64,000 nucleotides of DNA from Nocardioides sp. QY071 (GTDB lineage: Bacteria > Actinomycetota > Actinomycetes > Propionibacteriales > Nocardioidaceae): contig NZ_CP124681.1 of assembly GCF_029961765.1 (NCBI RefSeq), positions 4,402,001-4,466,000 of the forward strand, written 5' to 3'. The notes beneath the pieces were generated by a model. It searched no databases. It was given only the letters and a program-made list of their open reading frames with translations, and was not told the DNA's origin. The position numbers were made by a program, and so were the translations under genes. Below are positions 1 to 64,000 of the stretch, piece by piece (position 1 is the first letter of the stretch; the number at the start of each line of letters is the position of its first letter).

Positions 1-198
1 GGCGACGTCGAGCCGGGCGGTCTGCACGTCGGGCGAGCCCGCCCCGGAGGCCAGCTCGGCGGTCTCGGCCAGGCCGGCCTCGTTGACGTCGGACAGCGCG
101 AGCCGCGCGCCCTTGCCGGCCAGGTTCACGGCCAGGGCGCGGCCGATGCCCGATCCCGCACCCGTGATGACGACGACCTTGTTGTTGAGGTTCTTCAC
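1..198 (-). CDS. SDR-family oxidoreductase, N-terminal part only
   Basis: This is the first 66 codons of a short-chain dehydrogenase/reductase, cut by the window edge. The start is a GTG at 198 whose bases overlap the TGA stop of the upstream monooxygenase (GTGA), so the two are probably translationally coupled. A Rossmann nucleotide-binding glycine motif of the SDR type (TGAGSGIG) follows the first strand, and a later Asp-Val (LSDVNEAG) fits the adenine-ribose binding region. Paired with a Baeyer-Villiger-type enzyme, a likely role is alcohol/ketone interconversion before or after ring or chain oxygenation. That pathway role is inferred; the active-site Ser-Tyr-Lys lies outside the window. 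Confidence 0.85.
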   Translation of the reverse strand, partial: MKNLNNKVVVITGAGSGIGRALAVNLAGKGARLALSDVNEAGLAETAELASGAGSPDVQTARLDVA

Positions 199-1724
199 GC
201 GCTGACTGCCTCTCGCTGGTGGGACACCTCGACGTCGTACCGGTCGAGGTCGAACTTGCTCAGGTGCTGCCGGAAGGTGAACGTCTGACCCGGCCACAGG
301 GTCGTGTTGTTGCCGAACTTGTCGAGGTACCAGCTGGCGCAGCCGCCGGTCTGCCACACGGTGGGCTTCATCCTGCGACGGATCTCGGCGGTCCACTCGT
401 CCTGCGCGGCCTGGGTCGGCTCGACCGCGGCGAGGCCCTCGCGGCGCATCGCCCGGGCCGCCTCGACGACGTACTTCACCTGCGACTCGATGATGAAGAT
501 CATGCTGGAGTGGCCCAGCGCGGTGTTGGGACCGACGATCTGGAACAGGTTGGGGAAGCCGTGGAAGGTGGTCCCCTTGTAGGCCGCCATGCCGCTCTCG
601 TCCCACAGCTCGCCCAGCGTGACGCCGGCACGGCCGGTGATGTGGCGGGCGATCGGGGGCTCGGTGACATAGAAGCCGGTGGCCACGACGAGCACGTCGA
701 TCGGCCGCTCGACGCCGTCGGCGGTGACGATGGCGTTGCCGGTGACCTTGGCTACGGGAGAGGTGACCAGGTCGACGTTGTCGGCATCGAGCGCGGGGTA
801 CCACTTGTTGGAGATCAGGATCCGCTTGCAGCCGGCCCGGTAGGCGGGGGTGACCTTGCGGCGCAGCTCGGGGTCGGTGATGCCCTTGGCGATGTTCCTC
901 TTCCCCTGCATCTCGACCGCGCGCATCGCCTGCGGGAACTTCGCGAACGCCGGGACGCGGGACTCGAGGGTGCCGTAGACGAGGGCGCGCAGCGCGCGCT
1001 GGGCGCCGGGGACCCGCTTGAACACGGTCTTCTCGAGGGAGCTGAAGGAGCGCTCGTTGCGCGGGATCACCCAGTTGGGGGTGCGCTGGTAGACGTCGAG
1101 GTGGCCACCCGACTCGGCTAGCACCTTCTGCAGCTCGGGCACGAGCTGGATGGCCGAGGCGCCGGTGCCGATCACGGCGACCCGCTTGCCGGCGAGGTCG
1201 ACGTCGTGGTTCCAGCGGGCCGAGTGGAAGATCTCGCCCTGGAACGAGTCGATGCCCTCGATCTCGGGCAGGCGGGGCTCGGAGAGCCCGCCGGCGCCGG
1301 CGATGAGGGTGCGGGCGGCGTACTCCTTGACGCCGGCGGGGCCCTCGGTGCGCACGATCCAGCGCTGCGCCTGCTCGTCCCACGCCGCGTCGAGGACGGC
1401 GGTGTCGAACACGAAGCGGTCGAGCGTGCCGGACCTCTCGGCGACCTTGCGGGTGTACTCCCAGATCTCCTGCTGCGGCGAGTACACCTTCGACCAGTCG
1501 GGGTTCAGCGCGAAGGAGTAGGAGTAGAGCTGGCTCGGCACGTCGCACTCGGCACCGGGATAGGTGTTGATGTGCCAGGTGCCACCGACGTCGCTGTCCT
1601 TCTCGATGACGACGAAGTCGCGCTCGGCGGCCTCGTCGAGCTTGATGGCTGCGGCGAGCCCGGCGAAGCCGGCGCCGACGATGAGGTGGTCGACCTGGGT
1701 GCGACCCGCGCTGCTGGAGCTCAT
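195..1724 (-). CDS. Flavin-containing / Baeyer-Villiger-type monooxygenase
   Basis: 509 residues. The N-terminal FAD Rossmann motif GAGFAG is at residues 17-22, a second dinucleotide motif GTGASA (NADPH) is near 186-191, and between them lies the Baeyer-Villiger fingerprint FxGxxxHxxxW (F161, G163, H167, W171). Length and motif order match class B flavoprotein monooxygenases that turn ketones into esters or lactones with NADPH and O2. The substrate cannot be read from sequence. The ATG at 1724 has no clear Shine-Dalgarno and may be used on a very short leader. The gene is divergent from a TetR regulator, shares a 19-bp dyad with it, and is followed by an overlapping SDR gene, which suggests a small inducible ketone/alcohol catabolic operon. 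Confidence 0.93.
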   Translation of the reverse strand: MSSSSAGRTQVDHLIVGAGFAGLAAAIKLDEAAERDFVVIEKDSDVGGTWHINTYPGAECDVPSQLYSYSFALNPDWSKVYSPQQEIWEYTRKVAERSGTLDRFVFDTAVLDAAWDEQAQRWIVRTEGPAGVKEYAARTLIAGAGGLSEPRLPEIEGIDSFQGEIFHSARWNHDVDLAGKRVAVIGTGASAIQLVPELQKVLAESGGHLDVYQRTPNWVIPRNERSFSSLEKTVFKRVPGAQRALRALVYGTLESRVPAFAKFPQAMRAVEMQGKRNIAKGITDPELRRKVTPAYRAGCKRILISNKWYPALDADNVDLVTSPVAKVTGNAIVTADGVERPIDVLVVATGFYVTEPPIARHITGRAGVTLGELWDESGMAAYKGTTFHGFPNLFQIVGPNTALGHSSMIFIIESQVKYVVEAARAMRREGLAAVEPTQAAQDEWTAEIRRRMKPTVWQTGGCASWYLDKFGNNTTLWPGQTFTFRQHLSKFDLDRYDVEVSHQREAVSA

Positions 1725-1743
1725 GGCACGACGCTATTGGCGT

Positions 1744-1762
1744 TATTGAACATCTGTCAATA
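1744..1762. promoter_or_regulatory. Putative TetR operator between the divergent genes
   Basis: Dyad TATTGA-N7-TCAATA, with arms at 1744-1749 and 1757-1762, in an AT-rich 40-bp gap between the monooxygenase start (1724) and the TetR start (1765). A second outer pair, CTATTG/CAATAG (1734-1739 and 1758-1763), overlaps it. Size and location fit a TetR dimer site controlling both genes. Binding is inferred. Confidence 0.65.
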
Positions 1763-1764
1763 GA

Positions 1765-2382
1765 ATGCCCGGCGTGACGCCCGCCACGCCCTCCCCCGCC
1801 CCGCGCACCCGGCTCTCGCCGGCGCAACGGCGTACCCAGCTGCTCGACCTCGGTGTCCGGCTGCTCGCCACCCGCTCCCTCGACGAGCTCTCCATCGACC
1901 TCCTCGCCGAGGAGGCAGGCATCTCGCGCGGGCTGATGTACCACTACTTCGGGGGCAAGCAGGGCTTCTACGAGGCCGTCGTCCAGCACGCCGCCGACGA
2001 CCTCTACGCCCGCACCGCGCCCCCCGAGGAGGGCGAGCCGATGGAGCGCCTGCTCGCCTCGCTGACCGGGTACGTCGACTACGTCGTCGCCAACCACGCG
2101 GGCTACCGCTCGCTGGTCAAGGGCGCGACCGCCGGCAACGACAGCCTCCGCGCGATCTACGAGACCACCTTCGCGGCGCTCGCCGAGCGGTTCTTCACCG
2201 CCGACCCCGGCGGCCTGGTCATCCCCGACACACCCGCCGTACGCCTGCTCATCCACGCCTGGCAGGCCATGGTCGAGGACCTCGTCCTCACCTGGTGCGA
2301 CTCCCCCGCGGGCCTCTCCCGCGACGACCTGCTGCAGGTGATCACCACCTCGCTCCCGGCCCTCGTCGACACCCTCCCCTGA
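1765..2382 (+). CDS. TetR/AcrR-family transcriptional regulator
   Basis: 205 residues. The N-terminal 60 residues form a TetR helix-turn-helix: SIDLLAEEAGISRGLMYHYF carries the usual turn and the aromatic YHYF end of the recognition helix, followed by GGKQGFYEAV. The remaining helical part is the ligand and dimer domain, which is not conserved enough to name an effector. ATG 1765 lies only 2 bp beyond the proposed operator, so the mRNA is probably leaderless or nearly so. Divergence from the monooxygenase/SDR pair and the shared dyad suggest local repression relieved by the enzyme substrate or product; this is inferred from position. Confidence 0.9.
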   Translation: MPGVTPATPSPAPRTRLSPAQRRTQLLDLGVRLLATRSLDELSIDLLAEEAGISRGLMYHYFGGKQGFYEAVVQHAADDLYARTAPPEEGEPMERLLASLTGYVDYVVANHAGYRSLVKGATAGNDSLRAIYETTFAALAERFFTADPGGLVIPDTPAVRLLIHAWQAMVEDLVLTWCDSPAGLSRDDLLQVITTSLPALVDTLP

Positions 2383-2385
2383 CGA

Positions 2386-3729
2386 TCAGGTGCGGCGGGA
2401 GGACCTGCCGCGCCGGCGGGCCCGGGTGACGCCGACCAGGCGGGGACCGGCCAGGCGGGCCTCGACCCGGCGGGCCTCGCGCATGACCGGCTGGGCGACG
2501 TACTCGCCGAGGATCACGCCGGAGGCCAGCGCGATGGCGACCGAGGCGGCGGTGACCATGGCGAGCAGGCCCTGGGCGGCCTGCTGGCTGCCCTCCTGCC
2601 CGAGCAGGAACAGGCCGCGGTAGATCGAGAGTCCGGGCAGCATGGGTACGACGGCCGAGACCACCACGACCAGGGGCGGGACCCGGAACCGGCGGCCCAC
2701 CGTGTAGCCGAACAGGCCGATCACGAAGGCGGACAGGCCGACCGCGAAGGTGCGCCCGGCGCCGATCTCGGACATCGCCTCGGTGGCGGCGATCGCGAAG
2801 CCGCCGAGCAGGCCGACGGGGAGCAGGGTGCGCAGGGGTGCGTACGACGCGAAGGCGAACGCCGCGGCGCCGATCGCGCCGCCCACGGCGACGGCCGACA
2901 CCCCGACCAGGTCGAGCCTGGGCAGCGTCAGCCGCGGGATCTCCAGGCCGACCGCAGCGCACAGCGACAGCCCGCCGCTGACCCCGGTGATGATGCCGGC
3001 GGTCGCGAGCACCGCCTCGAGGATCCGCGCGCCGCCGGTCACGAAGAAGCCGGAGAGCGCGTCCTGGACCGCGCCCATGAAGCCGATGCCGGCGAGCAGC
3101 ATGATGATGTTGGCGGTCACGACGAGCGACGCGTTGAGGTGCACCCACGGCTCAGCGAGCCGGGTGCCGAGCGCGGCGAGCACGGTGGCGACCACGCCGC
3201 CGGCGACCTGCTGGTAGAAGCCGGGCAGCCGGCGCCGGGTCATCAGCAGCTGGAGCCGGTCGATGCAGATCGCGGCCAGCGTCGCCACGAGTACGACGAC
3301 CAGGTTGCCACCGAGCTGCAGCCCGACGCCACCGCACATCGCGCCCCACCCCAGGGTCGCGGCCCAGCGCGGCCGCGAGTGCCCCGACGACACGATCTGC
3401 GCGAGCTCGGTGCGGGCACCCTCGAGGTCGGTCTCCCCCGCGACGACGTCACGCACCATGTGGTCGACCCGGGTCAGGTCCTCGTAGTCGATCTCGCGCT
3501 GGGTGACCGCGCGCAGCTGGACCACGGGCGGCTCGTCGGGTCCCTGCTGGACGCTCATCGCCAGCGAGGTGAAGGTGACGTCCACCTGCGTGTGGCGTAC
3601 GCCGAGCGCCCGGGCCAGGGCCCGCATCGTCGCCACCACGTCGGGCGCGCCGGCGCCCGAGGACAGCAGCACCTCCCCGACCTTGAGGCACAGGTCGAGC
3701 GTGCGGTGGAGGGTCCGCAGGTCGTCCAT
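2386..3729 (-). CDS. Threonine/serine exporter ThrE family membrane protein
   Basis: 447 residues. The N-terminal ~150 residues resemble the soluble domain of ThrE proteins (LCLKVGEVLLSSGAGAPDV near the start, then a beta-rich segment). About ten hydrophobic helices follow, ending in an Arg-rich cytoplasmic tail. Corynebacterium ThrE exports threonine and serine with proton motive force, and this protein has the same two-part architecture in one chain, slightly shorter than the usual ~480 residues. ATG 3729 lies 46 bp from the divergent YbdK-like gene. Its 3' end is 3 bp from the convergent TetR stop. Transport specificity is inferred from family only. Confidence 0.85.
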   Translation of the reverse strand: MDDLRTLHRTLDLCLKVGEVLLSSGAGAPDVVATMRALARALGVRHTQVDVTFTSLAMSVQQGPDEPPVVQLRAVTQREIDYEDLTRVDHMVRDVVAGETDLEGARTELAQIVSSGHSRPRWAATLGWGAMCGGVGLQLGGNLVVVLVATLAAICIDRLQLLMTRRRLPGFYQQVAGGVVATVLAALGTRLAEPWVHLNASLVVTANIIMLLAGIGFMGAVQDALSGFFVTGGARILEAVLATAGIITGVSGGLSLCAAVGLEIPRLTLPRLDLVGVSAVAVGGAIGAAAFAFASYAPLRTLLPVGLLGGFAIAATEAMSEIGAGRTFAVGLSAFVIGLFGYTVGRRFRVPPLVVVVSAVVPMLPGLSIYRGLFLLGQEGSQQAAQGLLAMVTAASVAIALASGVILGEYVAQPVMREARRVEARLAGPRLVGVTRARRRGRSSRRT

Positions 3730-3775
3730 GCCCCAACTCTGTCAGGTGGCCGCGCGGCACCTCTACGCTGATCGC

Positions 3776-4903
3776 GTGCGCATCGACTTCCACGGCTCGG
3801 CCGAGCCGACGCTGGGGGTGGAGTGGGAGTTCGCGCTGGTCGACCGCCGCACCCGCGACCTCCGCAACGACGCCGCCCACCTCTTCGCCCGGGCCAAGCC
3901 CCGGATGCCCGCGCCGGGCAAGCTCCACAAGGAGCTGCTGAAGAACACCGTCGAGGTGGTCACCGGCGTGTGCGGCACGGTCGGCGAGGCGATGGCGGAC
4001 CTGCGCGACACGCTGCAGTACGTCGCGAGTGCGGCCGACGACCTCGACCTGGACCTGTACGGCGCGGGCACGCACCCCTTCGCGGACTGGACCGGGCAGC
4101 AGCTGACCGAGGGCCACCGGTACGCCGAGCTGATCAACCGCACGCAGTGGTGGGGCCGGCAGATGCTGATCTGGGGCGTGCACGTCCACGTCGGGCTCCC
4201 GGCGAAGGATCGCGTGCTGCCGGTCCTCAACGGCCTGCTCACCTACTACCCCCACCTGCAGGCGCTCTCGGCGTCCTCGCCCATCTGGATGGGTGTCGAC
4301 ACCGGCTACGCGTCCAACCGCGCGCTGATGTTCCAGCAGCTGCCGACCGCGGGACTGCCGTTCCAGTTCGAGCGCTGGGAGGAGTTCGAGCACTTCGCGC
4401 ACGACCAGCTCACGACCGGCGTGATCGACGAGCTCAGCGAGATCCGCTGGGACCTGCGCCCCGCCATGAAGCACGGCACGCTCGAGAACCGGATCTGCGA
4501 CGGCGTCTCCACCCTTGCCGACATGCAGGGCCTGGTCGCCCTCATGCACTGCCTTGTCGTCTGGCTCGACGAGCGGGTCGCGGCCGGCGAGACACTGACC
4601 ACGATGCCGCCGTGGCACGTGCAGGAGAACAAGTGGCGGGCGGCGCGGTACGGCGTCGACGCGATCGTGATTCTCGACGCCGCGTCCAACGAGCGGCTCG
4701 TCACCGACGACCTGGCCGAGCTGGTCCCCCGGCTGGAGCCGGTCGCCGCCCGGCTGGGCTGCGAGGCCGAGCTCGCCTCGGTGCTCGACATCGCGACCCG
4801 CGGGCCGTCGTACGTGCGCCAGCGGGCGGTCGCCGAGCGGACCGGCAACGACCTGGTCGCGGTCGTCGGCTCGGTGGTCACCGAGCTGAAGGCCGGACTC
4901 TAG
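3776..4903 (+). CDS. YbdK-type carboxylate-amine ligase (glutamate-cysteine ligase family 2)
   Basis: 375 residues from GTG 3776, the typical YbdK/GCS2 length. The early GVEWEFALVD segment is the family signature (metal/ATP-site Glu), and later blocks with HVHVGL (histidine-rich) and ENRICDG are also characteristic. YbdK proteins join glutamate to cysteine weakly in vitro; the physiological substrate in mycothiol-making actinobacteria is not known. I chose the GTG because homology begins within ten codons and longer forms would run into the divergent exporter. No operon partner is evident, since the next gene is convergent. Confidence 0.88.
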   Translation: MRIDFHGSAEPTLGVEWEFALVDRRTRDLRNDAAHLFARAKPRMPAPGKLHKELLKNTVEVVTGVCGTVGEAMADLRDTLQYVASAADDLDLDLYGAGTHPFADWTGQQLTEGHRYAELINRTQWWGRQMLIWGVHVHVGLPAKDRVLPVLNGLLTYYPHLQALSASSPIWMGVDTGYASNRALMFQQLPTAGLPFQFERWEEFEHFAHDQLTTGVIDELSEIRWDLRPAMKHGTLENRICDGVSTLADMQGLVALMHCLVVWLDERVAAGETLTTMPPWHVQENKWRAARYGVDAIVILDAASNERLVTDDLAELVPRLEPVAARLGCEAELASVLDIATRGPSYVRQRAVAERTGNDLVAVVGSVVTELKAGL

Positions 4904-4907
4904 CTCC

Positions 4908-6398
4908 TCAGGACTCGGGGAACTCGATGCGGCAGTCGGAGTTCTCGCACGCCGGGGTCTCGGCCCACACCGTGGCCTTCTCGAAGACGGTGCCGGTCGA
5001 CTTCATCACCTGCACGCCGGTGAACTTCGCCTCCTGGGAGGCCTTGACGACGAACACCACGTCGCCGTCGCCGTCGCCGTCGACGTCGCTCAGGGTCGCC
5101 CCCTGGAGGGTGCGCTGGCCGATCGTGGAGGTGCCGGTGAAGCCGGCGACGGCGCGGGGGCGGCCGTCGGCGAGGTCGTAGACGGTGACCTCGACCTCCT
5201 CGTCGTACGAGCTGGCCTGGACGGCGACCAGGCTGGTGGTGCCGTCACCGGTGACGTCGCCGACGAGGTAGGCGTCGGCGTACAGGTCGTCCTCGGTGAC
5301 CGCGCCGACCTCGAACTCCTTGCCGGTCGAGGAGAGCAGCGCGTAGCCCCGCTTGCCGGAGTAGTAGCCGGTGTAGTCCTCGTCCTTCACCTTCTCGGCC
5401 GGCAGCCGGGTCCACAGGTCGGCCAAGCCGTCGTGGTCGAAGTCGCCGGCCCGGATCTCGGTCGAGTCGATCGTCGCGTTGGTCAGCGCGGCCCACCGGA
5501 CCGGGTCGGCGAAGCCGCCGCTCCCGTCGCCGAGGAGCACCTGCACCTCGACGCTGCGGTCGTTGGGACCGATGAGGGCGAGGTCGGCGCTGCCGTCGCC
5601 GTCGAAGTCGCCGGCCTGCACCTGGATGCGGGTGCCGTACTCCTCGAGCGAGGACAGGGCGAGCCGGAAGGTCTGGTCGCCGGGGAACTCCTTGTCGGTG
5701 GACGACAGGGTCAGCTGGTTGGCGTCGTCGACGAAGGACCAGGCGAGCTGCTCGTTGGTGCCGTCGTCGTCCCAGTCGAGGTAGAGCTCGTCCGGCTCCC
5801 GGGACTCCTCGACCGCGAGCTCGCTGGTCGTGAACACGGTGCCGTTGCTGCTCGCGGTGACCCGGCGCGTGCTCTCGTAGTCCGGGGAGAAGTAGAAGAC
5901 CGCGTCGCCGTGGCCGTCGCCGTCGATGTCGCCCTGGATCGCCGCGGGGTGGTCCTTGCCGTCGTCGCCCCCGTCGCCGCCGCCACCGCCGGCACTTGTG
6001 TCGTCCTCCCACGGGCGCAACGCGGCCAGGGTGCCGGCCGCACCGGCCAGCAGGACCAGGACGACGGCGAGCGCGATCCACAGGCCGAGGCGGTTGCGCC
6101 GGGGCGGGGACGGCATCGAGGCGGGCATCGGGGCCGGCATCGGGGCCGGCATCGGGGTGTACGGCGGCTGCGGGCCGCCGTACCCGAGCGAGGGGATGTG
6201 ACCGTAGCCGGCGGGCGGAGATGCAGGCGGCGGAGCGGCGGGCGGTGGGGTCTCCGGCTCCGGGCGGGCCCGGGTCGACTCGTCGGCCGGCGCGAACCGG
6301 GTCATCGGTCGACGCTCGGCGGTCCAGTCCGAGCCGTCCCAGCGGCGCTCCATGCCGTCACCGTCCGGGTACCAGCCGGGAGGGGTGATGTTGCTCAA
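4908..6398 (-). CDS. DUF2510 / FG-GAP repeat membrane-anchored protein
   Basis: 496 residues from a TTG at 6398 (the frame stays open to 6509). The start is placed where the DUF2510 module begins: PGWYPDG and RRWDGSDWT in the first 30 residues. A Pro/Ala/Met-rich linker follows (tandem PMPAPMPAP), then one membrane helix around residues 107-130 (LGLWIALAVVLVLLAGAAG), a Gly/Asp-rich stretch, and an extracellular domain with at least five calcium-type DxDGDG loops (GDIDGDGHGD, GDFDGDGSAD, GDFDHDGLAD, GDVTGDG, SDVDGDGDGD). FG-GAP repeats normally fold as a beta-propeller. The protein is probably a surface-exposed, Ca-binding anchor; ligand and function are unknown. Confidence 0.85.
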   Translation of the reverse strand: MSNITPPGWYPDGDGMERRWDGSDWTAERRPMTRFAPADESTRARPEPETPPPAAPPPASPPAGYGHIPSLGYGGPQPPYTPMPAPMPAPMPASMPSPPRRNRLGLWIALAVVLVLLAGAAGTLAALRPWEDDTSAGGGGGDGGDDGKDHPAAIQGDIDGDGHGDAVFYFSPDYESTRRVTASSNGTVFTTSELAVEESREPDELYLDWDDDGTNEQLAWSFVDDANQLTLSSTDKEFPGDQTFRLALSSLEEYGTRIQVQAGDFDGDGSADLALIGPNDRSVEVQVLLGDGSGGFADPVRWAALTNATIDSTEIRAGDFDHDGLADLWTRLPAEKVKDEDYTGYYSGKRGYALLSSTGKEFEVGAVTEDDLYADAYLVGDVTGDGTTSLVAVQASSYDEEVEVTVYDLADGRPRAVAGFTGTSTIGQRTLQGATLSDVDGDGDGDVVFVVKASQEAKFTGVQVMKSTGTVFEKATVWAETPACENSDCRIEFPES

Positions 6399-6544
6399 GG
6401 CCTGATCCCATCCGTTCGCGTGCAGCCGGGCCCTTCCTACCCCATGCAGGGGCAGGTCACGCCTCGCCGCGCTCCCCGATTCGCTTGTGGCGACCGTCAC
6501 GACGCGCAAGGATCGGGGCCACCTGCGACGAAAGGGGCTGCTCC

Positions 6545-8008
6545 GTGGTCTCCGTTCCCGGCAACCGTTTGATCGACCCGACCTCCGCGGCGTTCCTGCT
6601 CGCGGAGAACCGCAACATGCCGATGCACGTCGGCGGGCTGCAGCTCTTCGAGCCGCCCGCGGACGCGGGGCCGGACTACGTGCGGGAGATGTTCGAGTCG
6701 ATGCGGGACACGGAGCGGATCGCGCCCCTGTTTCTCAAGCACCCCTACCGCTCGGTCAAGACCGGCGGCACGCTGGTCTGGCGCGACGACGAGCAGTTCG
6801 ACATCGAGCACCACGTGCGGCACAGCGCGCTCCCCCAGCCGGGCCGGGTCCGCGAGCTGCTCGAGCTGGTCGGCCGGCTGCACTCCACGCGGCTGGCGTG
6901 GGAGCGGCCGCTGTGGGAGACCCACGTGATCGAGGGCCTCGCCGACGGCCGGGTCGCGATGTACACCAAGCTCCACCACGCCCTCGTCGACGGCATCTCC
7001 GCGATGCGGCTGATGGCCAGCACGCTCTCCTCCGACGCCGAGCGCCGCTCCATGCCCGCCCCCTTCGCCGAGGGTGCGGCGCGCAGGCGGAAGCCGGAGC
7101 CCGAGAGCGCCGACTCGCTTCCCGCCGCCGCGGTCGGCGCCGCCACCACGGCCGCCCGCACCCTCGCCGACCTGCCCGGCGACGCCGTGCGCACGGCCCT
7201 GTCGATCAGCGCGGACGCGGCCGGGATGCCGATGGCGCTGGTCAAGACCCTGCGCAAGGGCCTCAAGAACGAGACCTCGGCCGTCTCGCTCGCGGCGCCG
7301 CGCACGATCTTCAACCAGTCGATCACCGGCGCCCGCCGCTTCGCCGCCCAGGACTGGCCGGTGGAGCGGATCCGCGGCGTCGGCAAGGCCACCGGTACGA
7401 CGATCAACGACGTCGTGCTCGCCATGTGCAGCGGCGCGATGCGGACCTACCTCACCGAGCTGGACGCGCTGCCCGAGCAGTCGATGGTCTCGATGGTCCC
7501 GGTCGGCCTCAAGGCCAAGCAGGCCGGCACCGCGTCTGCTGACGGCGGCAACGCGATCGGCTCGGTGATGGTGCGCCTGGCCACCGACAAGGCCGACCCG
7601 GCCGACCGGCTGCGCACCATCAGCCAGTCGATGAAGGACGGCAAGGAGGCGCTCTCCTCGATGACGCCCAACCAGATCGTGGCGATGAGCGCGATCGGGA
7701 TGGCGCCCTCGATCGTGGTGCCGATGCTGAAGATGCAGGGCATCGTGCGGCCGCCGTACAACCTCATCATCAGCAACGTGCCCGGGCCGCGGGTGCCGCA
7801 CTACTGGAACGGCGCGCAGCTGGTCGGCAACTACCCCGTCTCCATCCCGATCAACGGCATGGCGCTCAACATCACCTGTACGTCGTACGCCGGCAACATG
7901 GGCTTCGGCCTCACCGGCTGCCGCCGTACCGTGCCGCACCTGCAGCGTCTGCTGACCTTCCTCGACGACGAGCTCGCCGCGCTGGAGAAGGCCGCCGGCG
8001 TCAGCTGA
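6545..8008 (+). CDS. Wax ester synthase / diacylglycerol acyltransferase (WS/DGAT)
   Basis: 487 residues from GTG 6545, preceded by AAAGGGG about 8 bases upstream. The catalytic HHxxxDG motif is present as HHALVDG in the N-terminal half, and the C-terminal half has the usual NVPGP-type segment (NLIISNVPGPR) and the NITCTSYAGNMGFGL ending. The family transfers acyl-CoA to diacylglycerol or fatty alcohols, making storage triacylglycerol or wax esters in actinobacteria at the membrane/lipid-droplet surface. The 146-bp gap from the divergent FG-GAP gene serves as promoter space. The coding end overlaps the convergent methyltransferase by 8 bp. Confidence 0.95.
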   Translation: MVSVPGNRLIDPTSAAFLLAENRNMPMHVGGLQLFEPPADAGPDYVREMFESMRDTERIAPLFLKHPYRSVKTGGTLVWRDDEQFDIEHHVRHSALPQPGRVRELLELVGRLHSTRLAWERPLWETHVIEGLADGRVAMYTKLHHALVDGISAMRLMASTLSSDAERRSMPAPFAEGAARRRKPEPESADSLPAAAVGAATTAARTLADLPGDAVRTALSISADAAGMPMALVKTLRKGLKNETSAVSLAAPRTIFNQSITGARRFAAQDWPVERIRGVGKATGTTINDVVLAMCSGAMRTYLTELDALPEQSMVSMVPVGLKAKQAGTASADGGNAIGSVMVRLATDKADPADRLRTISQSMKDGKEALSSMTPNQIVAMSAIGMAPSIVVPMLKMQGIVRPPYNLIISNVPGPRVPHYWNGAQLVGNYPVSIPINGMALNITCTSYAGNMGFGLTGCRRTVPHLQRLLTFLDDELAALEKAAGVS

Positions 8009-9185
8009 GCTCGGCGTACCCGCCGCCGACGCGCTCGGCGACCGCCCGGAGCCGGGCGCGGGTCACCGACGAGACGGTCGGGTGGCCCGCGCGCTCGGCG
8101 TTGGAGCCGGGGCGGGTGGGCTCGGCGGAGTTGACCGAGAGACAGGTACGACGGCCGCCGTCGGCCGCGTTCGCGAGGGCGACGGCGTGCCCGGTGGTGC
8201 CGCTGCCGGCGAAGTAGTCGAGGACCCGGGCGTCGTCGGGCATGGTGCCGATGACGCGCAGCAGGAGGCCGGTCGGCTTGGGCGACTCGAAGACGTGGCC
8301 GACCAGGTCCTTGAGCTCGGCGACCGCGGTGTCGGTGGATCCGACCTCCTCGGCGAGCCAAATGGTCGGCAGCTTCTTGCGGCGCCCGCCGACGGGGTGG
8401 CGCCAGTCGCGCTGGTAGACGTCGACCCGGTCGCCCCGGGTGCCGCGTACTACGCGGCACTCGAGGTCGTCGGGCCGCTCGTCGATCCGGGGCCGGGACC
8501 AGCGCCACACGGCCGGCGTACCGTCCCCGAACACGGGCTTGATCTCCTCGGCGCCCGGGAACGGCGTCGTGGCGACCCGGCCCGTCGCCGGGTCCCCCCA
8601 GACCGGGAAGTGCAGGGTCGGCGCCGAGAGCGGGTTGAACTTCTTGTTGGTGTTGCGCAGCGGCAGCCGCCGGTAACGGCGCCCGTCGGGTGCCTCGAGC
8701 GGGAAGTCCGCCTCGACCACGGTCGTCGTCGACGTCGCGTCGAGCACGCAGCGGGCGACGTCCTTGGCGTAGACGAGCAGGTACTCGTGCGAGGTCGCGA
8801 ACCCCTTCCCCAGCTGACGGCCCTTCGGGTTGAGGTTGACCACCACCTGCGCGAGGAAGTTGGCCTCGCCGTAGACCTCGTCGAGGAGCAGCCGCAGGTG
8901 CGCGACCTCGTGGTCGTCGATGCTGACGAACAGCGCCCCGGTCTCGGCGAGCACCCGGTGGCCCGCCTCGATCCGCGGCCGCAGGTAGGCCACCCAGGCG
9001 GCGTGCCGGCCGGCCGCGCCCGCGCCCCGCTCACCGCGGAAGTCGTCGTGGTAGGCGAAGTCGTTGCCGGTGTTGTAGGGCGGGTCGAGGTAGATGAGGT
9101 CGTACGACGCCGAGGGCAGCGACGCGAGGACGTCGAGGTTGTCGCCCTCGACGAAGGTGTTCCACGGTCCCGGCTCGTTGGGCAC
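8001..9185 (-). CDS. Site-specific DNA methyltransferase, beta class (Mod-like)
   Basis: 394 residues from GTG 9185 (TTG 9188 is equally possible; longer forms would run over the divergent glycosylase). The catalytic motif DPPYNTGND comes before the S-adenosylmethionine motif (LDYFAGSGTTG), the order of beta-class amino-methyltransferases such as type III Mod subunits. Immediately N-terminal is FVEGDNLDVLASLP, typical of this class. The product is N6-methyladenine or N4-methylcytosine in a sequence-specific site. No restriction (Res) or specificity gene is adjacent, so it may be a solitary methyltransferase or its partner may lie elsewhere. Target sequence is unknown. Confidence 0.9.
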   Translation of the reverse strand: MPNEPGPWNTFVEGDNLDVLASLPSASYDLIYLDPPYNTGNDFAYHDDFRGERGAGAAGRHAAWVAYLRPRIEAGHRVLAETGALFVSIDDHEVAHLRLLLDEVYGEANFLAQVVVNLNPKGRQLGKGFATSHEYLLVYAKDVARCVLDATSTTTVVEADFPLEAPDGRRYRRLPLRNTNKKFNPLSAPTLHFPVWGDPATGRVATTPFPGAEEIKPVFGDGTPAVWRWSRPRIDERPDDLECRVVRGTRGDRVDVYQRDWRHPVGGRRKKLPTIWLAEEVGSTDTAVAELKDLVGHVFESPKPTGLLLRVIGTMPDDARVLDYFAGSGTTGHAVALANAADGGRRTCLSVNSAEPTRPGSNAERAGHPTVSSVTRARLRAVAERVGGGYAELS

Positions 9186-9223
9186 CAACGGATTGTCGCA
9201 GGCGTCGTGACAGGCTCGGCCCC

Positions 9224-9829
9224 ATGAACGACAGGGCGCGCCGTACCTTCTCCCGGGCCGAGCTCGAGTCCTACCGCGACGCCGTGGTCCCCGACCTGCT
9301 CCCGAACGCACCCGGCCAGGTGCTCCGACTGCTGTTCGTCGGCATCAACCCCGGGCTGTGGACCGCGGCGACCCAGACCCACTTCGCGCACCCGGGCAAC
9401 CGCTTCTACCCGGCGCTGCTGCTGGGCGGGGTGATCACCGAGCCGGTCGACCCGGCCGACGGGATGAGCGACTCCGAGCGGACCATGATGCGCGAGCGCG
9501 GCATCGGGATCAGCAACGTCGTGCACCGCGCGACCGCGAAGGCCTCCGAGCTGAGCGCCGAGGAGCTCAGGGCCGGCGGGCAGCAGCTGGTCGAGCTGGT
9601 GGCCCGCGAACGGCCGAAGGTCGTGGCGATCGCCGGGATCACGGCGTACCGCACCGCCTTCGGGCTCCCCAAGGCCGTCCCCGGCCGCCAGCCGGACACG
9701 ATCGACGACCTGTGGTCGGGCGCAGAGCTGTGGGTGGTGCCCAACCCGAGCGGGCTCAACGCCCACGAGACCGTCGCCTCGCTGGCCGCGGCCTACCGCG
9801 AGGTGGCGGTGGCGGCCGGGGTCATCTGA
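9224..9829 (+). CDS. mug: Mismatch-specific DNA glycosylase (MUG / TDG family)
   Basis: 201 residues from ATG 9224. Uracil-DNA-glycosylase family 2 motifs are visible: GINPG (motif 1, with the catalytic Asn of the GINPG loop), HPGNRFYPAL, and NPSGLNAH (motif 2 loop that penetrates the DNA). The family removes uracil or thymine opposite guanine. The start is 38 bp from that of the divergent methyltransferase. Repair of G:T/G:U mismatches beside a DNA methyltransferase recalls the Vsr/Dcm pairing, but this methyltransferase class is not clearly a 5-methylcytosine enzyme, so a functional link is speculative. Confidence 0.93.
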   Translation: MNDRARRTFSRAELESYRDAVVPDLLPNAPGQVLRLLFVGINPGLWTAATQTHFAHPGNRFYPALLLGGVITEPVDPADGMSDSERTMMRERGIGISNVVHRATAKASELSAEELRAGGQQLVELVARERPKVVAIAGITAYRTAFGLPKAVPGRQPDTIDDLWSGAELWVVPNPSGLNAHETVASLAAAYREVAVAAGVI

Positions 9830-9839
9830 CGGCTCGCCT

Positions 9840-10049
9840 GCTTGTAACTACGTGTTACGTACCGGATTTCGGTGCAACAGCACCAAGGTAGTGGCCACAG
9901 CGCCCTGGTACTCGCGCATTCGTGACCTCCGGGGCTCACGCGACGCCGGTGGTCGCACGTCGCTGCACCTGCGCCATCCACCCGGGCGTTGTTGCTACTA
10001 CCCGGGCGTCCGGGCACCGGTTTTCGTGACGTAACACGTAGTTACAAGC
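9840..10049. repeat. 210-bp element with perfect 21-bp terminal inverted repeats
   Basis: Bases 9840-9860 and 10029-10049 are exact reverse complements (21 of 21). The arm begins GCTTGTAACTACGTG and ends TTACGT. Each arm is itself a near-dyad, GTAAC-TACGT-GTTAC. The 168-bp interior is GC-rich, has a 9-bp direct repeat CCCGGGCGT and no convincing reading frame. It fills the 257-bp gap between convergent mug and the last mce-linked gene. Flanks share TCGCC (9834-9838 and 10052-10056), offset by 1 and 2 bases, so a target duplication is doubtful. A miniature inverted-repeat element is the leading reading; paired operators are another. Confidence 0.6.
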
Positions 10050-10086
10050 GGTCGCCACGCCCACGGTTCCGCCCGACGGCGGCGGG

Positions 10087-10602
10087 TCAGAGCGGCTCGA
10101 TGCCGGTGACCTTCCAGGTGTCCCCCGTCCTCGTGGCGCGCACCGCGAGCTGGGCCGCGGAGACGGCGGACTCCTTGTCGGTCGCCCGCTGCGAGGCCTG
10201 GTCGAGGAACACCAGCAGCGTCGCGGACCGGCCGGTCAGCTCCTTGACCGCGGCGACCTGCACCTGGGCGGTGAGCACGAGCTGCTGTCCGGGTGCCTTC
10301 TCCTCCAGCGCGGCGAACAGCAGGTCGTACTGCTCGCGCGCCTTGCCGTCGAGCAGGTCGTCGGCGGCCTGCTGGGTCGGGCCCGGGTTGTTGTAGTCGT
10401 AGCTGAAGACCCGGACCAGCGCGGAGGCCACGGCTGACTGGACCTCGGTCGTGGCCGGGGCGTCGACGACGGCGTGGTTGCCGACGTTGTCCTTGTCGCG
10501 GGCGACGCCGGCCTGCCAGAAGGCCACGGCGGCCGCGGCGAGGAGGAGCACGGTGAGCACGAGCACCCCGTGCCTGCGTACGACGGTCAGCACGGTGCTC
10601 AC
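10087..10602 (-). CDS. Mce-associated membrane protein (second)
   Basis: 171 residues from GTG 10602, overlapping the previous stop as GTGA. A single membrane helix near the N-terminus (HGVLVLTVLLLAAAAVAFWQAG) is followed by an extracytoplasmic alpha/beta domain with the SYDYNNPG-type segment common to Mce-associated (Mas) and VirB8-like/NTF2-like proteins. Mas proteins stabilise Mce complexes in mycobacteria. It is the last gene of the mce operon; the inverted-repeat element begins 38 bp beyond its stop. Family assignment rests on architecture and position. Confidence 0.8.
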   Translation of the reverse strand: MSTVLTVVRRHGVLVLTVLLLAAAAVAFWQAGVARDKDNVGNHAVVDAPATTEVQSAVASALVRVFSYDYNNPGPTQQAADDLLDGKAREQYDLLFAALEEKAPGQQLVLTAQVQVAAVKELTGRSATLLVFLDQASQRATDKESAVSAAQLAVRATRTGDTWKVTGIEPL

Positions 10603-11210
10603 TTGATCTCCACCGCCACCTGGTCGAGGCCCTCGAGGAGCCACCGGCCGCCGACCTTGACCAGATCGGCGGCGAACCGGTTGCGCTTCACGCTCGGGGC
10701 GGCCGACGGGTCGGCGTCGTTGCGAACCGTCACCTCGACCGACGCGATCACCGTGGCGGTGCTGGCGGTGAGGTCGAGGACGGCGGCGTCGATGACCTTG
10801 CCGGTGGAGACCATCTGCTGGTCGGCCATCAGCTTGCGAGTCTCGGCGTCGGTGGCCGCGATCTGGTCCTTGAGCGTGCCGGTCGTGACGTCCAGCCACT
10901 TCTCGAGACCGCCGTCGACGTCGTCGTGGTCGAGGGTGTTCATCGTCTCGATGTGACTGCGGGCGGTGATCAGCACCGTGTCGCGCAGCTCGGCCCGCTT
11001 GAGGGCCGCCTCGTCGTGGTCGCCGGCGCGCTGCCAGGTCACCACGCCGGCGACCAGCGCGACCACCGCCAGCACCAGCAGGCCCAGCTCGATCGCGCGG
11101 CGCCCGGACCGCTCGGAAGGCTCCGAAGGCTCCGAAGGCTCGGGCGTCTGCGTCGCGTCCTCGTCGTCGATGTCGAGCTCCTCCACGTCGTACCCGAATC
11201 CTGTGGTCAT
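10599..11210 (-). CDS. Mce-associated membrane protein (first)
   Basis: 203 residues from ATG 11210, coupled to the mceF stop (TGATG). The acidic N-terminal cytoplasmic segment carries a short Ser-Glu-Pro repeat (SEPSEPSE) encoded by repeated GAAGGCTCC-type units. One membrane helix (ELGLLVLAVVALVAGVVTW) follows, then a soluble domain with the same fold class as its downstream neighbour. The pair of small bitopic proteins after mceF is the standard end of actinobacterial mce operons and is thought to help assemble or stabilise the transporter. Confidence 0.8.
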   Translation of the reverse strand: MTTGFGYDVEELDIDDEDATQTPEPSEPSEPSERSGRRAIELGLLVLAVVALVAGVVTWQRAGDHDEAALKRAELRDTVLITARSHIETMNTLDHDDVDGGLEKWLDVTTGTLKDQIAATDAETRKLMADQQMVSTGKVIDAAVLDLTASTATVIASVEVTVRNDADPSAAPSVKRNRFAADLVKVGGRWLLEGLDQVAVEIK

Positions 11211-12388
11211 CACCGGCCACCTCCCAGCAGGTCGTCGAGGTCCTCGACGAGGTCGACGTCGGCCGGTCGGTGGGCGGTCCCGTCGCCGGTGCCACCGGCC
11301 ACGGCCTGCGGACCGCGCACGTTGCCCTCGCCGCGCGGCGCGGTGCACCCTGCCTTGCGGTTGAGCGGCGGCCCCTCGGTCGCGTCGGTGCCCCGGCGCA
11401 GGGTCGTGCCACTGTAGCCAGTGACGCACGGCAGCGGGTTGAAGAAGGTCGGCACCATGCCGAGGTTGACGCCGCGGCCGCTCGTGGTGGCCCAGCCGAT
11501 GCTCACTGCCTCCGGGAGCCGGATGAGGGCGTCGCGCACCGCGGTGGCGTTGGCCCCGAAGACGGTGGCGGTCGGGATCAGGTTGTCCATCAGGTTCGAC
11601 AACGGCTGGCCGACGTCCCGGATCAGCAGGCTCAGCTGCTCGGCCGCTCCGGGCGTCGCCGCGATCAGGGTGCGCAGGTCGGTGTCGGAGTCGGCGAGCG
11701 CCTGGGCGAACAACGCGAGGTCCTTGCTGTAGGAGCCGATCGCGGTGCTGGAGTCCTCCTGGGTGGCCAGCACCCGGTCGGCGTTGCGGATCAGCGAGGC
11801 GCTGACCAGGAAGTTGTCGTCGGCCGCCTGCTGGAACTCCCGCGAGGTCTCCAGGAGCCGGCCGAAGTCCTGGCTGAGCCCCTGGGAGATCAGGTAGCTC
11901 TCGTCGACGACCGTGTTCAGCGAGTCCGAGGGCACCGACGCGACCAGGTCGCGACTGGCCCGCAGCACCTCGGAGAGGTCCTCGGGCAACGCGTCGCGGC
12001 CCGCGGTCAGGTGGTCGCCGTCGGCGAGCAGGTCCTTGGACGTCGTGCCCTCCAGGTCGAGGTACTGCTCGCCGATGGCGGACCGGCTGCGCACGTGCGC
12101 CGTCGAGTCGGCCGGGATGTCCGGTGCGCCCGGCTCGATCTCGGCGGTCACCTCAACGCCGTCGTCGGTCGGGTCCATCGCGGTCACCTTGCCGACCTGG
12201 ACGCCGCGGTAGGTGACCTCGGAGTGGACGAACAGGCCGCCACCCTCGGGCAGCGACACGGTGACCCGGTAGCCGTCGGAGAACGGCGTGAAGCCGACGT
12301 ACGACGCCCCGAGGTAGCTGGTGCCGAGGAGCGCGACCAGCACGAACAGGCCGAGCTTGACGTGGACTCCGCGGGTGAGCTGCTGCAC
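11210..12388 (-). CDS. mceF: MceF-type substrate-binding/tunnel protein
   Basis: 392 residues from GTG 12388, two bases after the mceE stop, with GGAGG eight bases upstream. One N-terminal membrane helix (VKLGLFVLVALLGTSYLGASY) precedes an MCE/MlaD beta domain (TVSLPEGGGLFVHSEVTYRG, GVQVGKVTAM) and a long helical region with heptad-like spacing, which in Mce1 forms the periplasmic tunnel. Its Gly/Arg/Asp-rich tail lacks the usual proline-rich end. It is the sixth MCE protein of the operon; a heterohexamer of MceA-F is expected from the mycobacterial structure. Confidence 0.93.
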   Translation of the reverse strand: MQQLTRGVHVKLGLFVLVALLGTSYLGASYVGFTPFSDGYRVTVSLPEGGGLFVHSEVTYRGVQVGKVTAMDPTDDGVEVTAEIEPGAPDIPADSTAHVRSRSAIGEQYLDLEGTTSKDLLADGDHLTAGRDALPEDLSEVLRASRDLVASVPSDSLNTVVDESYLISQGLSQDFGRLLETSREFQQAADDNFLVSASLIRNADRVLATQEDSSTAIGSYSKDLALFAQALADSDTDLRTLIAATPGAAEQLSLLIRDVGQPLSNLMDNLIPTATVFGANATAVRDALIRLPEAVSIGWATTSGRGVNLGMVPTFFNPLPCVTGYSGTTLRRGTDATEGPPLNRKAGCTAPRGEGNVRGPQAVAGGTGDGTAHRPADVDLVEDLDDLLGGGR

Positions 12389-12389
12389 G

Positions 12390-13757
12390 TCACTCGCCTC
12401 CTTCGCTGCTGGCCGAGCCGCTCGACGATCCGCTGGGCGACCCGCTCGCGGAGTCGCTGGCCGAGCCGCTCGGGGAACCGCTGGTCGCCGAACCGCTCGT
12501 TGAGCCGCTCGTTGAGCCGCTCGAGGAGCCGCTCGAGGACCCGGACGAGGACGGTGCGCTCGGCAGGATCGACGGTCCGGGCACCGTGGGTGTGCCGGTC
12601 GTGGGGGTCGCGCTGTCGGTGGACGGCAGCATGGTCGGCGGCGCGTCCCCGGGGAGGGAGAGGTTGCGAGAACGCGACGCCGACCCGCCACCTGCCGTGG
12701 GTTGGGGCCACGAGCAGCCAACCGCCGCACAGCCCGCAGGAAGGGTGCGGAAGTTGGTGGTCATGAAGACGTTCAGGTAGTCGCCGCGGATCGCGCCGAG
12801 CACCGAGTCGGGGAACGGGTAGGTCAGCAGGATCTCCAGCGAGTACGGGAGGTCGGCGCCGGACTTCGCGAGCTCGGAGAGGATCGGGTCGAGCGCCCTC
12901 AGGTCGCGGACCATGTCCTTCTGCGAGGCGTTCAGCGTGCGGACGGTGACCTTCGAGAGCCGGTCGAGCGACTGCAGCATCTTGGTCAGCTGGGGTCGCT
13001 GCTCGACGAGCACCTTCATGCCCGGCGACAGGTCGTCGAGGACGGTCGCGATCTGCTTGCGATCGCCGTCGAGCACGGTCGAGAGGCGGGCCAGACCGTC
13101 CAGGGCGCCGGTGATGGCGTCCTTGCGCTGGTCGAGTACGCCGACGAACCGGCCGAGCTGGTCGAGGAAGTCGCGGACCTCGGCGGTCTGCCCGTCGCCG
13201 ACCTTCTGCAGCTCACGGGAGATCTCCTGGAACTGGCCGACGCCGCCACCGTTGAGGACCAGCGACAGCGCTCCGAGCACCTGCTCGGCGGTGGCCGCGG
13301 CATCGGTGTCGGCGGTGGTGAGGACGGCACGGTCGGCGAGCCGGCCCGAGGCGGGCATGGTCTCGCCGCCGCCCTCGGGACGGACCAGGGCGACGTACTT
13401 CTCCCCCAGCAGGGAGGTCTGCTGCAGCCTGGCGGTGGTCGCCGACGGCAGGTCGACGTCACGCCGCACCTGCATGGTGACCACGGCCGTGCGCCCGTCG
13501 TCACCGAGGTCGATGTCGGTGACCCGGCCGACCGCGACGTTGTCGACCTTGACGCTCGACTGCGGCACCAGGTCGAGGACGTCGGCGAACTCGGCGGTCA
13601 CTGTGATGGGGTCCTTGCCGAGGTCGGCTCCGCCGGGCAGCGGGGCGTCGTAGACGCCTCCACCCAGGATCCCGCACCCGGTCAGGCCGAGGCTGATCCC
13701 GAGGGCGGCGACGAGTGCGGCCGGGGTGCGGCGGCGTCGGGTGCTCACCTCACTCAC
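12390..13757 (-). CDS. mceE: MceE-type lipoprotein with Ser/Gly-rich tail
   Basis: 455 residues from GTG 13757 (GTG 13748 is an alternative). The signal peptide ends in a lipobox LTGC near residues 24-27, so this is the lipid-anchored MceE/LprK-type subunit. The MCE domain follows (VTAEFADVLDLVPQSSVKVD, NVAVGRVTDIDLG), then the helical tunnel part. The last ~65 residues are a low-complexity Ser/Gly/Thr/Pro tail (SSGSSSGSSSGSTSGS and more) encoded by imperfect GAGCCGCTCG-like repeats; mycobacterial MceE usually ends in a short proline-rich tail instead. The start overlaps mceD by 8 bp. Confidence 0.93.
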   Translation of the reverse strand: MSEVSTRRRRTPAALVAALGISLGLTGCGILGGGVYDAPLPGGADLGKDPITVTAEFADVLDLVPQSSVKVDNVAVGRVTDIDLGDDGRTAVVTMQVRRDVDLPSATTARLQQTSLLGEKYVALVRPEGGGETMPASGRLADRAVLTTADTDAAATAEQVLGALSLVLNGGGVGQFQEISRELQKVGDGQTAEVRDFLDQLGRFVGVLDQRKDAITGALDGLARLSTVLDGDRKQIATVLDDLSPGMKVLVEQRPQLTKMLQSLDRLSKVTVRTLNASQKDMVRDLRALDPILSELAKSGADLPYSLEILLTYPFPDSVLGAIRGDYLNVFMTTNFRTLPAGCAAVGCSWPQPTAGGGSASRSRNLSLPGDAPPTMLPSTDSATPTTGTPTVPGPSILPSAPSSSGSSSGSSSGSTSGSTSGSATSGSPSGSASDSASGSPSGSSSGSASSEGGE

Positions 13758-14781
13758 CCCCGTCCAGGCCGGGCAGCAGCAACGGAGGTGCCTCCTGGGA
13801 GGTGCGGGCGGACTTGCCGTCGTCGCTCCACAGGGTGAGCTCGTTGAGGTTGCCGCGGCCCTGCAGGGTGTTCGACGTGGGGTCGTAGGTGTTGATGAAG
13901 TTCTGCAGGGCGAGCGGGATGGTGCGCACCGCCTCGGCGAGCGACTTCTGCTGGTTGACCAGCACCTGGCTCGGCCCGCGCAGCCCGTCGACGCTGCGCT
14001 TGAGTGCGCCGCGGTTCTCCTTCACGAAGCCCTCGAGCAGCGCCAGCGCCTTGCCCAGCTCGGTGATCGCCGAGGTGAGGTTCTCGCGGTCCTCGGAGAG
14101 GTACTGCGCGACCACGGCGAGCTGCTGGTTGGCGCCGGCCACACCCTGGTCGTGGTCGAGCAGGGTCTGGTTGAGGGTGTCGAGGTTCTCGACGGTGGCG
14201 AAGAAGTCGTCGTCGACGCCGGAGACCGTCGCCGAGGCCTTAGAGAAGTCGCGCAGCATGGTGTTGATCGATGCCCCCTGGCCGTCGAGGTTCTCGGCGA
14301 CCGCGTTCAGCAGGTCGGAGAGCGCGCCGTTGCGGTTGGCGCCGTTGGGTCCGAGCGCCTCCCCCACGTCGGCGAGGCTCTTGTAGAGCGCGTCGATCTC
14401 GACCGGCACCGCCGTCTTCGTGATCCGGGCGCCGTTCTTCAGCGCCGGGCCGCGGACCCACGGCGTGGTGAGCTGGACGTAGCGGTCGCTGACCAGGGTC
14501 GGCGCGACGATCACGGCGCCAGTGCCACGGGCGGCCTTGCGGCCCTCGTCGAGGCGCATCGTGACCCGGACCTTCCCACCCACGGGGTGGACCTTGGTGA
14601 CCGTGCCGACCGGGACGCCGAGCACCTGGACGTCGGAGCCCGGGTAGAGGCCGACCGCGGAGTCGAAGTCGGCCGTCAGCTCGGTGCCGGGGCGCAGCAT
14701 CCGCACCCCCACCACGGCCGCGGCGACGAGCAGCACCAGGCCGGCGGCGACCGCCGTCCAGCGCAGGGAACGGGACTTCAT
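13750..14781 (-). CDS. mceD: MceD-type MCE family protein
   Basis: 343 residues from ATG 14781, overlapping mceC as ATGA. One N-terminal membrane helix (WTAVAAGLVLLVAAAVVGVRM), then the MCE domain (ELTADFDSAVGLYPGSDVQV, GVPVGTVTKVHP) and a helical domain ending in LLLPGLDGGE. Four of the six MCE subunits here lack large C-terminal disordered tails; this one is short compared with the ~500 residues of many MceD proteins. It is expected to form one strand of the Mce tunnel between membrane and outer envelope. Confidence 0.92.
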   Translation of the reverse strand: MKSRSLRWTAVAAGLVLLVAAAVVGVRMLRPGTELTADFDSAVGLYPGSDVQVLGVPVGTVTKVHPVGGKVRVTMRLDEGRKAARGTGAVIVAPTLVSDRYVQLTTPWVRGPALKNGARITKTAVPVEIDALYKSLADVGEALGPNGANRNGALSDLLNAVAENLDGQGASINTMLRDFSKASATVSGVDDDFFATVENLDTLNQTLLDHDQGVAGANQQLAVVAQYLSEDRENLTSAITELGKALALLEGFVKENRGALKRSVDGLRGPSQVLVNQQKSLAEAVRTIPLALQNFINTYDPTSNTLQGRGNLNELTLWSDDGKSARTSQEAPPLLLPGLDGGE

Positions 14782-15806
14782 GAGCCACCTCCGGGTCGGC
14801 AGTCGCGGACCACGTCGTTCTCGAGGACCGGCGCGCCCTGCGCGTCGAACAGGCCGCAGATGTAGGAGTCGAGCCAGCGGCCGTTGCCCATCGCGGCGGT
14901 GAGCATCCGGTAGTAGGGACCGAGCACCTCGAGCGCGTCGCCCAGGTGCTTCTGGTTGCGGCGCAGCATCGCGGCGACCTGGTCGAGCTTGTCGAGCGCC
15001 GGCTTGAGCTGCTTCTGGTTGTCACGTACGACGCCCGCCAGCTCCCGCCCCAGCGTCACCGTCGACTGCAGCAGCTGCCGGATCGACTCACGCCGGTTGG
15101 CCAGCTCGGTGAGCAGCAGGTTGCCGTCGTCGACGAGCTTGCCGATCTCGCCGTTGCGGGCGGCGAGGGTGTCGGTGACGCTCGAGGTCGAGCGGAACAG
15201 CCTGGCCAGCTCCTGGTCGCGGCTGGAGATCGTGTGCGAGAGGCGGGTCAGCCCGTCGACCATGCCGCGTACCGACTCCGGCGTGTTCGCGAAGATCTGG
15301 GACAGGGTGGTCATGCTCTGCTCGAGCTGGGTGGTGTCGATCTCGCCGATCGTCGAGGACAGGTCGGAGAAGGCCGCGTTGACGTCGTACGGCGTGGTCG
15401 TGTGCTCGAGCGGGATCGGCTCGTCGAGCGCCTCGGTGCCGAGGGGGTCGACGGAGAGGTACTTCTGGCCGAGCAGGGTCTTGATCTTCACCGCCGCGGT
15501 CGACTCGTCGCCGATCTCGACGCCCTTGGACCGGAAGCTGACCAGGACCTTGTCGCCGACCAGGTCGACGCCGGTCACCTTGCCGACCTTGACCCCGGCC
15601 ACCCGGACCTCGTCGCCGGCCCGCAGGCCGGCGGCCTCGGCGAGGAAGGCCTGGTGCTCGGTCCCGCCGCCGACGACCGGCAGGTCCTCGGCGTAGAAGG
15701 TGGCGAAGAAGGTGGCGACCAGGGCGGCGATGCCGATGACGGCGATCACCACCCGGTTCCGCTCGGCGAACGCGGTCGGGAACCGTCGCTGCGTGCGCGC
15801 GGCCAT
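14778..15806 (-). CDS. mceC: MceC-type MCE family protein
   Basis: 342 residues from ATG 15806, chosen over GTG 15815 because GGGAGGTG sits seven bases before it and the ATG overlaps the mceB stop (TGATG). A basic N-terminus leads into a membrane helix (NRVVIAVIGIAALVATFFATFY). The MCE domain (FLAEAAGLRAGDEVRVAGVK, VGKVTGVD) and helical tunnel region follow, ending with two Cys (SYICGLFD and VRDC) that could form a disulfide outside the membrane. The operon context defines its role. Confidence 0.93.
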   Translation of the reverse strand: MAARTQRRFPTAFAERNRVVIAVIGIAALVATFFATFYAEDLPVVGGGTEHQAFLAEAAGLRAGDEVRVAGVKVGKVTGVDLVGDKVLVSFRSKGVEIGDESTAAVKIKTLLGQKYLSVDPLGTEALDEPIPLEHTTTPYDVNAAFSDLSSTIGEIDTTQLEQSMTTLSQIFANTPESVRGMVDGLTRLSHTISSRDQELARLFRSTSSVTDTLAARNGEIGKLVDDGNLLLTELANRRESIRQLLQSTVTLGRELAGVVRDNQKQLKPALDKLDQVAAMLRRNQKHLGDALEVLGPYYRMLTAAMGNGRWLDSYICGLFDAQGAPVLENDVVRDCRPGGGS

Positions 15807-16843
15807 CAGCGGCACCTCCCCGCGACCGGCTGCACGCCGAGGTCGCCGTAGTAGCCCTCGGGCAGGGGGATCCGGCCCTTGATCGAGCAGATGTAGAAGT
15901 TGACCCAGGAGCCGTAGCTGGCGATCTTCGCGAGCCGCTGGACCTTCGTCGGCAGCGTCGCGAGCGCCTTGTCGATCACGTCCTCGTTGTTGGCGAGCAC
16001 CCCCGACAGGTCGCCGAGCGCCTTGATGGAGCGCTTGAGCGGGGCCCGTCCCTCCTGGAGCAGGTCGGCCACGCTCTCGGACAGGTCGCCCATCCCGTCG
16101 ATGGTCGAGCCGATCGTCTTGCGGTCCGCGGCCAGGCCGCTGACCAGCTGCTGGAGGGTGACCAGCGTGGTGTCGAGCTGTCCGGAGCGCTCCTCGACGA
16201 CCCCGAGGACCGAGGACAGGTTGGTGATCAGCTGGCCGATCACCTGGTCGCGGTCCGCGAGCGTCGAGGTGAGGCTGGCGGTGCTCTTCAGCAGGCCCTC
16301 GACCGTCGGCCCCTCGCCCTGGAAGACGGCGATCACCTGGGCGCTGAGGTTGTTGACGTCGTCGGGGTCGAGCAGCCGGAACAGGGGCTGGAAGCCGTTG
16401 AACAGCACGGTGAGGTCGAGCGCCGGCTGCGTCGCGTCGAGCCCGAACACGTGGCCGGGCGCGAGCCGCTTGCCGTTGACGTCGCCCGGTTCGAGGGCGA
16501 CGTAGCGCTGACCGACGAGGTTGCGGAAGCGCAGCATGGCGCGGGCGCCGGCGCCGAGCGGAGCGTTGTCGGCGACCGTGAAGCGCACCCGGGCGACCCG
16601 GTCGCCGCTGACCTCGACGCTCGTGACGGTGCCGACCTTGACGCCGGCCATCCGCACGTCGTCGCCCTTGTTGAGGCTGGTGGCGTCGCTGAACATCGCG
16701 ACGTACTCGTTGGACGGACCGGCCGCACTGTTGCGGATGGTGCCGGCCAGTGCCAGCGTCGCGAGGACCGTGACCACGGCGAACACGAGGGACTTGGTCA
16801 GTGTCGGGATCAACCCGCTGCGGGGACCGCTCCTCCGGGTCAT
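15806..16843 (-). CDS. mceB: MceB-type MCE family protein
   Basis: 345 residues from ATG 16843, which overlaps the mceA stop as ATGA. A membrane helix (SLVFAVVTVLATLALAGTI) is followed by the MCE domain (YVAMFSDATSLNKGDDVRMA, GVKVGTVTSV) and a helical domain. The C-terminus carries FYICSIKGRIPLPEGYYGD and a final Cys-Arg; the paired cysteines resemble those at the end of mceC. This is the second MCE subunit and is typical in length. Confidence 0.93.
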   Translation of the reverse strand: MTRRSGPRSGLIPTLTKSLVFAVVTVLATLALAGTIRNSAAGPSNEYVAMFSDATSLNKGDDVRMAGVKVGTVTSVEVSGDRVARVRFTVADNAPLGAGARAMLRFRNLVGQRYVALEPGDVNGKRLAPGHVFGLDATQPALDLTVLFNGFQPLFRLLDPDDVNNLSAQVIAVFQGEGPTVEGLLKSTASLTSTLADRDQVIGQLITNLSSVLGVVEERSGQLDTTLVTLQQLVSGLAADRKTIGSTIDGMGDLSESVADLLQEGRAPLKRSIKALGDLSGVLANNEDVIDKALATLPTKVQRLAKIASYGSWVNFYICSIKGRIPLPEGYYGDLGVQPVAGRCR

Positions 16844-18141
16844 CGGACCTCCACCTCCGCGCCGCGCAGCAGCGGCCCGACCAGCAGGCTGCTCCAGGTC
16901 GGGTAGTCGGCCGGGCTGACGCCCGCCTCCGGGGCCATCAGCTCGGCGATCAGCCGGTTCTCGGCGGGCGAGTTCGCCTCGCCCAGCCCGGCGGCCTCGG
17001 CGAACACCTTCTGCACGCGGTCGCTCGGCGGCGGCAGGATCTGCGCGGGTGCGCCGTCCGTGCCGCGCGAGGCGACGGGCTTCACGCTGCCGTCCTGGTA
17101 GGGACAGCGTGGTGCGCCCTTCGCGAGGTACGTCGGGTCGTCCTTGCCGAGCACGTAGCGCCCCCGGTCGGGCGTCACGTTGAGCACGACGTGGATGCCC
17201 GGCTCGTCGGTGCCCTTGCCGAGGGTCTTGTCCATCACCGGGATGAAGGCACGCAGCGACTTGAACAGGCACGGGAACTGCACGGCGTACGGCGCCATCG
17301 CCTCCAGGGCCTTCCGGCTCTCCTTCGACAGCGTGATGATCGAGCCGGAGTTGGCCACCATCCAGCCGTTGGTGTCGTCGGCCGCGACGATCACCGAGGC
17401 GAACAGCTTGGTCATCGAGGCCCGCTCCTCGACGAGGGTGCGCGAGGTGGTCGTCATCGAGTCGAGTGCGTCGACCAGGTCGGGGGCCGCGTCCGCGTAG
17501 GTCTCGGCGACCCGGCCGAACGCGGCGAGGTCGTCGGCCAGCTGCGGGGTGAGCGGGTTGAGCTTCTCGAGGTACTTGCCCCACGCGACGACGGTCTCGC
17601 CGATCGTGCCGCCCTGGCCCCGCAGCATCGCCGCGAGCTCGCCGAGGGTCGCGGACAGCTTGTCGGGCTGGATGGCCTGGAGGACGGGCAGCAGCTCGTC
17701 GAAGAGCTCCTCGACCTCGACCGCGGCGCTGGACGAGTCCTGCTCGATGGTGTCGCCCGCCTCGAGGGTGGCGCCGCCCTGCCCGGGCCGCACCAGGGCG
17801 ACGTACCGCTCACCGAAGAGGGTCTTGGGCAGCAACCGTGCCGTGGTGCCGACCGGCAGGTCGCCGAGGACGTCGGGCTCGAGGGCGAGGGTCAGGGTCG
17901 CGCCGCCGTCGCGCGGCTCGATGGAGGTGACCTTGCCGACCGGTACGCCGTTGAGCTTCACGTCCGATCCCTTCTGCAGCGCGCTGCCGACGGTGCGGGT
18001 GGTCAGGGTGATCTCGCTGCGCTCGACGAACACCTGGTTGTAGGCCAGCCAGGTGCCGGCGGCGACCGCGAGCACCACCACGCCGTACCCGACGCCGAGG
18101 AGCAGGTCGCGGATCCGCCCGGCGCTCATCACCGCGCTCAT
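16840..18141 (-). CDS. mceA: MceA-type MCE family protein
   Basis: 433 residues from ATG 18141, overlapping yrbEB as ATGA; an in-frame ATG four codons on is an alternative. The membrane helix (LLLGVGYGVVVLAVAAGTWLA) is followed by the MCE domain (ITLTTRTVGSALQKGSDVKL, GVPVGKVTSIE) and an extended helical region with a C-terminal domain rich in Pro and acidic residues. It is the first MCE subunit after the permeases, the usual position of MceA. The Mce complex takes up hydrophobic substrates such as fatty acids or sterols; the substrate cannot be told from sequence. Confidence 0.93.
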   Translation of the reverse strand: MSAVMSAGRIRDLLLGVGYGVVVLAVAAGTWLAYNQVFVERSEITLTTRTVGSALQKGSDVKLNGVPVGKVTSIEPRDGGATLTLALEPDVLGDLPVGTTARLLPKTLFGERYVALVRPGQGGATLEAGDTIEQDSSSAAVEVEELFDELLPVLQAIQPDKLSATLGELAAMLRGQGGTIGETVVAWGKYLEKLNPLTPQLADDLAAFGRVAETYADAAPDLVDALDSMTTTSRTLVEERASMTKLFASVIVAADDTNGWMVANSGSIITLSKESRKALEAMAPYAVQFPCLFKSLRAFIPVMDKTLGKGTDEPGIHVVLNVTPDRGRYVLGKDDPTYLAKGAPRCPYQDGSVKPVASRGTDGAPAQILPPPSDRVQKVFAEAAGLGEANSPAENRLIAELMAPEAGVSPADYPTWSSLLVGPLLRGAEVEVR

Positions 18142-18977
18142 CCAGCGATCCTCACCGTCGTGGTGGTCCCCCACATCGCCATCGACAGCGCGAGGTCCAG
18201 CACGGCGACCACCACGAGCGTGCGACGCACCGAGCGACCCACGGCCATCCCGACGCCGGCCGGGCCACCGCGGGCGAAGAAGCCGAGGCGGCAGTGGATC
18301 AGGATGACCAGCACGGCGAAGACCAGCACCTTGCCGAACGACAGCAGGATGTCGACGGGTGGCAAGAAGAGCTGGAAGTAGTGGTCGTAGGTGCCGGCCG
18401 ACTGCCCGCGGAACTGGACGGTGACCAGCCGGCTCCCGGCGTACGACGTCAGCAGTCCGATCACGTAGAGCGGGATGATCGCGACGAACCCGGCGACCAG
18501 CCGCGTGGACACCAGGAAGGGCACGGCGTCGAGCCCGATCACCTTGACGGCGTCGATCTCCTCGCTGATCCGCATCGCGCCGAGCTGCGCGGTGAAGCCC
18601 GCGCCGACCGTCGCCGACATGGCGAGGGCCGCGACGAGGGGCGCGATCTCGCGGGTGTTGAAGTAGGCGGAGATGAATCCGCTGAGCGCGGAGGTGCCGA
18701 TCTGGTCGAGGGCGGAGTAGCCCTGCAGCCCGACCACCGTGCCGACGAAGATGCTGATACCGGTCATCACGCCGACGGTGCCGCCGATGACGGCGAGCGC
18801 ACCGGTGCCGAAGCTGACTTCGGACAGCAGGCGCCAGATCTCCTTCGGATAGAGCCGGACCGCCTTCGGGATGCCGGCGATGGCACGGCCGTAGAAGCGG
18901 ATGTCGCGACCCGACTGGACGATCCGGTCGAGGCGGCGGTCCCACCAGGGACGTTTCGCGACGGCGACGGTGCTCAT
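18138..18977 (-). CDS. yrbEB: YrbE-type (MlaE family) ABC permease, second subunit
   Basis: 279 residues from ATG 18977, sharing one base with the stop of the fusion gene upstream (TGATG). The MlaE/YrbE permease fold shows four to six hydrophobic helices and the coupling-helix block EEIDAVKVIGLDAVPFLVS, the conserved EID-x-x-x-x-x-G motif that docks on the ATPase. With the permease half of the upstream fusion it should make the heterodimeric membrane core of the Mce importer. Confidence 0.94.
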   Translation of the reverse strand: MSTVAVAKRPWWDRRLDRIVQSGRDIRFYGRAIAGIPKAVRLYPKEIWRLLSEVSFGTGALAVIGGTVGVMTGISIFVGTVVGLQGYSALDQIGTSALSGFISAYFNTREIAPLVAALAMSATVGAGFTAQLGAMRISEEIDAVKVIGLDAVPFLVSTRLVAGFVAIIPLYVIGLLTSYAGSRLVTVQFRGQSAGTYDHYFQLFLPPVDILLSFGKVLVFAVLVILIHCRLGFFARGGPAGVGMAVGRSVRRTLVVVAVLDLALSMAMWGTTTTVRIAG

Positions 18978-20752
18978 CAGGCTCCCTTCCCGGGCACCAG
19001 CTCGAGGTAGAGCGTGGTGACGACGAAGTTGACGAAGAACAGCAGCAGGAAAGTGACGACCACCGACTGGTTGACCGACTCCCCCACGCCCTTCGGGCCG
19101 GGGCGGGTGTTGAGTCCGCGGTAGGCGGCGACCACACCGGCGAGGAAGCCGAAGATGACGGCCTTGATCTCGCCGACGACCAGGTCGGGGATCTGCGCGA
19201 GGGCGGTGAAGCTGGCGAGGTAGGCACCCGGCGTACCACCCTGGACCACGACGTTGAAGAAGTAGCCGCCGAGGACGCCGACGACCGAGACCAGGCCGTT
19301 GAGGAGGACGGCGGCGATGACACAGGCCAGGACCCGGGGTACGACGAGCTGCTGGACCGGGTCGACGCCGATCACCCGCATCGCGTCGATCTCGTCGCGG
19401 ATGGTCCGCGAGCCGAGGTCCGCACAGATGGCGGCACCTCCGGCTCCGGCGATCACCAGCGTGGTCACGATCGGCGCCGCCTGCTGCACGACCGCGAGCA
19501 CGGAGGCCGCTCCGGTGAAGGACTGCGCGCCGACCTGGACGGTCAGGGTGCCGAGCTGGAGCGCGATCACCGCACCGAACGGGATCGCGATCAGCATCGC
19601 GGGGATCCACGAGACGCTGGTGACGAACCAGAACTGGTCGAGCAGAGCGCGCGCCGAGAAGGGCCGGCGGAAGGTGGACCGGACCGTGTCGAGGCCGAGC
19701 GCGAAGAACGCGCCGGTCTGGTCGAGGGCCCGGGTCACCGGGTCCGGACGGACGACGGCAGGGGGTCGGTCTGCCTCCTCGTCGTCGGCGACGTACAGGC
19801 TCGCGTCGCCGGTCGCGACCCGGCGGGCGTGTCGCTCCGTCGCGGGCCGAGGCCGGCCGCTGGCGGGCAGCAGCTGGCGCGGCAGCACCTCGATCGCGCG
19901 GGCGCCGGCACGCACCATCGTGGGCGCGCCGGCCGGGCCGTCGACCGGGTAGCCGTAGTCGTCGAGCAGGGGCGCGTTGCTGGAGTGGTCGACCTCCTCG
20001 CTCATCCCGATCGGGCCGACCGGGTCGCCGGCCATGAACTGCGACACGACAGGGTGGTCTGTGAGCAGGAACTGCTCGCGCGGCCCGTACATCACCAGCT
20101 GGCGGCGGTAGAGCATGCCGAGGTTGTCGGGCAGGGTGCGCGCGAGCTCGATGTTGTGGGTGACCACGAGCATCGTGGCGTCGGTCTGGGCGTTGACGTC
20201 GAGCAGCAGCTGGGCGAGGTTCGCCGTACGGACCGGGTCGAGGCCGGAGTCGGGCTCGTCGCACAGGATGATCTCGGGCTCGGTCACCAGCGAGCGGGCC
20301 AGGCCGGCGCGCTTGCGCATGCCGCCGGAGATCTCGCCGGGCAGCTTGTGCTCCTGGCCGAGCAGGCCCACCATGTCGAGCTTCGTCATGGCGATCTCGC
20401 GCACCTGCGTCTCGTTCATGCGGGTGTGGGCGCGCAGCGGGAAGGCGACGTTGTCGTAGACGCTCATCGAGCCGAACAGCGCGCCGTCCTGGAACAGCAC
20501 GCCGAACCTCTTGCGCAGCTCGAGGCGGTGCGACTCCTTGGCGGTGACCATGTCGACGCCGTTGACCAGGCAGCGCCCGTCCTCGGGCCGCAACAGGCCC
20601 ATCAGCGACTTGAGGAACACCGACTTGCCGGTGCCCGAGGGCCCCAGCAGCGCGGTGATCTCACCCGGCGGGAGGGTCAGGGTGACGTCGCTCCAGATGT
20701 TCTGGGAACCGAAGCTCTTGGTGAGTCCGGTGACCTCAACGGTGCCGCCCAT
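18977..20752 (-). CDS. ABC ATPase fused to YrbE-type permease (Mce importer core)
   Basis: 591 residues in one uninterrupted frame from ATG 20752. Residues 1-245 are a complete MlaF/MceG-like ATPase: Walker A GPSGTGKS (37-44), signature ISGGM (141-145), Walker B IILCDEP (161-167), and the H-loop His in VVTHN. Residues ~250-335 are an acidic, Pro-rich linker like the C-terminal extension of mycobacterial MceG. Residues ~340-591 are a full YrbE permease, with the EIDAMRVIGVDP coupling motif at 454-465. In mycobacteria the ATPase is a separate gene elsewhere; here ATPase and YrbEA are one polypeptide. There is no stop or plausible start near the junction, though internal initiation at M250 or M279 cannot be excluded. 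Confidence 0.9.
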   Translation of the reverse strand: MGGTVEVTGLTKSFGSQNIWSDVTLTLPPGEITALLGPSGTGKSVFLKSLMGLLRPEDGRCLVNGVDMVTAKESHRLELRKRFGVLFQDGALFGSMSVYDNVAFPLRAHTRMNETQVREIAMTKLDMVGLLGQEHKLPGEISGGMRKRAGLARSLVTEPEIILCDEPDSGLDPVRTANLAQLLLDVNAQTDATMLVVTHNIELARTLPDNLGMLYRRQLVMYGPREQFLLTDHPVVSQFMAGDPVGPIGMSEEVDHSSNAPLLDDYGYPVDGPAGAPTMVRAGARAIEVLPRQLLPASGRPRPATERHARRVATGDASLYVADDEEADRPPAVVRPDPVTRALDQTGAFFALGLDTVRSTFRRPFSARALLDQFWFVTSVSWIPAMLIAIPFGAVIALQLGTLTVQVGAQSFTGAASVLAVVQQAAPIVTTLVIAGAGGAAICADLGSRTIRDEIDAMRVIGVDPVQQLVVPRVLACVIAAVLLNGLVSVVGVLGGYFFNVVVQGGTPGAYLASFTALAQIPDLVVGEIKAVIFGFLAGVVAAYRGLNTRPGPKGVGESVNQSVVVTFLLLFFVNFVVTTLYLELVPGKGA

Positions 20753-20791
20753 GGCGGGTCTCCTGCCTGTCGGTGCGCTGCTCGCGGGGAG

Positions 20792-21832
20792 TCATGGCTG
20801 CTCGGGGGTGGTCGTGGTGGTGGGGTCGGTGGATGGGCTCGTCGGCTCGGTTGTCGACTCGGTTGTCGGCTCGGACGTGGGCTCGGACGTCGGCTCGCCG
20901 GGCCCGCCGGTCGGCTCGCTGGTCGGGTCGTCCGACGGCTCTCCGCTCGGCGTCGGTGTCTTGCTGGTCGGCGAGGCAGCCGTCGTGGCGAGCGCGTCGC
21001 GCGGTTCGGCGAGGAGCCGGGCCTGGGTGCAGGCGCAGTCCTCGGGCAGCAGCGGCAGCGGCGACGGGAGCGGTACGACGGGCACCTGGGCGGACTGCCG
21101 CGCGTAGCGGTGCGCGAGGCGCAGCACGGTGCGCACGAAGCCCGGTGCCGGGTGGTAGGCCGCCAGCGAGGCCCGCAGCCCGCGCCGGGTGCTCAGGTCC
21201 TGTCCGGCGCAGAGCCGGACCGCGGCCGCCAGCGCCGCGTCGTCGATGTCGCGCGGGTCGCGGACCCCGTCGGCGTCGGCGTCCACGGCGACGCTGGTCC
21301 AGGTGGTGGGCAGCAGCCGGAACGGGCCGACCGGGGCGTCCCACACAGGATCGCCGTCCAGGACGCCGCCGTCGGTGTCGGTGACCTCGCCGCGCCGGCC
21401 GGTGCCGTCGAACGGCCTGCCCACGGCGGGTCCGCGGCCGTGGTCGGACTCGACCCGGCCGATCGCCACCAGCACCGTCCAGTCGAGCCCACAGGCGCCG
21501 GCGGCGTCGAGCACCGCCGCCGCCCGCTGGTAGGCGGCGAGCGCCTCGGGCGGGGTGGAGCCGAGCGACCCCGGGAAGTCGCTCGGTTCCCCGACCCGCG
21601 GGCGTCGTACCGCGGCCGTGGGGTCCACCGCGACGGCCGGCGCCACGTCGGTGAGGGGTGCAGCCGCCTTCGTCGTGGCGGCCGGCTCGCGGGGAGCGGG
21701 CGGCGCGGGATCCGCGGCCATGCGCAGCACCTGCGCCGTACCGCCGGCGATGCCGACGGCCGCCAGCAGCACTCCGAGCACCGCGATGGCGATCCTGCGC
21801 CGCCGCGAGCCACGCCGGGACCCTGCGTCCAC
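20792..21832 (-). CDS. Lytic-transglycosylase-like secreted/anchored protein heading the mce operon
   Basis: 346 residues from GTG 21832 with GGGGAG just upstream. A basic N-terminus and membrane helix (RIAIAVLGVLLAAVGIAGG) are followed by a transglycosylase-like domain: the likely catalytic Glu is E128 in AIGRVESDHGR, and GPFRLLPTTW and later AAYHPAPGFV match the MltB-like fold. The last ~70 residues are a Thr/Pro/Ser/Glu tail (PTSEPTSEPTTESTTEPTSP) that could span the wall. It ends 39 bp before the ATPase-permease fusion and is probably co-transcribed with it. A wall-opening enzyme at the head of a lipid importer operon is unusual; glycan cleavage is predicted, not shown. Confidence 0.78.
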   Translation of the reverse strand: MDAGSRRGSRRRRIAIAVLGVLLAAVGIAGGTAQVLRMAADPAPPAPREPAATTKAAAPLTDVAPAVAVDPTAAVRRPRVGEPSDFPGSLGSTPPEALAAYQRAAAVLDAAGACGLDWTVLVAIGRVESDHGRGPAVGRPFDGTGRRGEVTDTDGGVLDGDPVWDAPVGPFRLLPTTWTSVAVDADADGVRDPRDIDDAALAAAVRLCAGQDLSTRRGLRASLAAYHPAPGFVRTVLRLAHRYARQSAQVPVVPLPSPLPLLPEDCACTQARLLAEPRDALATTAASPTSKTPTPSGEPSDDPTSEPTGGPGEPTSEPTSEPTTESTTEPTSPSTDPTTTTTPEQP

Positions 21833-21947
21833 TGCGCTCCCCTTCCCGAGTGAGTGTCATCACATGGTGGAACCGGTCGCCAGTCAAGGACCGACGCGAC
21901 GAGAACGCCAGAGCAACGGCGCACCATCTGCGTATGCGGGCCGGATG

Positions 21948-21965
21948 TTGTCATGCGGGTGACAA
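21948..21965. promoter_or_regulatory. 18-bp palindrome, copy 1 (mce side)
   Basis: TTGTCATGCGGGTGACAA: six-base arms TTGTCA and TGACAA with a 6-bp centre. It lies 116 bp upstream of the GTG that heads the mce operon. It is 105 bp (about ten helical turns) from copy 2, the right half GGTGACAA being identical in all four copies. Distance upstream suits an activator site. Confidence 0.72.
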
Positions 21966-22052
21966 GATCCGGCCCCGATCGGCGCCCGCACGGTGCCGAC
22001 CGCGGGCCCGGTCCCGGCCTCCCGACGGCCACAGCTGTCGGACTCGGAGGCG

Positions 22053-22070
22053 TTGTCATCCGGGTGACAA
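22053..22070. promoter_or_regulatory. 18-bp palindrome, copy 2 (mce side)
   Basis: TTGTCATCCGGGTGACAA: the same arms and spacing as copy 1, differing in one central base. It lies between copy 1 and the hairpin that ends the upstream gene, so it belongs to the mce-side promoter region rather than to the gene at 22183. Confidence 0.7.
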
Positions 22071-22094
22071 CGCCGCGTCTCGGCACGGGGTACG

Positions 22095-22139
22095 ACGACA
22101 GCGGCCGGCGTGACCCGAGGTCACGCCGGCCGCTGTTGT
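22095..22139 (-). terminator. Strong hairpin, likely terminator of the secreted-protein gene
   Basis: A perfect 18-bp stem (22098-22115 with 22119-22136, arm ACAGCGGCCGGCGTGACC) and a 3-base loop, extendable to 21 bp with one G-T pair. It lies 44 bp beyond the stop of the minus-strand gene at 22183. There is no T-run, which is common for actinobacterial terminators. Confidence 0.75.
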
Positions 22140-22182
22140 GGGGGGCTTGTCGGCCCAGTGCTCCTGCTCCGCCCAGCCTCGC

Positions 22183-23265
22183 TCAGTCCGCAGGGACGGG
22201 GATGGCGGGCGGCGGCGGCGGATCGAGCGGGCAGACGACCTTCCCGCTCTGCACCCCGCAGGCCGTCGGATCGTTGCGATCACCGGAATACGAAGCCGCC
22301 GGGTCCTGGCGGACGGAGAGCTCGTTGCCAGGTCCCGCGATGGCGGCGGTGAGCAGGCGACTGACGTCGTCGCCGCTGGCCGAGCGGCAGCCCGTGAAGG
22401 CCGGAATCGTCAGGTCGCTGGATGCGGGGTGCAAAAGATTGCCACCAGGCACAGCGGCCCGGGACGTGTCCTTGCGCTGGAAGAGACGACCTCCGAGAAC
22501 CGGGTACCAAGGGTCTGGGGACGTCGAGCTGCCTGCATCCGCTGCCCACAGGTTGATGTCCAGAGGGGCGACGGTGCGACAGCGGTTGCCCACGTCGACC
22601 GGCACGCCGTCGATGGCGATCTCGGACACGGTCAGACTCAACCGGCCGCGCACATAGGCCGGATTCTCGGGATTCTTGCGACGCCATTCGGGGTCGCAGG
22701 GGATCCGCGCGGCATCGCCGATCGGCCAGATGTCGGCACGGAACGGCTCCAGCTCGCCGTCGATCACCTGGCTCAGCTGCAACGTGGCGCTGACGGGGAT
22801 CGATCCGAAGGCCACCGTCCTGACCGTGGTCGGCGGCAGAGCACCCACCGGCCGTCCGCCGGGAGAGGGTCCGATGGCGTAGATGTCGTTCACGAGCGCG
22901 AGGGCCGTCACCACACATCCAGGAACGTCCGACTGCCACTCAGCAGGAACCGGGCTTGGCCTCGGCCGCGGCAGTCCGGCGTTGGGGTCCCGATAGGGAG
23001 GCTTGATCATCAGCCAGCCGAGCAGGTTGGGCAGCCTGATGATGAGTTTGCTGCGCTCGATGAGCGTGTTCTGGCTGGCACCGACCGGTCCGCTTCCTCC
23101 CGCACCGTCCTGAGGACTCCCGACGGGCGGCAGCTCGTGACCTGAACCCACCCCGCCGTCGTCCGAGTAGGCGCCGGGGGTGCCGACGAAGGCCATGAGA
23201 CAAATCCACGCGACCAGGATCGGGATCCGACGCGCCTTCCAGTGGTGCGAAATCGAGTGGCTCAT
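22183..23265 (-). CDS. Secreted protein of unknown function, paralogue of next gene
   Basis: 360 residues from ATG 23265, with AGGAG ten bases upstream. The N-terminal signal segment (RRIPILVAWICLMAFVGTPGAYS) is followed by an acidic/Gly-rich linker and a beta-rich domain. The blocks NRCRTVAPLDINL and PAFTGCRSA match DNCRTAAPVDITV and GDFTGCSAF of the gene at 23379, so the two are divergent paralogues with two conserved Cys. Additional C-terminal Cys (TACGVQSGKVVCPL) and a final Pro run (DPPPPPAIP) are private to this copy. It lies between the mce operon and the PucR regulators. I do not recognise the family. Confidence 0.75.
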   Translation of the reverse strand: MSHSISHHWKARRIPILVAWICLMAFVGTPGAYSDDGGVGSGHELPPVGSPQDGAGGSGPVGASQNTLIERSKLIIRLPNLLGWLMIKPPYRDPNAGLPRPRPSPVPAEWQSDVPGCVVTALALVNDIYAIGPSPGGRPVGALPPTTVRTVAFGSIPVSATLQLSQVIDGELEPFRADIWPIGDAARIPCDPEWRRKNPENPAYVRGRLSLTVSEIAIDGVPVDVGNRCRTVAPLDINLWAADAGSSTSPDPWYPVLGGRLFQRKDTSRAAVPGGNLLHPASSDLTIPAFTGCRSASGDDVSRLLTAAIAGPGNELSVRQDPAASYSGDRNDPTACGVQSGKVVCPLDPPPPPAIPVPAD

Positions 23266-23314
23266 CGGAGATCGGCTCCTCGCTCGAGGGACGTAGGGGT
23301 CAATGTCAGCGCCT

Positions 23315-23351
23315 GCGCGGCTCGCCCACAGGTCGTGTGGGCAAGCCGCGC
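23315..23351 (-). terminator. Hairpin downstream of secreted-protein gene
   Basis: Arms GCGCGGCT-c-GCCCAC (23315-23329) and GTGGGC-a-AGCCGCGC (23337-23351) pair with one mismatch; loop of seven. It begins 28 bp after the stop of the minus-strand gene at 23379 and probably ends that transcript before the next gene. Confidence 0.65.
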
Positions 23352-23378
23352 GAGTACGGAACATCCAGTCACGCCAAC

Positions 23379-24065
23379 CTAGGCCGGGTAGCGACCGTTG
23401 GACAGCTGCAGTGCGATGGTGTTGTTGCTGCCGGGCACCATCGCGTTGATGGCGAGTGAGCCGACACCCGGGATGAAGAAGGCGCTGCACCCAGTGAAGT
23501 CGCCGATCGTGTAGGTGCCGGCCACCGGGCCGCCGCTGAACACGTTGAACGTCTGGCCGTCGGGCGTCTTGACCGTGATGTCGACGGGAGCCGCGGTCCG
23601 GCAGTTGTCCCCGACGAACATTGGCGTCCAGATGCCGAAGATCAGCGCCTTCACGTTGCTCAGCCGGATCGTGTAGTGCACGTTCGCGGTGACCGCGTTG
23701 CTCCGCGGCACCGTGCCGGGGCGCAGGGTCCCGGTGATCGGTCCGACCTGGACCAACGAGACGGTCGCACGGATCGGGATGAAGCCGAGGGCGTTGAACT
23801 GGACCTGCTGGCTCGGGATCGGCAACGTGCCGTCGATGATGTTCGAGGTCGGGATGTCCAGGGTCTCGGTGAGCACGGTCGGGCCGATCGGCAGCGAGGA
23901 GCTGATACTGCCGATCGTGGAGGTACCCTGCGCGTCGTAGAGGGTGGTCAGGGTGGTGCCGGTGTCCTCGGCGTGAGCGGTCGGCGCAGGGGCGGCGAGC
24001 ATGCTCAGACCGAGCAGCACGGTCAGTGCGGAGGCCGCGCGGGCCAAGGAGGTGTGCTTTCTCAT
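23379..24065 (-). CDS. Secreted beta-rich protein of unknown function
   Basis: 228 residues from ATG 24065. A classical signal peptide (basic MRKHTSLARA, hydrophobic ALTVLLGLSMLAAP, cleavage near AHA-ED) is followed by a Thr/Ser/Ile-rich sequence with regular hydrophobic alternation, suggesting a beta-sandwich. Two cysteines (DNCRT and TGCSA) may form a disulfide. It is shorter than its paralogue at 22183 and lacks the linker and the Cys-rich end. There is no enzyme motif. The company of the mce operon and PucR regulators suggests an envelope or extracellular lipid-handling role, which is a guess from context. Confidence 0.75.
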   Translation of the reverse strand: MRKHTSLARAASALTVLLGLSMLAAPAPTAHAEDTGTTLTTLYDAQGTSTIGSISSSLPIGPTVLTETLDIPTSNIIDGTLPIPSQQVQFNALGFIPIRATVSLVQVGPITGTLRPGTVPRSNAVTANVHYTIRLSNVKALIFGIWTPMFVGDNCRTAAPVDITVKTPDGQTFNVFSGGPVAGTYTIGDFTGCSAFFIPGVGSLAINAMVPGSNNTIALQLSNGRYPA

Positions 24066-24106
24066 CTCTTGCTCCGTGTTCTCATCGGTCCGGTGAGCAG
24101 CGAGGA

Positions 24107-24125
24107 CCGGCCCGGCGTGGGCCGG
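24107..24125 (-). terminator. Short GC hairpin between secreted-protein genes
   Basis: CCGGCCC-ggcgt-GGGCCGG, seven perfect pairs, 22 bp past the stop of the gene at 24148. Likely a weak intrinsic terminator or processing hairpin. Confidence 0.5.
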
Positions 24126-24147
24126 CCCTCGCGCACTCGAGGAGGGG

Positions 24148-24855
24148 TCAGCTGATGCTGGGGGCCGGAGTGAGCTGGACGATGCCCGAGCCCGTGGCCG
24201 GGTCGTCCTCGTAGATGCCGACCACGTTGCACAGCGGGCTGGGGGCGCTCGGGTTGGAGCTCGTGACGTTCTTGAGCACCAGTCCCTCGTAGCTCGCGTC
24301 GATCGTCAACCGGCCGGTGGTGCCGTCGTAGGCGCCCTTGAGGGTGCCGATCGCGTCGGCCTGGCAGGTCTCGCCACCCGCCTCACCGTAGAGGTGGACC
24401 TGGACGCCGGACAGGTAGCCCGTGCCACCGTTGCCGGACTTGGACGACAGCCCCAGCTTCCAGGTGCCGGACGGGGTCAGCGTGACCGGTCCGACCACCG
24501 CGTTGGTGCAGCCGGACAGATCGCCGGACACCGGGGTGACCTGTCCCGCGGCATCGGTGACGGTCACCGGATCGGGTGAGGTGGGGGTGAAGGCGTGCCC
24601 GCCCGGGTTGACCGAGCCGTCGGCGCTGAGCGTGGTACAGGTCATGCTGGGGTTGCCCGGCGTGCCGAACGGCCCGAGGTAGGTGTCCTCGAAGACCAGG
24701 TTGCCCACGTTGGTCGCAGTGACGGCGTTGGTGCCGCCGCCGGAGGTGACGGTGTAGTCGACGAGGGCGGAGGCCGGGCCGACCGGGATGGCCAGGACGG
24801 CGGCGGCGCTGGCGGCCACGACGGCGAGGCCGTTGAGGGAACTCTTGAGTCGCAT
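24148..24855 (-). CDS. Secreted protein of unknown function, third of cluster
   Basis: 235 residues from ATG 24855, chosen because GGAGA lies eight bases upstream; the in-frame ATG at 24870 has no such site. The signal peptide (MRLKSSLNGLAVVAASAAAV, cleavage after ASA) leads to a Gly/Thr/Ser-rich mature domain with four Cys (MTCTTL, LSGCTN, ETCQAD, PLCNVV) that could make two disulfides. Overall it looks like an extracellular beta-sandwich. It has no clear alignment with the other two secreted proteins except the SGC/TGC-type Cys context. Upstream, 24887-24920 carries three imperfect TGTTGCGGG repeats of unknown meaning. Confidence 0.72.
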   Translation of the reverse strand: MRLKSSLNGLAVVAASAAAVLAIPVGPASALVDYTVTSGGGTNAVTATNVGNLVFEDTYLGPFGTPGNPSMTCTTLSADGSVNPGGHAFTPTSPDPVTVTDAAGQVTPVSGDLSGCTNAVVGPVTLTPSGTWKLGLSSKSGNGGTGYLSGVQVHLYGEAGGETCQADAIGTLKGAYDGTTGRLTIDASYEGLVLKNVTSSNPSAPSPLCNVVGIYEDDPATGSGIVQLTPAPSIS

Positions 24856-25009
24856 GGGGATGATCTCCATTTCTCTGTTTCCTGGGTGTTGCGGGGGGGT
24901 GTTGCGGGGTGTTGCGGGGGTTGGATCAGCACTCCGGGGAGTGCGCACTGGAACCGTGCGAGCCTGCGGCTGTCACGGTCAACGGGTCGGGCGCATCGGG
25001 GCCCGAAGT

Positions 25010-25025
25010 CCGGACACACGTCCGG
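25010..25025 (-). terminator. Small hairpin downstream of the first PucR-type gene
   Basis: CCGGAC-acac-GTCCGG, six pairs, about 35 bp beyond the stop at 25059. Rest of 24856-25058 (203 bp) holds the presumed promoter of the secreted-protein gene and the TGTTGCGGG repeats; no gene is visible. Confidence 0.4.
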
Positions 25026-25058
25026 TGAACCAGGGGATCGAGGCCGTGTCCTAGGCCG

Positions 25059-26180
25059 TCAGCGACGCTCCGCACGAGCGGCCACCTCCTCGCGCCACCG
25101 CGGCACGGCGGCGTGCAGAGCGAGCACGATCGCCGCATGGGCGACCGGCTCCTCGATCGCCGCTCCCAGCAGTTCGCGGCCGATGCGGAGCCGGTCGTGG
25201 GCGGTCTGGCGCGCGATGTGGTGCACGGACGCCACGTCGGCGAGAGAACCGCGGGTCTCCAGCCAGGTCAGCAGCACCTCCGCGACCTCGACGCGGCGCA
25301 CGGGCTTGAGCGCCTGCAGCTGGGCGAGGTACTTGTCGACCAGGAGCTCGGTGAGCGCGGGGCGCCCGGCGACGACCAGCTCCGCGGCGACGTCGGCGCA
25401 CGACGTGACGGCACGGTCGCTGAGGATCACCCCGGCCCGGATCGCGGCGGCCGCCTGGCGCGCGAGCTGGATCGACTCGGCGAGGTCGGCTGCCGGCCGG
25501 GCGGGGCCGGTGACCACCCGCTCCCCCGGCTCGAGCCCGGGGAGCCGGCCGTCCGGGACGAGCAGGGCGCCGCCGGCCGGGTCGACGAGGACGTCGGGAT
25601 CCTCGCCGGGCGGGAGTGCCGCCGTACCGGACACCCAGACGACGGGAAGATGCGGCGTCGCCGGGTCGACGCCGGCCAGGACGAGCAGCTCCGCGGGCAC
25701 CGCGGCGGAGGCGAAGACCGCGCGCGCGACCATGTCGCGCCGTGCGTCCGGGGCCAGCGCCATCATCGTGCGGACCTGCCGGTGCCCGGCCAGCGCGGCC
25801 CGGTGCAGCTGGTCGACGAAGCGCTCCAGTCCGCCGCGCAGCGCCTCACGCTCCTCGCGCGGATGGACCCGGGCGATCACCTGGTCGGCGCGCCGGGTCC
25901 GGTCCTCGACGACCTGGCGCAGGTCCCGGCTGAGCCGCTCCGCGCTGTGGCCGCGGACCGCGGCTCGGCGGCCGATCTGCATGAGGGTCGGCCCGACCTG
26001 CCTGACGGCGTCCTCGAACCGCCCCTCAGCACCGACGAACGCCCGGGTCGCGATCACCACCGAGTGGGCGACCGCAGGAGGGAGTGGACGATCCGGAGTG
26101 TCCAGGTCGTGGCACAGCACGGCCACCAGGGCGTCGCCATCGGCGACACCCCCCCACTGGCGGATCGCGCTCCCGATCAC
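25059..26180 (-). CDS. PucR/CdaR-type transcriptional regulator (first)
   Basis: 373 residues. GTG 26180 is chosen because GCAGGAGG stands eight bases before it; GTG 26231 (17 codons longer) has no such site. The protein has a long helical N-terminal sensor half, a degenerate middle domain, and a C-terminal PucR-type helix-turn-helix (LTWLETRGSLADVASVHHIA then RQTAHDRLRIGRELLG). PucR proteins usually activate nearby operons in response to small ligands. It is divergent from the second PucR-type gene, with two 18-bp palindromes in between, the same sites found upstream of the mce operon. Confidence 0.85.
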   Translation of the reverse strand: MIGSAIRQWGGVADGDALVAVLCHDLDTPDRPLPPAVAHSVVIATRAFVGAEGRFEDAVRQVGPTLMQIGRRAAVRGHSAERLSRDLRQVVEDRTRRADQVIARVHPREEREALRGGLERFVDQLHRAALAGHRQVRTMMALAPDARRDMVARAVFASAAVPAELLVLAGVDPATPHLPVVWVSGTAALPPGEDPDVLVDPAGGALLVPDGRLPGLEPGERVVTGPARPAADLAESIQLARQAAAAIRAGVILSDRAVTSCADVAAELVVAGRPALTELLVDKYLAQLQALKPVRRVEVAEVLLTWLETRGSLADVASVHHIARQTAHDRLRIGRELLGAAIEEPVAHAAIVLALHAAVPRWREEVAARAERR

Positions 26181-26288
26181 GTCCGCTCCCTCCTGCGGCG
26201 TCCGGGGTGGGCCGCGGTACGAGCCAGCCACAGCCCGCTCGACGGCGACAAGGGCCGATCGGTCCTCCTGCCTCGCCGGGCCCGTTCC

Positions 26289-26306
26289 TTGTCAGGCGGG
26301 TGACAA
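26289..26306. promoter_or_regulatory. 18-bp palindrome, copy 3 (PucR intergenic)
   Basis: TTGTCAGGCGGGTGACAA, 109 bp upstream of the first PucR-type gene. It is 95 bp (about nine helical turns) from copy 4. Position between the divergent regulators suggests autoregulation. Confidence 0.72.
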
Positions 26307-26383
26307 CGGTCACAGCGGGACCGGCCCGGTCCCGCCACTCCTCCCCCAGCGGTACGACGCCCCCGGCGAGAGCAGCCCGAGAC

Positions 26384-26401
26384 TTGTCACGCAGGTGACA
26401 A
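26384..26401. promoter_or_regulatory. 18-bp palindrome, copy 4 (PucR intergenic)
   Basis: TTGTCACGCAGGTGACAA, 73 bp upstream of the small leader frame that precedes the second PucR-type gene. It has the longest perfect dyad of the four except at the centre. Confidence 0.72.
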
Positions 26402-26473
26402 ATTCCCCCGTGCGCCGGCGGGCGGAGGTATGTTCCACGACACACCGGTGGGGCCGGTGGGGAGGGACACGAC

Positions 26474-26524
26474 ATGCACGCGAACAACTCGGGTCGCGCG
26501 TCGGCGACGACCGCGGGCTGGTGA
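26474..26524 (+). CDS. Possible 16-residue leader peptide coupled to the PucR-type gene
   Basis: ATG 26474 has an excellent ribosome site (GGGGAGGG, seven bases upstream) and encodes MHANNSGRASATTAGW followed by TGA, which overlaps the GTG start of the regulator at 26521 (GTGA). The regulator itself has no ribosome site, so its translation probably depends on this mini-frame. The peptide has no recognised motif; regulation through it is inference. Confidence 0.55.
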   Translation: MHANNSGRASATTAGW

Positions 26525-27801
26525 GCCGCAAGGAGCGGGAGTCCGGCGATGAGGCAGGGCGGGAGTCGATGAGGGCGGCGCCCCCGCGGGCCGCGCTGCC
26601 CGGCTCGGCCCAGTGGATGATCAGCAGCCTGGAGGGGCGGGTCCGCGAGGTCGCCGAGCAGGTGACCGAGCAGGTGCGCTCCGGCGTACCCGGCCTCGCG
26701 GACCCCGCCGACGCGCGCCTGCTCGACCTCGTCTTCACCGCGGTGCACAACGCGATGCGGGTCTTCGTCGACGAGTCGCTCGGCCGCGAGGTGTCCTACC
26801 TGCCGGTCGAGGACATGTTCCGCAAGGTCGGCTACCGGGTCGCCCTGCGCGGGCGCGACCTCGACACGATCGACCAGGGCATGGTCATCGCGGTCGGGGT
26901 GATCTCCGACGAGCTGCGGGTCAGTGCCGCCGAGAACGAGCTGTCGGCCGGCGCCCTCAACGCCATCAACGACGCGATCACCACGTTCGTCGGCCAGCTC
27001 ACCGAGCAGATCGCGGTGGGCTACCGGGCCGGCGCGCAGGCCCGCAGCACCGACAGCGGGCTGGCCCGCGCCCGGCTGCTGACCGCGCTGCTCGCCGGCA
27101 CCGACGAGGACGAGGTGGAGACCCAGGCCGCGATCGCCGGCTGGGAGCTGCCCGACCAGGTCACCGTGATCGCCGTCGAGGCCGGCGACCAGGCCGTGCG
27201 CGGCGATGCCCTCGGCCCGAAGGCGCTCACCCGCACCGGGCGCACCCCCCAGCCCGTGGTGTGCGCGACCGCCGACGCCGAGGAGGTGGTCGCCGCGATC
27301 CGCCGCAGTGCACCCCAGGCGCGGGCGTCGGTGTGCTGGCCGGTCCCCCGCGGCGACGCGAGCGCCGCGTGGACCTGGGCGACCCGCGCCCTGTCCCTGG
27401 TCGAGGCCCGGGTGATCCCGGCGCGGCCGGTCATCGAGTGCGTCCGGTTCCGCACCGAGATCTGGCTGCACGCCGAGCCGGTGCTGCGTCGCCAGCTCGC
27501 CCAGGAGCTGCTGCAGCCGCTGTTCAACGAGACCGAGAACTCCCGCGAGATCCTCTCCGAGACCCTGCTCGTCTGGCTCGAGACCCGCGACAGCGCGCCC
27601 GCGATCGCGGCCCGCCTGGGCGTCCACCCGCAGACGGTGCGCTACCGCTGGAAGCGGATCAACGAGCTGTTCGGCGACTCGCTGCACGACCCCGACTACG
27701 TCGTCCAGCTGACCTTGCTGCTCAAGGCCAGCGTCCCGCTGTGGGTCGCCGGCGACCAGAGCGACTTCCGGCGGTTCCGGGAGCAGGAGGAGACCGGATG
27801 A
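26521..27801 (+). CDS. PucR/CdaR-type transcriptional regulator (second)
   Basis: 426 residues from GTG 26521, coupled to the leader frame; ATG 26569 is a fallback start. The N-terminal ~160 residues form a helical sensor domain, the middle is a degenerate GGDEF-like region (ARLLTALLAGTDEDEVETQA onward), and the C-terminus is the PucR helix-turn-helix (LLVWLETRDSAPAIAARLGV, HPQTVRYRWKRINELFG). The intact HTH and length are typical. Its stop overlaps the next gene (ATGA). The shared palindromes suggest that one or both PucR proteins control the mce operon and themselves. Confidence 0.9.
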   Translation: MSRKERESGDEAGRESMRAAPPRAALPGSAQWMISSLEGRVREVAEQVTEQVRSGVPGLADPADARLLDLVFTAVHNAMRVFVDESLGREVSYLPVEDMFRKVGYRVALRGRDLDTIDQGMVIAVGVISDELRVSAAENELSAGALNAINDAITTFVGQLTEQIAVGYRAGAQARSTDSGLARARLLTALLAGTDEDEVETQAAIAGWELPDQVTVIAVEAGDQAVRGDALGPKALTRTGRTPQPVVCATADAEEVVAAIRRSAPQARASVCWPVPRGDASAAWTWATRALSLVEARVIPARPVIECVRFRTEIWLHAEPVLRRQLAQELLQPLFNETENSREILSETLLVWLETRDSAPAIAARLGVHPQTVRYRWKRINELFGDSLHDPDYVVQLTLLLKASVPLWVAGDQSDFRRFREQEETG

Positions 27802-28796
27802 CCCCAGCCCTGGTCGCCTGCGTGCTCCTCGCAGCGCTGCCGGCGGTGTTCGCCTACGCCGTACCCGTGGCCCGGTGGGTGGCCCGCGCGCGCGGTCGTG
27901 CGGCAGGCGTCTTCCTCGACGACCGCACGGCCCTGGCCGTCGGTCCGCGCGTCGACACGGTGCTCCTCGACCGCTGGGGCACGGTCACGACCGGCCAGCT
28001 GCGGGTCGTGGCGGTCGACCCCGTCGAGCCCGACCACGAGCGCAACCTGCGCTGGTTCGCCGGCGCCCTCGGCCACGCCGCCGAGGACCCGGTGAGCCAG
28101 GCCATCGCCCGGCTCTCCTCGCGCGGCAAGCTCAGCCAGGTCGAGCAGCACGGCAGCCGCGGCATCAGCGGCTCCGTCGACCGGCACCCGGTCCGCCTGG
28201 GCCGCCCCGACTGGTTGGGCATGGCGGCCCGCGACGACGCCGGGGTCACCCTCGGCGTGCAGGTCGACTCCCGCCCGATCGGCTACATCACCGTCGCCGA
28301 CGACGTGCGCCCCCACGCCCACGAGGACGTCGCCCGGCTGCGCGCCGACGGCGTCGAGCCGGTCCTGGTCTCCGAGGACTCCGAGCGCAACACCCGCGGC
28401 CTGGCCGAGGCCTGCGGCATCGCGCAGTGGTACGCCGACCGCCCGGCCGACACCCGCGGCGCGCTGGTCGACGAGCGGCGCCGGACCGGGCACGTCGTCG
28501 CGGTCGCCGGACCGTCGGCGGACCGGGAGGCCGACCTGCTGCTGACCGACGCCGCCGACTCCACCCGCGGGATCCGGCTCGCCGACCTCGACGTCGGGCG
28601 GGTCGCGACCGCGCTCGCCCTCACGCGCAGCGCCGCGCGCGCGGCGAGCCGTTCACGTCGTACCGGCCTCGGGGTGGGGCTCCTCGGCGTGGTGCTGGCG
28701 GCGACCGGCGTGCTGGCGGTGCCGCTGGCGATCGGCTGGGCGGTCCTCGGCTGCGGGCTCGTCACCGCGACGGCGGTGGGTCGCGCCGCGACCTGA
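27798..28796 (+). CDS. Degenerate, N-terminally truncated P-type ATPase-like membrane protein
   Basis: 332 residues from ATG 27798, ATGA-coupled to the PucR gene. It aligns by eye with the second half of a P1B metal ATPase, from the sixth membrane helix (where CPC would be, it has AVPVA) through the P and N domains to two C-terminal helices (~291-325). Every catalytic motif is changed: DKTGT is DRWGT (58-62), the HP motif is DP (97-98), TGD is SED (192-194), and GDGxND is GPSADREAD (238-246). The transport half is absent. It therefore cannot be a normal pump; a retained regulatory or scaffold role is inferred from the intact, coupled reading frame. Confidence 0.7.
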   Translation: MTPALVACVLLAALPAVFAYAVPVARWVARARGRAAGVFLDDRTALAVGPRVDTVLLDRWGTVTTGQLRVVAVDPVEPDHERNLRWFAGALGHAAEDPVSQAIARLSSRGKLSQVEQHGSRGISGSVDRHPVRLGRPDWLGMAARDDAGVTLGVQVDSRPIGYITVADDVRPHAHEDVARLRADGVEPVLVSEDSERNTRGLAEACGIAQWYADRPADTRGALVDERRRTGHVVAVAGPSADREADLLLTDAADSTRGIRLADLDVGRVATALALTRSAARAASRSRRTGLGVGLLGVVLAATGVLAVPLAIGWAVLGCGLVTATAVGRAAT

Positions 28797-28801
28797 CGCA
28801 A

Positions 28802-29350
28802 TCAGGCGTCCTGCAGCAGGCCCTCGCGCTGGGCGGCGGCCACGACCCGCCGTACGTTCTCGACCGAGCCGCAGCCCTCGTCGATCAGCGCGTTGCGGCG
28901 CCGGGCCCACTTGCTGCCGAGGTCCCAGCGGACCTTGGTCGAGACCTCGGTTCGCGCCGGCTCGAGGATGCTCAGCTCCTCCTCGGCGATGTGGTGGGCG
29001 ACGAGGTTGCTCAGCTCCTCGACGGCGTCGGAGAAGGCCTGGGTGTCGGTGCCCCTGAGCTCGAGCAGCACCAAGAGGGCGTCGTTGCCCTCTGCGTGCT
29101 CCTCGCGGCCGTGCTCGACGTCGTGCACGTCGACGTCGGAGGCCGCCTTGCGCAGCACCGGGTAGACGATCTCCTCCTCCGCCTCCCCGTGCGCGACGAG
29201 GACGTCGGCGAAGGCGCGCCGGACGGCGTCGCGGTCGACGGTGCCGAGGCGCATCTGCGAGAGCAGCTGCTCGAAGCGTCGGTGGTCGTCGCTGATCAGG
29301 TCGATGACGTCGCCCGACGCGGGGCGGCCCAGGTCGATTCCGGAGGTCAT
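28802..29350 (-). CDS. Hemerythrin-like (HHE) domain protein
   Basis: 182 residues from ATG 29350, overlapping the stop of the flavoprotein upstream (ATGA). The HHE four-helix domain has the expected iron ligands spread over DDHRRFE, HGEAEEEIVYP, HGREEHAEGND and HHIAEEE. Such proteins bind a non-haem di-iron centre that can sense or handle O2, NO or iron. Coupling with the thioredoxin-reductase-like gene suggests a redox pair. A basic C-terminal extension follows the domain. Confidence 0.9.
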   Translation of the reverse strand: MTSGIDLGRPASGDVIDLISDDHRRFEQLLSQMRLGTVDRDAVRRAFADVLVAHGEAEEEIVYPVLRKAASDVDVHDVEHGREEHAEGNDALLVLLELRGTDTQAFSDAVEELSNLVAHHIAEEELSILEPARTEVSTKVRWDLGSKWARRRNALIDEGCGSVENVRRVVAAAQREGLLQDA

Positions 29351-31065
29351 GGCGCGGGCGGTACCCGCAGCCCCTCGAGGTATCCGTGCACCAGCGACAC
29401 CGCCGACGCACCCTCGCCGCTCGCCGAGGCGACCCGCTTCATCGAGCCCGAGCGGATGTCACCGGCGGCGAAGATGCCGGGCACGCAGGTGCCGAGGTTC
29501 TCGGGCGGCAGGCCGTCGATCCAGCACTCGGTGGGGACGTCGCGGCCGGTCAGCACGAAGCCGTGCTGGTCGCGCTGCACGTCGGCCGGCAGCCAGTCGC
29601 AGTGGGGCGCGGCACCGATGAGGAGGAACAGTCCGCCGGCGGTGACGCGCTCCTCCTCGCGGGTGCGGACATCGCACAGCTGCAGCCAACCGAGCTGACC
29701 GCTGTCGTCGGCGCCACCGTCGATGATCTCAGTGCAGGGTCGTACGTCGATGCGCGGGTTCCACGCGATCTCGTCGATGAGGTACTTCGACATCGTCGCG
29801 GCCAGGTCCTCGCGCCGGATCAGGATGGTCACCGACCGCGCGAACCGGGAGAGGTGGACGGCCGCCTGGCCGGCGGAGTTGCCGCCGCCGACGACGTACA
29901 CGTCGCGGTCCTCCATCTCGCGGGCCGCGGTCATCGCGGCGCCGTAGTTGACGCCGGCACCGACGAGCTCCTCGAGCGGGGCGATGCCGAGGCGGCGGTA
30001 GGCGACGCCGGCCGCGACCAGCACCGAGCGGGCGCGGACGTCGCCGCCGTCGGTGACCAGTGTGTGCGGCTCGCCGTCGACGCCGGGCACCAGGTCGAGG
30101 ACCGGCCAGCCGGTGAAGAAGCGGGCGCCGAAGCGGATCGCCTGGGTCCGGGCCCGCTGGCCGAGGCGCTGCCCGGAGATCCCGCGCGGGAAGCCCAGGT
30201 AGTTGCGGATCATCGAGCTGGTGCCGGCCTGGCCGCCGATCACCTCGGACTCGATCACGACGGTCGACAGCCCCTCGGAGGCGCCGTACACCGCGGCGGC
30301 GAGACCGGCCGGGCCGGCGCCGACGACGGCGAGGTCGACCACCGTGTCGACCTCGATGTCGGAGGGACGGCCGTAGATCATCGCGCCGAGCTCGCGGGTC
30401 GAGGTCGGCATCAGCACCGGGCGGTCGGCGAAGACGCCGGAGGTCATGTGCACGAGCGGGTACGCCGGCGCCGCCTCGAGCCGCGCGAGCGCCTCCTGTC
30501 CCTGCGGGCTGTCGGGGAGGTAGCTGCGGTGCGGCATGCCCTGCCGGTCGAGGAAGTCGCGGATCGCCAGCGCCAGCGGGAGTCCCTCGGGGGTGATGAT
30601 CCGGACCGAGTCGACCTCGGAGGTGGCGACGGTCGCGCCCCAGTCGCTGAGCATCTCGGTGACCGCGTAGTGGAACTCCTCGTCGCGCCGGCCCTGGGGC
30701 AGCACGAGGTAGGTGTCGAACTTGCCCTTCTGCAGGTAGGGCCGCAGCGCCGTGGTCTCCTCGGCGAACCTGCTGATCGGGATCACGACCAGGCGCCGCG
30801 CGGTCGGCACGAGCGCGCGCCAGTCGTGCATCGCCATCAGCATCTGCTCGTCGGGCAGCTGCGACTCGGTGACGATGAGCGCGACCGGCTGCCCGGAGCG
30901 GCGGGCCTCCTTGAGCACGGCGTTCGCCGCGGCGGCGCTCGCGACGGGGCGGACGTCGTACTCACGCTCGTAGCGGTGGAACTGCTCGGACAGGACGTCG
31001 AGGTGGTCGCCGGAGACCAGCAGGATGACGGGCGAGGCGGCGGGCTCGGGGGCCGGTGCGTTCAC
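29347..31065 (-). CDS. Thioredoxin-reductase-like flavoprotein with N-terminal receiver-like domain
   Basis: 572 residues from GTG 31065 (GTG 31071 is also possible). Residues ~15-145 resemble a response-regulator receiver (ILLVSGDHLDVLSEQF..., then LIVTESQLPDEQ and VVIPISRF), ~155-240 form a thioredoxin-fold-like spacer, and ~250-572 are a thioredoxin-reductase-type oxidoreductase with FAD motif GAGPAGLAAAVYG, NADPH motif VVGGGNSAGQAAV and C-terminal GIFAAGDIRSG. The redox-active CxxC is missing: the region reads GVNYGAAMTAARE. It may pass electrons directly rather than to thioredoxin. Its partner hemerythrin gene overlaps at the 3' end. Confidence 0.85.
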   Translation of the reverse strand: MNAPAPEPAASPVILLVSGDHLDVLSEQFHRYEREYDVRPVASAAAANAVLKEARRSGQPVALIVTESQLPDEQMLMAMHDWRALVPTARRLVVIPISRFAEETTALRPYLQKGKFDTYLVLPQGRRDEEFHYAVTEMLSDWGATVATSEVDSVRIITPEGLPLALAIRDFLDRQGMPHRSYLPDSPQGQEALARLEAAPAYPLVHMTSGVFADRPVLMPTSTRELGAMIYGRPSDIEVDTVVDLAVVGAGPAGLAAAVYGASEGLSTVVIESEVIGGQAGTSSMIRNYLGFPRGISGQRLGQRARTQAIRFGARFFTGWPVLDLVPGVDGEPHTLVTDGGDVRARSVLVAAGVAYRRLGIAPLEELVGAGVNYGAAMTAAREMEDRDVYVVGGGNSAGQAAVHLSRFARSVTILIRREDLAATMSKYLIDEIAWNPRIDVRPCTEIIDGGADDSGQLGWLQLCDVRTREEERVTAGGLFLLIGAAPHCDWLPADVQRDQHGFVLTGRDVPTECWIDGLPPENLGTCVPGIFAAGDIRSGSMKRVASASGEGASAVSLVHGYLEGLRVPPAP

Positions 31066-31137
31066 GAGCACGAGTCTGACAGTGCGGACCTCGTGGATCG
31101 ACCCACTTCTGCCGGACCTCGGCCCTACGGTGGCGCC

Positions 31138-31818
31138 GTGACGCGGTGGTGGGTGCTGGTGGCGGGCCTGCTGCTCGCTGCCTGCGCTACGCCGACCGCC
31201 GCCCCCGCGCCGACACCGGCGTCCCGCGCCCCGGGGCCGAGCGCGGTGCCGACCGACGCCGCACTCGCCCTCGCCGCCCTGGCCGTCACCGACCGGCCGC
31301 GCCCGCCGAAGGACTACCACCGCGACGCCTTCGGCAGCCCGTGGTCCGACGTCGACCACAACGGCTGCAACCAGCGCGACGACGTGCTGCTCCGCGACGC
31401 CGAGCCCGGGACGACGCGCACCGCCCGGCAGGGCCGGTGCGACCACGACGTGCTTGCCGGCACCTGGCGTGATCCCTACACCGGCAAGGCGCTGGTCCTC
31501 GACGACCTCAAGGACCTCCACCAGGCGCAGGCGGTCCAGATCGACCACGTCGTCCCGCTCGCCGAGGCCTGGGTGTCCGGGGCTGCCGGTTGGGACGACG
31601 CGCGGCGGGCGGCGTACGCCAACGACCTCGACGGGCTGCTCGCGGTCGACGGCCCGGCCAATGCGGCCAAGGGTGCCGACGACCCGGCGGCCTGGCGCCC
31701 GCGCAAGGGCTTCCAGTGCGCCTACGCCCGGCGCTGGATCGCGGTGAAGGCCCGGTGGGCCCTCACCGTCGATCCGAGCGAGGTGGCGGCGCTGGAGGAC
31801 ATGCTCGGCTACTGCTGA
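31138..31818 (+). CDS. Secreted lipoprotein HNH-family nuclease
   Basis: 226 residues from GTG 31138. A short signal with lipobox LAAC (LLLAACATP) and a Pro/Ala spacer lead to a nuclease-like domain ending in QIDHVVPLAEAWVSGA, the HNH/beta-beta-alpha motif of the DUF1524/GmrSD type (DHVVPL is the core). The second half keeps the later Asn and a Trp/Lys-rich stretch (NAAKGADDPAAW, RKGFQCAYA). Small exported HNH proteins of this sort are common in actinobacteria and may degrade extracellular DNA. The start is 67 bp from the divergent flavoprotein gene. Confidence 0.85.
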   Translation: MTRWWVLVAGLLLAACATPTAAPAPTPASRAPGPSAVPTDAALALAALAVTDRPRPPKDYHRDAFGSPWSDVDHNGCNQRDDVLLRDAEPGTTRTARQGRCDHDVLAGTWRDPYTGKALVLDDLKDLHQAQAVQIDHVVPLAEAWVSGAAGWDDARRAAYANDLDGLLAVDGPANAAKGADDPAAWRPRKGFQCAYARRWIAVKARWALTVDPSEVAALEDMLGYC

Positions 31819-31827
31819 CCCAGCAGG

Positions 31828-33207
31828 TCAGATCACCAGGTTGAGGGCCATCACGAACACCAGTCCGCAGACCGAGAGCAGCGTCTCCATGGCCGACCAG
31901 GTCTTGAGGGTCTGCCCGACGCTCATCCCGAAGTACTCCTTGACCAGCCAGAACCCGGCGTCGTTGACGTGGGAGAAGAACACCGAGCCGGCGCCGATCG
32001 CGAGCACCATCAGCGACACCTCGCCGTTGGAGAGCTGGGCGGTCAGCGGCGCGAGCAGGCCGGACGCGGTGACCGTGGCGACGGTGGCGGAACCGGTGGC
32101 GAGGCGGATCAGGACCGCGACGAACCAGGCGAGCACGAGCACGGAGATGTTGGAGTCGGCGACCCGCTCGGCGACGATCGTGCCGATGCCGGTGTCGACC
32201 AGGGACTGCTTGAAGCCGCCGCCGGCGGCGACGATGAGCAGGATGCCGGCCACGCCGGGCAGCGAGGACTCGAGCGACTTCGAGACGCCGTCGCGGCCCA
32301 TCCGGCCGCCGAGGGTGAACATCGCGACGACCACGGCGATGCCCAGCGCGATGAGCGGGGTGCCCAGCACGTCGAGGGTGCGGCGCAGCGGGTCGGTCGC
32401 GTCGTCGATGAAGATGTCCGCCAGCGCCTTGCCCATCATCAGCACGACGGGCAGCAGCACCGAGGCGATCGTGATGGCGAAGGACGGCCGGGTGGCGTAC
32501 TCCTCGTCGGCCTTGCCCTCGAAGCGGTGCGGGACCGGTACGTCGACGTAGCGGCCGACGAGGCCGAAGACCGGCCCGGCGATGATCACCGTCGGGATCG
32601 CGACCGCGACACCGAGGGCGAGAGTGGTGCCGAGGTCGGCGTGCAGGTAGTCGATGGCGGTGAGCGGGCCGGGGTGCGGCGGCACCAGTCCGTGCATGGC
32701 GGACAGGCCGGCGAGCGCCGGGATGCCGATGGTGACCAGGGACTGCCCGGAGCGGCGCGCGACGAGATAGATGACCGGCATCAGCAGCACCAGGCCGATC
32801 TCGAAGAACATCGGCAGGCCGATGATCGCGCCGACCACGGCCATCGCCCACGGCAGTGCGCGCGGCGAGGAGCGGCCGATGATCGTGTCGACGATCTGGT
32901 CGGCGCCGCCGCTGTCGGCGAGCAGCTTCCCGAACATCGCGCCGAGCGCGATCAGGATGCCGACACCGGCGGCCGTCGCACCGAATCCCGTGGTGTAGCT
33001 GGCGATCGCGGTCTCGACGTCGACGCCGGCGACCACGCCGACGGTCAGCGCACCGCCGGTGAGGGCGAGGAACGGGTGCACCTTCGCGGCGATGATGAGG
33101 ACGACGATGACGCCGATGCCGAGCAGGGCGGCGAGGACCAGGCGGCCCTCGGAGGCGACCGGTTCGACGAGGTCGGTGCCGGCGACGGCGATGAGCGGGA
33201 CGGACAT
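31828..33207 (-). CDS. gntT: GntP-family gluconate:proton symporter
   Basis: 459 residues from ATG 33207. About twelve hydrophobic helices with the GntP-type blocks (VGVVAGVDVETAIASYTTG, GIGVIVVLIIAAKVHPF, and a PPHPGP segment in the middle: GLVPPHPGPLTAID). The family takes up gluconate and related aldonates. It begins 10 bp after the stop of gntK, in the same operon, and matches the gluconokinase-permease-regulator unit known in many bacteria. Confidence 0.92.
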   Translation of the reverse strand: MSVPLIAVAGTDLVEPVASEGRLVLAALLGIGVIVVLIIAAKVHPFLALTGGALTVGVVAGVDVETAIASYTTGFGATAAGVGILIALGAMFGKLLADSGGADQIVDTIIGRSSPRALPWAMAVVGAIIGLPMFFEIGLVLLMPVIYLVARRSGQSLVTIGIPALAGLSAMHGLVPPHPGPLTAIDYLHADLGTTLALGVAVAIPTVIIAGPVFGLVGRYVDVPVPHRFEGKADEEYATRPSFAITIASVLLPVVLMMGKALADIFIDDATDPLRRTLDVLGTPLIALGIAVVVAMFTLGGRMGRDGVSKSLESSLPGVAGILLIVAAGGGFKQSLVDTGIGTIVAERVADSNISVLVLAWFVAVLIRLATGSATVATVTASGLLAPLTAQLSNGEVSLMVLAIGAGSVFFSHVNDAGFWLVKEYFGMSVGQTLKTWSAMETLLSVCGLVFVMALNLVI

Positions 33208-33217
33208 GCGGGACTCC

Positions 33218-33814
33218 TCAGGCCTTGCTGTCTGACGTGCTGTCTGGCGTGCTGTCGGGCGTGCTGCCGGACGTGCTGTCGGGGGTGCCGTCGGCCCGGC
33301 CGGACCGGACGACGTACTCGTGGACGATGGCGTCGACCGACTGGTCGACGTCGATGACGAGGCCGGCCTCGTCGGGACCCAGCGGCTCGAGCGTGTCGAA
33401 CTGCGAGTCCAGCAACGAGGCCGGCATGAAGTGGCCAGGACGACTGGCCTGGCGCCGCGCGATGACCTCGCGGGTGCCGTGCAGGTGGACGAAGGTGACC
33501 CGCGGCGCGTGGGCGCGCAGCCGGTCGCGGTAGGCCACCTTGAGTGCCGAGCAGCTGATCACGCCGCCCCGGTCGTCGTGCTCGTCGAGCCACCGGCCGA
33601 TGGCCTCGAGCCACGGGATCCGGTCGTCGTCGTCGAGCGGGACGCCGGCGGTCATCTTGGCGATGTTGGCGGGCGGGTGGAAGTCGTCGGCGTCGCCGAA
33701 CGGGACGCCGAGCCGTTGCGCGATGGCCGCGCCCACGGTCGACTTGCCCGAGCCGGAGACCCCCATGACGACGAGGAGTGCGGTCGGCCTACCGTCGGTG
33801 CGGGTGCTGCTCAT
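33218..33814 (-). CDS. gntK: Gluconokinase
   Basis: 198 residues from ATG 33814, preceded by GGGAGG. The Walker A is GVSGSGKS, followed by DADDFHPPANIAKM (the GntK substrate signature), SCSALKVAYRDRLR and RQASRPGHFMPASLL. It phosphorylates gluconate to 6-phosphogluconate for the pentose phosphate or Entner-Doudoroff routes. The last ~22 residues are a Ser/Thr/Asp/Pro repeat (TPDSTSGSTPDSTPDSTSDS) encoded by a 12-bp tandem repeat and not part of the GntK fold. Confidence 0.95.
   Translation of the reverse strand: MSSTRTDGRPTALLVVMGVSGSGKSTVGAAIAQRLGVPFGDADDFHPPANIAKMTAGVPLDDDDRIPWLEAIGRWLDEHDDRGGVISCSALKVAYRDRLRAHAPRVTFVHLHGTREVIARRQASRPGHFMPASLLDSQFDTLEPLGPDEAGLVIDVDQSVDAIVHEYVVRSGRADGTPDSTSGSTPDSTPDSTSDSKA
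33226..33292. repeat. 12-bp tandem repeat in the 3' end of gntK
   Basis: Five units of TGCTGTCTGACG-like sequence at 33226, 33238, 33250, 33262 and 33274, plus a partial sixth, read on the plus strand. It encodes the Ser/Thr/Asp-rich tail of the kinase. Units differ at two to four positions, so copy number could vary by slippage. Confidence 0.8.
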
Positions 33815-33918
33815 GGGAACCTCCCGGTGATGTGCTGGCCGTCACAGTGTGCAGCGATTAATCTGCTTTTAACAAGATCCGTCCCAAAATAAATCTGATC
33901 TTTTCTGGAGGTGAGCCC
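33815..33918. promoter_or_regulatory. AT-rich divergent promoter/operator of the gluconate genes
   Basis: This 104-bp gap is markedly AT-rich for the window (33855-33905). Two direct repeats, AATCTGCTTTT (33858-33868) and AATCTGATCTTTT (33893-33905), lie between gntK and the GntR gene and are candidates for regulator sites. No perfect dyad is visible. Confidence 0.5.
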
Positions 33919-34644
33919 GTGGCCGCGCTGCACGACGACGTCCTCGACGCCCTCGGCCGCCGCATCGTCAGCGGCGACCTGGCCCCGGGCACGGTGCTGA
34001 CGCTCGACGACATCGACACCGAGTACGACGTGAGCCGCTCGGTGTCGCGCGAGGCGGTCCGGGTGCTGGCCTCGATGGGCATGGTCGCCTCGCGCCGCCG
34101 GGTCGGGCTGACCGTGCAGCCGCGCACCGGCTGGCAGGTCTTCGACCCCCGGCTGATCCGCTGGCGCCTCGACTCCGAGGACCGGGCCGCGCAACTGCGT
34201 TCGTTGGGCGAGCTGCGCAGCGGGTTCGAGCCGGTCGCGGCCGCGCTGGCCGCCGTACGTGCCACGCCGGAGCAGTGCGGCGCGCTGACCACCGCGGTCG
34301 GCGACATGGTGGTGCACGGGCGCGCCGGTGACCTCGAGGCGTTCCTGGCCGCCGACATCGTCTTCCACCGGGTGCTACTGGAGGCCTCCGGCAACGAGAT
34401 GCTGGCCGCGCTCGACGAGGTGGTCGCCGAGGTTCTCGCCGGTCGCACCCACCACCACCTGATGCCGGCCAAGCCCAAGGACGAGGCGATCGACCTGCAT
34501 GTCGAGGTCGCCCGGGCGGTCCGGGCCGGCGACGCCGTCGCGGCCCGGGCAGCGATGGAGACGATCATCTCGGAGGCGACCGACGCGGTCGTGTCGGACC
34601 CGGCGTCCTCGACTATCCTCGGAGGCGATGGAGACCACGCCTGA
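33919..34644 (+). CDS. gntR: GntR-family regulator (FCD/FadR subfamily) of gluconate genes
   Basis: 241 residues from GTG 33919, with GGAGGTG seven bases upstream. The N-terminal winged helix (LAPGTVLTLDDIDTEYDVSR, SVSREAVRVLASMGMV) is the GntR type, and the C-terminal half has FCD-domain metal-ligand positions (Asp/His-rich AADIVFHRVLLEASGNEML and HHHLMPAKPKDEAIDLHVEV). Divergence from gntK-gntT indicates a gluconate-responsive repressor of that operon. The stop overlaps the next gene by 17 bp. Confidence 0.9.
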   Translation: MAALHDDVLDALGRRIVSGDLAPGTVLTLDDIDTEYDVSRSVSREAVRVLASMGMVASRRRVGLTVQPRTGWQVFDPRLIRWRLDSEDRAAQLRSLGELRSGFEPVAAALAAVRATPEQCGALTTAVGDMVVHGRAGDLEAFLAADIVFHRVLLEASGNEMLAALDEVVAEVLAGRTHHHLMPAKPKDEAIDLHVEVARAVRAGDAVAARAAMETIISEATDAVVSDPASSTILGGDGDHA

Positions 34645-35260
34645 CCTCGCGAAGCTGATCACCCACCTGCAGGGCGAGGAGTACGACGTCTCCGAGCCGT
34701 TGCCCGGCGTCCTCCACGTCAAGGGCCGGTTCTCGAACCCCGAGCGGATCGCGCTGCGCGCTGCGGCCGACGCGGGCGACGTCCCGCTCGCCGTGTGGGC
34801 GACCAGCCACCACGACGACTGGGCCCTGGTCGCCTGGGACCGCCCCGAGCTGGTGACCATCACCCAGAAGGGCGCGACCCCGCAGCGCTGGCGGCACCGC
34901 CGCCCGCCGGCCACCCTGCGCCCCGACGCGCAGACCTTCCTCGAGGGCGCGTCGTCGCCGTTCGACATCGTCACCCGCCCCAAGCACCAGCCCACCGAGG
35001 CGGCGCGGGAGGTGCTCGGCCGGTTCGGCATCACCGAGCCGCCGCCCCCGGGCTGGATCCCGCCCGTCGTCGAGGCGCCGCCGGTGCCGGCGGTCCGCGA
35101 GAGCCGGGTCCCGGCCGCGACCGAGAAGGCCGCCCGCGCCCCGCGCGCGAGCAAGCCGAAGGCGCCCGCCAAGCCGGCCAGGCCCGAGCCGGTGATCGCC
35201 GTGTGCCCCACGTGTTTCATGGCACTGCCCGCCACGGGCGTGTGCGACAACTGCGGCTAG
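34628..35260 (+). CDS. Conserved hypothetical protein with C-terminal zinc ribbon
   Basis: 210 residues from ATG 34628, inside the last codons of the regulator gene. The first ~130 residues are a mixed alpha/beta domain with no motif I recognise. Next is a Pro/Ala/Lys-rich, disordered segment (KAARAPRASKPKAPAKPAR), and the protein ends in a CPTC-CDNC zinc-ribbon (CPTCFMALPATGVCDNCG). Zinc ribbons of this kind often bind nucleic acid or protein partners. Function unknown. Confidence 0.7.
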   Translation: METTPDLAKLITHLQGEEYDVSEPLPGVLHVKGRFSNPERIALRAAADAGDVPLAVWATSHHDDWALVAWDRPELVTITQKGATPQRWRHRRPPATLRPDAQTFLEGASSPFDIVTRPKHQPTEAAREVLGRFGITEPPPPGWIPPVVEAPPVPAVRESRVPAATEKAARAPRASKPKAPAKPARPEPVIAVCPTCFMALPATGVCDNCG

Positions 35261-35282
35261 GGAATTCCGCGATGCTCTGACC

Positions 35283-36371
35283 ATGAGCGACGCACCTGCT
35301 CCGGTCGGACTCCGCAAGCTGTCGAAGCTGGGCCTCGCGATCGCCGTCGTCGGCGCGCTGATCCAGCTCGTGCTCGGCGTCTACTACCTCGCCATGGCGC
35401 ACTCCCCCGCGCCCGACGACCTGCCGGTCGGCATCGTCGGGACCGCCCAGCAGCGCGCCCAGCTCACCACCGCGCTCGAGGAGGGCGGCGACTTCAAGGT
35501 CGAGGAGTACGACGACGCGGCCGGCCTGCAGCAGGCGATCCGCGAGCGCAGGGCGTACGGCGGCGTCGCGTTCGCCGGCCAGCAGCCGACGCTGTACGTC
35601 GCCACGGCCGCCTCGCCGTCGGTGGCCAACCTGTTCAGGTCCTCGTTCTCGAAGGCCCACCAGGACCAGGTCCAGACGCAGGTGGACCAGCTCGTCGCCG
35701 CCGGCCGGCCGGTGCCGGCCGAGACCGTCGCGCTGCTCGCCTCGGCGCCGCCGGTGACCGACGTCGTACCGCTGCCGAAGGCGGACAGCGCCGGCAGCTC
35801 CCTCGGCTTCGTCATCCAGGCTCTGTGCCTCGGCGGCTCGATCGCGTCCCTCGCGCTCGGCCGGCTGCGCGGGCTGACCCAGCGCTCGACCGCGCGCGGC
35901 CTGGGGCACGCGGCCCTGCTCGTCGTCTACGCGCTCGCCTCGGCGGGCGTCGCACTGATCGCCATGTCGCTGTTCGGGGTCGGCAAGGACGCCCACCACC
36001 TCACCCTGTTCGGCGGCCTGGCCCTCATCTCGCTGGCCGTGACCGCCTCGACCGCTGCCTTCGTGGCGCTCTTCGGTCCGGCCGGCTCGCTGGTCGGCGG
36101 CCTCTACTTCACGCTCGGCCTGATCATCTCCGGCTCCTCGATCGCGCCCGAGATGCTGCCGCGCGCCGGCAACGCCATCGGCCAGCTGCTCCCGCCGGGC
36201 GCCGGCGCGACACTCGCCCGTGACGCGATGTACTTCCCCGACGCATCGACGGTCCCGGCCTTCGTGGTCCTCGGCATCTACGCCGGCCTGGGCCTGCTCG
36301 TCATCCTGGTCACCAACACCGCGGCCAACCGCACCCGGTCGACACACCGGCTGGCGCGGGGCGAGGATTGA
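35283..36371 (+). CDS. ABC-2/YhgE-like membrane protein
   Basis: 362 residues from ATG 35283. An N-terminal helix (LAIAVVGALIQLVLGVYYLA) is followed by a ~150-residue extracytoplasmic domain beginning PVGIVGTAQQ, and then five to six helices, the arrangement of ABC-2-type permeases and YhgE/Pip-like proteins. There is no ATPase gene next to it. Helices contain GSLVGGLYFTLGLIISGSS, typical of the family. It may export a lipid or polymer or be a phage-receptor-like surface protein; specificity is unknown. Confidence 0.7.
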   Translation: MSDAPAPVGLRKLSKLGLAIAVVGALIQLVLGVYYLAMAHSPAPDDLPVGIVGTAQQRAQLTTALEEGGDFKVEEYDDAAGLQQAIRERRAYGGVAFAGQQPTLYVATAASPSVANLFRSSFSKAHQDQVQTQVDQLVAAGRPVPAETVALLASAPPVTDVVPLPKADSAGSSLGFVIQALCLGGSIASLALGRLRGLTQRSTARGLGHAALLVVYALASAGVALIAMSLFGVGKDAHHLTLFGGLALISLAVTASTAAFVALFGPAGSLVGGLYFTLGLIISGSSIAPEMLPRAGNAIGQLLPPGAGATLARDAMYFPDASTVPAFVVLGIYAGLGLLVILVTNTAANRTRSTHRLARGED

Positions 36372-36375
36372 CCAC

Positions 36376-36783
36376 GTGAGCGAGCCCGGCGGACTGCCCG
36401 AGCGCAACGTGCTGGGCGAGGCGCTCCAGCCCTGCGGCACCGACCCGATGACCGGCTTCTACCGCGACGGGACCTGCTCGTGCGGCCCACAGGACGTCGG
36501 CGTGCACGCCGTGTGCGCGGTGATGACCGAGGAGTTCCTGGCCCACCAGCAGGCGGTCGGCAACGACCTCTCGACGCCGCGGCCCGAGTGGCACTTCCCC
36601 GGCCTGCACCCCGGCGACCGGTGGTGCGTGGTGGCGGGGCGCTGGCTCCAGGCGTACGCCGACGGGGTCGCCGCCCCCGTCGTGCTCGCCTCGACGAACG
36701 CCCGGGCGCTGCGCCTGATCCCGATCGAGGCGCTGCGCGAGCACGCGGTCGACGTACCGGACGACCTGAGCGGGCTGGACTAG
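36376..36783 (+). CDS. DUF2237 family protein
   Basis: 135 residues from GTG 36376. The sequence matches the DUF2237 pattern throughout: RNVLGEALQPCGTDPMTGF, DGTCSCGPQDVGVHAVCAVM, TEEFLAHQQAVGNDLSTPRP, and GDRWCVVAGRWLQAYADG. Several conserved cysteines and histidines suggest metal binding, but no function is established. The stop codon TAG is shared in part with the convergent MarR gene (36780-36783). Confidence 0.9.
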   Translation: MSEPGGLPERNVLGEALQPCGTDPMTGFYRDGTCSCGPQDVGVHAVCAVMTEEFLAHQQAVGNDLSTPRPEWHFPGLHPGDRWCVVAGRWLQAYADGVAAPVVLASTNARALRLIPIEALREHAVDVPDDLSGLD

Positions 36784-37163
36784 CAGTCCCAGCTGCCCTC
36801 GAGCACCGCGCGGTGCGTGGGCAGCGCCTCGTCGTAGAGCCTCCGGCCGGCGTCGGTGAGGCAGACGAAGACGCTGCGCCGGTCCTGCTCGCAGGCCGAG
36901 CGCTCGACGAGACCGTCCTTCTCGAGGCGGGTGATCGCGCGCGAGAGGGCGCTCTGGCTGAGGTGGATGTCGCCGGCGAGATCGGCCATGCGGTACTTGC
37001 CGCAATTGGCGTCGACGACCCGGTCGAGGGTCTCGAACTCGCTCAGACCGATGCCGTGCTGGTCCTGCAGCGCCTTCTCGAGCGCACAGCTCACCGCCGC
37101 GTGGCGGTCCAGCAGCTGGCGCCACTCGGCGACCAGCGGACTCGCGACAGGGGCCTTCGGCAC
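36780..37163 (-). CDS. MarR-family transcriptional regulator
   Basis: 127 residues from GTG 37163. The winged helix spans YRMADLAGDIHLSQSALSR and AITRLEKDGLVERSACEQD with the wing RRSVFVCLTDAGRRLYDEAL. It is divergent from an MFS efflux gene, and a 27-bp dyad in between is the probable operator. MarR proteins usually release DNA on binding a toxic or phenolic compound, so drug- or metabolite-induced efflux is likely. The stop overlaps that of the convergent DUF2237 gene. Confidence 0.9.
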   Translation of the reverse strand: MPKAPVASPLVAEWRQLLDRHAAVSCALEKALQDQHGIGLSEFETLDRVVDANCGKYRMADLAGDIHLSQSALSRAITRLEKDGLVERSACEQDRRSVFVCLTDAGRRLYDEALPTHRAVLEGSWDC

Positions 37164-37192
37164 GCCTGCATCCTAGCCATCGGATGAACTTC

Positions 37193-37219
37193 ATGCAAAC
37201 GCATTATTTGCGCTTGCAT
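37193..37219. promoter_or_regulatory. 27-bp dyad, probable MarR operator
   Basis: ATGCAA-N-CGCA-N5-TGCG-N-TTGCAT: ten matched pairs around a 5-bp centre. It lies 30 bp from the MarR start and 30 bp from the MFS start, ideal for control of both. Further TGCAT/ATGCA pairs follow at 37223-37234. Confidence 0.75.
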
Positions 37220-37249
37220 TGAATGCACGTGCATGGAAGTGTGATCCCC

Positions 37250-38737
37250 ATGTCCTCGACGTCCCCCTCCCTCAACTCACCCGCGACCGGCGCGATCCGC
37301 TGGACCCGGCGTACCTGGGGCCTGCTCATGACCCTGTGCGTGGTCCTGTTCCTCGACGGCCTCGACGTCTCCATGATCGGCGTGGCCCTGCCCTCCATCG
37401 GCGCCGAGCTCGACCTGTCGACCTCGTCGCTGCAGTGGCTGATCAGCGGCTACGTCCTCGGGTACGGCGGCCTGCTGCTCGTCGGTGGCCGCACCGCCGA
37501 CCTGCTCGGCCGGCGCCGGGTCTTCCTGATCGCGCTGGCGGTCTTCGCCGCGGCGTCCCTGCTCGGCGGGCTCGTCAGCTCCGGCCCGCTGCTCATCGCG
37601 ACCCGGTTCATCAAGGGCCTGGCCGCCGCGTTCACGGCCCCGACCGGCCTGTCCATCATCACGACGAACTTCGCCGAGGGCCCCGCCCGCAACAAGGCGC
37701 TGTCGATCTACACCGTCTTCGGCGCCGGCGGCTACTCCTCCGGCCTGCTCTTCGGTGGCCTGATGACCGGCGTCGGCTGGCGCTGGACCTTCCTGCTGCC
37801 CGTGCCGATCGCGCTGCTCGCGCTGGCCGCCGCCTGGGTGCTGGTGCCCCGCGACGAGCCGGTCGAGGAGGGCGGGCACGACCTGCTCGGCGCCCTGACC
37901 TCCGGCGCCGCGATGCTGCTGCTCGTCTACACCGTGGTCTCCGCACCCGAGGTCGGCTGGGGCTCGGCCCGCACCGTGCTCTCGTTCATCGGGGTGGCCG
38001 CCCTGTTCGCCGCCTTCCTGACGATCGAGCGCCGGATCGCCCACCCGCTGGTGCGGCTCGGCATCCTGCGCAAGGCCACCCTGGTCCGCGCCAGCCTGGC
38101 GATCGTCGCGGTCGGCGGCTCGTACTTCAGCTGGCAGTTCATCGTCACGCTGTTCCTGCAGGACGGCCTCGGCTGGTCGCCTCTGCGGCTGGCGCTCGCC
38201 CTGCTGCCGATCGGCCTGATGGTCACCCTGTCGGCGGTCTTCTCCGACAAGCTCGTCGACCGGTTCGGCACCGGGCCGATCATCGCGGTGACCATGACCG
38301 TGATGGCGGTGGGCTACCTGCTCTTCACGCTCGGTCTCGACACCACGCCGTCGTACCTCGGCATGCTGCTGCCCACGCTGATCCTGATCGGCATCGGCTG
38401 GGTCGGCTTCCCGGCCATCAACATCTTGGCCACGAGCGGGATCGACGACGACGAGCAGGGCCTGGCCGCCGGCGTGCTGCAGACCTCGATGCAGGTCGGC
38501 GCGGCCATCGTCCTCGCCGTCACGACCGCGATCATCGCCTCCAACGCGAGCGGTACGACGTCGCCGGCCGCGGTGCTCGACGGGTTCCGGCCGGGCCTGG
38601 TGTTCGCCACCGCGGTCAGTGCCGCGGGCGCGCTCGTCGCGGTCGGCGGACTGGTGCTCGAGCGGCGTTCCGGCCGTCGTTCCCTGGCCGACGAGCCGGT
38701 CACCGAGGTCGACGCCGAGCTCGCGGGCGCGGCCTGA
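37250..38737 (+). CDS. MFS efflux transporter, DHA2-type (14 helices)
   Basis: 495 residues from ATG 37250 (ATG 37223 would extend it by nine codons). It begins with a Trp/Arg motif and LFLDGLDVSMIGVALPSIG, followed by the RTADLLGRRR loop of MFS motif A; about 14 hydrophobic helices are counted, typical of the DHA2 drug:proton antiporters. The final ~40 residues are a basic/acidic tail. The divergent MarR gene and shared operator suggest induction by an effluxed compound. Confidence 0.92.
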   Translation: MSSTSPSLNSPATGAIRWTRRTWGLLMTLCVVLFLDGLDVSMIGVALPSIGAELDLSTSSLQWLISGYVLGYGGLLLVGGRTADLLGRRRVFLIALAVFAAASLLGGLVSSGPLLIATRFIKGLAAAFTAPTGLSIITTNFAEGPARNKALSIYTVFGAGGYSSGLLFGGLMTGVGWRWTFLLPVPIALLALAAAWVLVPRDEPVEEGGHDLLGALTSGAAMLLLVYTVVSAPEVGWGSARTVLSFIGVAALFAAFLTIERRIAHPLVRLGILRKATLVRASLAIVAVGGSYFSWQFIVTLFLQDGLGWSPLRLALALLPIGLMVTLSAVFSDKLVDRFGTGPIIAVTMTVMAVGYLLFTLGLDTTPSYLGMLLPTLILIGIGWVGFPAINILATSGIDDDEQGLAAGVLQTSMQVGAAIVLAVTTAIIASNASGTTSPAAVLDGFRPGLVFATAVSAAGALVAVGGLVLERRSGRRSLADEPVTEVDAELAGAA

Positions 38738-38753
38738 CGGCTACCGTCACAGG

Positions 38754-39503
38754 GTGCGCATCCTCGAGAGCGGCCCCGAGACCGACGACCCCCTGACGCC
38801 GTACCTCGCGGTCGACCGGTCCCGCCCCCGCCACGAGTGCTGGGTGACCGGCCACATGGTGGCCGGCCTCGACGGCACCGCGGCGCGGGCGGGGCGGGTG
38901 GGCGCGATGTCGACCGACGCGGACCAGGTCCTGTTCCGCCGGATGCGCCAGATCGCCGACGTGGTCCTGGTCGGGGCGCAGACGGTACGCCGCGAGGGCT
39001 ACGGCCCGGTCCGGCTGGCCGAGGAGGCCCAGGCGGCCCGGGTCCTCCTCGGGCAGCAGCCGGTCCCTCCGGTCGCGGTGGTCAGCCGGTCCCTCGACCT
39101 GGACTGGGACGCTCGCGTGTTCGCCGAGGCCGACTCCCGCACCTACGTCATCACCTGCTCCGCCGCCGATCCCGAGCGGGTGGCGGCGGCCGGGCAGGTG
39201 GCGAGCGTCGTGGTCGCCGGCGAGGAGCGGGTCGACCCTGCCTGCGCCCTGCGCGCGCTGGCCGCACTCGGGCACCGGGTGGTGCTCTGCGAGGGCGGCC
39301 CGCAGTGGCTCGGAGAGATGGTCGCGGCCGACCGCCTCGACGAGCTGCTGCTGTCGGTGTCACCGGTGATCGGCGGTGACCCGCTACCGGTCTGCGTCAA
39401 CCCGCCCGGCGCCGAGCTGCGTCGGTTCCGACTCGGACACGCCATGGTCGAGGACGACGCGCTGTTCCTGCGCTACGAGCGCGCCGGAGGCCACCATGAG
39501 TGA
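38754..39503 (+). CDS. RibD-C/dihydrofolate-reductase-like pyrimidine reductase
   Basis: 249 residues from GTG 38754. The fold signature of the RibD C-terminal (DHFR-like) family is seen in HMVAGLDGTAARAG, RRMRQIADVVLVGAQTVRR, and VVLCEGGPQWLGEM near the C-terminus. It lacks a deaminase domain, so it is a stand-alone reductase using NAD(P)H, possibly on a flavin- or deazaflavin-related pyrimidine. The stop overlaps the next gene by 8 bp, an oxidoreductase that binds FMN, so a shared redox pathway is likely. Confidence 0.85.
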   Translation: MRILESGPETDDPLTPYLAVDRSRPRHECWVTGHMVAGLDGTAARAGRVGAMSTDADQVLFRRMRQIADVVLVGAQTVRREGYGPVRLAEEAQAARVLLGQQPVPPVAVVSRSLDLDWDARVFAEADSRTYVITCSAADPERVAAAGQVASVVVAGEERVDPACALRALAALGHRVVLCEGGPQWLGEMVAADRLDELLLSVSPVIGGDPLPVCVNPPGAELRRFRLGHAMVEDDALFLRYERAGGHHE

Positions 39504-40002
39504 GGACCCCTTCAGCCTGCTGATGGCATCGGCCGACCCGGCGCTGGTGGTGGTCACCACCTCGGCGCAGAACCACCGGGCCGGCTGCCTGGTCGGCTTC
39601 CACAGTCAGTCCAGCATCACGCCGGAGCACTACTGCGTGTGGCTCTCGAAGGCGAACCACACCTACCGGGTCGCGCTGCGCGCCCACCGGTTCGGCGTGC
39701 ACTTCCTCACGAGCGACGACCTGGCCCTCGCCGAGCGGTTCGGGACCCGCAGCGGCGAGGACGTCGACAAGTTCGCCGGCCTCGAGGTCGACCTCCACGA
39801 CGACATCCCACTCCTCCGCTCCTGCCCGAACCGGATGCTCGTCGAACGGATCACCCTGCTCGACGACGGCAGCGACCACGTGTGCCTCACCTCGCTCGTC
39901 CTGGACAGCTGGACCGACGGATCCTTCCGTCCGCTGCGGGTCTCCGACGCCGCGGGTCTCGAGCCCGGGCACGCCAGCGAGGAGCGCGCCATCCGTCCGT
40001 GA
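39496..40002 (+). CDS. Flavin-reductase-like, FMN-binding split-barrel protein
   Basis: 168 residues from ATG 39496. The sequence resembles the flavin reductase-like (FMN split-barrel) domain: ALVVVTTSAQNHRAGCLVGF, HSQSSITPEHYCVWLSKANH, and GVHFLTSDDLALAERFG. It starts inside the preceding reductase frame, so translation is probably coupled. Typical reactions are NAD(P)H:flavin reduction or FMN-dependent reduction of a small substrate; the pair may work in sequence. Substrate unknown. Confidence 0.85.
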   Translation: MSEDPFSLLMASADPALVVVTTSAQNHRAGCLVGFHSQSSITPEHYCVWLSKANHTYRVALRAHRFGVHFLTSDDLALAERFGTRSGEDVDKFAGLEVDLHDDIPLLRSCPNRMLVERITLLDDGSDHVCLTSLVLDSWTDGSFRPLRVSDAAGLEPGHASEERAIRP

Positions 40003-40026
40003 GTGGCGCGAGCCGTCGCCCCGCCC

Positions 40027-40473
40027 TCAGATCGTCGCGCGGACCGTGGCGCCGTCGACCGTCGAGGCGAGGTCGGCGATCGTCCGGCCGGACAGCGAGG
40101 CGCGCCAGGCCTGCTCCGCCTCGGCCATCACCTGGGCGACCCCGCACATCTGCCGGCACTGCTCCGGCGGCGCCGCGAGCTCGCCCTGCTGGCGGATCTC
40201 GGTGCAGCGGAAGGCGGGCTCCGGGCCGTCGATGGCGCGCACCACGTCGAGCACGGTGATGCCGGCCGGATCGCGGGTCAGTGCGTACCCGCCGTCGCGC
40301 CCCTCGCTCGGCTGGACGATCCCGGCCCGCGCGAGCGCCTGGAGGTGCTTGGCCAGGTAGGTCTTCGACACCCCGTGCAGCTCGGCGAGCCGGGCTCCGG
40401 GCAGCGGCCGGTCGGCCAGGCTCAGCACCACGCAGCAGTGGATCGCCCACTCCACACCGGCCGACAGCTTCAC
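40027..40473 (-). CDS. rsrR: RsrR-type Rrf2 redox regulator
   Basis: 148 residues from GTG 40473. It has an Rrf2 winged helix (MKLSAGVEWAIHCCVV, LAELHGVSKTYLAKHLQ, SEGRDGGYALTRDPAGI). The ligand set of Streptomyces venezuelae RsrR, a [2Fe-2S] sensor, is preserved in number and position: E8, H12, C90 and C110, with C106 besides. In S. venezuelae RsrR sits next to an NmrA-like gene it controls; the same partner lies upstream here, in the same direction, 34 bp away. Control by a dyad upstream of the partner is inferred. Confidence 0.88.
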   Translation of the reverse strand: MKLSAGVEWAIHCCVVLSLADRPLPGARLAELHGVSKTYLAKHLQALARAGIVQPSEGRDGGYALTRDPAGITVLDVVRAIDGPEPAFRCTEIRQQGELAAPPEQCRQMCGVAQVMAEAEQAWRASLSGRTIADLASTVDGATVRATI

Positions 40474-40507
40474 GCGCCCACCCTAGTGTCGGCGCCGGCT
40501 CCCGACC

Positions 40508-41257
40508 TCAGCCGCGTGCGGCCAGCCACTCGTCGTACGTCGTGGGTGCGAGCCAGGCGCCCGCGCCGGGCGTCGGCGTCAGCGCGGCGTCGTCGAGGAT
40601 CGCGCCGAAGTAGCCGGCCCTCGGGTCCGGGACGACGGTACGACGATCGCCGGTCGCCGCGAACCACCGCCGGACCAGCTCGTCGATGCCCAGCGGCTCG
40701 GGACCGGCGAGCTCGACGGTGCCCTTGACCGGCGGCGCGGTCACGACCTCGGCCAGGTGCCGCACGACGTCGGCTGAGGCGATCGGCTGCAGGTGGGCGG
40801 GCGTGGCGCGCACGGTGTCGCCGTCGGTCCCGGCGTCGGCGATGCCGGGCACGAACTCGAAGAACTGCGTGGAGCGCACGATCGTGAACGGCACCGCACC
40901 GTCGACGACGCCCTGCTCCTGGGCGAGCTTGGCCCGCATGTAGCCGGCGTCGGTGAGCCGGTCGGCGCCGACGATGGACAAGATGACGTGGTGCCCGACA
41001 CCCGCCTCGGCGCCGGCCTCGACCAGGTGGCGGGTCGAGTCGCGGAAGAACGCGAGCACGTCGTCGTCGGCCCACGACGGCGAGTTGGTCAGGTCGACGA
41101 CGACATCGGCGCCGGCGACGGCCGCCGCGACGCCCTCGCCCGTGGTGGTGTCGATGCCGGCCTCGCGGCCGAGCGCGACGACGTCGTGACCCTGCTCCTG
41201 CAGCCGGTCCCGCAGCTGACCACCGATCAGCCCGGCTCCGAAGATGACGATCCTCAT
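40508..41257 (-). CDS. NmrA-like NAD(P)-binding protein, RsrA-type partner
   Basis: 249 residues from ATG 41257, GGAGG six bases upstream. The N-terminal nucleotide-binding motif is GAGLIGGQL (GxGxxG), and the atypical SDR body (DVVVDLTNSPSW, HVILSIVGADRL) is followed by an active-site-like YMRAKLAQE and substrate region STQFFEF. NmrA-like proteins bind or reduce dinucleotides and often read cellular redox state. It is co-oriented with the RsrR gene, and a perfect 22-4-22 dyad lies just ahead of the ribosome site, so it should be strongly regulated. Confidence 0.88.
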   Translation of the reverse strand: MRIVIFGAGLIGGQLRDRLQEQGHDVVALGREAGIDTTTGEGVAAAVAGADVVVDLTNSPSWADDDVLAFFRDSTRHLVEAGAEAGVGHHVILSIVGADRLTDAGYMRAKLAQEQGVVDGAVPFTIVRSTQFFEFVPGIADAGTDGDTVRATPAHLQPIASADVVRHLAEVVTAPPVKGTVELAGPEPLGIDELVRRWFAATGDRRTVVPDPRAGYFGAILDDAALTPTPGAGAWLAPTTYDEWLAARG

Positions 41258-41270
41258 GGCATGCCTCCAA

Positions 41271-41318
41271 ACGTGGATAGTGTTTGTCCGAGATTACTCG
41301 GACAAACACTATCCACGT
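41271..41318. promoter_or_regulatory. Perfect 22-bp inverted repeat with 4-bp centre, probable RsrR operator
   Basis: Arms 41271-41292 and 41297-41318 are exact reverse complements (22 of 22) around ATTA; the arm begins ACGTGGATAGTGTTTG and ends TCCGAG. It ends 13 bp before the ATG of the NmrA-like gene, overlapping the expected promoter/leader. Each arm holds a partial dyad (GGATAG...TTGTCC), so two dimers could bind. It also lies 14 bp beyond the stop of the gene at 41332, so a terminator role is a possible second use. Confidence 0.8.
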
Positions 41319-41331
41319 CAAGGCCTGGCGA

Positions 41332-42009
41332 TCAGCCGACGCCCGCCTGCGCCTCGGCGGTGACGGTGACGCCCTCCGCGAACTCGATGACCTGCTGGTC
41401 GCTGAGTCCCAGCGACTTCCACGCCTGGACGACGACGCGGTGCTCGCCGTCGTCGTACGTCAGGACCTGGGTGCCGTCCTCGACGGTGCGCATCCAGCCG
41501 TCGAGGTCGCCGACCTTCACCGGGGCGCCCTCGGGCTTGCCGGTGACCGACTGCGACTCGAGCATCACGACGAGCTTGTCCTCGAACACGTCGAGGCCGC
41601 TGTGGTCGTCGGCGCGGGCGACGTTCAGGTTGAACGGCGTCGCACCCTCCAGCACGAAGCCGGCCGGGACCTTGGCGACGACGAAGCCGGGCTGCTGCTC
41701 GCCGGTGTAGGCGACCAGCTGGACGCCACCCGGCTCGCTCACGTCACTCGGGCTGCTCGGGCTGCTCGGTGCCGCGATCGAGGGGGACGTGGGCGGGGTG
41801 CGCTCGGCGTTGACCGCGATCGCCGTGCCGATGCCGGCGACGGCGACCAGGGTCAGGCCAGCGGTGCCGGCGCGGAACGCACGGCGCCGCGAAGCGCCAC
41901 GACCGCGGGCCAGGTCGCGGCGGATGGTCTCGTCGGTGGGGGCGGGGCCGTCGCCGCCGAGGCGGTGCAGCCGGGCGGTGAGGTCGGGGAGCTCGGGGAG
42001 GTCGGTCAT
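41332..42009 (-). CDS. Membrane protein coupled to the sigma factor, possible anti-sigma
   Basis: 225 residues from ATG 42009, ATGA-coupled to the sigma factor gene. A ~47-residue cytoplasmic part (LTARLHRLGGDG... DETIRRDLARGRG) is followed by one membrane helix (AGTAGLTLVAVAGIGTAIAV), a Pro/Ser linker (PSSPSSPSDV) and a ~130-residue extracytoplasmic beta-rich domain. The topology is that of anti-sigma factors for ECF sigma factors, though no zinc anti-sigma HxxxCxxC is present. Role rests on topology and coupling. Confidence 0.75.
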   Translation of the reverse strand: MTDLPELPDLTARLHRLGGDGPAPTDETIRRDLARGRGASRRRAFRAGTAGLTLVAVAGIGTAIAVNAERTPPTSPSIAAPSSPSSPSDVSEPGGVQLVAYTGEQQPGFVVAKVPAGFVLEGATPFNLNVARADDHSGLDVFEDKLVVMLESQSVTGKPEGAPVKVGDLDGWMRTVEDGTQVLTYDDGEHRVVVQAWKSLGLSDQQVIEFAEGVTVTAEAQAGVG

Positions 42010-42545
42010 GACGGGTCTCCTTCGTAGGGGGCGGCCGGGATCGGTGCGGCCTGCGGGAGGAGCTCCCGCAGCTTGGCGAGACCGCGAGCCGTCTGGCTCT
42101 TGACCGTGCCCGGGCTGCACCCGAGCGCGTCCGCGGCGTCCTCGACGCTGAGGTCGGCGACATGTCGCAGCACGACCGCAGCCCGCATCCGCTCGGGCAG
42201 CGCCCTCAGCGCCGCGAGCAGCTCGGCGTCGACCGGCTCCGCGGCCAGGTACGACGTCGCGGCGGCCCGGTCCGGGACCGCGTCGGTCACCGTCTCCCGG
42301 GCCACCGACGGACGGCGGCGGTGGTCGATGAAGGCGTTGACGAGCGCCCGGCGGGCGTACGCGTCGACGCCGCCACGGCGGGTGGCGCGTCCCCAGGCGA
42401 GGTACAGCCGCACCAGCACACCCTGGACCAGGTCCTCGGCGAGGTGGTGGTCACCGGCGGTGAGCACCACGGCGGTGCCGAGCAGGTGCGAGCGGCGGCG
42501 TCGTACGAAATCCTCGAACTCGGCGTCGCGGGCCTTCGGTCTCAT
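42006..42545 (-). CDS. SigE-family ECF RNA polymerase sigma factor
   Basis: 179 residues from ATG 42545. Region 2 is FEDFVRRRRSHLLGTAVVLT, then GDHHLAEDLVQGVLVRLYLA and RRALVNAFIDHRRR; region 4 is LRALPERMRAAVVLRHVADL with the helix-turn-helix SVEDAADALGCSPGTVKSQT. The size and sequence are those of the actinobacterial SigE-like ECF group. The coupled membrane protein downstream is its likely partner. The promoters it recognises cannot be told. Confidence 0.92.
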   Translation of the reverse strand: MRPKARDAEFEDFVRRRRSHLLGTAVVLTAGDHHLAEDLVQGVLVRLYLAWGRATRRGGVDAYARRALVNAFIDHRRRPSVARETVTDAVPDRAAATSYLAAEPVDAELLAALRALPERMRAAVVLRHVADLSVEDAADALGCSPGTVKSQTARGLAKLRELLPQAAPIPAAPYEGDPS

Positions 42546-42591
42546 GCTCCCTACACGTGCGGTGGACGTCCCCGGGTTGCATGCTCCCCGA

Positions 42592-42915
42592 TCAGCCGTA
42601 GTGGCAGACGTACCCGAGCGTCTCGGTGACCTCGATGTCGAACGACGAGTCGCCCGGCACGCTGAACGACTCGCCCGCGCCGTACTCCTGCCACTCCTGC
42701 GCGCCGGCCAGCCGGATCCGGCACCGCCCGGCGTTGAGCTCCATGACCTCGGGCGCGGCGGTGCCGAAGTTCAGGCTGGCCGGGAAGATCACACCGGCGG
42801 ACTTCCGGGTGCCGTCGGCGAGGAAGAAGGTGTGGCTGACGCAGGCGCCGTCGAAGTAGACGTTGGCCTGCGGGTCGAGGGTGACGTTCTCGTACGTCGG
42901 GTGCTCACTGGTCAC
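42592..42915 (-). CDS. ppnP: Pyrimidine/purine nucleoside phosphorylase PpnP-like
   Basis: 107 residues from GTG 42915, starting 11 bp inside the glycosylase gene. The whole chain is a single-domain cupin matching PpnP (formerly DUF1255/YaiE): [38 protein letters not shown], and the final [14 protein letters not shown]. The family phosphorolyses nucleosides to bases and ribose-1-phosphate. It is last in a minus-strand trio with a glycosylase and a CYTH protein. Confidence 0.88.
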
Positions 42916-43540
42916 GGCGCGAGCGTAGTGCTCCCTCACCGTCGGCCGGAGCCCTCGGGCTCCGCTTGTACGCCGACACGGTCGGGTCGCCGGCCAGCCA
43001 GAACCGCCAGGGGACGTCGGCGGCCTTGGAGACGCCGACCCGCGGGCCGGAGCTCGTCGGCTTGCGGGTGCGCGTCTCGGGGCCGAGGTGCACGCTCGTG
43101 TCGTTCTCACCGCGCTCGGCCAACAGGTCGGTGCCCAGGTCGTCGAGCGTGATGCCGAGGGCCTGCGCGAGGTTGCCCGGCCCGCGCGCGAGGTTGTGGT
43201 CACGCTCGGGCGGCGTCTCCCCGCGCCGGAACCGCGCCAGCTCGTGCCCCTCGACCACCTCACCGGCCCGCAGCAGCACCGCCGCCCCGATCTCGGTCGG
43301 CCCCGTCACGACGTTCGCGCAGAGATGGATCCCGTAGGAGCGGTAGACATAGAGCCGGTACGCCGGTCCGTACATGATCTCCGAGCGCGGCGTGCGCGTG
43401 AACGCGTGCGACGCCGGGTCCTCGCGGCCGCCGTACGCCTCCACCTCGGTGATCCGCACGGTGACCCCGTGGCCGACGATCGTCCGGTCGAGGAGGGCCC
43501 GCGCGCGTCGTACGACATCGGCGCGGTGCTGCGCGCTCAT
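42905..43540 (-). CDS. mpg: 3-methyladenine DNA glycosylase (MPG/AAG family)
   Basis: 211 residues from ATG 43540. AAG-family motifs are clear: [20 protein letters not shown] (Glu and Tyr of the active site), [20 protein letters not shown] (damaged base pocket, YVY-SYGIH), [11 protein letters not shown] and [12 protein letters not shown]. It removes alkylated and deaminated purines. The start overlaps the CYTH gene stop as ATGA and the end overlaps ppnP by 11 bp, so the three are probably one operon. Confidence 0.95.
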
Positions 43541-44007
43541 GCGTGCTTCCCGGCCAGCGCGGCCCCGGTCCAGGCCTCGTCGCCGCTGACCTCCGCGACG
43601 ACGTCGAGCCATGCCGGTGGTGGCTGCGGTGTCGTGTCGCCGTCGTCGATCTCGGCCAGCAACGTGCCGTCCTCGAGCTCGTCGACGACGACGTGCAGCC
43701 CGTCGCGATGGACGTGGTGCCTCCGCTTGCGCAAGGTGCGCGCGGGAAGCTCGGCCAGGAGCGCCCACTCGGCGTCGTCGAGGTAGAGCGACGTGCACGC
43801 CACCTCGCTCGGGTCGTCGTGCAGGCGGACCTTGTGCCCGAGCTTGCGCTGCACCGACCCGTCCGGCTTGCGCACCTCCCGCAGCCGAAGGCGCGCCCCG
43901 TCGACGTACCGGTCCTCGATCTCCCACACCTCGCGTACGCCGTCCGGCACCGCAGCCACCAAGAACCGCCGCTCACGCTCCACCACCGCGTACTTCAGGG
44001 AGACCAT
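43537..44007 (-). CDS. CYTH-domain (triphosphate tunnel) protein
   Basis: 156 residues from ATG 44007. The family begins with a VERERRFLV motif (the ExExK/R type), followed by beta strands rich in Arg and Glu (EIEDRYVDGARLRLREVRK), a KLGHKVRL strand and VVVDELEDGTLLAEIDD, consistent with an eight-stranded triphosphate tunnel. Members include adenylate cyclase class IV, thiamine triphosphatase and inorganic triphosphatase; substrate here is unknown. First gene of the trio, 37 bp from the divergent Nudix gene. Confidence 0.88.
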   Translation of the reverse strand: MVSLKYAVVERERRFLVAAVPDGVREVWEIEDRYVDGARLRLREVRKPDGSVQRKLGHKVRLHDDPSEVACTSLYLDDAEWALLAELPARTLRKRRHHVHRDGLHVVVDELEDGTLLAEIDDGDTTPQPPPAWLDVVAEVSGDEAWTGAALAGKHA

Positions 44008-44044
44008 GCGCCCATTGCTACCACCGACCTGCGACCATCGGCGC

Positions 44045-44473
44045 GTGGAGATCGAGGTCGTCGGCGCCGTCATCGTGCACGACGCCCTCGTCCTGTGTGC
44101 CCAGCGCGGCCCCGGCGGCGACGCGGGCGGAATGTGGGAGTTCCCCGGCGGCAAGGTCGAGCCGGGCGAGTCCCCGGCCGATGCGTTGGCGCGGGAGATC
44201 CACGAGGAGCTCGGCTGCGTCGTCGAGGTCGGCGCCCCGGTCACCACCACGCGGCACGTCGGGGCTTCGGTCGTCGTCGTCCTGTCGACGTACTGGTGCC
44301 GGCTGGTGTCCGGCACGCCCGTGCCGAGCGAGCACGCGGCGATCCGGTGGCTGCCTGCCGATCAGCTCGACGGGCTCGCCTGGGCTCCGGCCGACGTACC
44401 TGCCGTCGACCTGGTGGCAGCCCAGGCAGTGCGGATCTCCGCAGGGATCCGTCCCCTGGGCGAGATGTCGTAG
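44045..44473 (+). CDS. Nudix hydrolase (MutT-like)
   Basis: 142 residues from GTG 44045. A full Nudix box G-x5-E-x7-REUxEExGU is present as GGKVEPGESPADALAREIHE followed by ELGC, after the GGMWEFPGG entry typical of MutT. Such proteins hydrolyse nucleoside diphosphates linked to another group, for example 8-oxo-dGTP, which would suit the DNA-repair neighbours. Exact substrate cannot be told. Confidence 0.92.
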   Translation: MEIEVVGAVIVHDALVLCAQRGPGGDAGGMWEFPGGKVEPGESPADALAREIHEELGCVVEVGAPVTTTRHVGASVVVVLSTYWCRLVSGTPVPSEHAAIRWLPADQLDGLAWAPADVPAVDLVAAQAVRISAGIRPLGEMS

Positions 44474-44516
44474 TCCTGCTCCAGCGCCCGGGCGGAGACA
44501 GGTCGGCCACGACCGC

Positions 44517-45764
44517 TCACGTCCGCCGGGCGAAGCGGACGTCGCCGTTGGTCAGCAACTCGGGACGGTAGGTGCGGTCGTGGATGCGATGGTGGTGATG
44601 ACTGCAGAGGCTGACGGCGTTCGCCAGGTCGGTGGGCCCGCCTGCTGACCATGGCTTCCAGTGATGCGCCTCGGTCCACGCCGCCGGGATCGTGCACCCC
44701 TCCGCCCGGCAGCGCCTGTCCCGAAGACGCAACGCACGCCGCTGCGCCTTCGAGAACAACCGCATCCGCCGTCCGAGGTCGAGCACCTCCCCCTTCCCGC
44801 CCAGCACGGCCGGGATGATCTGCGCCTGGCACGCCAACCGCCGTGCCTCGCTCGCCGAGATCACCTCCTCCCCGTCGCCCGCGATCACCCCCGCCGCAGC
44901 GAGGTCGCTCAGCAGCTGGTCGAGCGACATCGTGACCATCACCGTGGTCGCATCCCCACCGTGCTCCGGCAGGCGCTCCGGGTCCAACAGCTCCAGCAAC
45001 GCCGCGAACGCCTGCGCGTAGGCCCGGTGCTGCGGCACCCTCTCCTCGCGCGCCGCGTCGCTCCCACGCCGGCGTGGCGAGGTGAACGCCTGCAGGTAGT
45101 GCTTCAACCGCTCCGCCACCGAGGTCGGCAGCACTCCCGTGATCCGGGTCCGCCCCTCCTCCAGGTCGCGGAACCGCAACGACGCCCTCTCCCGCGCCCG
45201 CCGCTCCTCGTCCTCCAGCCGCCGCCCCTCCTCGGCCTCCGCGACCTCCGGCGCCACGACCTCCAAGATCCGCCGCCCCAGCCGCTTCAGCTCCCGTGGT
45301 GGATGGTGTGCGGCGTAGCCGACCAGCGTCTGCTCGGCCTGCGCCGCCAGCACCGGTCCGAGCTCAGCCGGCAGCTCCTCGACCGCCTCCACGATCACCC
45401 GCGCCTGGGCCGACGACACCGCCCCGGACCGCATCCCTCTGGCCACCACCGCGCGCCGCTCCAACGCCATCGCGAGATGCAGCTCCGCCCGCGCAGCACG
45501 AGGATCGGCCTGCGTCGCATGCGCAAGCCACGCCGCCACGTCCCGCGCACCATGCTCGGCGGCGATGTCGTCGCCGGCGGCCAGGATCCGCGCCTTCAGC
45601 TCGGCGAGCCCGGCCTCCGCCCGGGCCAGCTCGACCAGCGCGGCCTCCTTCTCCGCGACCGACATGAACACCGGCTGCACGTCCGCGACCTCTGCCAACG
45701 CAGCGCCCACCCGCGCGGCACAAGCCACCACCGGGTGTGGCGGAGCAAGCGTGGCGACAGACAT
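44517..45764 (-). CDS. DUF222 / HNH endonuclease (13E12-type)
   Basis: 415 residues from ATG 45764, with GGAGG nine bases upstream; an in-frame extension to 45890 has no such site. The DUF222 domain fills the N-terminal ~300 residues (long charged helices, ALERRAVVARGMRSGAVSSA and similar), and the C-terminal HNH nuclease is CRAEGCTIPAAWTEAHHWKP, WSAGGPTDLANAVSLCSHHH, H-RIHD. These genes are abundant in actinobacteria, with mycobacterial members (REP13E12) carrying LexA boxes. A LexA-type box lies 157 bp upstream here. Confidence 0.92.
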   Translation of the reverse strand: MSVATLAPPHPVVACAARVGAALAEVADVQPVFMSVAEKEAALVELARAEAGLAELKARILAAGDDIAAEHGARDVAAWLAHATQADPRAARAELHLAMALERRAVVARGMRSGAVSSAQARVIVEAVEELPAELGPVLAAQAEQTLVGYAAHHPPRELKRLGRRILEVVAPEVAEAEEGRRLEDEERRARERASLRFRDLEEGRTRITGVLPTSVAERLKHYLQAFTSPRRRGSDAAREERVPQHRAYAQAFAALLELLDPERLPEHGGDATTVMVTMSLDQLLSDLAAAGVIAGDGEEVISASEARRLACQAQIIPAVLGGKGEVLDLGRRMRLFSKAQRRALRLRDRRCRAEGCTIPAAWTEAHHWKPWSAGGPTDLANAVSLCSHHHHRIHDRTYRPELLTNGDVRFARRT

Positions 45765-45919
45765 CCGAGAAACCTCCCCGGGCGCGCGGACCCGGCATCG
45801 TGACAACGGGTCCTCACGTCTCGTGGGCAGGCACCTGTGAGGGAGGCGACCCGCCACAGAAGCGAGCCGGGACGGAACCATCAGCCACACGAGGAGTATT
45901 GCTCCGACCTACCCCTATT

Positions 45920-45933
45920 AGAACACTTGTTCG
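45920..45933. promoter_or_regulatory. LexA-type (SOS) box upstream of the DUF222-HNH gene
   Basis: AGAACACTTGTTCG contains a perfect GAAC-N4-GTTC core at 45921-45932. It stands in the 222-bp gap (45765-45986), 157 bp before the DUF222 gene and 54 bp before the divergent peptidase gene, and either might respond. Other content of the gap: nothing else recognised. Confidence 0.7.
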
Positions 45934-45986
45934 AATCGAGGTCAAGCCTCTTCACACGTGCTTCCTCCGGCATTAGTGTCCCGAAC

Positions 45987-47042
45987 GTGAAACTTCGCCC
46001 GGCCATCGCCGCTCTCGCCGTCGTCCTTCCGTTCGCAGCCATCGCCGCGCCGGCCGGTGCGAAGCCCGCCCCCGGCGTCACCACCGGCAGCGGACTGGTC
46101 TTCAAGGTCAACCCGGTGCAGTCCAGCGGCGACGAGTCGCTCGTCGACGCCAAGGACTCGGCCACGGCCGTCCCGACGAGCGAGTACGCGAGCGTCCCGC
46201 TGCGCAACCTGGACGGCTCCGGCTACCTGCGCGGCCGGTGGGTCACCGTCGAGTCGGCGACCGGTACGCCGGCGTACTCGGCCAACGGCGTCTTCGACTA
46301 CAACCGCAAGGACGACCAGTTCGAGCAGGTGATGGCGTACTTCTGGGTGAACCAGGCACAGGAGTACATCCAGTCGCTCGGCTTCGGCTCCACGCTGCGC
46401 CCGGTCGTCAAGCAGTCGTTCAGCGTGAAGATCGACCAGTACGGCGGCGACAACAGCTACCAGACCGACAAGCCGTACCGGATCCGCCTGGGCAAGGGCG
46501 GAGTGGACGACGCCGAGGACGCCGAGGTGATCGTGCACGAGTACGGCCACGCCGTGCACGCCTCGCAGGTGCCCGGCTACGGCGCGTCGCTCGACGCCGG
46601 CTCGATCGGCGAGGCGTGGGGCGACTACCTCGCCGTGTCGGTCGGCCTGGACGCCGCGCAGCAGTACGGCTGGCCGGTGGCGGCGCCCGAGGCGTGCGTG
46701 ATGGACTGGGACTCGACGTCGTACACCGCCGGGCCGGTGCACTGCCTGCGCCGCCTCGACACCGACCTGACCGTCGCCGACCGCGAGGGCGAGGTGCACT
46801 TCGACGGCCAGATCTGGAGCGGCGCGCTGTGGGACGCCCGCTCGGGCTACGAGGCGCTCGGCCTGACCTCGCGCGAATTCGACACCACCGTCATCGACGC
46901 CCAGTTCGACTTCGCCCCCGACACGTCCTTCGACGCGGCGGCGACGGCGATCTACGACAAGGCGCTGACCCGCGACGGTGCCGACGCCGCGGCGGTCATC
47001 GAGGACGCGTTCGCCGCCCGCGGGATCACGGTCGCGCACTGA
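45987..47042 (+). CDS. Secreted zinc metallopeptidase (gluzincin, M36/M4-like)
   Basis: 351 residues from GTG 45987. A signal peptide (LRPAIAALAVVLPFAAIAAP, ending at AGA) is followed by a ~150-residue N-terminal domain. The catalytic zinc site HEYGHAVHASQ (HExxH) is joined 30 residues later by GSIGEAWGDYLAV with the third ligand Glu, as in fungalysin-like peptidases. Extracellular proteolysis is likely; target unknown. Confidence 0.88.
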   Translation: MKLRPAIAALAVVLPFAAIAAPAGAKPAPGVTTGSGLVFKVNPVQSSGDESLVDAKDSATAVPTSEYASVPLRNLDGSGYLRGRWVTVESATGTPAYSANGVFDYNRKDDQFEQVMAYFWVNQAQEYIQSLGFGSTLRPVVKQSFSVKIDQYGGDNSYQTDKPYRIRLGKGGVDDAEDAEVIVHEYGHAVHASQVPGYGASLDAGSIGEAWGDYLAVSVGLDAAQQYGWPVAAPEACVMDWDSTSYTAGPVHCLRRLDTDLTVADREGEVHFDGQIWSGALWDARSGYEALGLTSREFDTTVIDAQFDFAPDTSFDAAATAIYDKALTRDGADAAAVIEDAFAARGITVAH

Positions 47043-47044
47043 CG

Positions 47045-47623
47045 CTAGACGCCCGTCCTCCCGTCGATCCCCTCGCGGAGCAGGTCGGCGTGTCCGCAGT
47101 GCTGGGCGTACTCGGTGATCATGCGGAGCACCACCCAGCGCAGATCGACATCTTCGTACCAGTCCAGCGGTCGGGCGGTCTCGTCGAGATCGTGAGCGGC
47201 GACGATCTCGCGGGAGACGGCGCACTCGGCTCGCCAGGTCGCCAGGTCGGCGACGAAGTCAGCGTCGGCGGGCAGGTCGAAGTCGAGGTCGGGATTGTCG
47301 TCGGCGAAGAACAGGAACGGTACGTCGCGTCGCTCGAAGTTCTGCTGGAACCACCACCGTTCGCATCCCGCGAGGTGGCGGACCAGACCGTGGAGCGAGA
47401 GCGTCGACGGCGGCATGGACCTCGCCCGCGCCTGATCGGCCGCCAGGCCGCGACACTTCATCTCCACCGTCGCCCGGTAGTAGTCCAGGTAGGCCGCGAG
47501 CGCCTCGCGCTCTCCGGCCACACGCGGGATGCGCGGCCGGTCGTCGTCCGCCCATCGGGGAGCGAACGCGTCGTCTGACAGACCGGACTCCGACCCGACG
47601 GCGCCGTCCGTGGAGGTGTCCAT
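47045..47623 (-). CDS. DinB-like / DUF664 protein
   Basis: 192 residues from ATG 47623 (in-frame extension to 47653 is less likely). A helical bundle of the DinB/YfiT type is indicated by LHGLVRHLAGCERWWFQQNF with a metal-ligand His and by DLRWVVLRMITEYAQHCGHA, DLLREGIDG at the C-terminus, where His residues spaced as in the DUF664 group can hold a metal. Function is unsettled in this family; many are thiol-transferases using mycothiol in actinobacteria. Convergent with the peptidase gene, 2 bp apart. Confidence 0.9.
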   Translation of the reverse strand: MDTSTDGAVGSESGLSDDAFAPRWADDDRPRIPRVAGEREALAAYLDYYRATVEMKCRGLAADQARARSMPPSTLSLHGLVRHLAGCERWWFQQNFERRDVPFLFFADDNPDLDFDLPADADFVADLATWRAECAVSREIVAAHDLDETARPLDWYEDVDLRWVVLRMITEYAQHCGHADLLREGIDGRTGV

Positions 47624-47653
47624 GCGCCGCACTCTGCCACGCGCGCACTGCAC

Positions 47654-47690
47654 GCAGAAGGGCCCTCCCCGACGGGGAGGGCCCTTCTGC
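47654..47690 (-). terminator. Perfect terminator hairpin downstream of nrdJ
   Basis: Arms 47654-47670 (GCAGAAGGGCCCTCCCC) and 47674-47690 match in all 17 pairs, with loop GAC. It begins 41 bp past the nrdJ stop and is also 31 bp upstream of the divergently oriented DinB gene start; on the minus strand it is the probable end of the nrdJ transcript. Confidence 0.85.
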
Positions 47691-47730
47691 AGGTCAACCG
47701 AGGAGCCGAAGGCTCACCCGGCGTTCGCCG

Positions 47731-50619
47731 TCAGCTGCAGCCGGAGGTGCTGCCGCAGCCCTCACACACGTAGCAGGAGCCAGCCGGACGCATCTTCGTG
47801 CCGCACGTCATGCACAGCGGCGAGTCGACGGCGTGGCCGGTGATCTGCTCGAGGAGCTCGGCGGTGGTCTTGGCGACCTTGACCTCGGGGGCGCCGGCGA
47901 GGGGGTCCTCGACCTCGACGACCTCGGCCTCGACGACCGAGGCACCCCTGGCGGCGGGGGCGGTCTCGACGAGCTCGGAGGCGTTGCCGGTCTCCTCGAC
48001 GGGCTCGTAGGAGCCGGTCTCGAGGTGGCGCTGGCGCTCGTCGGCGGAGTAGATGCCGAGGGCGGAGCGCTCGTCGAAGGACAGGTAGTCCAGCGCCAGG
48101 CGGCGGAAGACGTAGTCCATGATCGACTGGGCCATGCGGACGTCGGGGTCGTCGGTGAGGCCGGCGGGCTCGAAGCGCAGGTTGGTGAACTTCGAGACGT
48201 AGGTCTCGAGCGGGACGCCGTACTGCAGGCCGATCGAGACGGCGATCGAGAAGGCGTCCATCACGCCGGCGAGCGTCGAGCCCTGCTTGCCGAGCTTGAG
48301 GAAGATCTCACCGAGGCTGTTGTCGTCGTGGGCGCCCGAGGTCATGTAGCCCTCGGCGCCGGCGACGGTGAAGGAGGTGGTCCGGGCCTGGCGCGACTTC
48401 GGGAGGCGCTTGCGGGTCGGGGCGTAGACGACCTTCTCGACGACCTTCTCCACGACCTTGGCGTCGGCCTCGGCAGCCTCGGCGGCGTCCTTCTTGGCCT
48501 TGCCGCCACCGTCGGCCAAGGGCTGGCCGACCTTGCAGTTGTCGCGGTAGATCGCGGTGGCCTTGAGGCCGAGCTTCCACGACTCCAGGTAGATCTGCTC
48601 GATGTCCTCGATGGAGGCCGACTCGGGCAGGTTGACCGTCTTCGAGATGGCGCCCGAGAGGAACGGCTGGCAGGCGGCCATCATCAGGACGTGGCCCATG
48701 GGCTTGAGCGCGCGCTCGCCCATGGCGGTGTCGAAGACCTCGTAGTGCTCCGGCTTGAGGCCGGGGGCGTCGACGACGTGGCCGTGCTCGCCGATGTAGG
48801 CGACGATCGCCTCGATCTTCTCCTCGTCGTAGCCGAGCTTCTTCAGCGCCCGCGGGATGGTCTGGTTGACGATCTGCAGCGAGCCGCCGCCGACGAGCTT
48901 CTTGAACTTCACCAGGGAGAAGTCGGGCTCGATGCCGGTGGTGTCGCAGTCCATCATGAAGCCGATGGTGCCGGTGGGCGCGAGGACCGAGGCCTGCGCG
49001 TTGCGGAAGCCGTTGGACTTGCCGAGCTCGACGACCTTGGCCCACTCCTCGGTGGCCAGCTTGTGGACCTCGGCGTCGGCGATGTGCAGGGTGCGCACGT
49101 CGTCGTTGGCGGCCTGGTGCTTGCGCATCACGCGCTGGTGGGCCTCGGCGTTGCGGGCGTAGCCGTTGTAGGGGCCGACGATCGCGGCGAGCTCGGCCGA
49201 GCGGCGGTACGACGTACCGGTCATCAGCGAGGTGACGGTGGCCGCCATCGCGCGACCGCCCTCGGAGTCGTAGCCGAGGCCCATCGCCATGAGCAGCGCG
49301 CCGAGGTTGGCGTAGCCGATGCCGAGCTGGCGGTAGTTGCGGGTGGTCTCGCCGATCGGCTCGGTCGGGAAGTCCGCGAAGCAGATCGAGATGTCCATCG
49401 CGGTGATGATCAGCTCGACGGCCTGGGCGAACAGCGCCGCGTCGAAGGTGTCGTCCTCGCGCAGGAACTTGAGCAGGTTGAGCGAGGCCAGGTTGCACGA
49501 GGAGTTGTCGAGCGACATGTACTCCGAGCACGGGTTGGACGCGGTGATCCGGCCGGTCTCGGGGTTGGTGTGCCAGTCGTTGATCGTGTCGTCGTACTGC
49601 AGGCCCGGGTCGGCGCAGGCCCAGGCGGCCTCGCTGATCTTGCGGAACAGGCTGCGCGCGTCGACGGTCTCGATGACCTCGCCGGTCATCCGCGAGCGCA
49701 GGCCGAACTCGCCACCGTTCTCGACCGCACGCATGAACTCGTCGTTGACGCGCACCGAGTTGTTGGCGTTCTGGTACTGGACCGAGGTGATGTCCTTGCC
49801 GCCGAGGTCCATGTCGTAGCCGGCGTCGCGCAGGGCGCGGATCTTGTCCTCCTCGCGCCACTTGGTCTCGACGAACTCCTCGATGTCGGGGTGGTCGACG
49901 TCGAGCACGACCATCTTGGCCGCACGGCGCGTGGCGCCGCCCGACTTGATGGTGCCGGCCGAGGCGTCGGCGCCGCGCATGAAGGAGACCGGGCCGGACG
50001 CGGTGCCGCCGCTGCTGAGGAGCTCCTTGGAGGAGCGGATCCGGGAAAGGTTCAGGCCGGCGCCGGAGCCGCCCTTGAAGATGAAGCCCTCCTCCTTGTA
50101 CCAGTTGAGGATCGAGTCCATCGAGTCGTCGACCGAGAGGATGAAGCAGGCCGAGACCTGCTGGGGAGCGGTCGTGCCGACGTTGAACCAGACCGGGGAG
50201 TTGAAGGAGAAGTACTGGTTGGCCAGCAGCCAGGTCAGCTCGTGCTCGAAGACCTCCGCGTCCGCCGCGCTCGCGAAGTAGCCGTGCTCCCGCCCCGCCT
50301 TGACGTACGTCGACACGACCCGGTCGATGAGCTGCTTGAGGCCGCGCTCCCGCTCGGGCGTGCCGACGGCGCCGCGGAAGTACTTGGTGGTGACGATCGT
50401 GGAGGCGTTGAGCGACCAGAAGTCGGGGAACTCGACCCCGAGCTGCTCGAAGACGGTCTCGCCGGTCTTCCAGTTGGTCTGGACGACGTCGCGCCGCTCC
50501 CAGGTGATCTCGTCGTACGGGTGCACGCCCTCGGTGCTGAAGATCCGCTGGATCTTGAGTCCGTTCTTGGCGTAGCGGGCCGTCTCACTGGGCGTCTGGC
50601 TGCGGGCCGTCTCGGTCAT
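47731..50619 (-). CDS. nrdJ: Vitamin B12-dependent (class II) ribonucleotide reductase
   Basis: 962 residues from ATG 50619 with AGGAG just upstream. The catalytic barrel shows the radical-loop and active-site cysteines in SACFILSVDDSM and NPCSEYMSLDNSSCNLASLN, and the glycine-rich FKGGSGAGLNLSRIRSS plus GGTASGPVSFMRGADASAG, all NrdJ-typical. A C-terminal extension ends in a Cys-rich tail, CMTCGTKMRPAGSCYVCEGC, used for reductant transfer. It makes deoxyribonucleotides from ribonucleotides without oxygen. It follows nrdR in the same direction. Confidence 0.97.
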   Translation of the reverse strand: MTETARSQTPSETARYAKNGLKIQRIFSTEGVHPYDEITWERRDVVQTNWKTGETVFEQLGVEFPDFWSLNASTIVTTKYFRGAVGTPERERGLKQLIDRVVSTYVKAGREHGYFASAADAEVFEHELTWLLANQYFSFNSPVWFNVGTTAPQQVSACFILSVDDSMDSILNWYKEEGFIFKGGSGAGLNLSRIRSSKELLSSGGTASGPVSFMRGADASAGTIKSGGATRRAAKMVVLDVDHPDIEEFVETKWREEDKIRALRDAGYDMDLGGKDITSVQYQNANNSVRVNDEFMRAVENGGEFGLRSRMTGEVIETVDARSLFRKISEAAWACADPGLQYDDTINDWHTNPETGRITASNPCSEYMSLDNSSCNLASLNLLKFLREDDTFDAALFAQAVELIITAMDISICFADFPTEPIGETTRNYRQLGIGYANLGALLMAMGLGYDSEGGRAMAATVTSLMTGTSYRRSAELAAIVGPYNGYARNAEAHQRVMRKHQAANDDVRTLHIADAEVHKLATEEWAKVVELGKSNGFRNAQASVLAPTGTIGFMMDCDTTGIEPDFSLVKFKKLVGGGSLQIVNQTIPRALKKLGYDEEKIEAIVAYIGEHGHVVDAPGLKPEHYEVFDTAMGERALKPMGHVLMMAACQPFLSGAISKTVNLPESASIEDIEQIYLESWKLGLKATAIYRDNCKVGQPLADGGGKAKKDAAEAAEADAKVVEKVVEKVVYAPTRKRLPKSRQARTTSFTVAGAEGYMTSGAHDDNSLGEIFLKLGKQGSTLAGVMDAFSIAVSIGLQYGVPLETYVSKFTNLRFEPAGLTDDPDVRMAQSIMDYVFRRLALDYLSFDERSALGIYSADERQRHLETGSYEPVEETGNASELVETAPAARGASVVEAEVVEVEDPLAGAPEVKVAKTTAELLEQITGHAVDSPLCMTCGTKMRPAGSCYVCEGCGSTSGCS

Positions 50620-50741
50620 GGCTCTCCTGGTCTCCTCTGTCGGCGTGCGGTGCGGGTGTCAAGCGGGGGCGTCGGCAATGCGGCAGGAGCGGCGGGCTCC
50701 TGCGGACAACGGGACGTGCGAACGGGAAAGGGGAGGGGGTG

Positions 50742-50775
50742 GCCCGGCAGGCAGCTTCCCCACTACCTGCCGGGC
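50742..50775 (-). terminator. Hairpin between nrdR and nrdJ
   Basis: GCCCGGCAGG (50742-50751) pairs perfectly with CCTGCCGGGC (50766-50775), loop 14. Being 9 bp past the nrdR stop it may partially terminate or separate nrdR from nrdJ. The rest of the 164-bp gap (50620-50783) contains no gene I can support; a cobalamin riboswitch was looked for and not found. Confidence 0.6.
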
Positions 50776-50783
50776 GTCTGTGG

Positions 50784-51275
50784 TCAGCCCGTCGCGACGG
50801 GCCGGGCTCCCTCGGACTGCAGCTGGCGCTCGGCCCGCATCAGGGAGATCTCGTTCTCGAAGTCGGCGGCCGAGTCGAAGCCGCGGTAGACGGAGGCGAA
50901 GCGGAGATAGGCGACCTCGTCGAGACGACGCAGCGGCGGGAGGATCGCCAGGCCCACCTCGTGGGCCGCGATCTCCGGACTGCCGGCCAGCCGGAGCTGG
51001 TCCTCGACCTCCTGGCCCAGCCGGGCCAGGTCGTCCTCGTCCACCGGGCGACCCTTGCAGGCCTTGCGGACGCCGGCGACGGCCTTCTGGCGGGTGAACG
51101 GCTCGGTCGCGCCGGAGCGCTTGAGCACGGTCAGCTGCATGGCCTCGACGGTCGTGAACCGCTTCTCACAGCTCGGCGACTGGCAGACCCGGCGGCGCCG
51201 GATCGAGCAGCCGTCGTCGGAGACGCGGGAGTCGAGGACCTTGGTGTCGTGGTGCTTGCAATACGGACAGTGCAT
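50784..51275 (-). CDS. nrdR: Transcriptional repressor NrdR
   Basis: 163 residues from ATG 51275, of usual length. The N-terminal zinc ribbon ([20 protein letters not shown], then [18 protein letters not shown]) is followed by the ATP-cone domain ([20 protein letters not shown] onward). NrdR senses ATP/dATP and represses ribonucleotide reductase genes. Two NrdR-box-like sequences 120-160 bp upstream indicate autocontrol, and nrdJ follows it. Confidence 0.97.
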
Positions 51276-51390
51276 GGGTCCCCCTCCTCCCGAGGCTACG
51301 AGCTGTGGACAACTCCCCCGCCTGTGGAAAAAGGTGGGGCGAACTGTGCGTTTCCGCTCCGGTCCTGTGGGTGACGATGGGTCGCCCTGT

Positions 51391-51406
51391 GGACTAGATG
51401 TGGAGA
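51391..51406. promoter_or_regulatory. NrdR-box-like sequence, distal
   Basis: Core CTAGATGTGG (51394-51403) differs from CTAGATGTAG of the other copy in one base. With a 31-bp spacing between copies it has the arrangement known for paired NrdR boxes. Confidence 0.6.
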
Positions 51407-51421
51407 ACTACATCGTTGTAA

Positions 51422-51437
51422 CTACTAGATGTAGTGG
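51422..51437. promoter_or_regulatory. NrdR-box-like sequence, proximal to the membrane-protein side
   Basis: Core CTAGATGTAG (51425-51434) fits the NrdR consensus C-W-A-N-A-T-N-T-W-G. It is part of the dyad ACTAC-TAGAT-GTAGT, and ACTACATC (51407-51414) forms a second arm. The gap 51276-51653 (378 bp) otherwise holds the nrdR promoter and AT-poor sequence with no recognised gene. Confidence 0.65.
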
Positions 51438-51653
51438 TAACCGTACGCCTCGGCCACCAGCGATGCAAGCGCGGGTCGCCGCGAGTTCGCGAGCGGGTCG
51501 ACCCGGACGACGTTTGCGCAGGTCACCGCCCACAAAGGCCTCCGGACGAGGACTTCCGGACCGGCGTTTCGCGGCCGCCCGACGGCCCGCCGGGACCTCC
51601 CGGAAGCGGTGGAGGGCGCGTTGGCTGAGCATTCCACCCACCCATCAGCAACA

Positions 51654-51995
51654 ATGACCGCCGTGACGGGTGGCAAGCGGGCTGGCGATCGGGCGAAGGC
51701 GAAGTTCCGTCCCGCCCTGTTGCTGATCGCCGCCGGCGGCACCGTCTCGATCGTGGCCTGGGGGTACCTCGTGGTCGCCGCCATCGACTTCGGCGCGACC
51801 GCGCGCCACGACGGCAAGGCGAGCGCGTGGGCGTTCATGGCCGTGGCCTCGCTGGGCGCCATGCTCTGCCTGTTCCTCACCTTCATGCTGGCCATCCGCC
51901 TCTCGCGCGCCCTCGGCATGAGCTCGCACCACCACGAGCCGCGCCCCAAGCGCGACCCCGCCACGCCCAAGGGCGGCAAGCGCGCGGCTCGCTGA
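51654..51995 (+). CDS. Small membrane protein, two helices
   Basis: 113 residues from ATG 51654; GTG 51609 would extend it by 15 residues. Two hydrophobic helices are predicted (ALLLIAAGGTVSIVAWGYLV, then AFMAVASLGAMLCLFLTFML), with a short basic N-terminus and a Lys/Pro/Arg-rich C-terminal tail (PRPKRDPATPKGGKRAAR). No family recognised and no ribosome site. Divergent from nrdR, followed by a good terminator hairpin. Confidence 0.55.
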   Translation: MTAVTGGKRAGDRAKAKFRPALLLIAAGGTVSIVAWGYLVVAAIDFGATARHDGKASAWAFMAVASLGAMLCLFLTFMLAIRLSRALGMSSHHHEPRPKRDPATPKGGKRAAR

Positions 51996-52016
51996 GCGCG
52001 CGACTCACGCACGCGC

Positions 52017-52053
52017 GAAGGGCGGGATCCGGTTCGGTCGGATCCCGCCCTTC
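52017..52053 (+). terminator. Terminator hairpin between convergent genes
   Basis: GAAGGGCGGGATCC (52017-52030) and GGATCCCGCCCTTC (52040-52053) pair fully, loop of nine. It sits 21 bp after the stop of the small membrane-protein gene, and 70 bp beyond the stop of the minus-strand LysM gene, so it may serve both. Confidence 0.8.
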
Positions 52054-52122
52054 TCATTCCCCAGGCCAATACAGGCCCCATCTCCGCTGGGGTCGAGGCA
52101 GCGAAGAAGTCTGGTGGTGCGA

Positions 52123-52524
52123 CTAGTGCGTCGGCACGCGCAGCTCCTGGCCGACGTAGACCATGCTGCCGTCGAGCGTGTTGAGCTGCTGGATGGTCTC
52201 CATCATGTCGCGCACGTCGTCGCCCGAGGTCGCGGCGGCGTCGCTGGCGATGTCCCACAGGGTGTCGCCGGGGCCGACGGTCACGAGCTGGACCTGCGGC
52301 GCGCCGCCGTCCTGGCGGGTTGCGGCCGAGCCGGCGGCCAGCCAGATCGCCGCGAGGACGACGGCGGTCAGGGCAAGCAGGAAGACGACCGCGCGGCCGC
52401 GTCGGGTCAGCCGGACCTGGCCGCGGGCGGCCGGACGGGTGGCCGGACGGGTGGCGGGGCGGGTGGCGGGACGCGTGGTGGCGCGAGCCGGGGCGACACG
52501 CGGCGCAAGGGTGATGGTGCTCAT
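52123..52524 (-). CDS. LysM-domain membrane protein, ChiZ/DivS-like position next to lexA
   Basis: 133 residues from ATG 52524, GGAGG eight bases upstream. The N-terminal Thr-Arg-Pro-Ala repeat (RPATRPATRPATRPA) is encoded by a 12-bp repeat (52428-52480), followed by one helix (AVVFLLALTAVVLAAIWLAA) and a LysM domain (VTVGPGDTLWDIASDAA through VYVGQELRVP). In Mycobacterium Rv2719c (ChiZ) and Corynebacterium DivS occupy this very place between nrdR and lexA; those halt division after DNA damage. Equivalent function is inferred from position and domain; chitinase-like residues are not apparent. Confidence 0.82.
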   Translation of the reverse strand: MSTITLAPRVAPARATTRPATRPATRPATRPAARGQVRLTRRGRAVVFLLALTAVVLAAIWLAAGSAATRQDGGAPQVQLVTVGPGDTLWDIASDAAATSGDDVRDMMETIQQLNTLDGSMVYVGQELRVPTH

Positions 52525-52604
52525 GGGATTGACCTCCGGGGGAAGTGGACGGCCCCAGTTGTATCGAGGGGGTCCGACGGAAGGTGTTCGATCAGGCGTT
52601 CGAT

Positions 52605-52618
52605 CGAACATGTGTACG
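52605..52618. promoter_or_regulatory. LexA-type box A
   Basis: CGAACATGTGTACG: GAAC-N4-GTAC, one mismatch from GAAC-N4-GTTC. It is 81 bp from the LysM gene start and 175 bp from lexA, so it could regulate either. Confidence 0.6.
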
Positions 52619-52655
52619 AGATTAGATCAGGTGTTCGAAGATTTCCAGCACCGTT

Positions 52656-52669
52656 CGAAAGTTCGTTCG
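52656..52669. promoter_or_regulatory. LexA-type box B
   Basis: CGAAAGTTCGTTCG: GAAA-N4-GTTC, one mismatch from consensus. Middle of the three in the divergent promoter. Confidence 0.5.
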
Positions 52670-52693
52670 ACCGGCGTGTCGCGACACGCGGTT

Positions 52694-52707
52694 CGAACAG
52701 ATGTTTG
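52694..52707. promoter_or_regulatory. LexA-type box C
   Basis: CGAACAGATGTTTG: GAAC-N4-GTTT, one mismatch from consensus and closest to lexA (86 bp to ATG). Autoregulation of lexA by such boxes is well known. Confidence 0.7.
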
Positions 52708-52792
52708 AAACCGGGGGCCGGATTCGGTTAGCGTCGTCACACGGGCCCGGTCGATCCGGACCACACCACGCGATCTGATCTGGAGGGCGACC

Positions 52793-53542
52793 ATGGCTGA
52801 GCGCAAGGGCACCCAGCGCAAGGGCGACGGCAAGGCGAGCAGCGTCACTGAGCTGCCCGACGGACCGGCCGACGCGACCGGGCTGACCCCGCGCCAGCAG
52901 CGGGTCCTGGCCCACATCAAGGACAGCATCGAGAAGCGCGGCTACCCGCCGAGCATGCGCGAGATCGGCCAGGCGGTCGGCCTCACCAGCACCTCCAGCG
53001 TCGCCCACCAGCTGCGCACCCTGGAGGAGAAGGGCTTCCTGAAGCGCGACCCCAACCGGCCCCGCGCCCTCGAGGTGTTCCTGCCCGAGGTGATGGCGGC
53101 GCGACGCGCGATGGGCACCGCCGAGGAGACGACGTACGACGAGACCGGGATCGGCGACGCCGCGCCGGTGCCGGCCAACGTCCCGGTCGTGGGCCGGATC
53201 GCGGCCGGTGGCCCGATCCTCGCCGAGGAGCGGGTCGAGGACGTCTTCCCGCTGCCTCGTCAGCTCGTCGGCGACGGACAGCTGTTCCTGCTCGAGGTCA
53301 GCGGCGAGTCGATGATCGAGGCCGCGATCTGCGACGGCGACTACGTCGTGATCCGCCAGCAGCCCACCGCTGAGAACGGCGAGATCGTGGCGGCCATGAT
53401 CGACGGCGAGGCCACGGTCAAGACGTTCCAGCGCAAGGGCGGCCAGGTCTGGCTGCTCCCCCACAACCCCGCGTTCGAGCCCATCGACGGCACCAACGCG
53501 ACCATCCTCGGCAAGGTGACGGCGGTTCTCCGGCGGGTGTGA
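52793..53542 (+). CDS. lexA: LexA repressor / SOS protease
   Basis: 249 residues from ATG 52793. The N-terminal winged helix ([36 protein letters not shown]) is followed by a linker and the peptidase domain with cleavage site A138-G139 in [15 protein letters not shown], catalytic S173 in [15 protein letters not shown] and K210 in ATVKTF. RecA-stimulated autocleavage derepresses the SOS response. Three LexA-type boxes lie upstream, the divergent LysM gene shares them, and the DUF222-HNH gene has another. Confidence 0.97.
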
Positions 53543-53576
53543 GGTTTGCCTGACCGGGCGGTGACATAGGGTCTGC

Positions 53577-55175
53577 ATGTCCTGTCGCCATCTCCGAAGG
53601 CCGGTCCTGATGTCTCGTCGCAGCCACTTCCCCTTCCTCGGGCTGCTGTCCGCGCTGCTCGCAGCCCTGCTCACCGTGTCCGTCCTCGGCGGCACCGCAC
53701 GGGCGGACGACACCGATCCGGCCGCTGATCCGGCTGCGCCGGGCGCCGCCGTCCCGGTCGACATCGACGACGACGTCGCCCAAGCGACCGCGGAGCAGGC
53801 GCTCGAGACGGTGCAGGACATCGTCGAGGCCGCCCCGAACGCCGCGCCGACCGACGCCACGACCGGCGCCGACCTGACCATGGCGCTGCGCGACCTCGCG
53901 CTCACCCGCGACGACCTGCCGACGAGCCTGCAGGACGACGCCGCGCGGCTGCTCGCCCGCCCCGGCACCGGCTACCGGCCGCCGCCGGGCTCCGGCGGCA
54001 TCGAGTGCACCAACGGCTCGGGGCTGCCCTGCTACACCGCGCCCGAGGCGGCGCCGACCTGCGGCAGCGGCATCTGCGTCCACTACGTCCAGGGCGCCTA
54101 CTCGCCGAGCACGGGCTCGGACGCCCCCGCGCCCAACTACCCCGCGGCCGTGCTCAACGTGATGAAGAACGTCGCGAGCCGCTACGTCGCCTCGGGCTAC
54201 CGCACGCCGGTCAGCGACGGCAACGAGTTCGACGTCTACCTCGCCGACCTCGGCAAGCGCGGCCTCTACGGCTACTGCACGACCGACCAGCGGGTCGGGG
54301 GCCACGTGACGGCGGCCGCGTACTGCGTCCTCGACAACGACTACGCCGAGTTCGGCCCGGTGCCCGGCCCCCTCGGCAACCTGCAGGTGACCGCGGCGCA
54401 CGAGTACTTCCACGCCGTCCAGTTCGCCTATGACGTCAACGAGGACACCTGGCTGCTCGAGGCGACCGCGACCTGGGCCGAGGACGAGGTCTACCCGGCG
54501 ATCAACGACAACCTGCAGTACCTCAAGGGCGGTCCCCTGGGTCAGCCGGCGCAGCCGCTGGACCACCGCAAGGGCCTGGCTCCCTACGGCGCGTGGATCT
54601 TCTTCAAGTACCTCAGCGAGCACTTCCCGGCCGTCAACGGCCCCGGCGGCATGCCGACCATCGTGCGCGACATCTGGGACCTGGCGGCCGGCCCGGCCAA
54701 CTCGCGGCAGGCGATCAACGCCGCACTAGCGGCGCGCGGCACCGACCTGCGCACCCAGTTCGGCTGGTTCGCGGCGGCCAACCGCCGCCCGGCGCTGAAC
54801 TACGCCGAGGGTGGGGCCTACCCGCGGGCCAGGCTGTGGCGCGGCGTGAAGCTGTCCGGCTCGCGGCGCTCGGTCTCCGACTCGGTCGAGCTGCGGCACC
54901 TCGCCTCGCGGACCATCCGCTTCAAGTCGAAGTTCCGTGGCAAGGCCCACCTGCGCGTCCACGTGGACGGCCCCAAGCGCAAGAAGGGCGGCTACGTCCT
55001 GGTCACGATCAAGAAGAAGGGCCAGGCGCCGCTCACCAAGATGGTCAAGATCAACCGCAAGGGCGACAAGACCAAGCGCTACGAGTTCGGCAAGAAGGTG
55101 CAGTGGATCGAGATCACCTTCGCCAACGCCGGCAAGAAGGACGCGACGGCGAAGGTCAGCGCCACCGCGCGCTGA
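53577..55175 (+). CDS. Secreted metallopeptidase-like protein (HEYFH site)
   Basis: 532 residues from ATG 53577; ATG 53610 is the alternative. The signal peptide is FPFLGLLSALLAALLTVSVL with cleavage after ARA. A ~250-residue region follows, and the zinc motif HEYFHAVQFAYD with downstream EATATWAEDEVYP gives an HExxH plus Glu gluzincin-type site. Beta-rich C-terminal domain carries many Lys (KRKKGGYVLVTIKKKGQAPL). It lies 34 bp after lexA but has no known role in SOS. Related proteins are called putative metallopeptidases in myxobacteria and actinobacteria. Confidence 0.8.
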   Translation: MSCRHLRRPVLMSRRSHFPFLGLLSALLAALLTVSVLGGTARADDTDPAADPAAPGAAVPVDIDDDVAQATAEQALETVQDIVEAAPNAAPTDATTGADLTMALRDLALTRDDLPTSLQDDAARLLARPGTGYRPPPGSGGIECTNGSGLPCYTAPEAAPTCGSGICVHYVQGAYSPSTGSDAPAPNYPAAVLNVMKNVASRYVASGYRTPVSDGNEFDVYLADLGKRGLYGYCTTDQRVGGHVTAAAYCVLDNDYAEFGPVPGPLGNLQVTAAHEYFHAVQFAYDVNEDTWLLEATATWAEDEVYPAINDNLQYLKGGPLGQPAQPLDHRKGLAPYGAWIFFKYLSEHFPAVNGPGGMPTIVRDIWDLAAGPANSRQAINAALAARGTDLRTQFGWFAAANRRPALNYAEGGAYPRARLWRGVKLSGSRRSVSDSVELRHLASRTIRFKSKFRGKAHLRVHVDGPKRKKGGYVLVTIKKKGQAPLTKMVKINRKGDKTKRYEFGKKVQWIEITFANAGKKDATAKVSATAR

Positions 55176-55182
55176 CGCCCCG

Positions 55183-55208
55183 CTGACACCACGAAGGTCG
55201 TGGGTCAG
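55183..55208. terminator. Hairpin between the convergent peptidase and dinG genes
   Basis: CTGAC-a-CCACG pairs with CGTGG-GTCAG (one bulged A), loop AAGGT. It overlaps the last codons of the helicase gene by 4 bp and may stop either transcript. Confidence 0.6.
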
Positions 55209-57202
55209 GCCCGGCCGCTGAGGCGGCCCAGGGCCTGGCGCACGACCTTCGGGTCGTTCGTGGGCCACATCGGGGGCAGGCTGGCCTTGAGGAACGAGCC
55301 GTAGCGGGCGGTCGCCAGCCGCGGATCGAGTACGGCGACCACGCCACGGTCGCTCGTCGTGCGGATCAGGCGCCCGGCGCCCTGCGCGAGCAGCAGCGCG
55401 GCGTGGGTCGCGGCGACCTGCATGAAGCCGTTGCCGCCCGCCTGGTCGGCGGCCTTCTGCCGCGCGCTCATCAGCGGGTCGTCGGGCCGCGGGAACGGGA
55501 TCCGGTCGATGATCACCAGCTGGCAGGTGTCGCCGGGGACGTCGAGGCCCTGCCACAGGCCGAGGGTGCCGAACAGGCAGGTGTGCGGGTCCTCCAGGAA
55601 CTGGCGGGCCAGCTCGGGCAGCTGTGCCTCTCCCTGGGCGAGGGTGGTCAGGTGCGGCAGCGCCTTGCGGACGTGCTCGGCGGCGGCCTCCGCGGCCCGG
55701 CGGCTGGAGAACAGCCCGAGGGTGCGGCCGTCGGCCTGGTCGACCAGCTCGGTGATCTCGTCGAGCTGGGCCGGCCCGAGGCCGTCGCGGCCGGGCGGGG
55801 GCAGGTGGCGGGCGACGTACAGGATGCCCTGCTTGGCGTAGTCGAACGGGCTGCCGACGTCGAGGCCGCGCCACGGCTGGGCGTCGTCGGGCCACTCCTG
55901 GCGCGGCGCCTCGGGCGCGACCCGCTCGGACGGCTTGAGGCCGACCGAGCCGGCGACCGTCGCGAAGTCGCCGCCGAGCATGAGGGTCGCCGAGGTGAGC
56001 ACGACGGTGTTGTCGGAGAGCAGCTTGTCGCGCATCTGGGCCCAGACCTGGAGCGGCGCGATGCAGAGGATCGGCGGGATCCGGTCGGTGCCCTCGGTGC
56101 GCCACAGCACGTCGGCCTCGGAGTTGGCGGCCATCCGCTCGGCGGTCGTGAGGACCTCCTGGACCATGCCCTTGGCCTGGGTCATCGCGGCGTCGGGCTC
56201 GCTGCCGGACTCCGCCTTCGGGAAGGCGCCCACGCAGGCGCGGGCGGCGTCGCGGACCAGCACCAGCGCGTCGGCGAGCGCCTCGGGGACCTGCTCGAAG
56301 CGACCGGCCGGGGCGTCGGTGACCGCGGCGCGCAGCGCGTCGGCGGCGTCGGCGAGGTCCTCGGCCTCCTCCCCCTCGACGTGGCGGATGCTGCGCCGTG
56401 CCGCGCGCTCGACCTCGGCGGCCCACAGCTCGTCGGTGGCGGCCTGGGTGACCCGGGCGGCGAGCTCGTGGGCCTCGTCGATCACGACGGCGTCGTAGTC
56501 CGGGATCATCGGGATCCCCTCGACGGCGTCGATGGCGAGCAGCGAGTGGTTGGTGACGATGAGGTGCGACTTCTGCGCCTTCTCCTTGGCGCGCTCGGCG
56601 AAGCACTCCTCGCCGAACGGGCACTTGGCGGCGCCGAGGCACTCACGCGCGGAGACGCTGACCTGGCGCCACTCCTTGTCCGTGTGGCGCGGCGCGTCGT
56701 CGCGCTCCCCGGTCTTGCGGTCCTCGGCGGCCTTCTCGGCCCACTCGCGCAGCTCGAGGACCTTGCGGCCCATCGCGCCCATGGCGTCCTCGGCCTGGAT
56801 CAGCTGGCCCTGGTCGTCGGGCGCGCCCTCGCGCACGCGGTGCAGGCAGGCGTAGTTGGAGCGCCCCTTGAGCACGGCGTACGACGCGTCGACGCCCGGA
56901 ACCGTGCCGACGGCCTTGACCAGGCGCGGCAGGTCGCGCTCGACCAGCTGGTGCTGCAGCGCGAGTGTGGCGGTCGCGATCACGACCCGCTGGTCGTGGA
57001 GAAGAGCGGGGACGAGGTAGCCGAGGGACTTGCCGGTGCCGGTGCCGGCCTGGACGAGGAGGTGCTCCCTGTCGGCGAACGCGTCGGCGACGGCCTCGGC
57101 CATGGCGACCTGGCCCGCACGCTCCTGGCCGCCGAGCGCGGCCACCGCCGTCGCGAGCAGGTCGCGGACCGGCGAGGTCCGGTCGGCAGCGGTGGTGGTC
57201 AC
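55205..57202 (-). CDS. dinG: DinG-like ATP-dependent DNA helicase (XPD family)
   Basis: 665 residues from GTG 57202. Motifs: Walker A QAGTGTGKSLGYLVPALL, the iron-sulphur cluster cysteines spaced through NYACLHRV, ARECLGAAKCPFGEEC, the DEAH box VVIDEAHELAARV, and C-terminal motifs V/VI (ALLLAQGAGRLIRT, SDRGVVAVLDPR). It resembles DinG 5'-3' helicases that process R-loops and damaged forks. No LexA box was found in the 60-bp upstream gap. Placed near lexA, hflX as in other actinobacteria. Confidence 0.93.
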   Translation of the reverse strand: MTTTAADRTSPVRDLLATAVAALGGQERAGQVAMAEAVADAFADREHLLVQAGTGTGKSLGYLVPALLHDQRVVIATATLALQHQLVERDLPRLVKAVGTVPGVDASYAVLKGRSNYACLHRVREGAPDDQGQLIQAEDAMGAMGRKVLELREWAEKAAEDRKTGERDDAPRHTDKEWRQVSVSARECLGAAKCPFGEECFAERAKEKAQKSHLIVTNHSLLAIDAVEGIPMIPDYDAVVIDEAHELAARVTQAATDELWAAEVERAARRSIRHVEGEEAEDLADAADALRAAVTDAPAGRFEQVPEALADALVLVRDAARACVGAFPKAESGSEPDAAMTQAKGMVQEVLTTAERMAANSEADVLWRTEGTDRIPPILCIAPLQVWAQMRDKLLSDNTVVLTSATLMLGGDFATVAGSVGLKPSERVAPEAPRQEWPDDAQPWRGLDVGSPFDYAKQGILYVARHLPPPGRDGLGPAQLDEITELVDQADGRTLGLFSSRRAAEAAAEHVRKALPHLTTLAQGEAQLPELARQFLEDPHTCLFGTLGLWQGLDVPGDTCQLVIIDRIPFPRPDDPLMSARQKAADQAGGNGFMQVAATHAALLLAQGAGRLIRTTSDRGVVAVLDPRLATARYGSFLKASLPPMWPTNDPKVVRQALGRLSGRA

Positions 57203-57262
57203 CGGAGAACCCTAGAGGGTGGGGCCGACGTTCCTGCGCGCCCCTCCACAGCTCGCCCGCGG

Positions 57263-58084
57263 TCATCGGAACGGGCCGTCGCGGATCACCCCGAGGACCG
57301 CGTCGACGGTGTTCCCGTGCGGGTCGGTGTCGGCCAGCCACCAGGTCGCGCCTGCCGCCTCGAAGGCGGCCAGGTCGGCCGAGGCGGGCAGCGCCACCGC
57401 GACGTCGTACGGCGCCGCGACGGTGCCGGCCTCGGTCCGCAGCTCCCGGATCCGGTCGACGGCACCGGCGAGCTGGTCGGGGTGCTCGAGGTTGACCGGG
57501 ACGAACCCGTCGTGGCGCGCGGCGCGGACCAGCGGGCGCCTGTTGCCGGGGAAGCCGGCCGTCCAGACCGGGACCGTGCCGTGGACCGGCCGCGGGAGGA
57601 ACCGGACACCGTCGATGGTGCCGCCCGGGCCGTGGTGGTGGACCTCCTCCCCGCTCCACGCCTGCCGCAGGACGCCGAGCGCGTCGTCGAGCAGGACGGC
57701 GCGGCGGCGGTCGTCGGCCTCCTCCCCGAAGCGCGAGAACTCCTCGCCGAACCGGTCGCTCCCGAGGCCCGCGCCGAGGACCAGCCGGCCGCCGCTGAGC
57801 CGGTCGAGGGTCGCGGTCTGCCGCGCCACGACCTGCGGCCGGCGTCGCGAGAGCGGGGTGACCATCGGGCCGAGCCGCAGCCTGGTGGTCGCCGCGGCGA
57901 CGGCGGCCAGCGTCGTCCACGGGTCGGCGACCGCTTGCACCGGCTCCTGCCAGCGCACGTGGTCCCAGACGAAGAAGCCGTCCCAGCCGTGCTCCTCGGC
58001 CGCCACCGCCAGCCGTACGACGGCCGCCGGGTCCGCGAGGTCGTCGAAGAGGGGCAGCCACACCGCCGAGCGCAGCGCGGTCAC
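57263..58084 (-). CDS. LLM-class F420- or flavin-dependent oxidoreductase
   Basis: 273 residues from GTG 58084, GTGA-coupled to the hydrolase gene. The (beta/alpha)8 barrel of luciferase-like monooxygenases is indicated by FFVWDHVRWQEPVQ, RLGPMVTPLSRRRPQVVARQ, TATLDRLSGGRLVLGAGLGS and GNRRPLVRAARHDGFVPVN. Many such actinobacterial enzymes use F420. Position with an alpha/beta hydrolase and a divergent LysR suggests a small inducible catabolic operon. Confidence 0.9.
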   Translation of the reverse strand: MTALRSAVWLPLFDDLADPAAVVRLAVAAEEHGWDGFFVWDHVRWQEPVQAVADPWTTLAAVAAATTRLRLGPMVTPLSRRRPQVVARQTATLDRLSGGRLVLGAGLGSDRFGEEFSRFGEEADDRRRAVLLDDALGVLRQAWSGEEVHHHGPGGTIDGVRFLPRPVHGTVPVWTAGFPGNRRPLVRAARHDGFVPVNLEHPDQLAGAVDRIRELRTEAGTVAAPYDVAVALPASADLAAFEAAGATWWLADTDPHGNTVDAVLGVIRDGPFR

Positions 58085-58893
58085 GACGTGTGCTCCACCA
58101 GCTCGGCGACGAACCGGTCCCAGGCGGGCTCGAGGACGTCGTGCCCGGAGCCGGGCAGCACGACCAGCCGGGCGCCGGGGATCTCGTCGCGCAGAGCCTC
58201 GCCGTGGGCGGGTGGGAAGACCGGGTCGAGCTCGCCCTGGACGACGAGGGTCGGGACCCGCAGGTCGCTCCACCCGCCGCCACGCGGTCCGGCGAAGTCC
58301 ATCGCGAAGTGGTTGACCAGGGTGGCGCGCAGGTCCCGGGTGCGGGCGACGTCGGCGGTGGCGATCGCCCGGGTCGCATCGGCGTCGAAGTGCGGTGAGC
58401 CGCCGGCGTACGCGCGGAACGCCTCGACGAGGTAGGCCACGACGGCGGCGGGGTCGCCGGGGTCGGGGTCCGGCGGGAGGTCCGCGGAGCCCATCGGCAG
58501 CTCGCCGGTGGTGGTGCTGACCAGGGTCAGCGAGCGGACCCGGTCCGGGTGGTCGACGCCGAGGACGAGGACCACCCCGCCGGACATCGAGCGGCCGACG
58601 ACGTGGGCCTGATCGATGCCGAGGGCGTCGAGGAGGGCGACGGCGTCGGCGGCCAGGTCGCGCAGGCCGTAGCCGGGCTCGCCGGCGGGGAAGCTGGTGG
58701 AGCGGCCGGTGTCTCGCTGGTCGTAGCGGATGACGTAGCGGCCCGCGGCGGCGATCCGCCGGCACAGCGCGTCCTCCCACCACAGCATCGAGGCGCAGGC
58801 GCCGTGGACGAGCAGGACGGCTGGGTCGGCCGGGTCGCCGAAGGTCTCGGCGACGAGGGTGATGCCGTTGCAGTGGTGCGTGGTCTCGGTCAT
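58081..58893 (-). CDS. Alpha/beta hydrolase
   Basis: 270 residues from ATG 58893. The nucleophile elbow is GRSMSG (Ser), the oxyanion region HGACASMLWW follows LLVHG, the acid Asp is in GELDPVFPP and the base His in GSGHDVLEP. The order and length fit alpha/beta hydrolases such as esterases or C-C bond hydrolases. ATG 58893 lies 31 bp from a 17-bp dyad and 79 bp from the divergent LysR start. Confidence 0.93.
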   Translation of the reverse strand: MTETTHHCNGITLVAETFGDPADPAVLLVHGACASMLWWEDALCRRIAAAGRYVIRYDQRDTGRSTSFPAGEPGYGLRDLAADAVALLDALGIDQAHVVGRSMSGGVVLVLGVDHPDRVRSLTLVSTTTGELPMGSADLPPDPDPGDPAAVVAYLVEAFRAYAGGSPHFDADATRAIATADVARTRDLRATLVNHFAMDFAGPRGGGWSDLRVPTLVVQGELDPVFPPAHGEALRDEIPGARLVVLPGSGHDVLEPAWDRFVAELVEHTS

Positions 58894-58924
58894 GACAGTG
58901 ACGCTAGGTGCGCCGCATCATCGT

Positions 58925-58966
58925 GAAAAGCGATGCTTTTCGATCGAGATGATCGTTGCTTACGAT
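58925..58966. promoter_or_regulatory. Tandem dyads in the LysR divergent promoter
   Basis: Two palindromes: GAAAAGC-gat-GCTTTTC (58925-58941) and ATCGT-N5-ACGAT (58952-58966). The second satisfies the LysR T-N11-A rule. They lie between the hydrolase (58893) and LysR (58973) genes, the classic recognition/activation pair. Confidence 0.7.
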
Positions 58967-58972
58967 GATCGC

Positions 58973-59863
58973 GTGTACGAGCTACGGCACCTGCGGGCCC
59001 TCGACGCGATCGCGGTCGAGGGGACCTTCGCCCGCGCCGCCCAGCGGCTCGGCTACACCCAGTCCACCCTGAGCCAGCAGGTCGCGGCGCTCGAGCGGTC
59101 GGTCGGCGGCGCGGTGTTCGACCGGCCCGGCGGCCCGCGGCCCGTGCGGCTGACCCCGCTCGGGCGGGTGGTGCTCGCCTCGGCACGCGAGGTGCTCGGG
59201 GTCGTGGGCGAGGCCGAGGAGTCGGTCAGCCGCTTCCACGCCGGCGACGGCCGGGTCGACATCGGCACCTTCCAGACGGTCACCAACGTGCTGCTCCCGC
59301 CGCTCGTGCAGCGGCTGCGGGCGGCCCACCCCGGCTGCGACATCCGGCTGGTCGAGGACGAGGCGGCCGTGCCGGACCTCGGCGATCTCGACGTCCTGTT
59401 CTTCGACCGGCCCGGACCCGACGACGTCGACAGCACGCTGCTGCTCGAGGACGAGCACGTCCTCGTCGCACCGCCGGACGCCTTCCCCGGCGGTCCGGTG
59501 GCGCTGGACCTGCTGCACGAGGCGCCCATGGTCGCGCTCCCGTCGATCTGCGACCAGCGCGAGGTCGAGGACCACCTGGCCGGGCGCGGCATCGCACCGC
59601 ACGTCGTGTTCCGCACCGCCGACAACCAGGCGGTCACCTCCATGGTCCGCGCCGGCCTGGGCTGCGCGGTGATGCCGGTGCTCTCCCTCGGCTGGCCGGA
59701 GCGGCCGCGCGGCGTCGCGCTGCACCCGCTCGCACCCGCACTACCGCCACGCCGGGTCTACGCGCTCACTCGCGGCAGCCTCTCGCCGCTGGCCGCCGAG
59801 GTGATCGCCCTCGCGACCCGGATCGCGCAGGAGGTCAGGGACGCGGGCGGGTGCGCTGGGTGA
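58973..59863 (+). CDS. LysR-family transcriptional regulator
   Basis: 296 residues from GTG 58973. The N-terminal helix-turn-helix is VEGTFARAAQRLGYTQSTLS, QQVAALERSVGGAVFDR, the standard LysR form, followed by a periplasmic-binding-like effector domain of usual length. Divergent from the hydrolase/LLM pair with two dyads between. It should activate that operon in response to an unknown effector. Its end overlaps the convergent SGNH gene by 29 bp. Confidence 0.93.
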   Translation: MYELRHLRALDAIAVEGTFARAAQRLGYTQSTLSQQVAALERSVGGAVFDRPGGPRPVRLTPLGRVVLASAREVLGVVGEAEESVSRFHAGDGRVDIGTFQTVTNVLLPPLVQRLRAAHPGCDIRLVEDEAAVPDLGDLDVLFFDRPGPDDVDSTLLLEDEHVLVAPPDAFPGGPVALDLLHEAPMVALPSICDQREVEDHLAGRGIAPHVVFRTADNQAVTSMVRAGLGCAVMPVLSLGWPERPRGVALHPLAPALPPRRVYALTRGSLSPLAAEVIALATRIAQEVRDAGGCAG

Positions 59864-60527
59864 GCAGCGTCTCGACCCGCTCGGCGACGCGATCGCCGAA
59901 CACGCGGTGCCCGGCGGGGTCGGGATGCAGCCGGTCGGGCTGGTAGGTCAGCTCCGCGTCCAGCATCGACAGGTACGGCGTCCCGCGGCTCGCCGCCAGC
60001 GCGGCCAGGCGGGCGTCGACGGCCGCGACGGCGTCGTACGGCAGCAGAGGTGCGGGCGGCGGTCCGACCACCAGCACCGGGCGGTCGCCGAGCGCCTCCA
60101 CGAGACGGACGTACCCGGCCGACAGGTCGGCCGGCGACTGGTCGGCGTCGTTGAGCCCGCCCTCGATCACGACCATGTCGACGCCGGCGAGCCGGCGGTG
60201 CGCGGCGCGGGTGGCGTAGGAGACGTCGCCGCACGGACTCGCACCGACGCTGAACCCGCTTCCGGAGAAGCCGTCGACCCGGACCCGGCCCGGCAGCCGC
60301 ACCGGCCACGACTGGTCGGGGCGCACGCCGGCGCCGACCGAGTAGGAGTCGCCGATCACCAGCACCCGGGCGCCCGATCCGGTCACCAGCGCTCCCCTCT
60401 CCCCGGCCCGCTCCCCCTTCGTCGCGCACGGGTCCGGGCGCGCGCCGGCACGGGCCAGCAACGTCGTGCTCGCCACCGTGGCGAGGACGAGCGCGAGCAG
60501 GCCGAGCAGGAGTCGGTGCCGAGTCAC
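59835..60527 (-). CDS. SGNH/GDSL-family hydrolase
   Basis: 230 residues from GTG 60527. A signal peptide or anchor (LLLGLLALVLATVASTTLLA) precedes the SGNH blocks: GDSYSVGAG (block I Ser), a Gly in GFSGSGFSV, GGLNDAD (block III Asn), and the DRLHPD pair (block V Asp and His). It is probably an exported esterase/lipase acting on envelope lipids or acetylated glycans. The 3' end overlaps the convergent LysR gene. Confidence 0.9.
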   Translation of the reverse strand: MTRHRLLLGLLALVLATVASTTLLARAGARPDPCATKGERAGERGALVTGSGARVLVIGDSYSVGAGVRPDQSWPVRLPGRVRVDGFSGSGFSVGASPCGDVSYATRAAHRRLAGVDMVVIEGGLNDADQSPADLSAGYVRLVEALGDRPVLVVGPPPAPLLPYDAVAAVDARLAALAASRGTPYLSMLDAELTYQPDRLHPDPAGHRVFGDRVAERVETLLTQRTRPRP

Positions 60528-60609
60528 GCCGGGATCATCCGTCGTACCCGGCGATCAGGTTGCCGAATTCGGGAAATCGGAACCGAATTGCCGGGTGCGA
60601 CGAGGAGAC

Positions 60610-62103
60610 TCAGACGGCGTAGGCCGCCAGGTCGCCCGCGAGCGCCTCGGTGGCGCGGCCGGTGACCCGGGTGCCGTCGGCGGTGTGCTCGAGGGTGCCG
60701 ATCTCGCCGTCCTTGTGGATCCGGTCGATCAGGTCGCCGCGGGCGTAGGGCACCAGCGCGGTGAACTCGACGCGCGGGCGCGGGAGCTCGGCCTCCACGG
60801 CGGCGATCGCGGCCGCGATGCCCTCGCCGGTGCGGGCGGAGACCGCGACCGAGTGGGGCTCGCGACGCAGTACCCGGTCGACCACGACCGGGTCGGCCGC
60901 GTCGACCTTGTTGACCACGACCAGCTCGGGGACCTCGGTCGCGCCGATCTCGGCGAGCACCTCGCGCACCGCGGCCAGCTGGCCCTCGGGGTCGGGGTGC
61001 GAGCCGTCGACGACGTGGACGATCAGGTCGGCGTCGGCGACCTCCTCCAGGGTCGAGCGGAACGCCTCGACCAGCTGGTGCGGCAGGTGCCGGACGAAGC
61101 CGACGGTGTCGCTCATCGTGTAGACCCGGCCGTCCGCGGTCGCCGTACGACGAGTCGTCGGGTCGAGCGTGGCGAACAGGGCGTCCTCGACGAGCACGCC
61201 GGCGCCGGTGAGGCGGTTGAGCAGCGAGGACTTGCCGGCGTTGGTGTAGCCGGCGATCGCGACGGAGGGGATCTCGTTGCGGCGGCGCTCCTGGCGCTTG
61301 GTGTCGCGCGTCCCCTTCATCGCCTTGAGCTCGCGGCGCAGCTTGGCGATCTTGTCGTTGATCCGGCGGCGGTCGGTCTCGATCTTGGTCTCACCGGGAC
61401 CACGACCACCGATGCCGCCACCGTCGGCGCCGACCCGGCCACCGGCCTGGCGGGAGAGATTGCCGCCCCACCCGCGCAGACGCTGCTTCATGTAGTTGAG
61501 CTGCGCGAGCTCGACCTGCGCCTGGCCCTCCTTCGACTTCGCGTGCTGCGCGAAGATGTCGAGGATCAGCGCGGTCCGGTCGACCACCTTGACCTTGACC
61601 CGGTCCTCCAGGTTGCGCAGCTGGGAGGGCGCGAGCTCGCCGTCGCAGATGACGGTGTCGGCGCCGGTGGCCTGCACGATCTCGCGCAGCGCCTCGACCT
61701 TGCCGCGTCCGATGTACGTCGCCGGGTCGGGCGAGGTGCGGCGCTGGTAGATCGCGTCGAGCACCTCCGAGCCCGCGGTCTCGGCGAGCAGCGCCAGCTC
61801 GGCCATCGCGTTCTCGATCTCGGAGATGGCACCGCCGGTCCAGACGCCGACGAGGACCACGCGCTCCAGCCGGAGCTGGCGGTACTCGACCTCGGTGATG
61901 TCCTCGAGCTCGGTGCGCAGACCGGCGACGCGGCGCAGCTCATGGCGCTCGACCAGGTCGAGGGCGCCGGTGGTCAGGTCCTCGGGGTCGGGCTCGTCGG
62001 CGTACCCGGACTCGAAGTCGTCGAATTCGGTGTCGGGGTCGTCCCAGCCCTCGGTGGCGCGCAGCGCGGCCGCGAGGGAGAAGTCTTCAGCACGGTTCGT
62101 CAT
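60610..62103 (-). CDS. hflX: Ribosome-associated GTPase HflX
   Basis: 497 residues from ATG 62103. The HflX N-terminal domain is followed by the GTPase G domain: G1 GYTNAGKSSLL, G3 region DTVGFVRHLP, G4 VVNKVD, and the helical RIND/KLRRELK segment before G1. Characteristic GGGIGGRGPGETKIETDRRR occurs before the G domain. HflX splits or rescues ribosomes during stress. The gene ends 82 bp from SGNH start and begins 44 bp after phoD. Confidence 0.96.
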   Translation of the reverse strand: MTNRAEDFSLAAALRATEGWDDPDTEFDDFESGYADEPDPEDLTTGALDLVERHELRRVAGLRTELEDITEVEYRQLRLERVVLVGVWTGGAISEIENAMAELALLAETAGSEVLDAIYQRRTSPDPATYIGRGKVEALREIVQATGADTVICDGELAPSQLRNLEDRVKVKVVDRTALILDIFAQHAKSKEGQAQVELAQLNYMKQRLRGWGGNLSRQAGGRVGADGGGIGGRGPGETKIETDRRRINDKIAKLRRELKAMKGTRDTKRQERRRNEIPSVAIAGYTNAGKSSLLNRLTGAGVLVEDALFATLDPTTRRTATADGRVYTMSDTVGFVRHLPHQLVEAFRSTLEEVADADLIVHVVDGSHPDPEGQLAAVREVLAEIGATEVPELVVVNKVDAADPVVVDRVLRREPHSVAVSARTGEGIAAAIAAVEAELPRPRVEFTALVPYARGDLIDRIHKDGEIGTLEHTADGTRVTGRATEALAGDLAAYAV

Positions 62104-62147
62104 AGGCGTATCCAGCGTAACGACGAGAGTGCCGAGATGCTTCCCGA

Positions 62148-63767
62148 TTACCGCTCCGGCTCGAGCGCCCGCTCCCACAGCACGCTGCCCGCGCCGTCGT
62201 ACAACCGCACGGTGAGCAGGCCGGAGGCGGCGAGGTCGAGCTGGCCGAAGTACTGGTTGGTGGGCTGCGGCGCGACGTCCAGCCTGCCGACCTCGGACTC
62301 ACCCTTCGAGAAGACGACCTCGGGGCCGAAGGTCCGGTCGAGCTCGTCGTCCTTGAGCCAGAACGGCGAGGAGGCGATCGGGCCGGAGATGAACTCCCAG
62401 AACGGCTCGAAGTCGGTGAAGACGGCCTTCTCGGGGGTGTAGCGGTAGGCGGCGGTGTAGTGGACGTCGCCGGTGAGCCAGATGACGTTGCGGACGCCGT
62501 GGCGCTTGATCGCCGACAGGATGCGGGCCAGCTCGGGCTCGCGGCCCAGGGGCGGGCCGCCGTCCTTGTTGGCGTAGCCGTCGAGGTCGGCGACCCGGTT
62601 CGTGGGCGCCGAGAGGGGCATGTCCGCGCAGATCGCCTTCCAGGTCGCGGTCGAGGAGCGCAGGCTGCGGATCAGCCACTCCTCCTGCTGCGGGCCGAGC
62701 AGCCCGGCCTGCGGGCGGTCGGCGGCGACGGCCGGGTCGGTGTCGGGGTTGGGACCGCGCCAGCTGCGCATGTCGAGGCAGAACAGGTCGAGGTGCTGGC
62801 CGCGCGGGACCCGGCGGTAGAGCCGCCGCCCGACGAACCCGTCCCCGCCGGCGGGGACCAGGCGCTTGACCGGGACCGGCTGGTACTCCTGCCAGGCTCG
62901 CCGCCCCCGCAGGGCCAGCACGTCGGCCCGGCGCTCGCCGTACCGCTCGTCGTCGATGGTCTCGCCGGGCCACCAGTTGTTGCAGGTCTCGTGGTCGTCC
63001 CACATCGAGACGGTAGGGACGGAGGCGTGGAAGGCCCGGACGTTGTCGTCGCGCAGCGCGTACCGGTGCCGGCCGCGGAGCTGGTCGAGCGTCTCGGAGA
63101 CGACCATGACGTCCTCGGTGAGCTCGTTGGTCCAGGTGGTGCCGTCGGGCAGCAGCACGGTCTCGTCCATCGGCTCGTCGGCGTAGATCGTGTCGCCGAC
63201 GTGGACGAACAGGTCGGGGCGCAGCCCGAGCATGGTGCGGTACGTCGTCAGCCCGCCGCGGGCGCGGTCGATCCCCCACCCCTGGCCACAGGTGTCGCCC
63301 GACCACACGATCGACTGTGCGGCGGCGTGGATCGGCGCGGTCGCGAAGGTGAGGTGCTGCGGGGCGCTGCGCTCGCCGTCGGGGCTCTCGAACCAGACCT
63401 CGGCGTCGTACGGACGGCCGGGCGCCAGCCCGGTGAGGTGCACCCGGGCGGTGAAGTCCGCCCGCTCGTCGGTCCACGGCCCGCGCACCAGCCGCCGCTG
63501 CCGGCCGTCGCTGCGCAGCCGGACCATCAGCCGGCTCGGCACCACGGCCCGCGACCAGACGACCGCGGAGCTCGTGGTGACCTCGCCGCTGCGGACGCCG
63601 GAGGTCAGGTCGCGGCGGCGCTCGACGAAGGCGGGTGAGCGGCCGAGCAGCCCGAGAGCGGGGACCGAGGCGCCGGACAGGCCCGCCACGAACGTCGTAC
63701 GGCGCCCGACCCGGAGCTCTCCCAGGCGGTCGGTCAGGCGGGTCTGGTCGTCCCAGAGCAGCGTCAC
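62148..63767 (-). CDS. phoD: Alkaline phosphatase D (PhoD), Tat-exported
   Basis: 539 residues from GTG 63767. The twin-arginine signal VGRRTTFVAGLSGASVPALG fits Tat export. The body has PhoD metal-site blocks: IVWSGDTCGQGWG, LFVHVGDTIYAD, MWDDHETCNNWWPG, WLTGDVHYTAAYRYT. Family enzymes are calcium/iron phosphodiesterases-phosphomonoesterases used in phosphate scavenging. No Pho box was identified upstream. Confidence 0.93.
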   Translation of the reverse strand: MTLLWDDQTRLTDRLGELRVGRRTTFVAGLSGASVPALGLLGRSPAFVERRRDLTSGVRSGEVTTSSAVVWSRAVVPSRLMVRLRSDGRQRRLVRGPWTDERADFTARVHLTGLAPGRPYDAEVWFESPDGERSAPQHLTFATAPIHAAAQSIVWSGDTCGQGWGIDRARGGLTTYRTMLGLRPDLFVHVGDTIYADEPMDETVLLPDGTTWTNELTEDVMVVSETLDQLRGRHRYALRDDNVRAFHASVPTVSMWDDHETCNNWWPGETIDDERYGERRADVLALRGRRAWQEYQPVPVKRLVPAGGDGFVGRRLYRRVPRGQHLDLFCLDMRSWRGPNPDTDPAVAADRPQAGLLGPQQEEWLIRSLRSSTATWKAICADMPLSAPTNRVADLDGYANKDGGPPLGREPELARILSAIKRHGVRNVIWLTGDVHYTAAYRYTPEKAVFTDFEPFWEFISGPIASSPFWLKDDELDRTFGPEVVFSKGESEVGRLDVAPQPTNQYFGQLDLAASGLLTVRLYDGAGSVLWERALEPER

Positions 63768-63885
63768 GTTGCGTCAGGCAACCGCCTCGCGACGACCTGG
63801 TCCTGAGCGGGACGCTGCGCGTCGGTGAACACGGGAGGACATCGTGGGACGGAACACGGCAAACCGGCCATAGCGATCCGCAGGG

Positions 63886-64000
63886 GTGCGTCGTTGGCGT
63901 GGTGTGCGTGCTCTACGGCCGGGGGGCGAGAGCAGGACCTTCGTTCTCTTCGCCTCCGTCATCATCCTCGTCATCGTCGGCAGCTTCCTGTTCCTGCGCC
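63886..64000 (+). CDS. Membrane protein, N-terminal part only (cut by window edge)
   Basis: A frame opening at GTG 63886 (or GTG 63904) runs to the window end, encoding a basic N-terminus (VRRWRGVRALRPGGESR) and then a hydrophobic helix (TFVLFASVIILVIVGSFLFL). Too little is visible to name it. The 118-bp gap from the divergent phosphatase gene (63768-63885) has no other feature. Confidence 0.5.
   Translation, partial: MRRWRGVRALRPGGESRTFVLFASVIILVIVGSFLFLR

Follow-up and report, generated by a model that had tools for sequence, protein, structure and literature searches.

Four copies of the palindrome TTGTCA-N6-TGACAA are present in the window, by which we mean the whole 64,000-nucleotide stretch of Nocardioides sp. 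QY071 DNA that was analysed. We propose, with a probability of roughly 0.7, that they serve as operators for a small, dedicated regulon under a MabR-like protein of the PucR type, which is probably PucR2. The substrates and the control of Mce importers are, to our knowledge, poorly known outside mycobacteria. The regulator class is already known; the control of an Mce importer by a PucR-type protein, for which no report was found in the literature searched, is the apparent new part.

Four palindromes and their gene neighborhood

The operators were named O1 (21948-21965), O2 (22053-22070), O3 (26289-26306) and O4 (26384-26401), with no strand assigned. The earlier note had placed four copies at exactly these positions; the coordinates are correct and the 6-bp arms are perfect in each copy. 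Its claim of an identical right half also holds, as GGTGACAA is found with the same letters in all four 18-mers. The centers of the TTGTCA half-sites are 12 bp apart, which corresponds to about one helical turn. The spacing within the pairs is 105 bp (10 turns) for O1/O2 and 95 bp for O3/O4. O1, which is nearer to the LTG-mce promoter, and the distal O2 are located 116 and 221 bp from the GTG at 21832, the head of the operon. These spacings and distances had been given correctly before; the head of the mce operon is now refined, since its first gene encodes a lytic-transglycosylase-like protein. O3 and O4 lie on the PucR1 and PucR2 sides, respectively, of a divergent promoter region. The divergent PucR pair described earlier stands, with the start of the right-hand gene refined to near 26569.

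A search of the window with up to two mismatches returned four matches in total, and none of 100 shuffles reached this number (mean 0.27). In the whole genome of 5,697,957 bases, only the four window sites match with 0-1 mismatch, and the pattern read backward gives no match at this level. As 5.7 Mb of sequence contains just these four at that level, a global regulator is unlikely. The narrower pattern TTGTCANNNNGGTGACAA occurs with two mismatches at nine other genomic places, versus one for the backward control, and weaker operator sites may exist elsewhere in the genome. Short palindromes do arise, and stray motif matches are found in 3 of 159 genomes without PucR2 in the family sample described below. 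However, the shuffles and the genome-wide search rule out chance or a simple repeat, and together with the in-place conservation across genera they make a reading of the sites as chance or non-regulatory repeats extremely improbable.

The first gene of the operon, LTG (20792-21832, minus strand), encodes a lytic-transglycosylase-like exported protein, whose matches to SLT_2 and MltB_2 are below the curated cut-offs. It is followed on the same strand by a gene for a fused MlaF-like ATPase and MlaE/YrbE permease of 591 aa (18977-20752), a gene for a second YrbE permease (18138-18980; TIGR00056 125.2 bits, below the cut-off of 212.2) and the mce genes (11210-18078, boundaries approximate), two of which were tested for their families and the rest assigned by similarity to relatives. 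The MlaE, ABC_tran, MlaD and Mce4_CUP1 Pfam matches are above cut-off, and TIGR00996 reaches 191.2 bits in the operon against a cut-off of 140.5. By these profile matches the locus is predicted to encode an actinobacterial Mce lipid importer with two YrbE permeases, Mce proteins and an ATPase.

Three genes on the minus strand between the two operator pairs encode exported proteins. The product of secA (22183-23373) is a paralogue of the secB protein, that of secB (23379-24065) has a TULIP-like model, and that of secC (24148-24858) is without a family match. The secB model gave no Foldseek match at E <= 0.001. A second comparison yielded Z scores of 7.1 for LBP (rmsd 4.3 over 133), 6.6 for BPI and 6.0 for CETP, all below 8; we take these leading matches to be mostly TULIP members. 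On the basis of the model, the secreted partners weakly resemble TULIP-like lipid carriers, and membership of secB is not claimed. A literature search found no report of a TULIP domain linked with Mce. These unannotated secreted proteins could carry lipids outside the cell for Mce systems.

The PucR1 gene (25059-26231, minus strand) encodes an HTH_30 regulator, as judged by its profile match, with an unassigned N-terminal part. The divergent PucR2 gene (26569-27801, plus strand) encodes the favoured candidate DNA-binding regulator, which is predicted to have a globin-like N domain, a MabR-like C-terminal part and an HTH_30 domain. Behind it lies a gene for a degenerate P-type-ATPase-like protein (27798-28796, plus strand; TIGR01525 107.9 bits, below the cut-off of 346.25).

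Conservation of the operator

The earlier note had made its reading depend on the recurrence of the motif near mce and PucR genes in relatives, and this recurrence was found. Across genera, the motif precedes mce operons orthologous to that of the window, PucR-type genes of several kinds and neighbouring secreted-protein genes. The named relatives compared belong to Nocardioides, Pimelobacter, Aeromicrobium, Mumia and others. In total 92 loci were screened for upstream sites, of which 48 are fused, including 7 duplicates between the two sets; two that run past the end of their locus were treated as fused. Among named relatives, 28 of 33 loci with the fused mce operon have a site (no more than one mismatch) in the 400 bp upstream of it, versus none of the 44 unfused loci.

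Among exact sites, 70 of 83 are located within 500 bp upstream of an mce, LTG, secA/B or PucR gene, a count obtained partly on a selected set, as L031-L057 were chosen for holding the motif and L058-L134 were picked by the fused protein only. In this census the 7 duplicate loci were excluded, the near-copy L089 was retained, PucR genes were sorted by score, and mce was counted only where the locus has a site. An O1 counterpart with one mismatch is found at the corresponding position ahead of LTG in the relatives L058, L059 and L051. In five related loci, including a near-copy of the window, the sites between the paired PucR genes are spaced by 94-95 bp; by eye, the intervening DNA diverges in the more distant of these loci. 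The O1/O2-type spacing is 84 bp, equal to 8 turns, in both Pimelobacter simplex loci.

At the genome level, the exact motif is present in 18 of 118 sampled genomes of the genus, compared with 3 of 118 for the backward-pattern control. In the family sample it is present in 31 of 197 genomes; 28 of these have PucR2, which occurs in 38 of the 197. Two genomes, G034 and G095, carry the motif and no fused mce operon. None of the window proteins tested is encoded beside their site, and they thus provide weak support at best.

PucR2 as the candidate regulator

HTH_30 (PF13556) matches PucR2 with 60.2 bits and PucR1 with 31.4 bits, the cut-off being 27. No match to PF07905, the N-terminal domain of PucR proper, was listed for either protein in a search with a maximum E of 10 and filters that drop most matches above about 0.1. 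By their predicted domains both proteins are of the PucR type but not PucR proper. The GGDEF_2 sequence match of PucR2 reaches 18.5 bits, below the cut-off of 24.5. Its C-terminal model matches 3onq (E 2.7e-5) and 9f80 (E 6.3e-5) in Foldseek, with a probability of 1.00; it also gives Z 13.1 to 9f80 (rmsd 9.8 over 220) and 12.8 to 3onq (rmsd 10.7 over 217). The modelled fragment appears to consist of MabR-type GGDEF-like and HTH domains. PDB entry 9f80 is MabR (Rv2242) of M. tuberculosis (PMC11617747), which shares HTH_30 with PucR2. The C-terminal parts of MabR and of the PucR2 model match; MabR has a globin-like N domain, and PucR2 may carry one too. Both would govern genes of the lipid envelope, the target of MabR being fas-II (mycolic-acid genes) and that proposed here an Mce importer. 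The available part of PMC11617747 describes the MabR recognition helices as suited to a palindrome.

Residues 12-157 of PucR2 align with pXO2-61 (chain 3pmc) with Z 13.9 and rmsd 2.5 over 132, close to values seen between unrelated helical models. Histidine is absent from the columns that are invariant or nearly so, and no N-MabR chain was recognised among the 50 matches listed.

A PucR2 orthologue is present in 21 of the 118 genus genomes, including all 18 with the motif (the G034 match is partial), and the motif is found in none of the 97 without PucR2 (Fisher p 1.7e-18, shared ancestry ignored). The exact motif is missing in 3 of the 21 PucR2 genomes of the genus sample and in 10 of the 38 of the family sample. 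In 36 of 38 genomes PucR2 is inherited together with the fused mce operon; because this co-inheritance is nearly perfect, co-occurrence alone cannot tell the regulator apart from the other parts of the module. The HTH of PucR2 is nearly invariant across 27 orthologues, and a site lies within 500 bp of only 14 of 27 PucR2 genes.

It is unlikely that PucR1 (elsewhere PucR1-like or PucR3), alone or mixed with PucR2, is the main binder and that PucR2 has a different role. All 14 PucR1 or PucR1-like genes are preceded, at no more than 500 bp, by a site that has one mismatch at most, and such a gene is divergent from mce in several Aeromicrobium and both Mumia loci. However, a true PucR1 orthologue (at least 61% identity) occurs in only 4 of the 118 genomes of the genus, and two more have a PucR1-like gene (G088 and G098, E <= 1e-12; three further matches are PucR3 or PucR2 genes), versus 18 genomes with the motif. 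PucR3 was not found in some motif genomes, such as G103, at E <= 1e-30, and the HTH of PucR1 departs from the common type. The evidence thus favours PucR2 over PucR1. As the mce operator adjoins a PucR1-like or PucR3 gene in some relatives, more than one PucR may bind.

Occupation of the sites by an unlinked regulator from another family would be compatible with the fact that PucR binding is only predicted, but we consider it very unlikely. The genome holds only four sites at up to one mismatch, and motif presence tracks PucR2. Moreover, in the set of the 22 ORF clusters that recur most widely near the operon, PucR is the most-seen regulator family (27 of 33 loci), and no other regulator was recognised in more than 4 of 33; this number is reached by a TetR-like ORF, the clusters being named by eye.

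Promoter geometry and proposed mode of action

In the mce promoters, a -10-like hexamer starts 60-61 or 70-71 bp past the operator, and in 30 clear loci the distance from operator to element is 60-62 or 71-73 bp only. The two distance classes differ by about one helical turn. Of 41 loci in the spacing analysis, two have no site in the stretch used and 30 were counted as clear. Eight have a weak element (score 8-9 of 14) at spacings of 61, 61, 61, 72, 77, 78, 85 and 98, and L059 has an element with a score of 11 at spacing 182. The misfit spacings of 77, 78, 85, 98 and 182 belong to L081, L051, the window, L072 and L059, respectively; neither the clade of the window nor L072 and L081 have the mce-type element at 61 or 72 bp. 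A tree of 29 loci, from which L054 was left out as it is cut by the locus end, needs five switches of distance class, at least four of them on well-supported branches.

In the window, the element TTGACT (21882-21887, minus strand) is located 60 bp past the end of O1, in phase with the operator. By its offset it is -10-like, although it may instead represent a -35 element. Across 97 site-gene pairs, with one site hand-picked per pair, 13 of 20 occurrences of TTNACT are at offset 60, compared with at most 4 at any one offset in 2000 rotations. These fall in 4 of 6 LTG, 5 of 11 secA and 4 of 13 PucR3 promoters, and in none of the secB, PucR1, PucR1-like and PucR2 promoters of the same pairs. No sigma-70 consensus promoter was found in 20500-29000.

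The phase-locked distance points to a phase-dependent activator. Repression by the regulator, with release by a lipid ligand, is unlikely. According to the available part of PMC2277422, Mce3R represses mce3, and O4 is close to the presumed -10 of PucR2 (TATGTT, 26429-26434, plus strand; 27 bp past O4, an offset common to the window, L046, L047 and L051), which would suit negative autoregulation. However, at mce the operator precedes the -10-like element by 60-71 bp, too far for simple occlusion, and its distances in the 30 clear loci differ only by about one whole turn. Furthermore, the PucR-type proteins studied are activators, except for PucR, which does both, as described in the accessible part of PMC7652997. 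The same part states that GabR, PutR and AdeR bind inverted repeats and that the site of B. subtilis PucR itself is not palindromic.

We propose that a PucR-type homodimer, most likely PucR2, grips both TTGTCA half-sites. At O1/O2, PucR2 would activate the LTG-mce lipid-import operon; at O3/O4, it would control its own gene and the ATPase-like gene behind it. O3/O4 may also govern PucR1 and the secreted-protein genes following on the same strand, which would be co-transcribed. A lipid-like ligand that the putative globin-like domain at the N-terminus takes up is the probable signal. The earlier reading, that a PucR protein or another factor controls both lipid import and the regulator itself, is supported by the conserved sites, with a PucR protein as the predicted binder. 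A closed lipid-acquisition circuit, in which PucR2 senses a lipid through its globin-like domain and switches on the fused ATPase-permease Mce importer and secreted TULIP-like lipid deliverers, possibly helped by the P-type-ATPase-like membrane protein, is a tentative and rather doubtful extension. The four-operator regulon offers a direct handle, as it would combine a single regulator and a single operator with a fixed promoter geometry, and the whole-turn operator-promoter steps lend themselves to testing whether a PucR protein activates in a class-I-like manner.

Comparison with known systems

Mycobacterial and rhodococcal mce operons are also under dedicated control, by Mce1R, Mce2R, Mce3R and KstR, but these regulators are of other families, namely GntR and TetR. 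In the available part of PMC7593942, the N. simplex mce operon KR76_12195-12230 is assigned to KstR; its identity with the present operon is not implied. GabR of Corynebacterium glutamicum, as far as the accessible part of PMC7652997 describes it, is a PucR-type activator divergent from its target operon, with two upstream inverted-repeat sites. It differs in its 21-bp repeats, its GABA operon and its description as PF07905, the domain without a listed match in PucR1 or PucR2. The available part of PMC1810536 describes mce operons of Actinomycetales in which an Mkl ATPase gene lies upstream and adjoins yrbE-mce, whereas here the ATPase and permease form one fused protein. In that part, a DUF140-ATPase fusion is mentioned only for Rhodopirellula.

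The idea that a special DNA hairpin is the actual feature was rejected. The site flanks are more self-complementary than re-paired flanks (0.39 versus 0.30 with sd 0.014, the highest of 500 re-pairings being 0.35), but only some of the 79 sites have long arms. A changed operator, TTGTGA, is seen in seven Aeromicrobium loci.

Results and Discussion

All four copies of the 18-bp palindrome TTGTCA-N6-TGACAA that the earlier note had claimed were confirmed exactly as described, at window positions 21948 (O1), 22053 (O2), 26289 (O3) and 26384 (O4). A genome-wide search of the 5.7 Mb genome, which is of the Nocardioides type, returned the pattern with up to one mismatch only at these positions; the nearest named locus to the window is that of Nocardioides sp. 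SLBN-35. The operon running leftward from O1/O2 comprises a lytic-transglycosylase-like gene (LTG, family matches weak), a gene whose single product fuses the Mce system's MlaF-like ATPase with its MlaE (YrbE) permease (18977–20752), a second permease gene and Mce genes. O3/O4 lie between the divergent genes PucR1 (25059–26231, leftward) and PucR2 (26569–27801, rightward), the products of which both contain a PucR C-terminal HTH above cut-off. Three genes for exported proteins (secA, secB and secC) are located between the operator pairs; they follow PucR1 on the same strand and thus may be transcribed from the O3/O4 region. PucR2 is directly followed by a P-type-ATPase-like gene (27798–28796). 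A narrower pattern with two mismatches gave nine further places in the genome versus one for the backward control, the same pattern read in reverse. The palindrome TGGTCA-N6-TGACCA, common to three of these nine places (own genome C1; loci L007, L008 and L010), may be recognised by another regulator.

Conservation of the motif upstream of orthologous mce operons, which the earlier note had proposed as a check, was seen in named loci. The 77 loci were picked by the fused protein, not by the motif, and a site differing at one position or none lies in the 400 bp preceding the ATPase-permease start in 28 of the 33 fused versus 0 of the 44 unfused loci. The five exceptions have an intervening gene, transglycosylase-like in L058, L059, L060 and L089 and secA-like in L077, and in all five one or more sites with no more than one mismatch occur further upstream. 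In L060, the gene of a further PucR-type protein, PucR3, sits between the site and the mce genes. Among non-duplicate loci, some of them selected by motif, 70 of 83 exact and 32 of 40 one-mismatch sites precede a gene for mce, LTG, secA/secB or a PucR-type protein by no more than 500 bp. Broken down by family, the genes with a site at this distance are 34/43 for mce (counted only in loci having a site), 5/5 for PucR1, 9/9 for PucR1-like, 15/22 for PucR3, 14/27 for PucR2, 18/34 for secA, 7/33 for secB and 7/13 for LTG. The operator and its regulon are well supported.

In the genus sample of 118 genomes, the exact motif occurs in 18 and the backward control in 3. The fused ATPase-permease without internal stop is present in 19; in 30 the match is less similar and is interrupted by a stop, and these were regarded as unfused. 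The fused mce operon was found in 16 of the 18 motif genomes, G034 and G095 being those without it. PucR2 orthologues are encoded in 21 genomes, namely all 18 motif genomes and G088, G098 and G099, which have fused mce and mce sites with one or two mismatches. The family sample of 197 genomes contains 38 with PucR2 and 36 with the fused ATPase-permease, every one of the latter PucR2-positive. The exact motif is present in 31, namely 28 genomes with PucR2 and, as a stray, 3 of the 159 PucR2-negative ones; the backward control occurs in 3 of 197.

The predicted binder of the operators is probably PucR2. PucR1 is unlikely to be the universal binder because its true orthologue is present in only 4 of the 118 genus genomes and a PucR1-like gene in 2 more (E <= 1e-12); within the window's clade it may contribute. 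Of the 22 ORF clusters that recur most often near the operon, the regulator cluster found in the largest number of loci is that of the PucR genes (27 of 33); a TetR-like ORF, named by eye, occurs in 4 of 33. The HTH of PucR2 is nearly invariant across 27 orthologues, and whole-protein identity to the window's PucR2 goes down to 39–44% in the more distant aligned ones. In the PucR2 model (mean pLDDT 90.8), the helical N domain best matches the globin-like chain 3pmc (Z 13.9, rmsd 2.5, 132 aligned), and the C-terminal part matches two solved PucR-type structures, 3onq and MabR 9f80. Some globin-like sensors of this type bind fatty acids, and we hypothesize that a lipid could be the signal.

The mce promoters share the element GTGAC-N5-CCACAC-N-TANNNT downstream of the operator. 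The element is clear in 30 loci (11 others were set apart); in these the distance between operator start and element start is 60–62 bp in 11 and 71–73 bp in 19, with no distances between these classes. When the two classes are mapped on a tree of the fused protein, five changes are required, at least four of them on well-supported branches, which indicates that the shift by about one helical turn occurred more than once. Measured from the operator end, TANNNT occurs at offsets 60–61 (11 matches) and 70–71 (18 matches) in 35 mce pairs. Another hexamer, TTNACT, is found at offset 60 in LTG (4/6), secA (5/11) and PucR3 (4/13) pairs; across 97 site-gene pairs 13 of its 20 occurrences have this offset, the maximum at one offset in 2000 rotations being 4. 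It was not seen there among the secB, PucR1, PucR1-like or PucR2 pairs of this set. For PucR2 in the window's clade, TATGTT follows O4 by 27 bp in four loci. Taking the hexamers as −10 elements would place the operator centres near −81.5, −92.5 and −48.5. Such positions are familiar from activators, and activation by the regulator appears likely. The O1/O2 spacing is 105 bp (10 turns) in the window and 84 bp (8 turns) in both Pimelobacter simplex loci; that of O3/O4 is 94–95 bp in five loci. GTGAC-N5-CCACAC, directly ahead of TANNNT (L031, L037, L061, L065 and others), is a second conserved element, CRP-like in look.

According to PMC7652997, GabR, PutR and AdeR bind inverted repeats, the site of PucR is non-palindromic, GabR is divergent from its target and has two sites, and the named PucR-type regulators are all activators except PucR, which both activates and represses. 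Mycolic-acid genes are under MabR control (PMC11617747). The window's operator is not among the KstR, KstR2, Lcin1 and Lcin2 motifs in the accessible part of the N. simplex steroid paper (PMC7593942), and no paper linking PucR to mce was found in the open-access literature searched.

SecA and secB (22183–24065) form one family of exported, nameless proteins found alongside mce operons, for which no Pfam or NCBIfam model scored above cut-off. The secB model (pLDDT 84.7) is mostly beta and had no significant Foldseek match; closer structural alignment (all Z < 8) gave a weak resemblance to TULIP lipid carriers, its leading proteins being mostly TULIP lipid-binding proteins. We hypothesize that secA and secB could be lipid carriers. 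Relatives are encoded immediately ahead of unfused mce operons in Streptomyces and Actinokineospora (L122:9395–9850, L123:1289–1711), and a more distant member upstream of an mce operon in a second Actinokineospora (L114). P-type ATPases carry DKTGT. At this position the 30 listed P-type-ATPase-like ORFs (duplicates included) have DRWGT in 18, another variant in 4 and no pattern match in 8, and GDxxND in none. The protein encoded behind PucR2 is probably a pseudo-enzyme.

Between the exported-protein genes and O2, two inverted 21-nt arms separated by a loop of 3 nt (22095–22139) may form a terminator that lacks a T run. In seven Aeromicrobium loci (L065, L067, L068, L073, L075, L076, L080), TTGTGA replaces TTGTCA as the left half-site upstream of mce. 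Some operators are lengthened by self-complementary, locus-specific flanks (window 21938–21975; L060:7190, L093:1014, L053:10948, L033:8255); this self-complementarity is unbroken for up to 12 bp and exceeds that of re-paired flanks.
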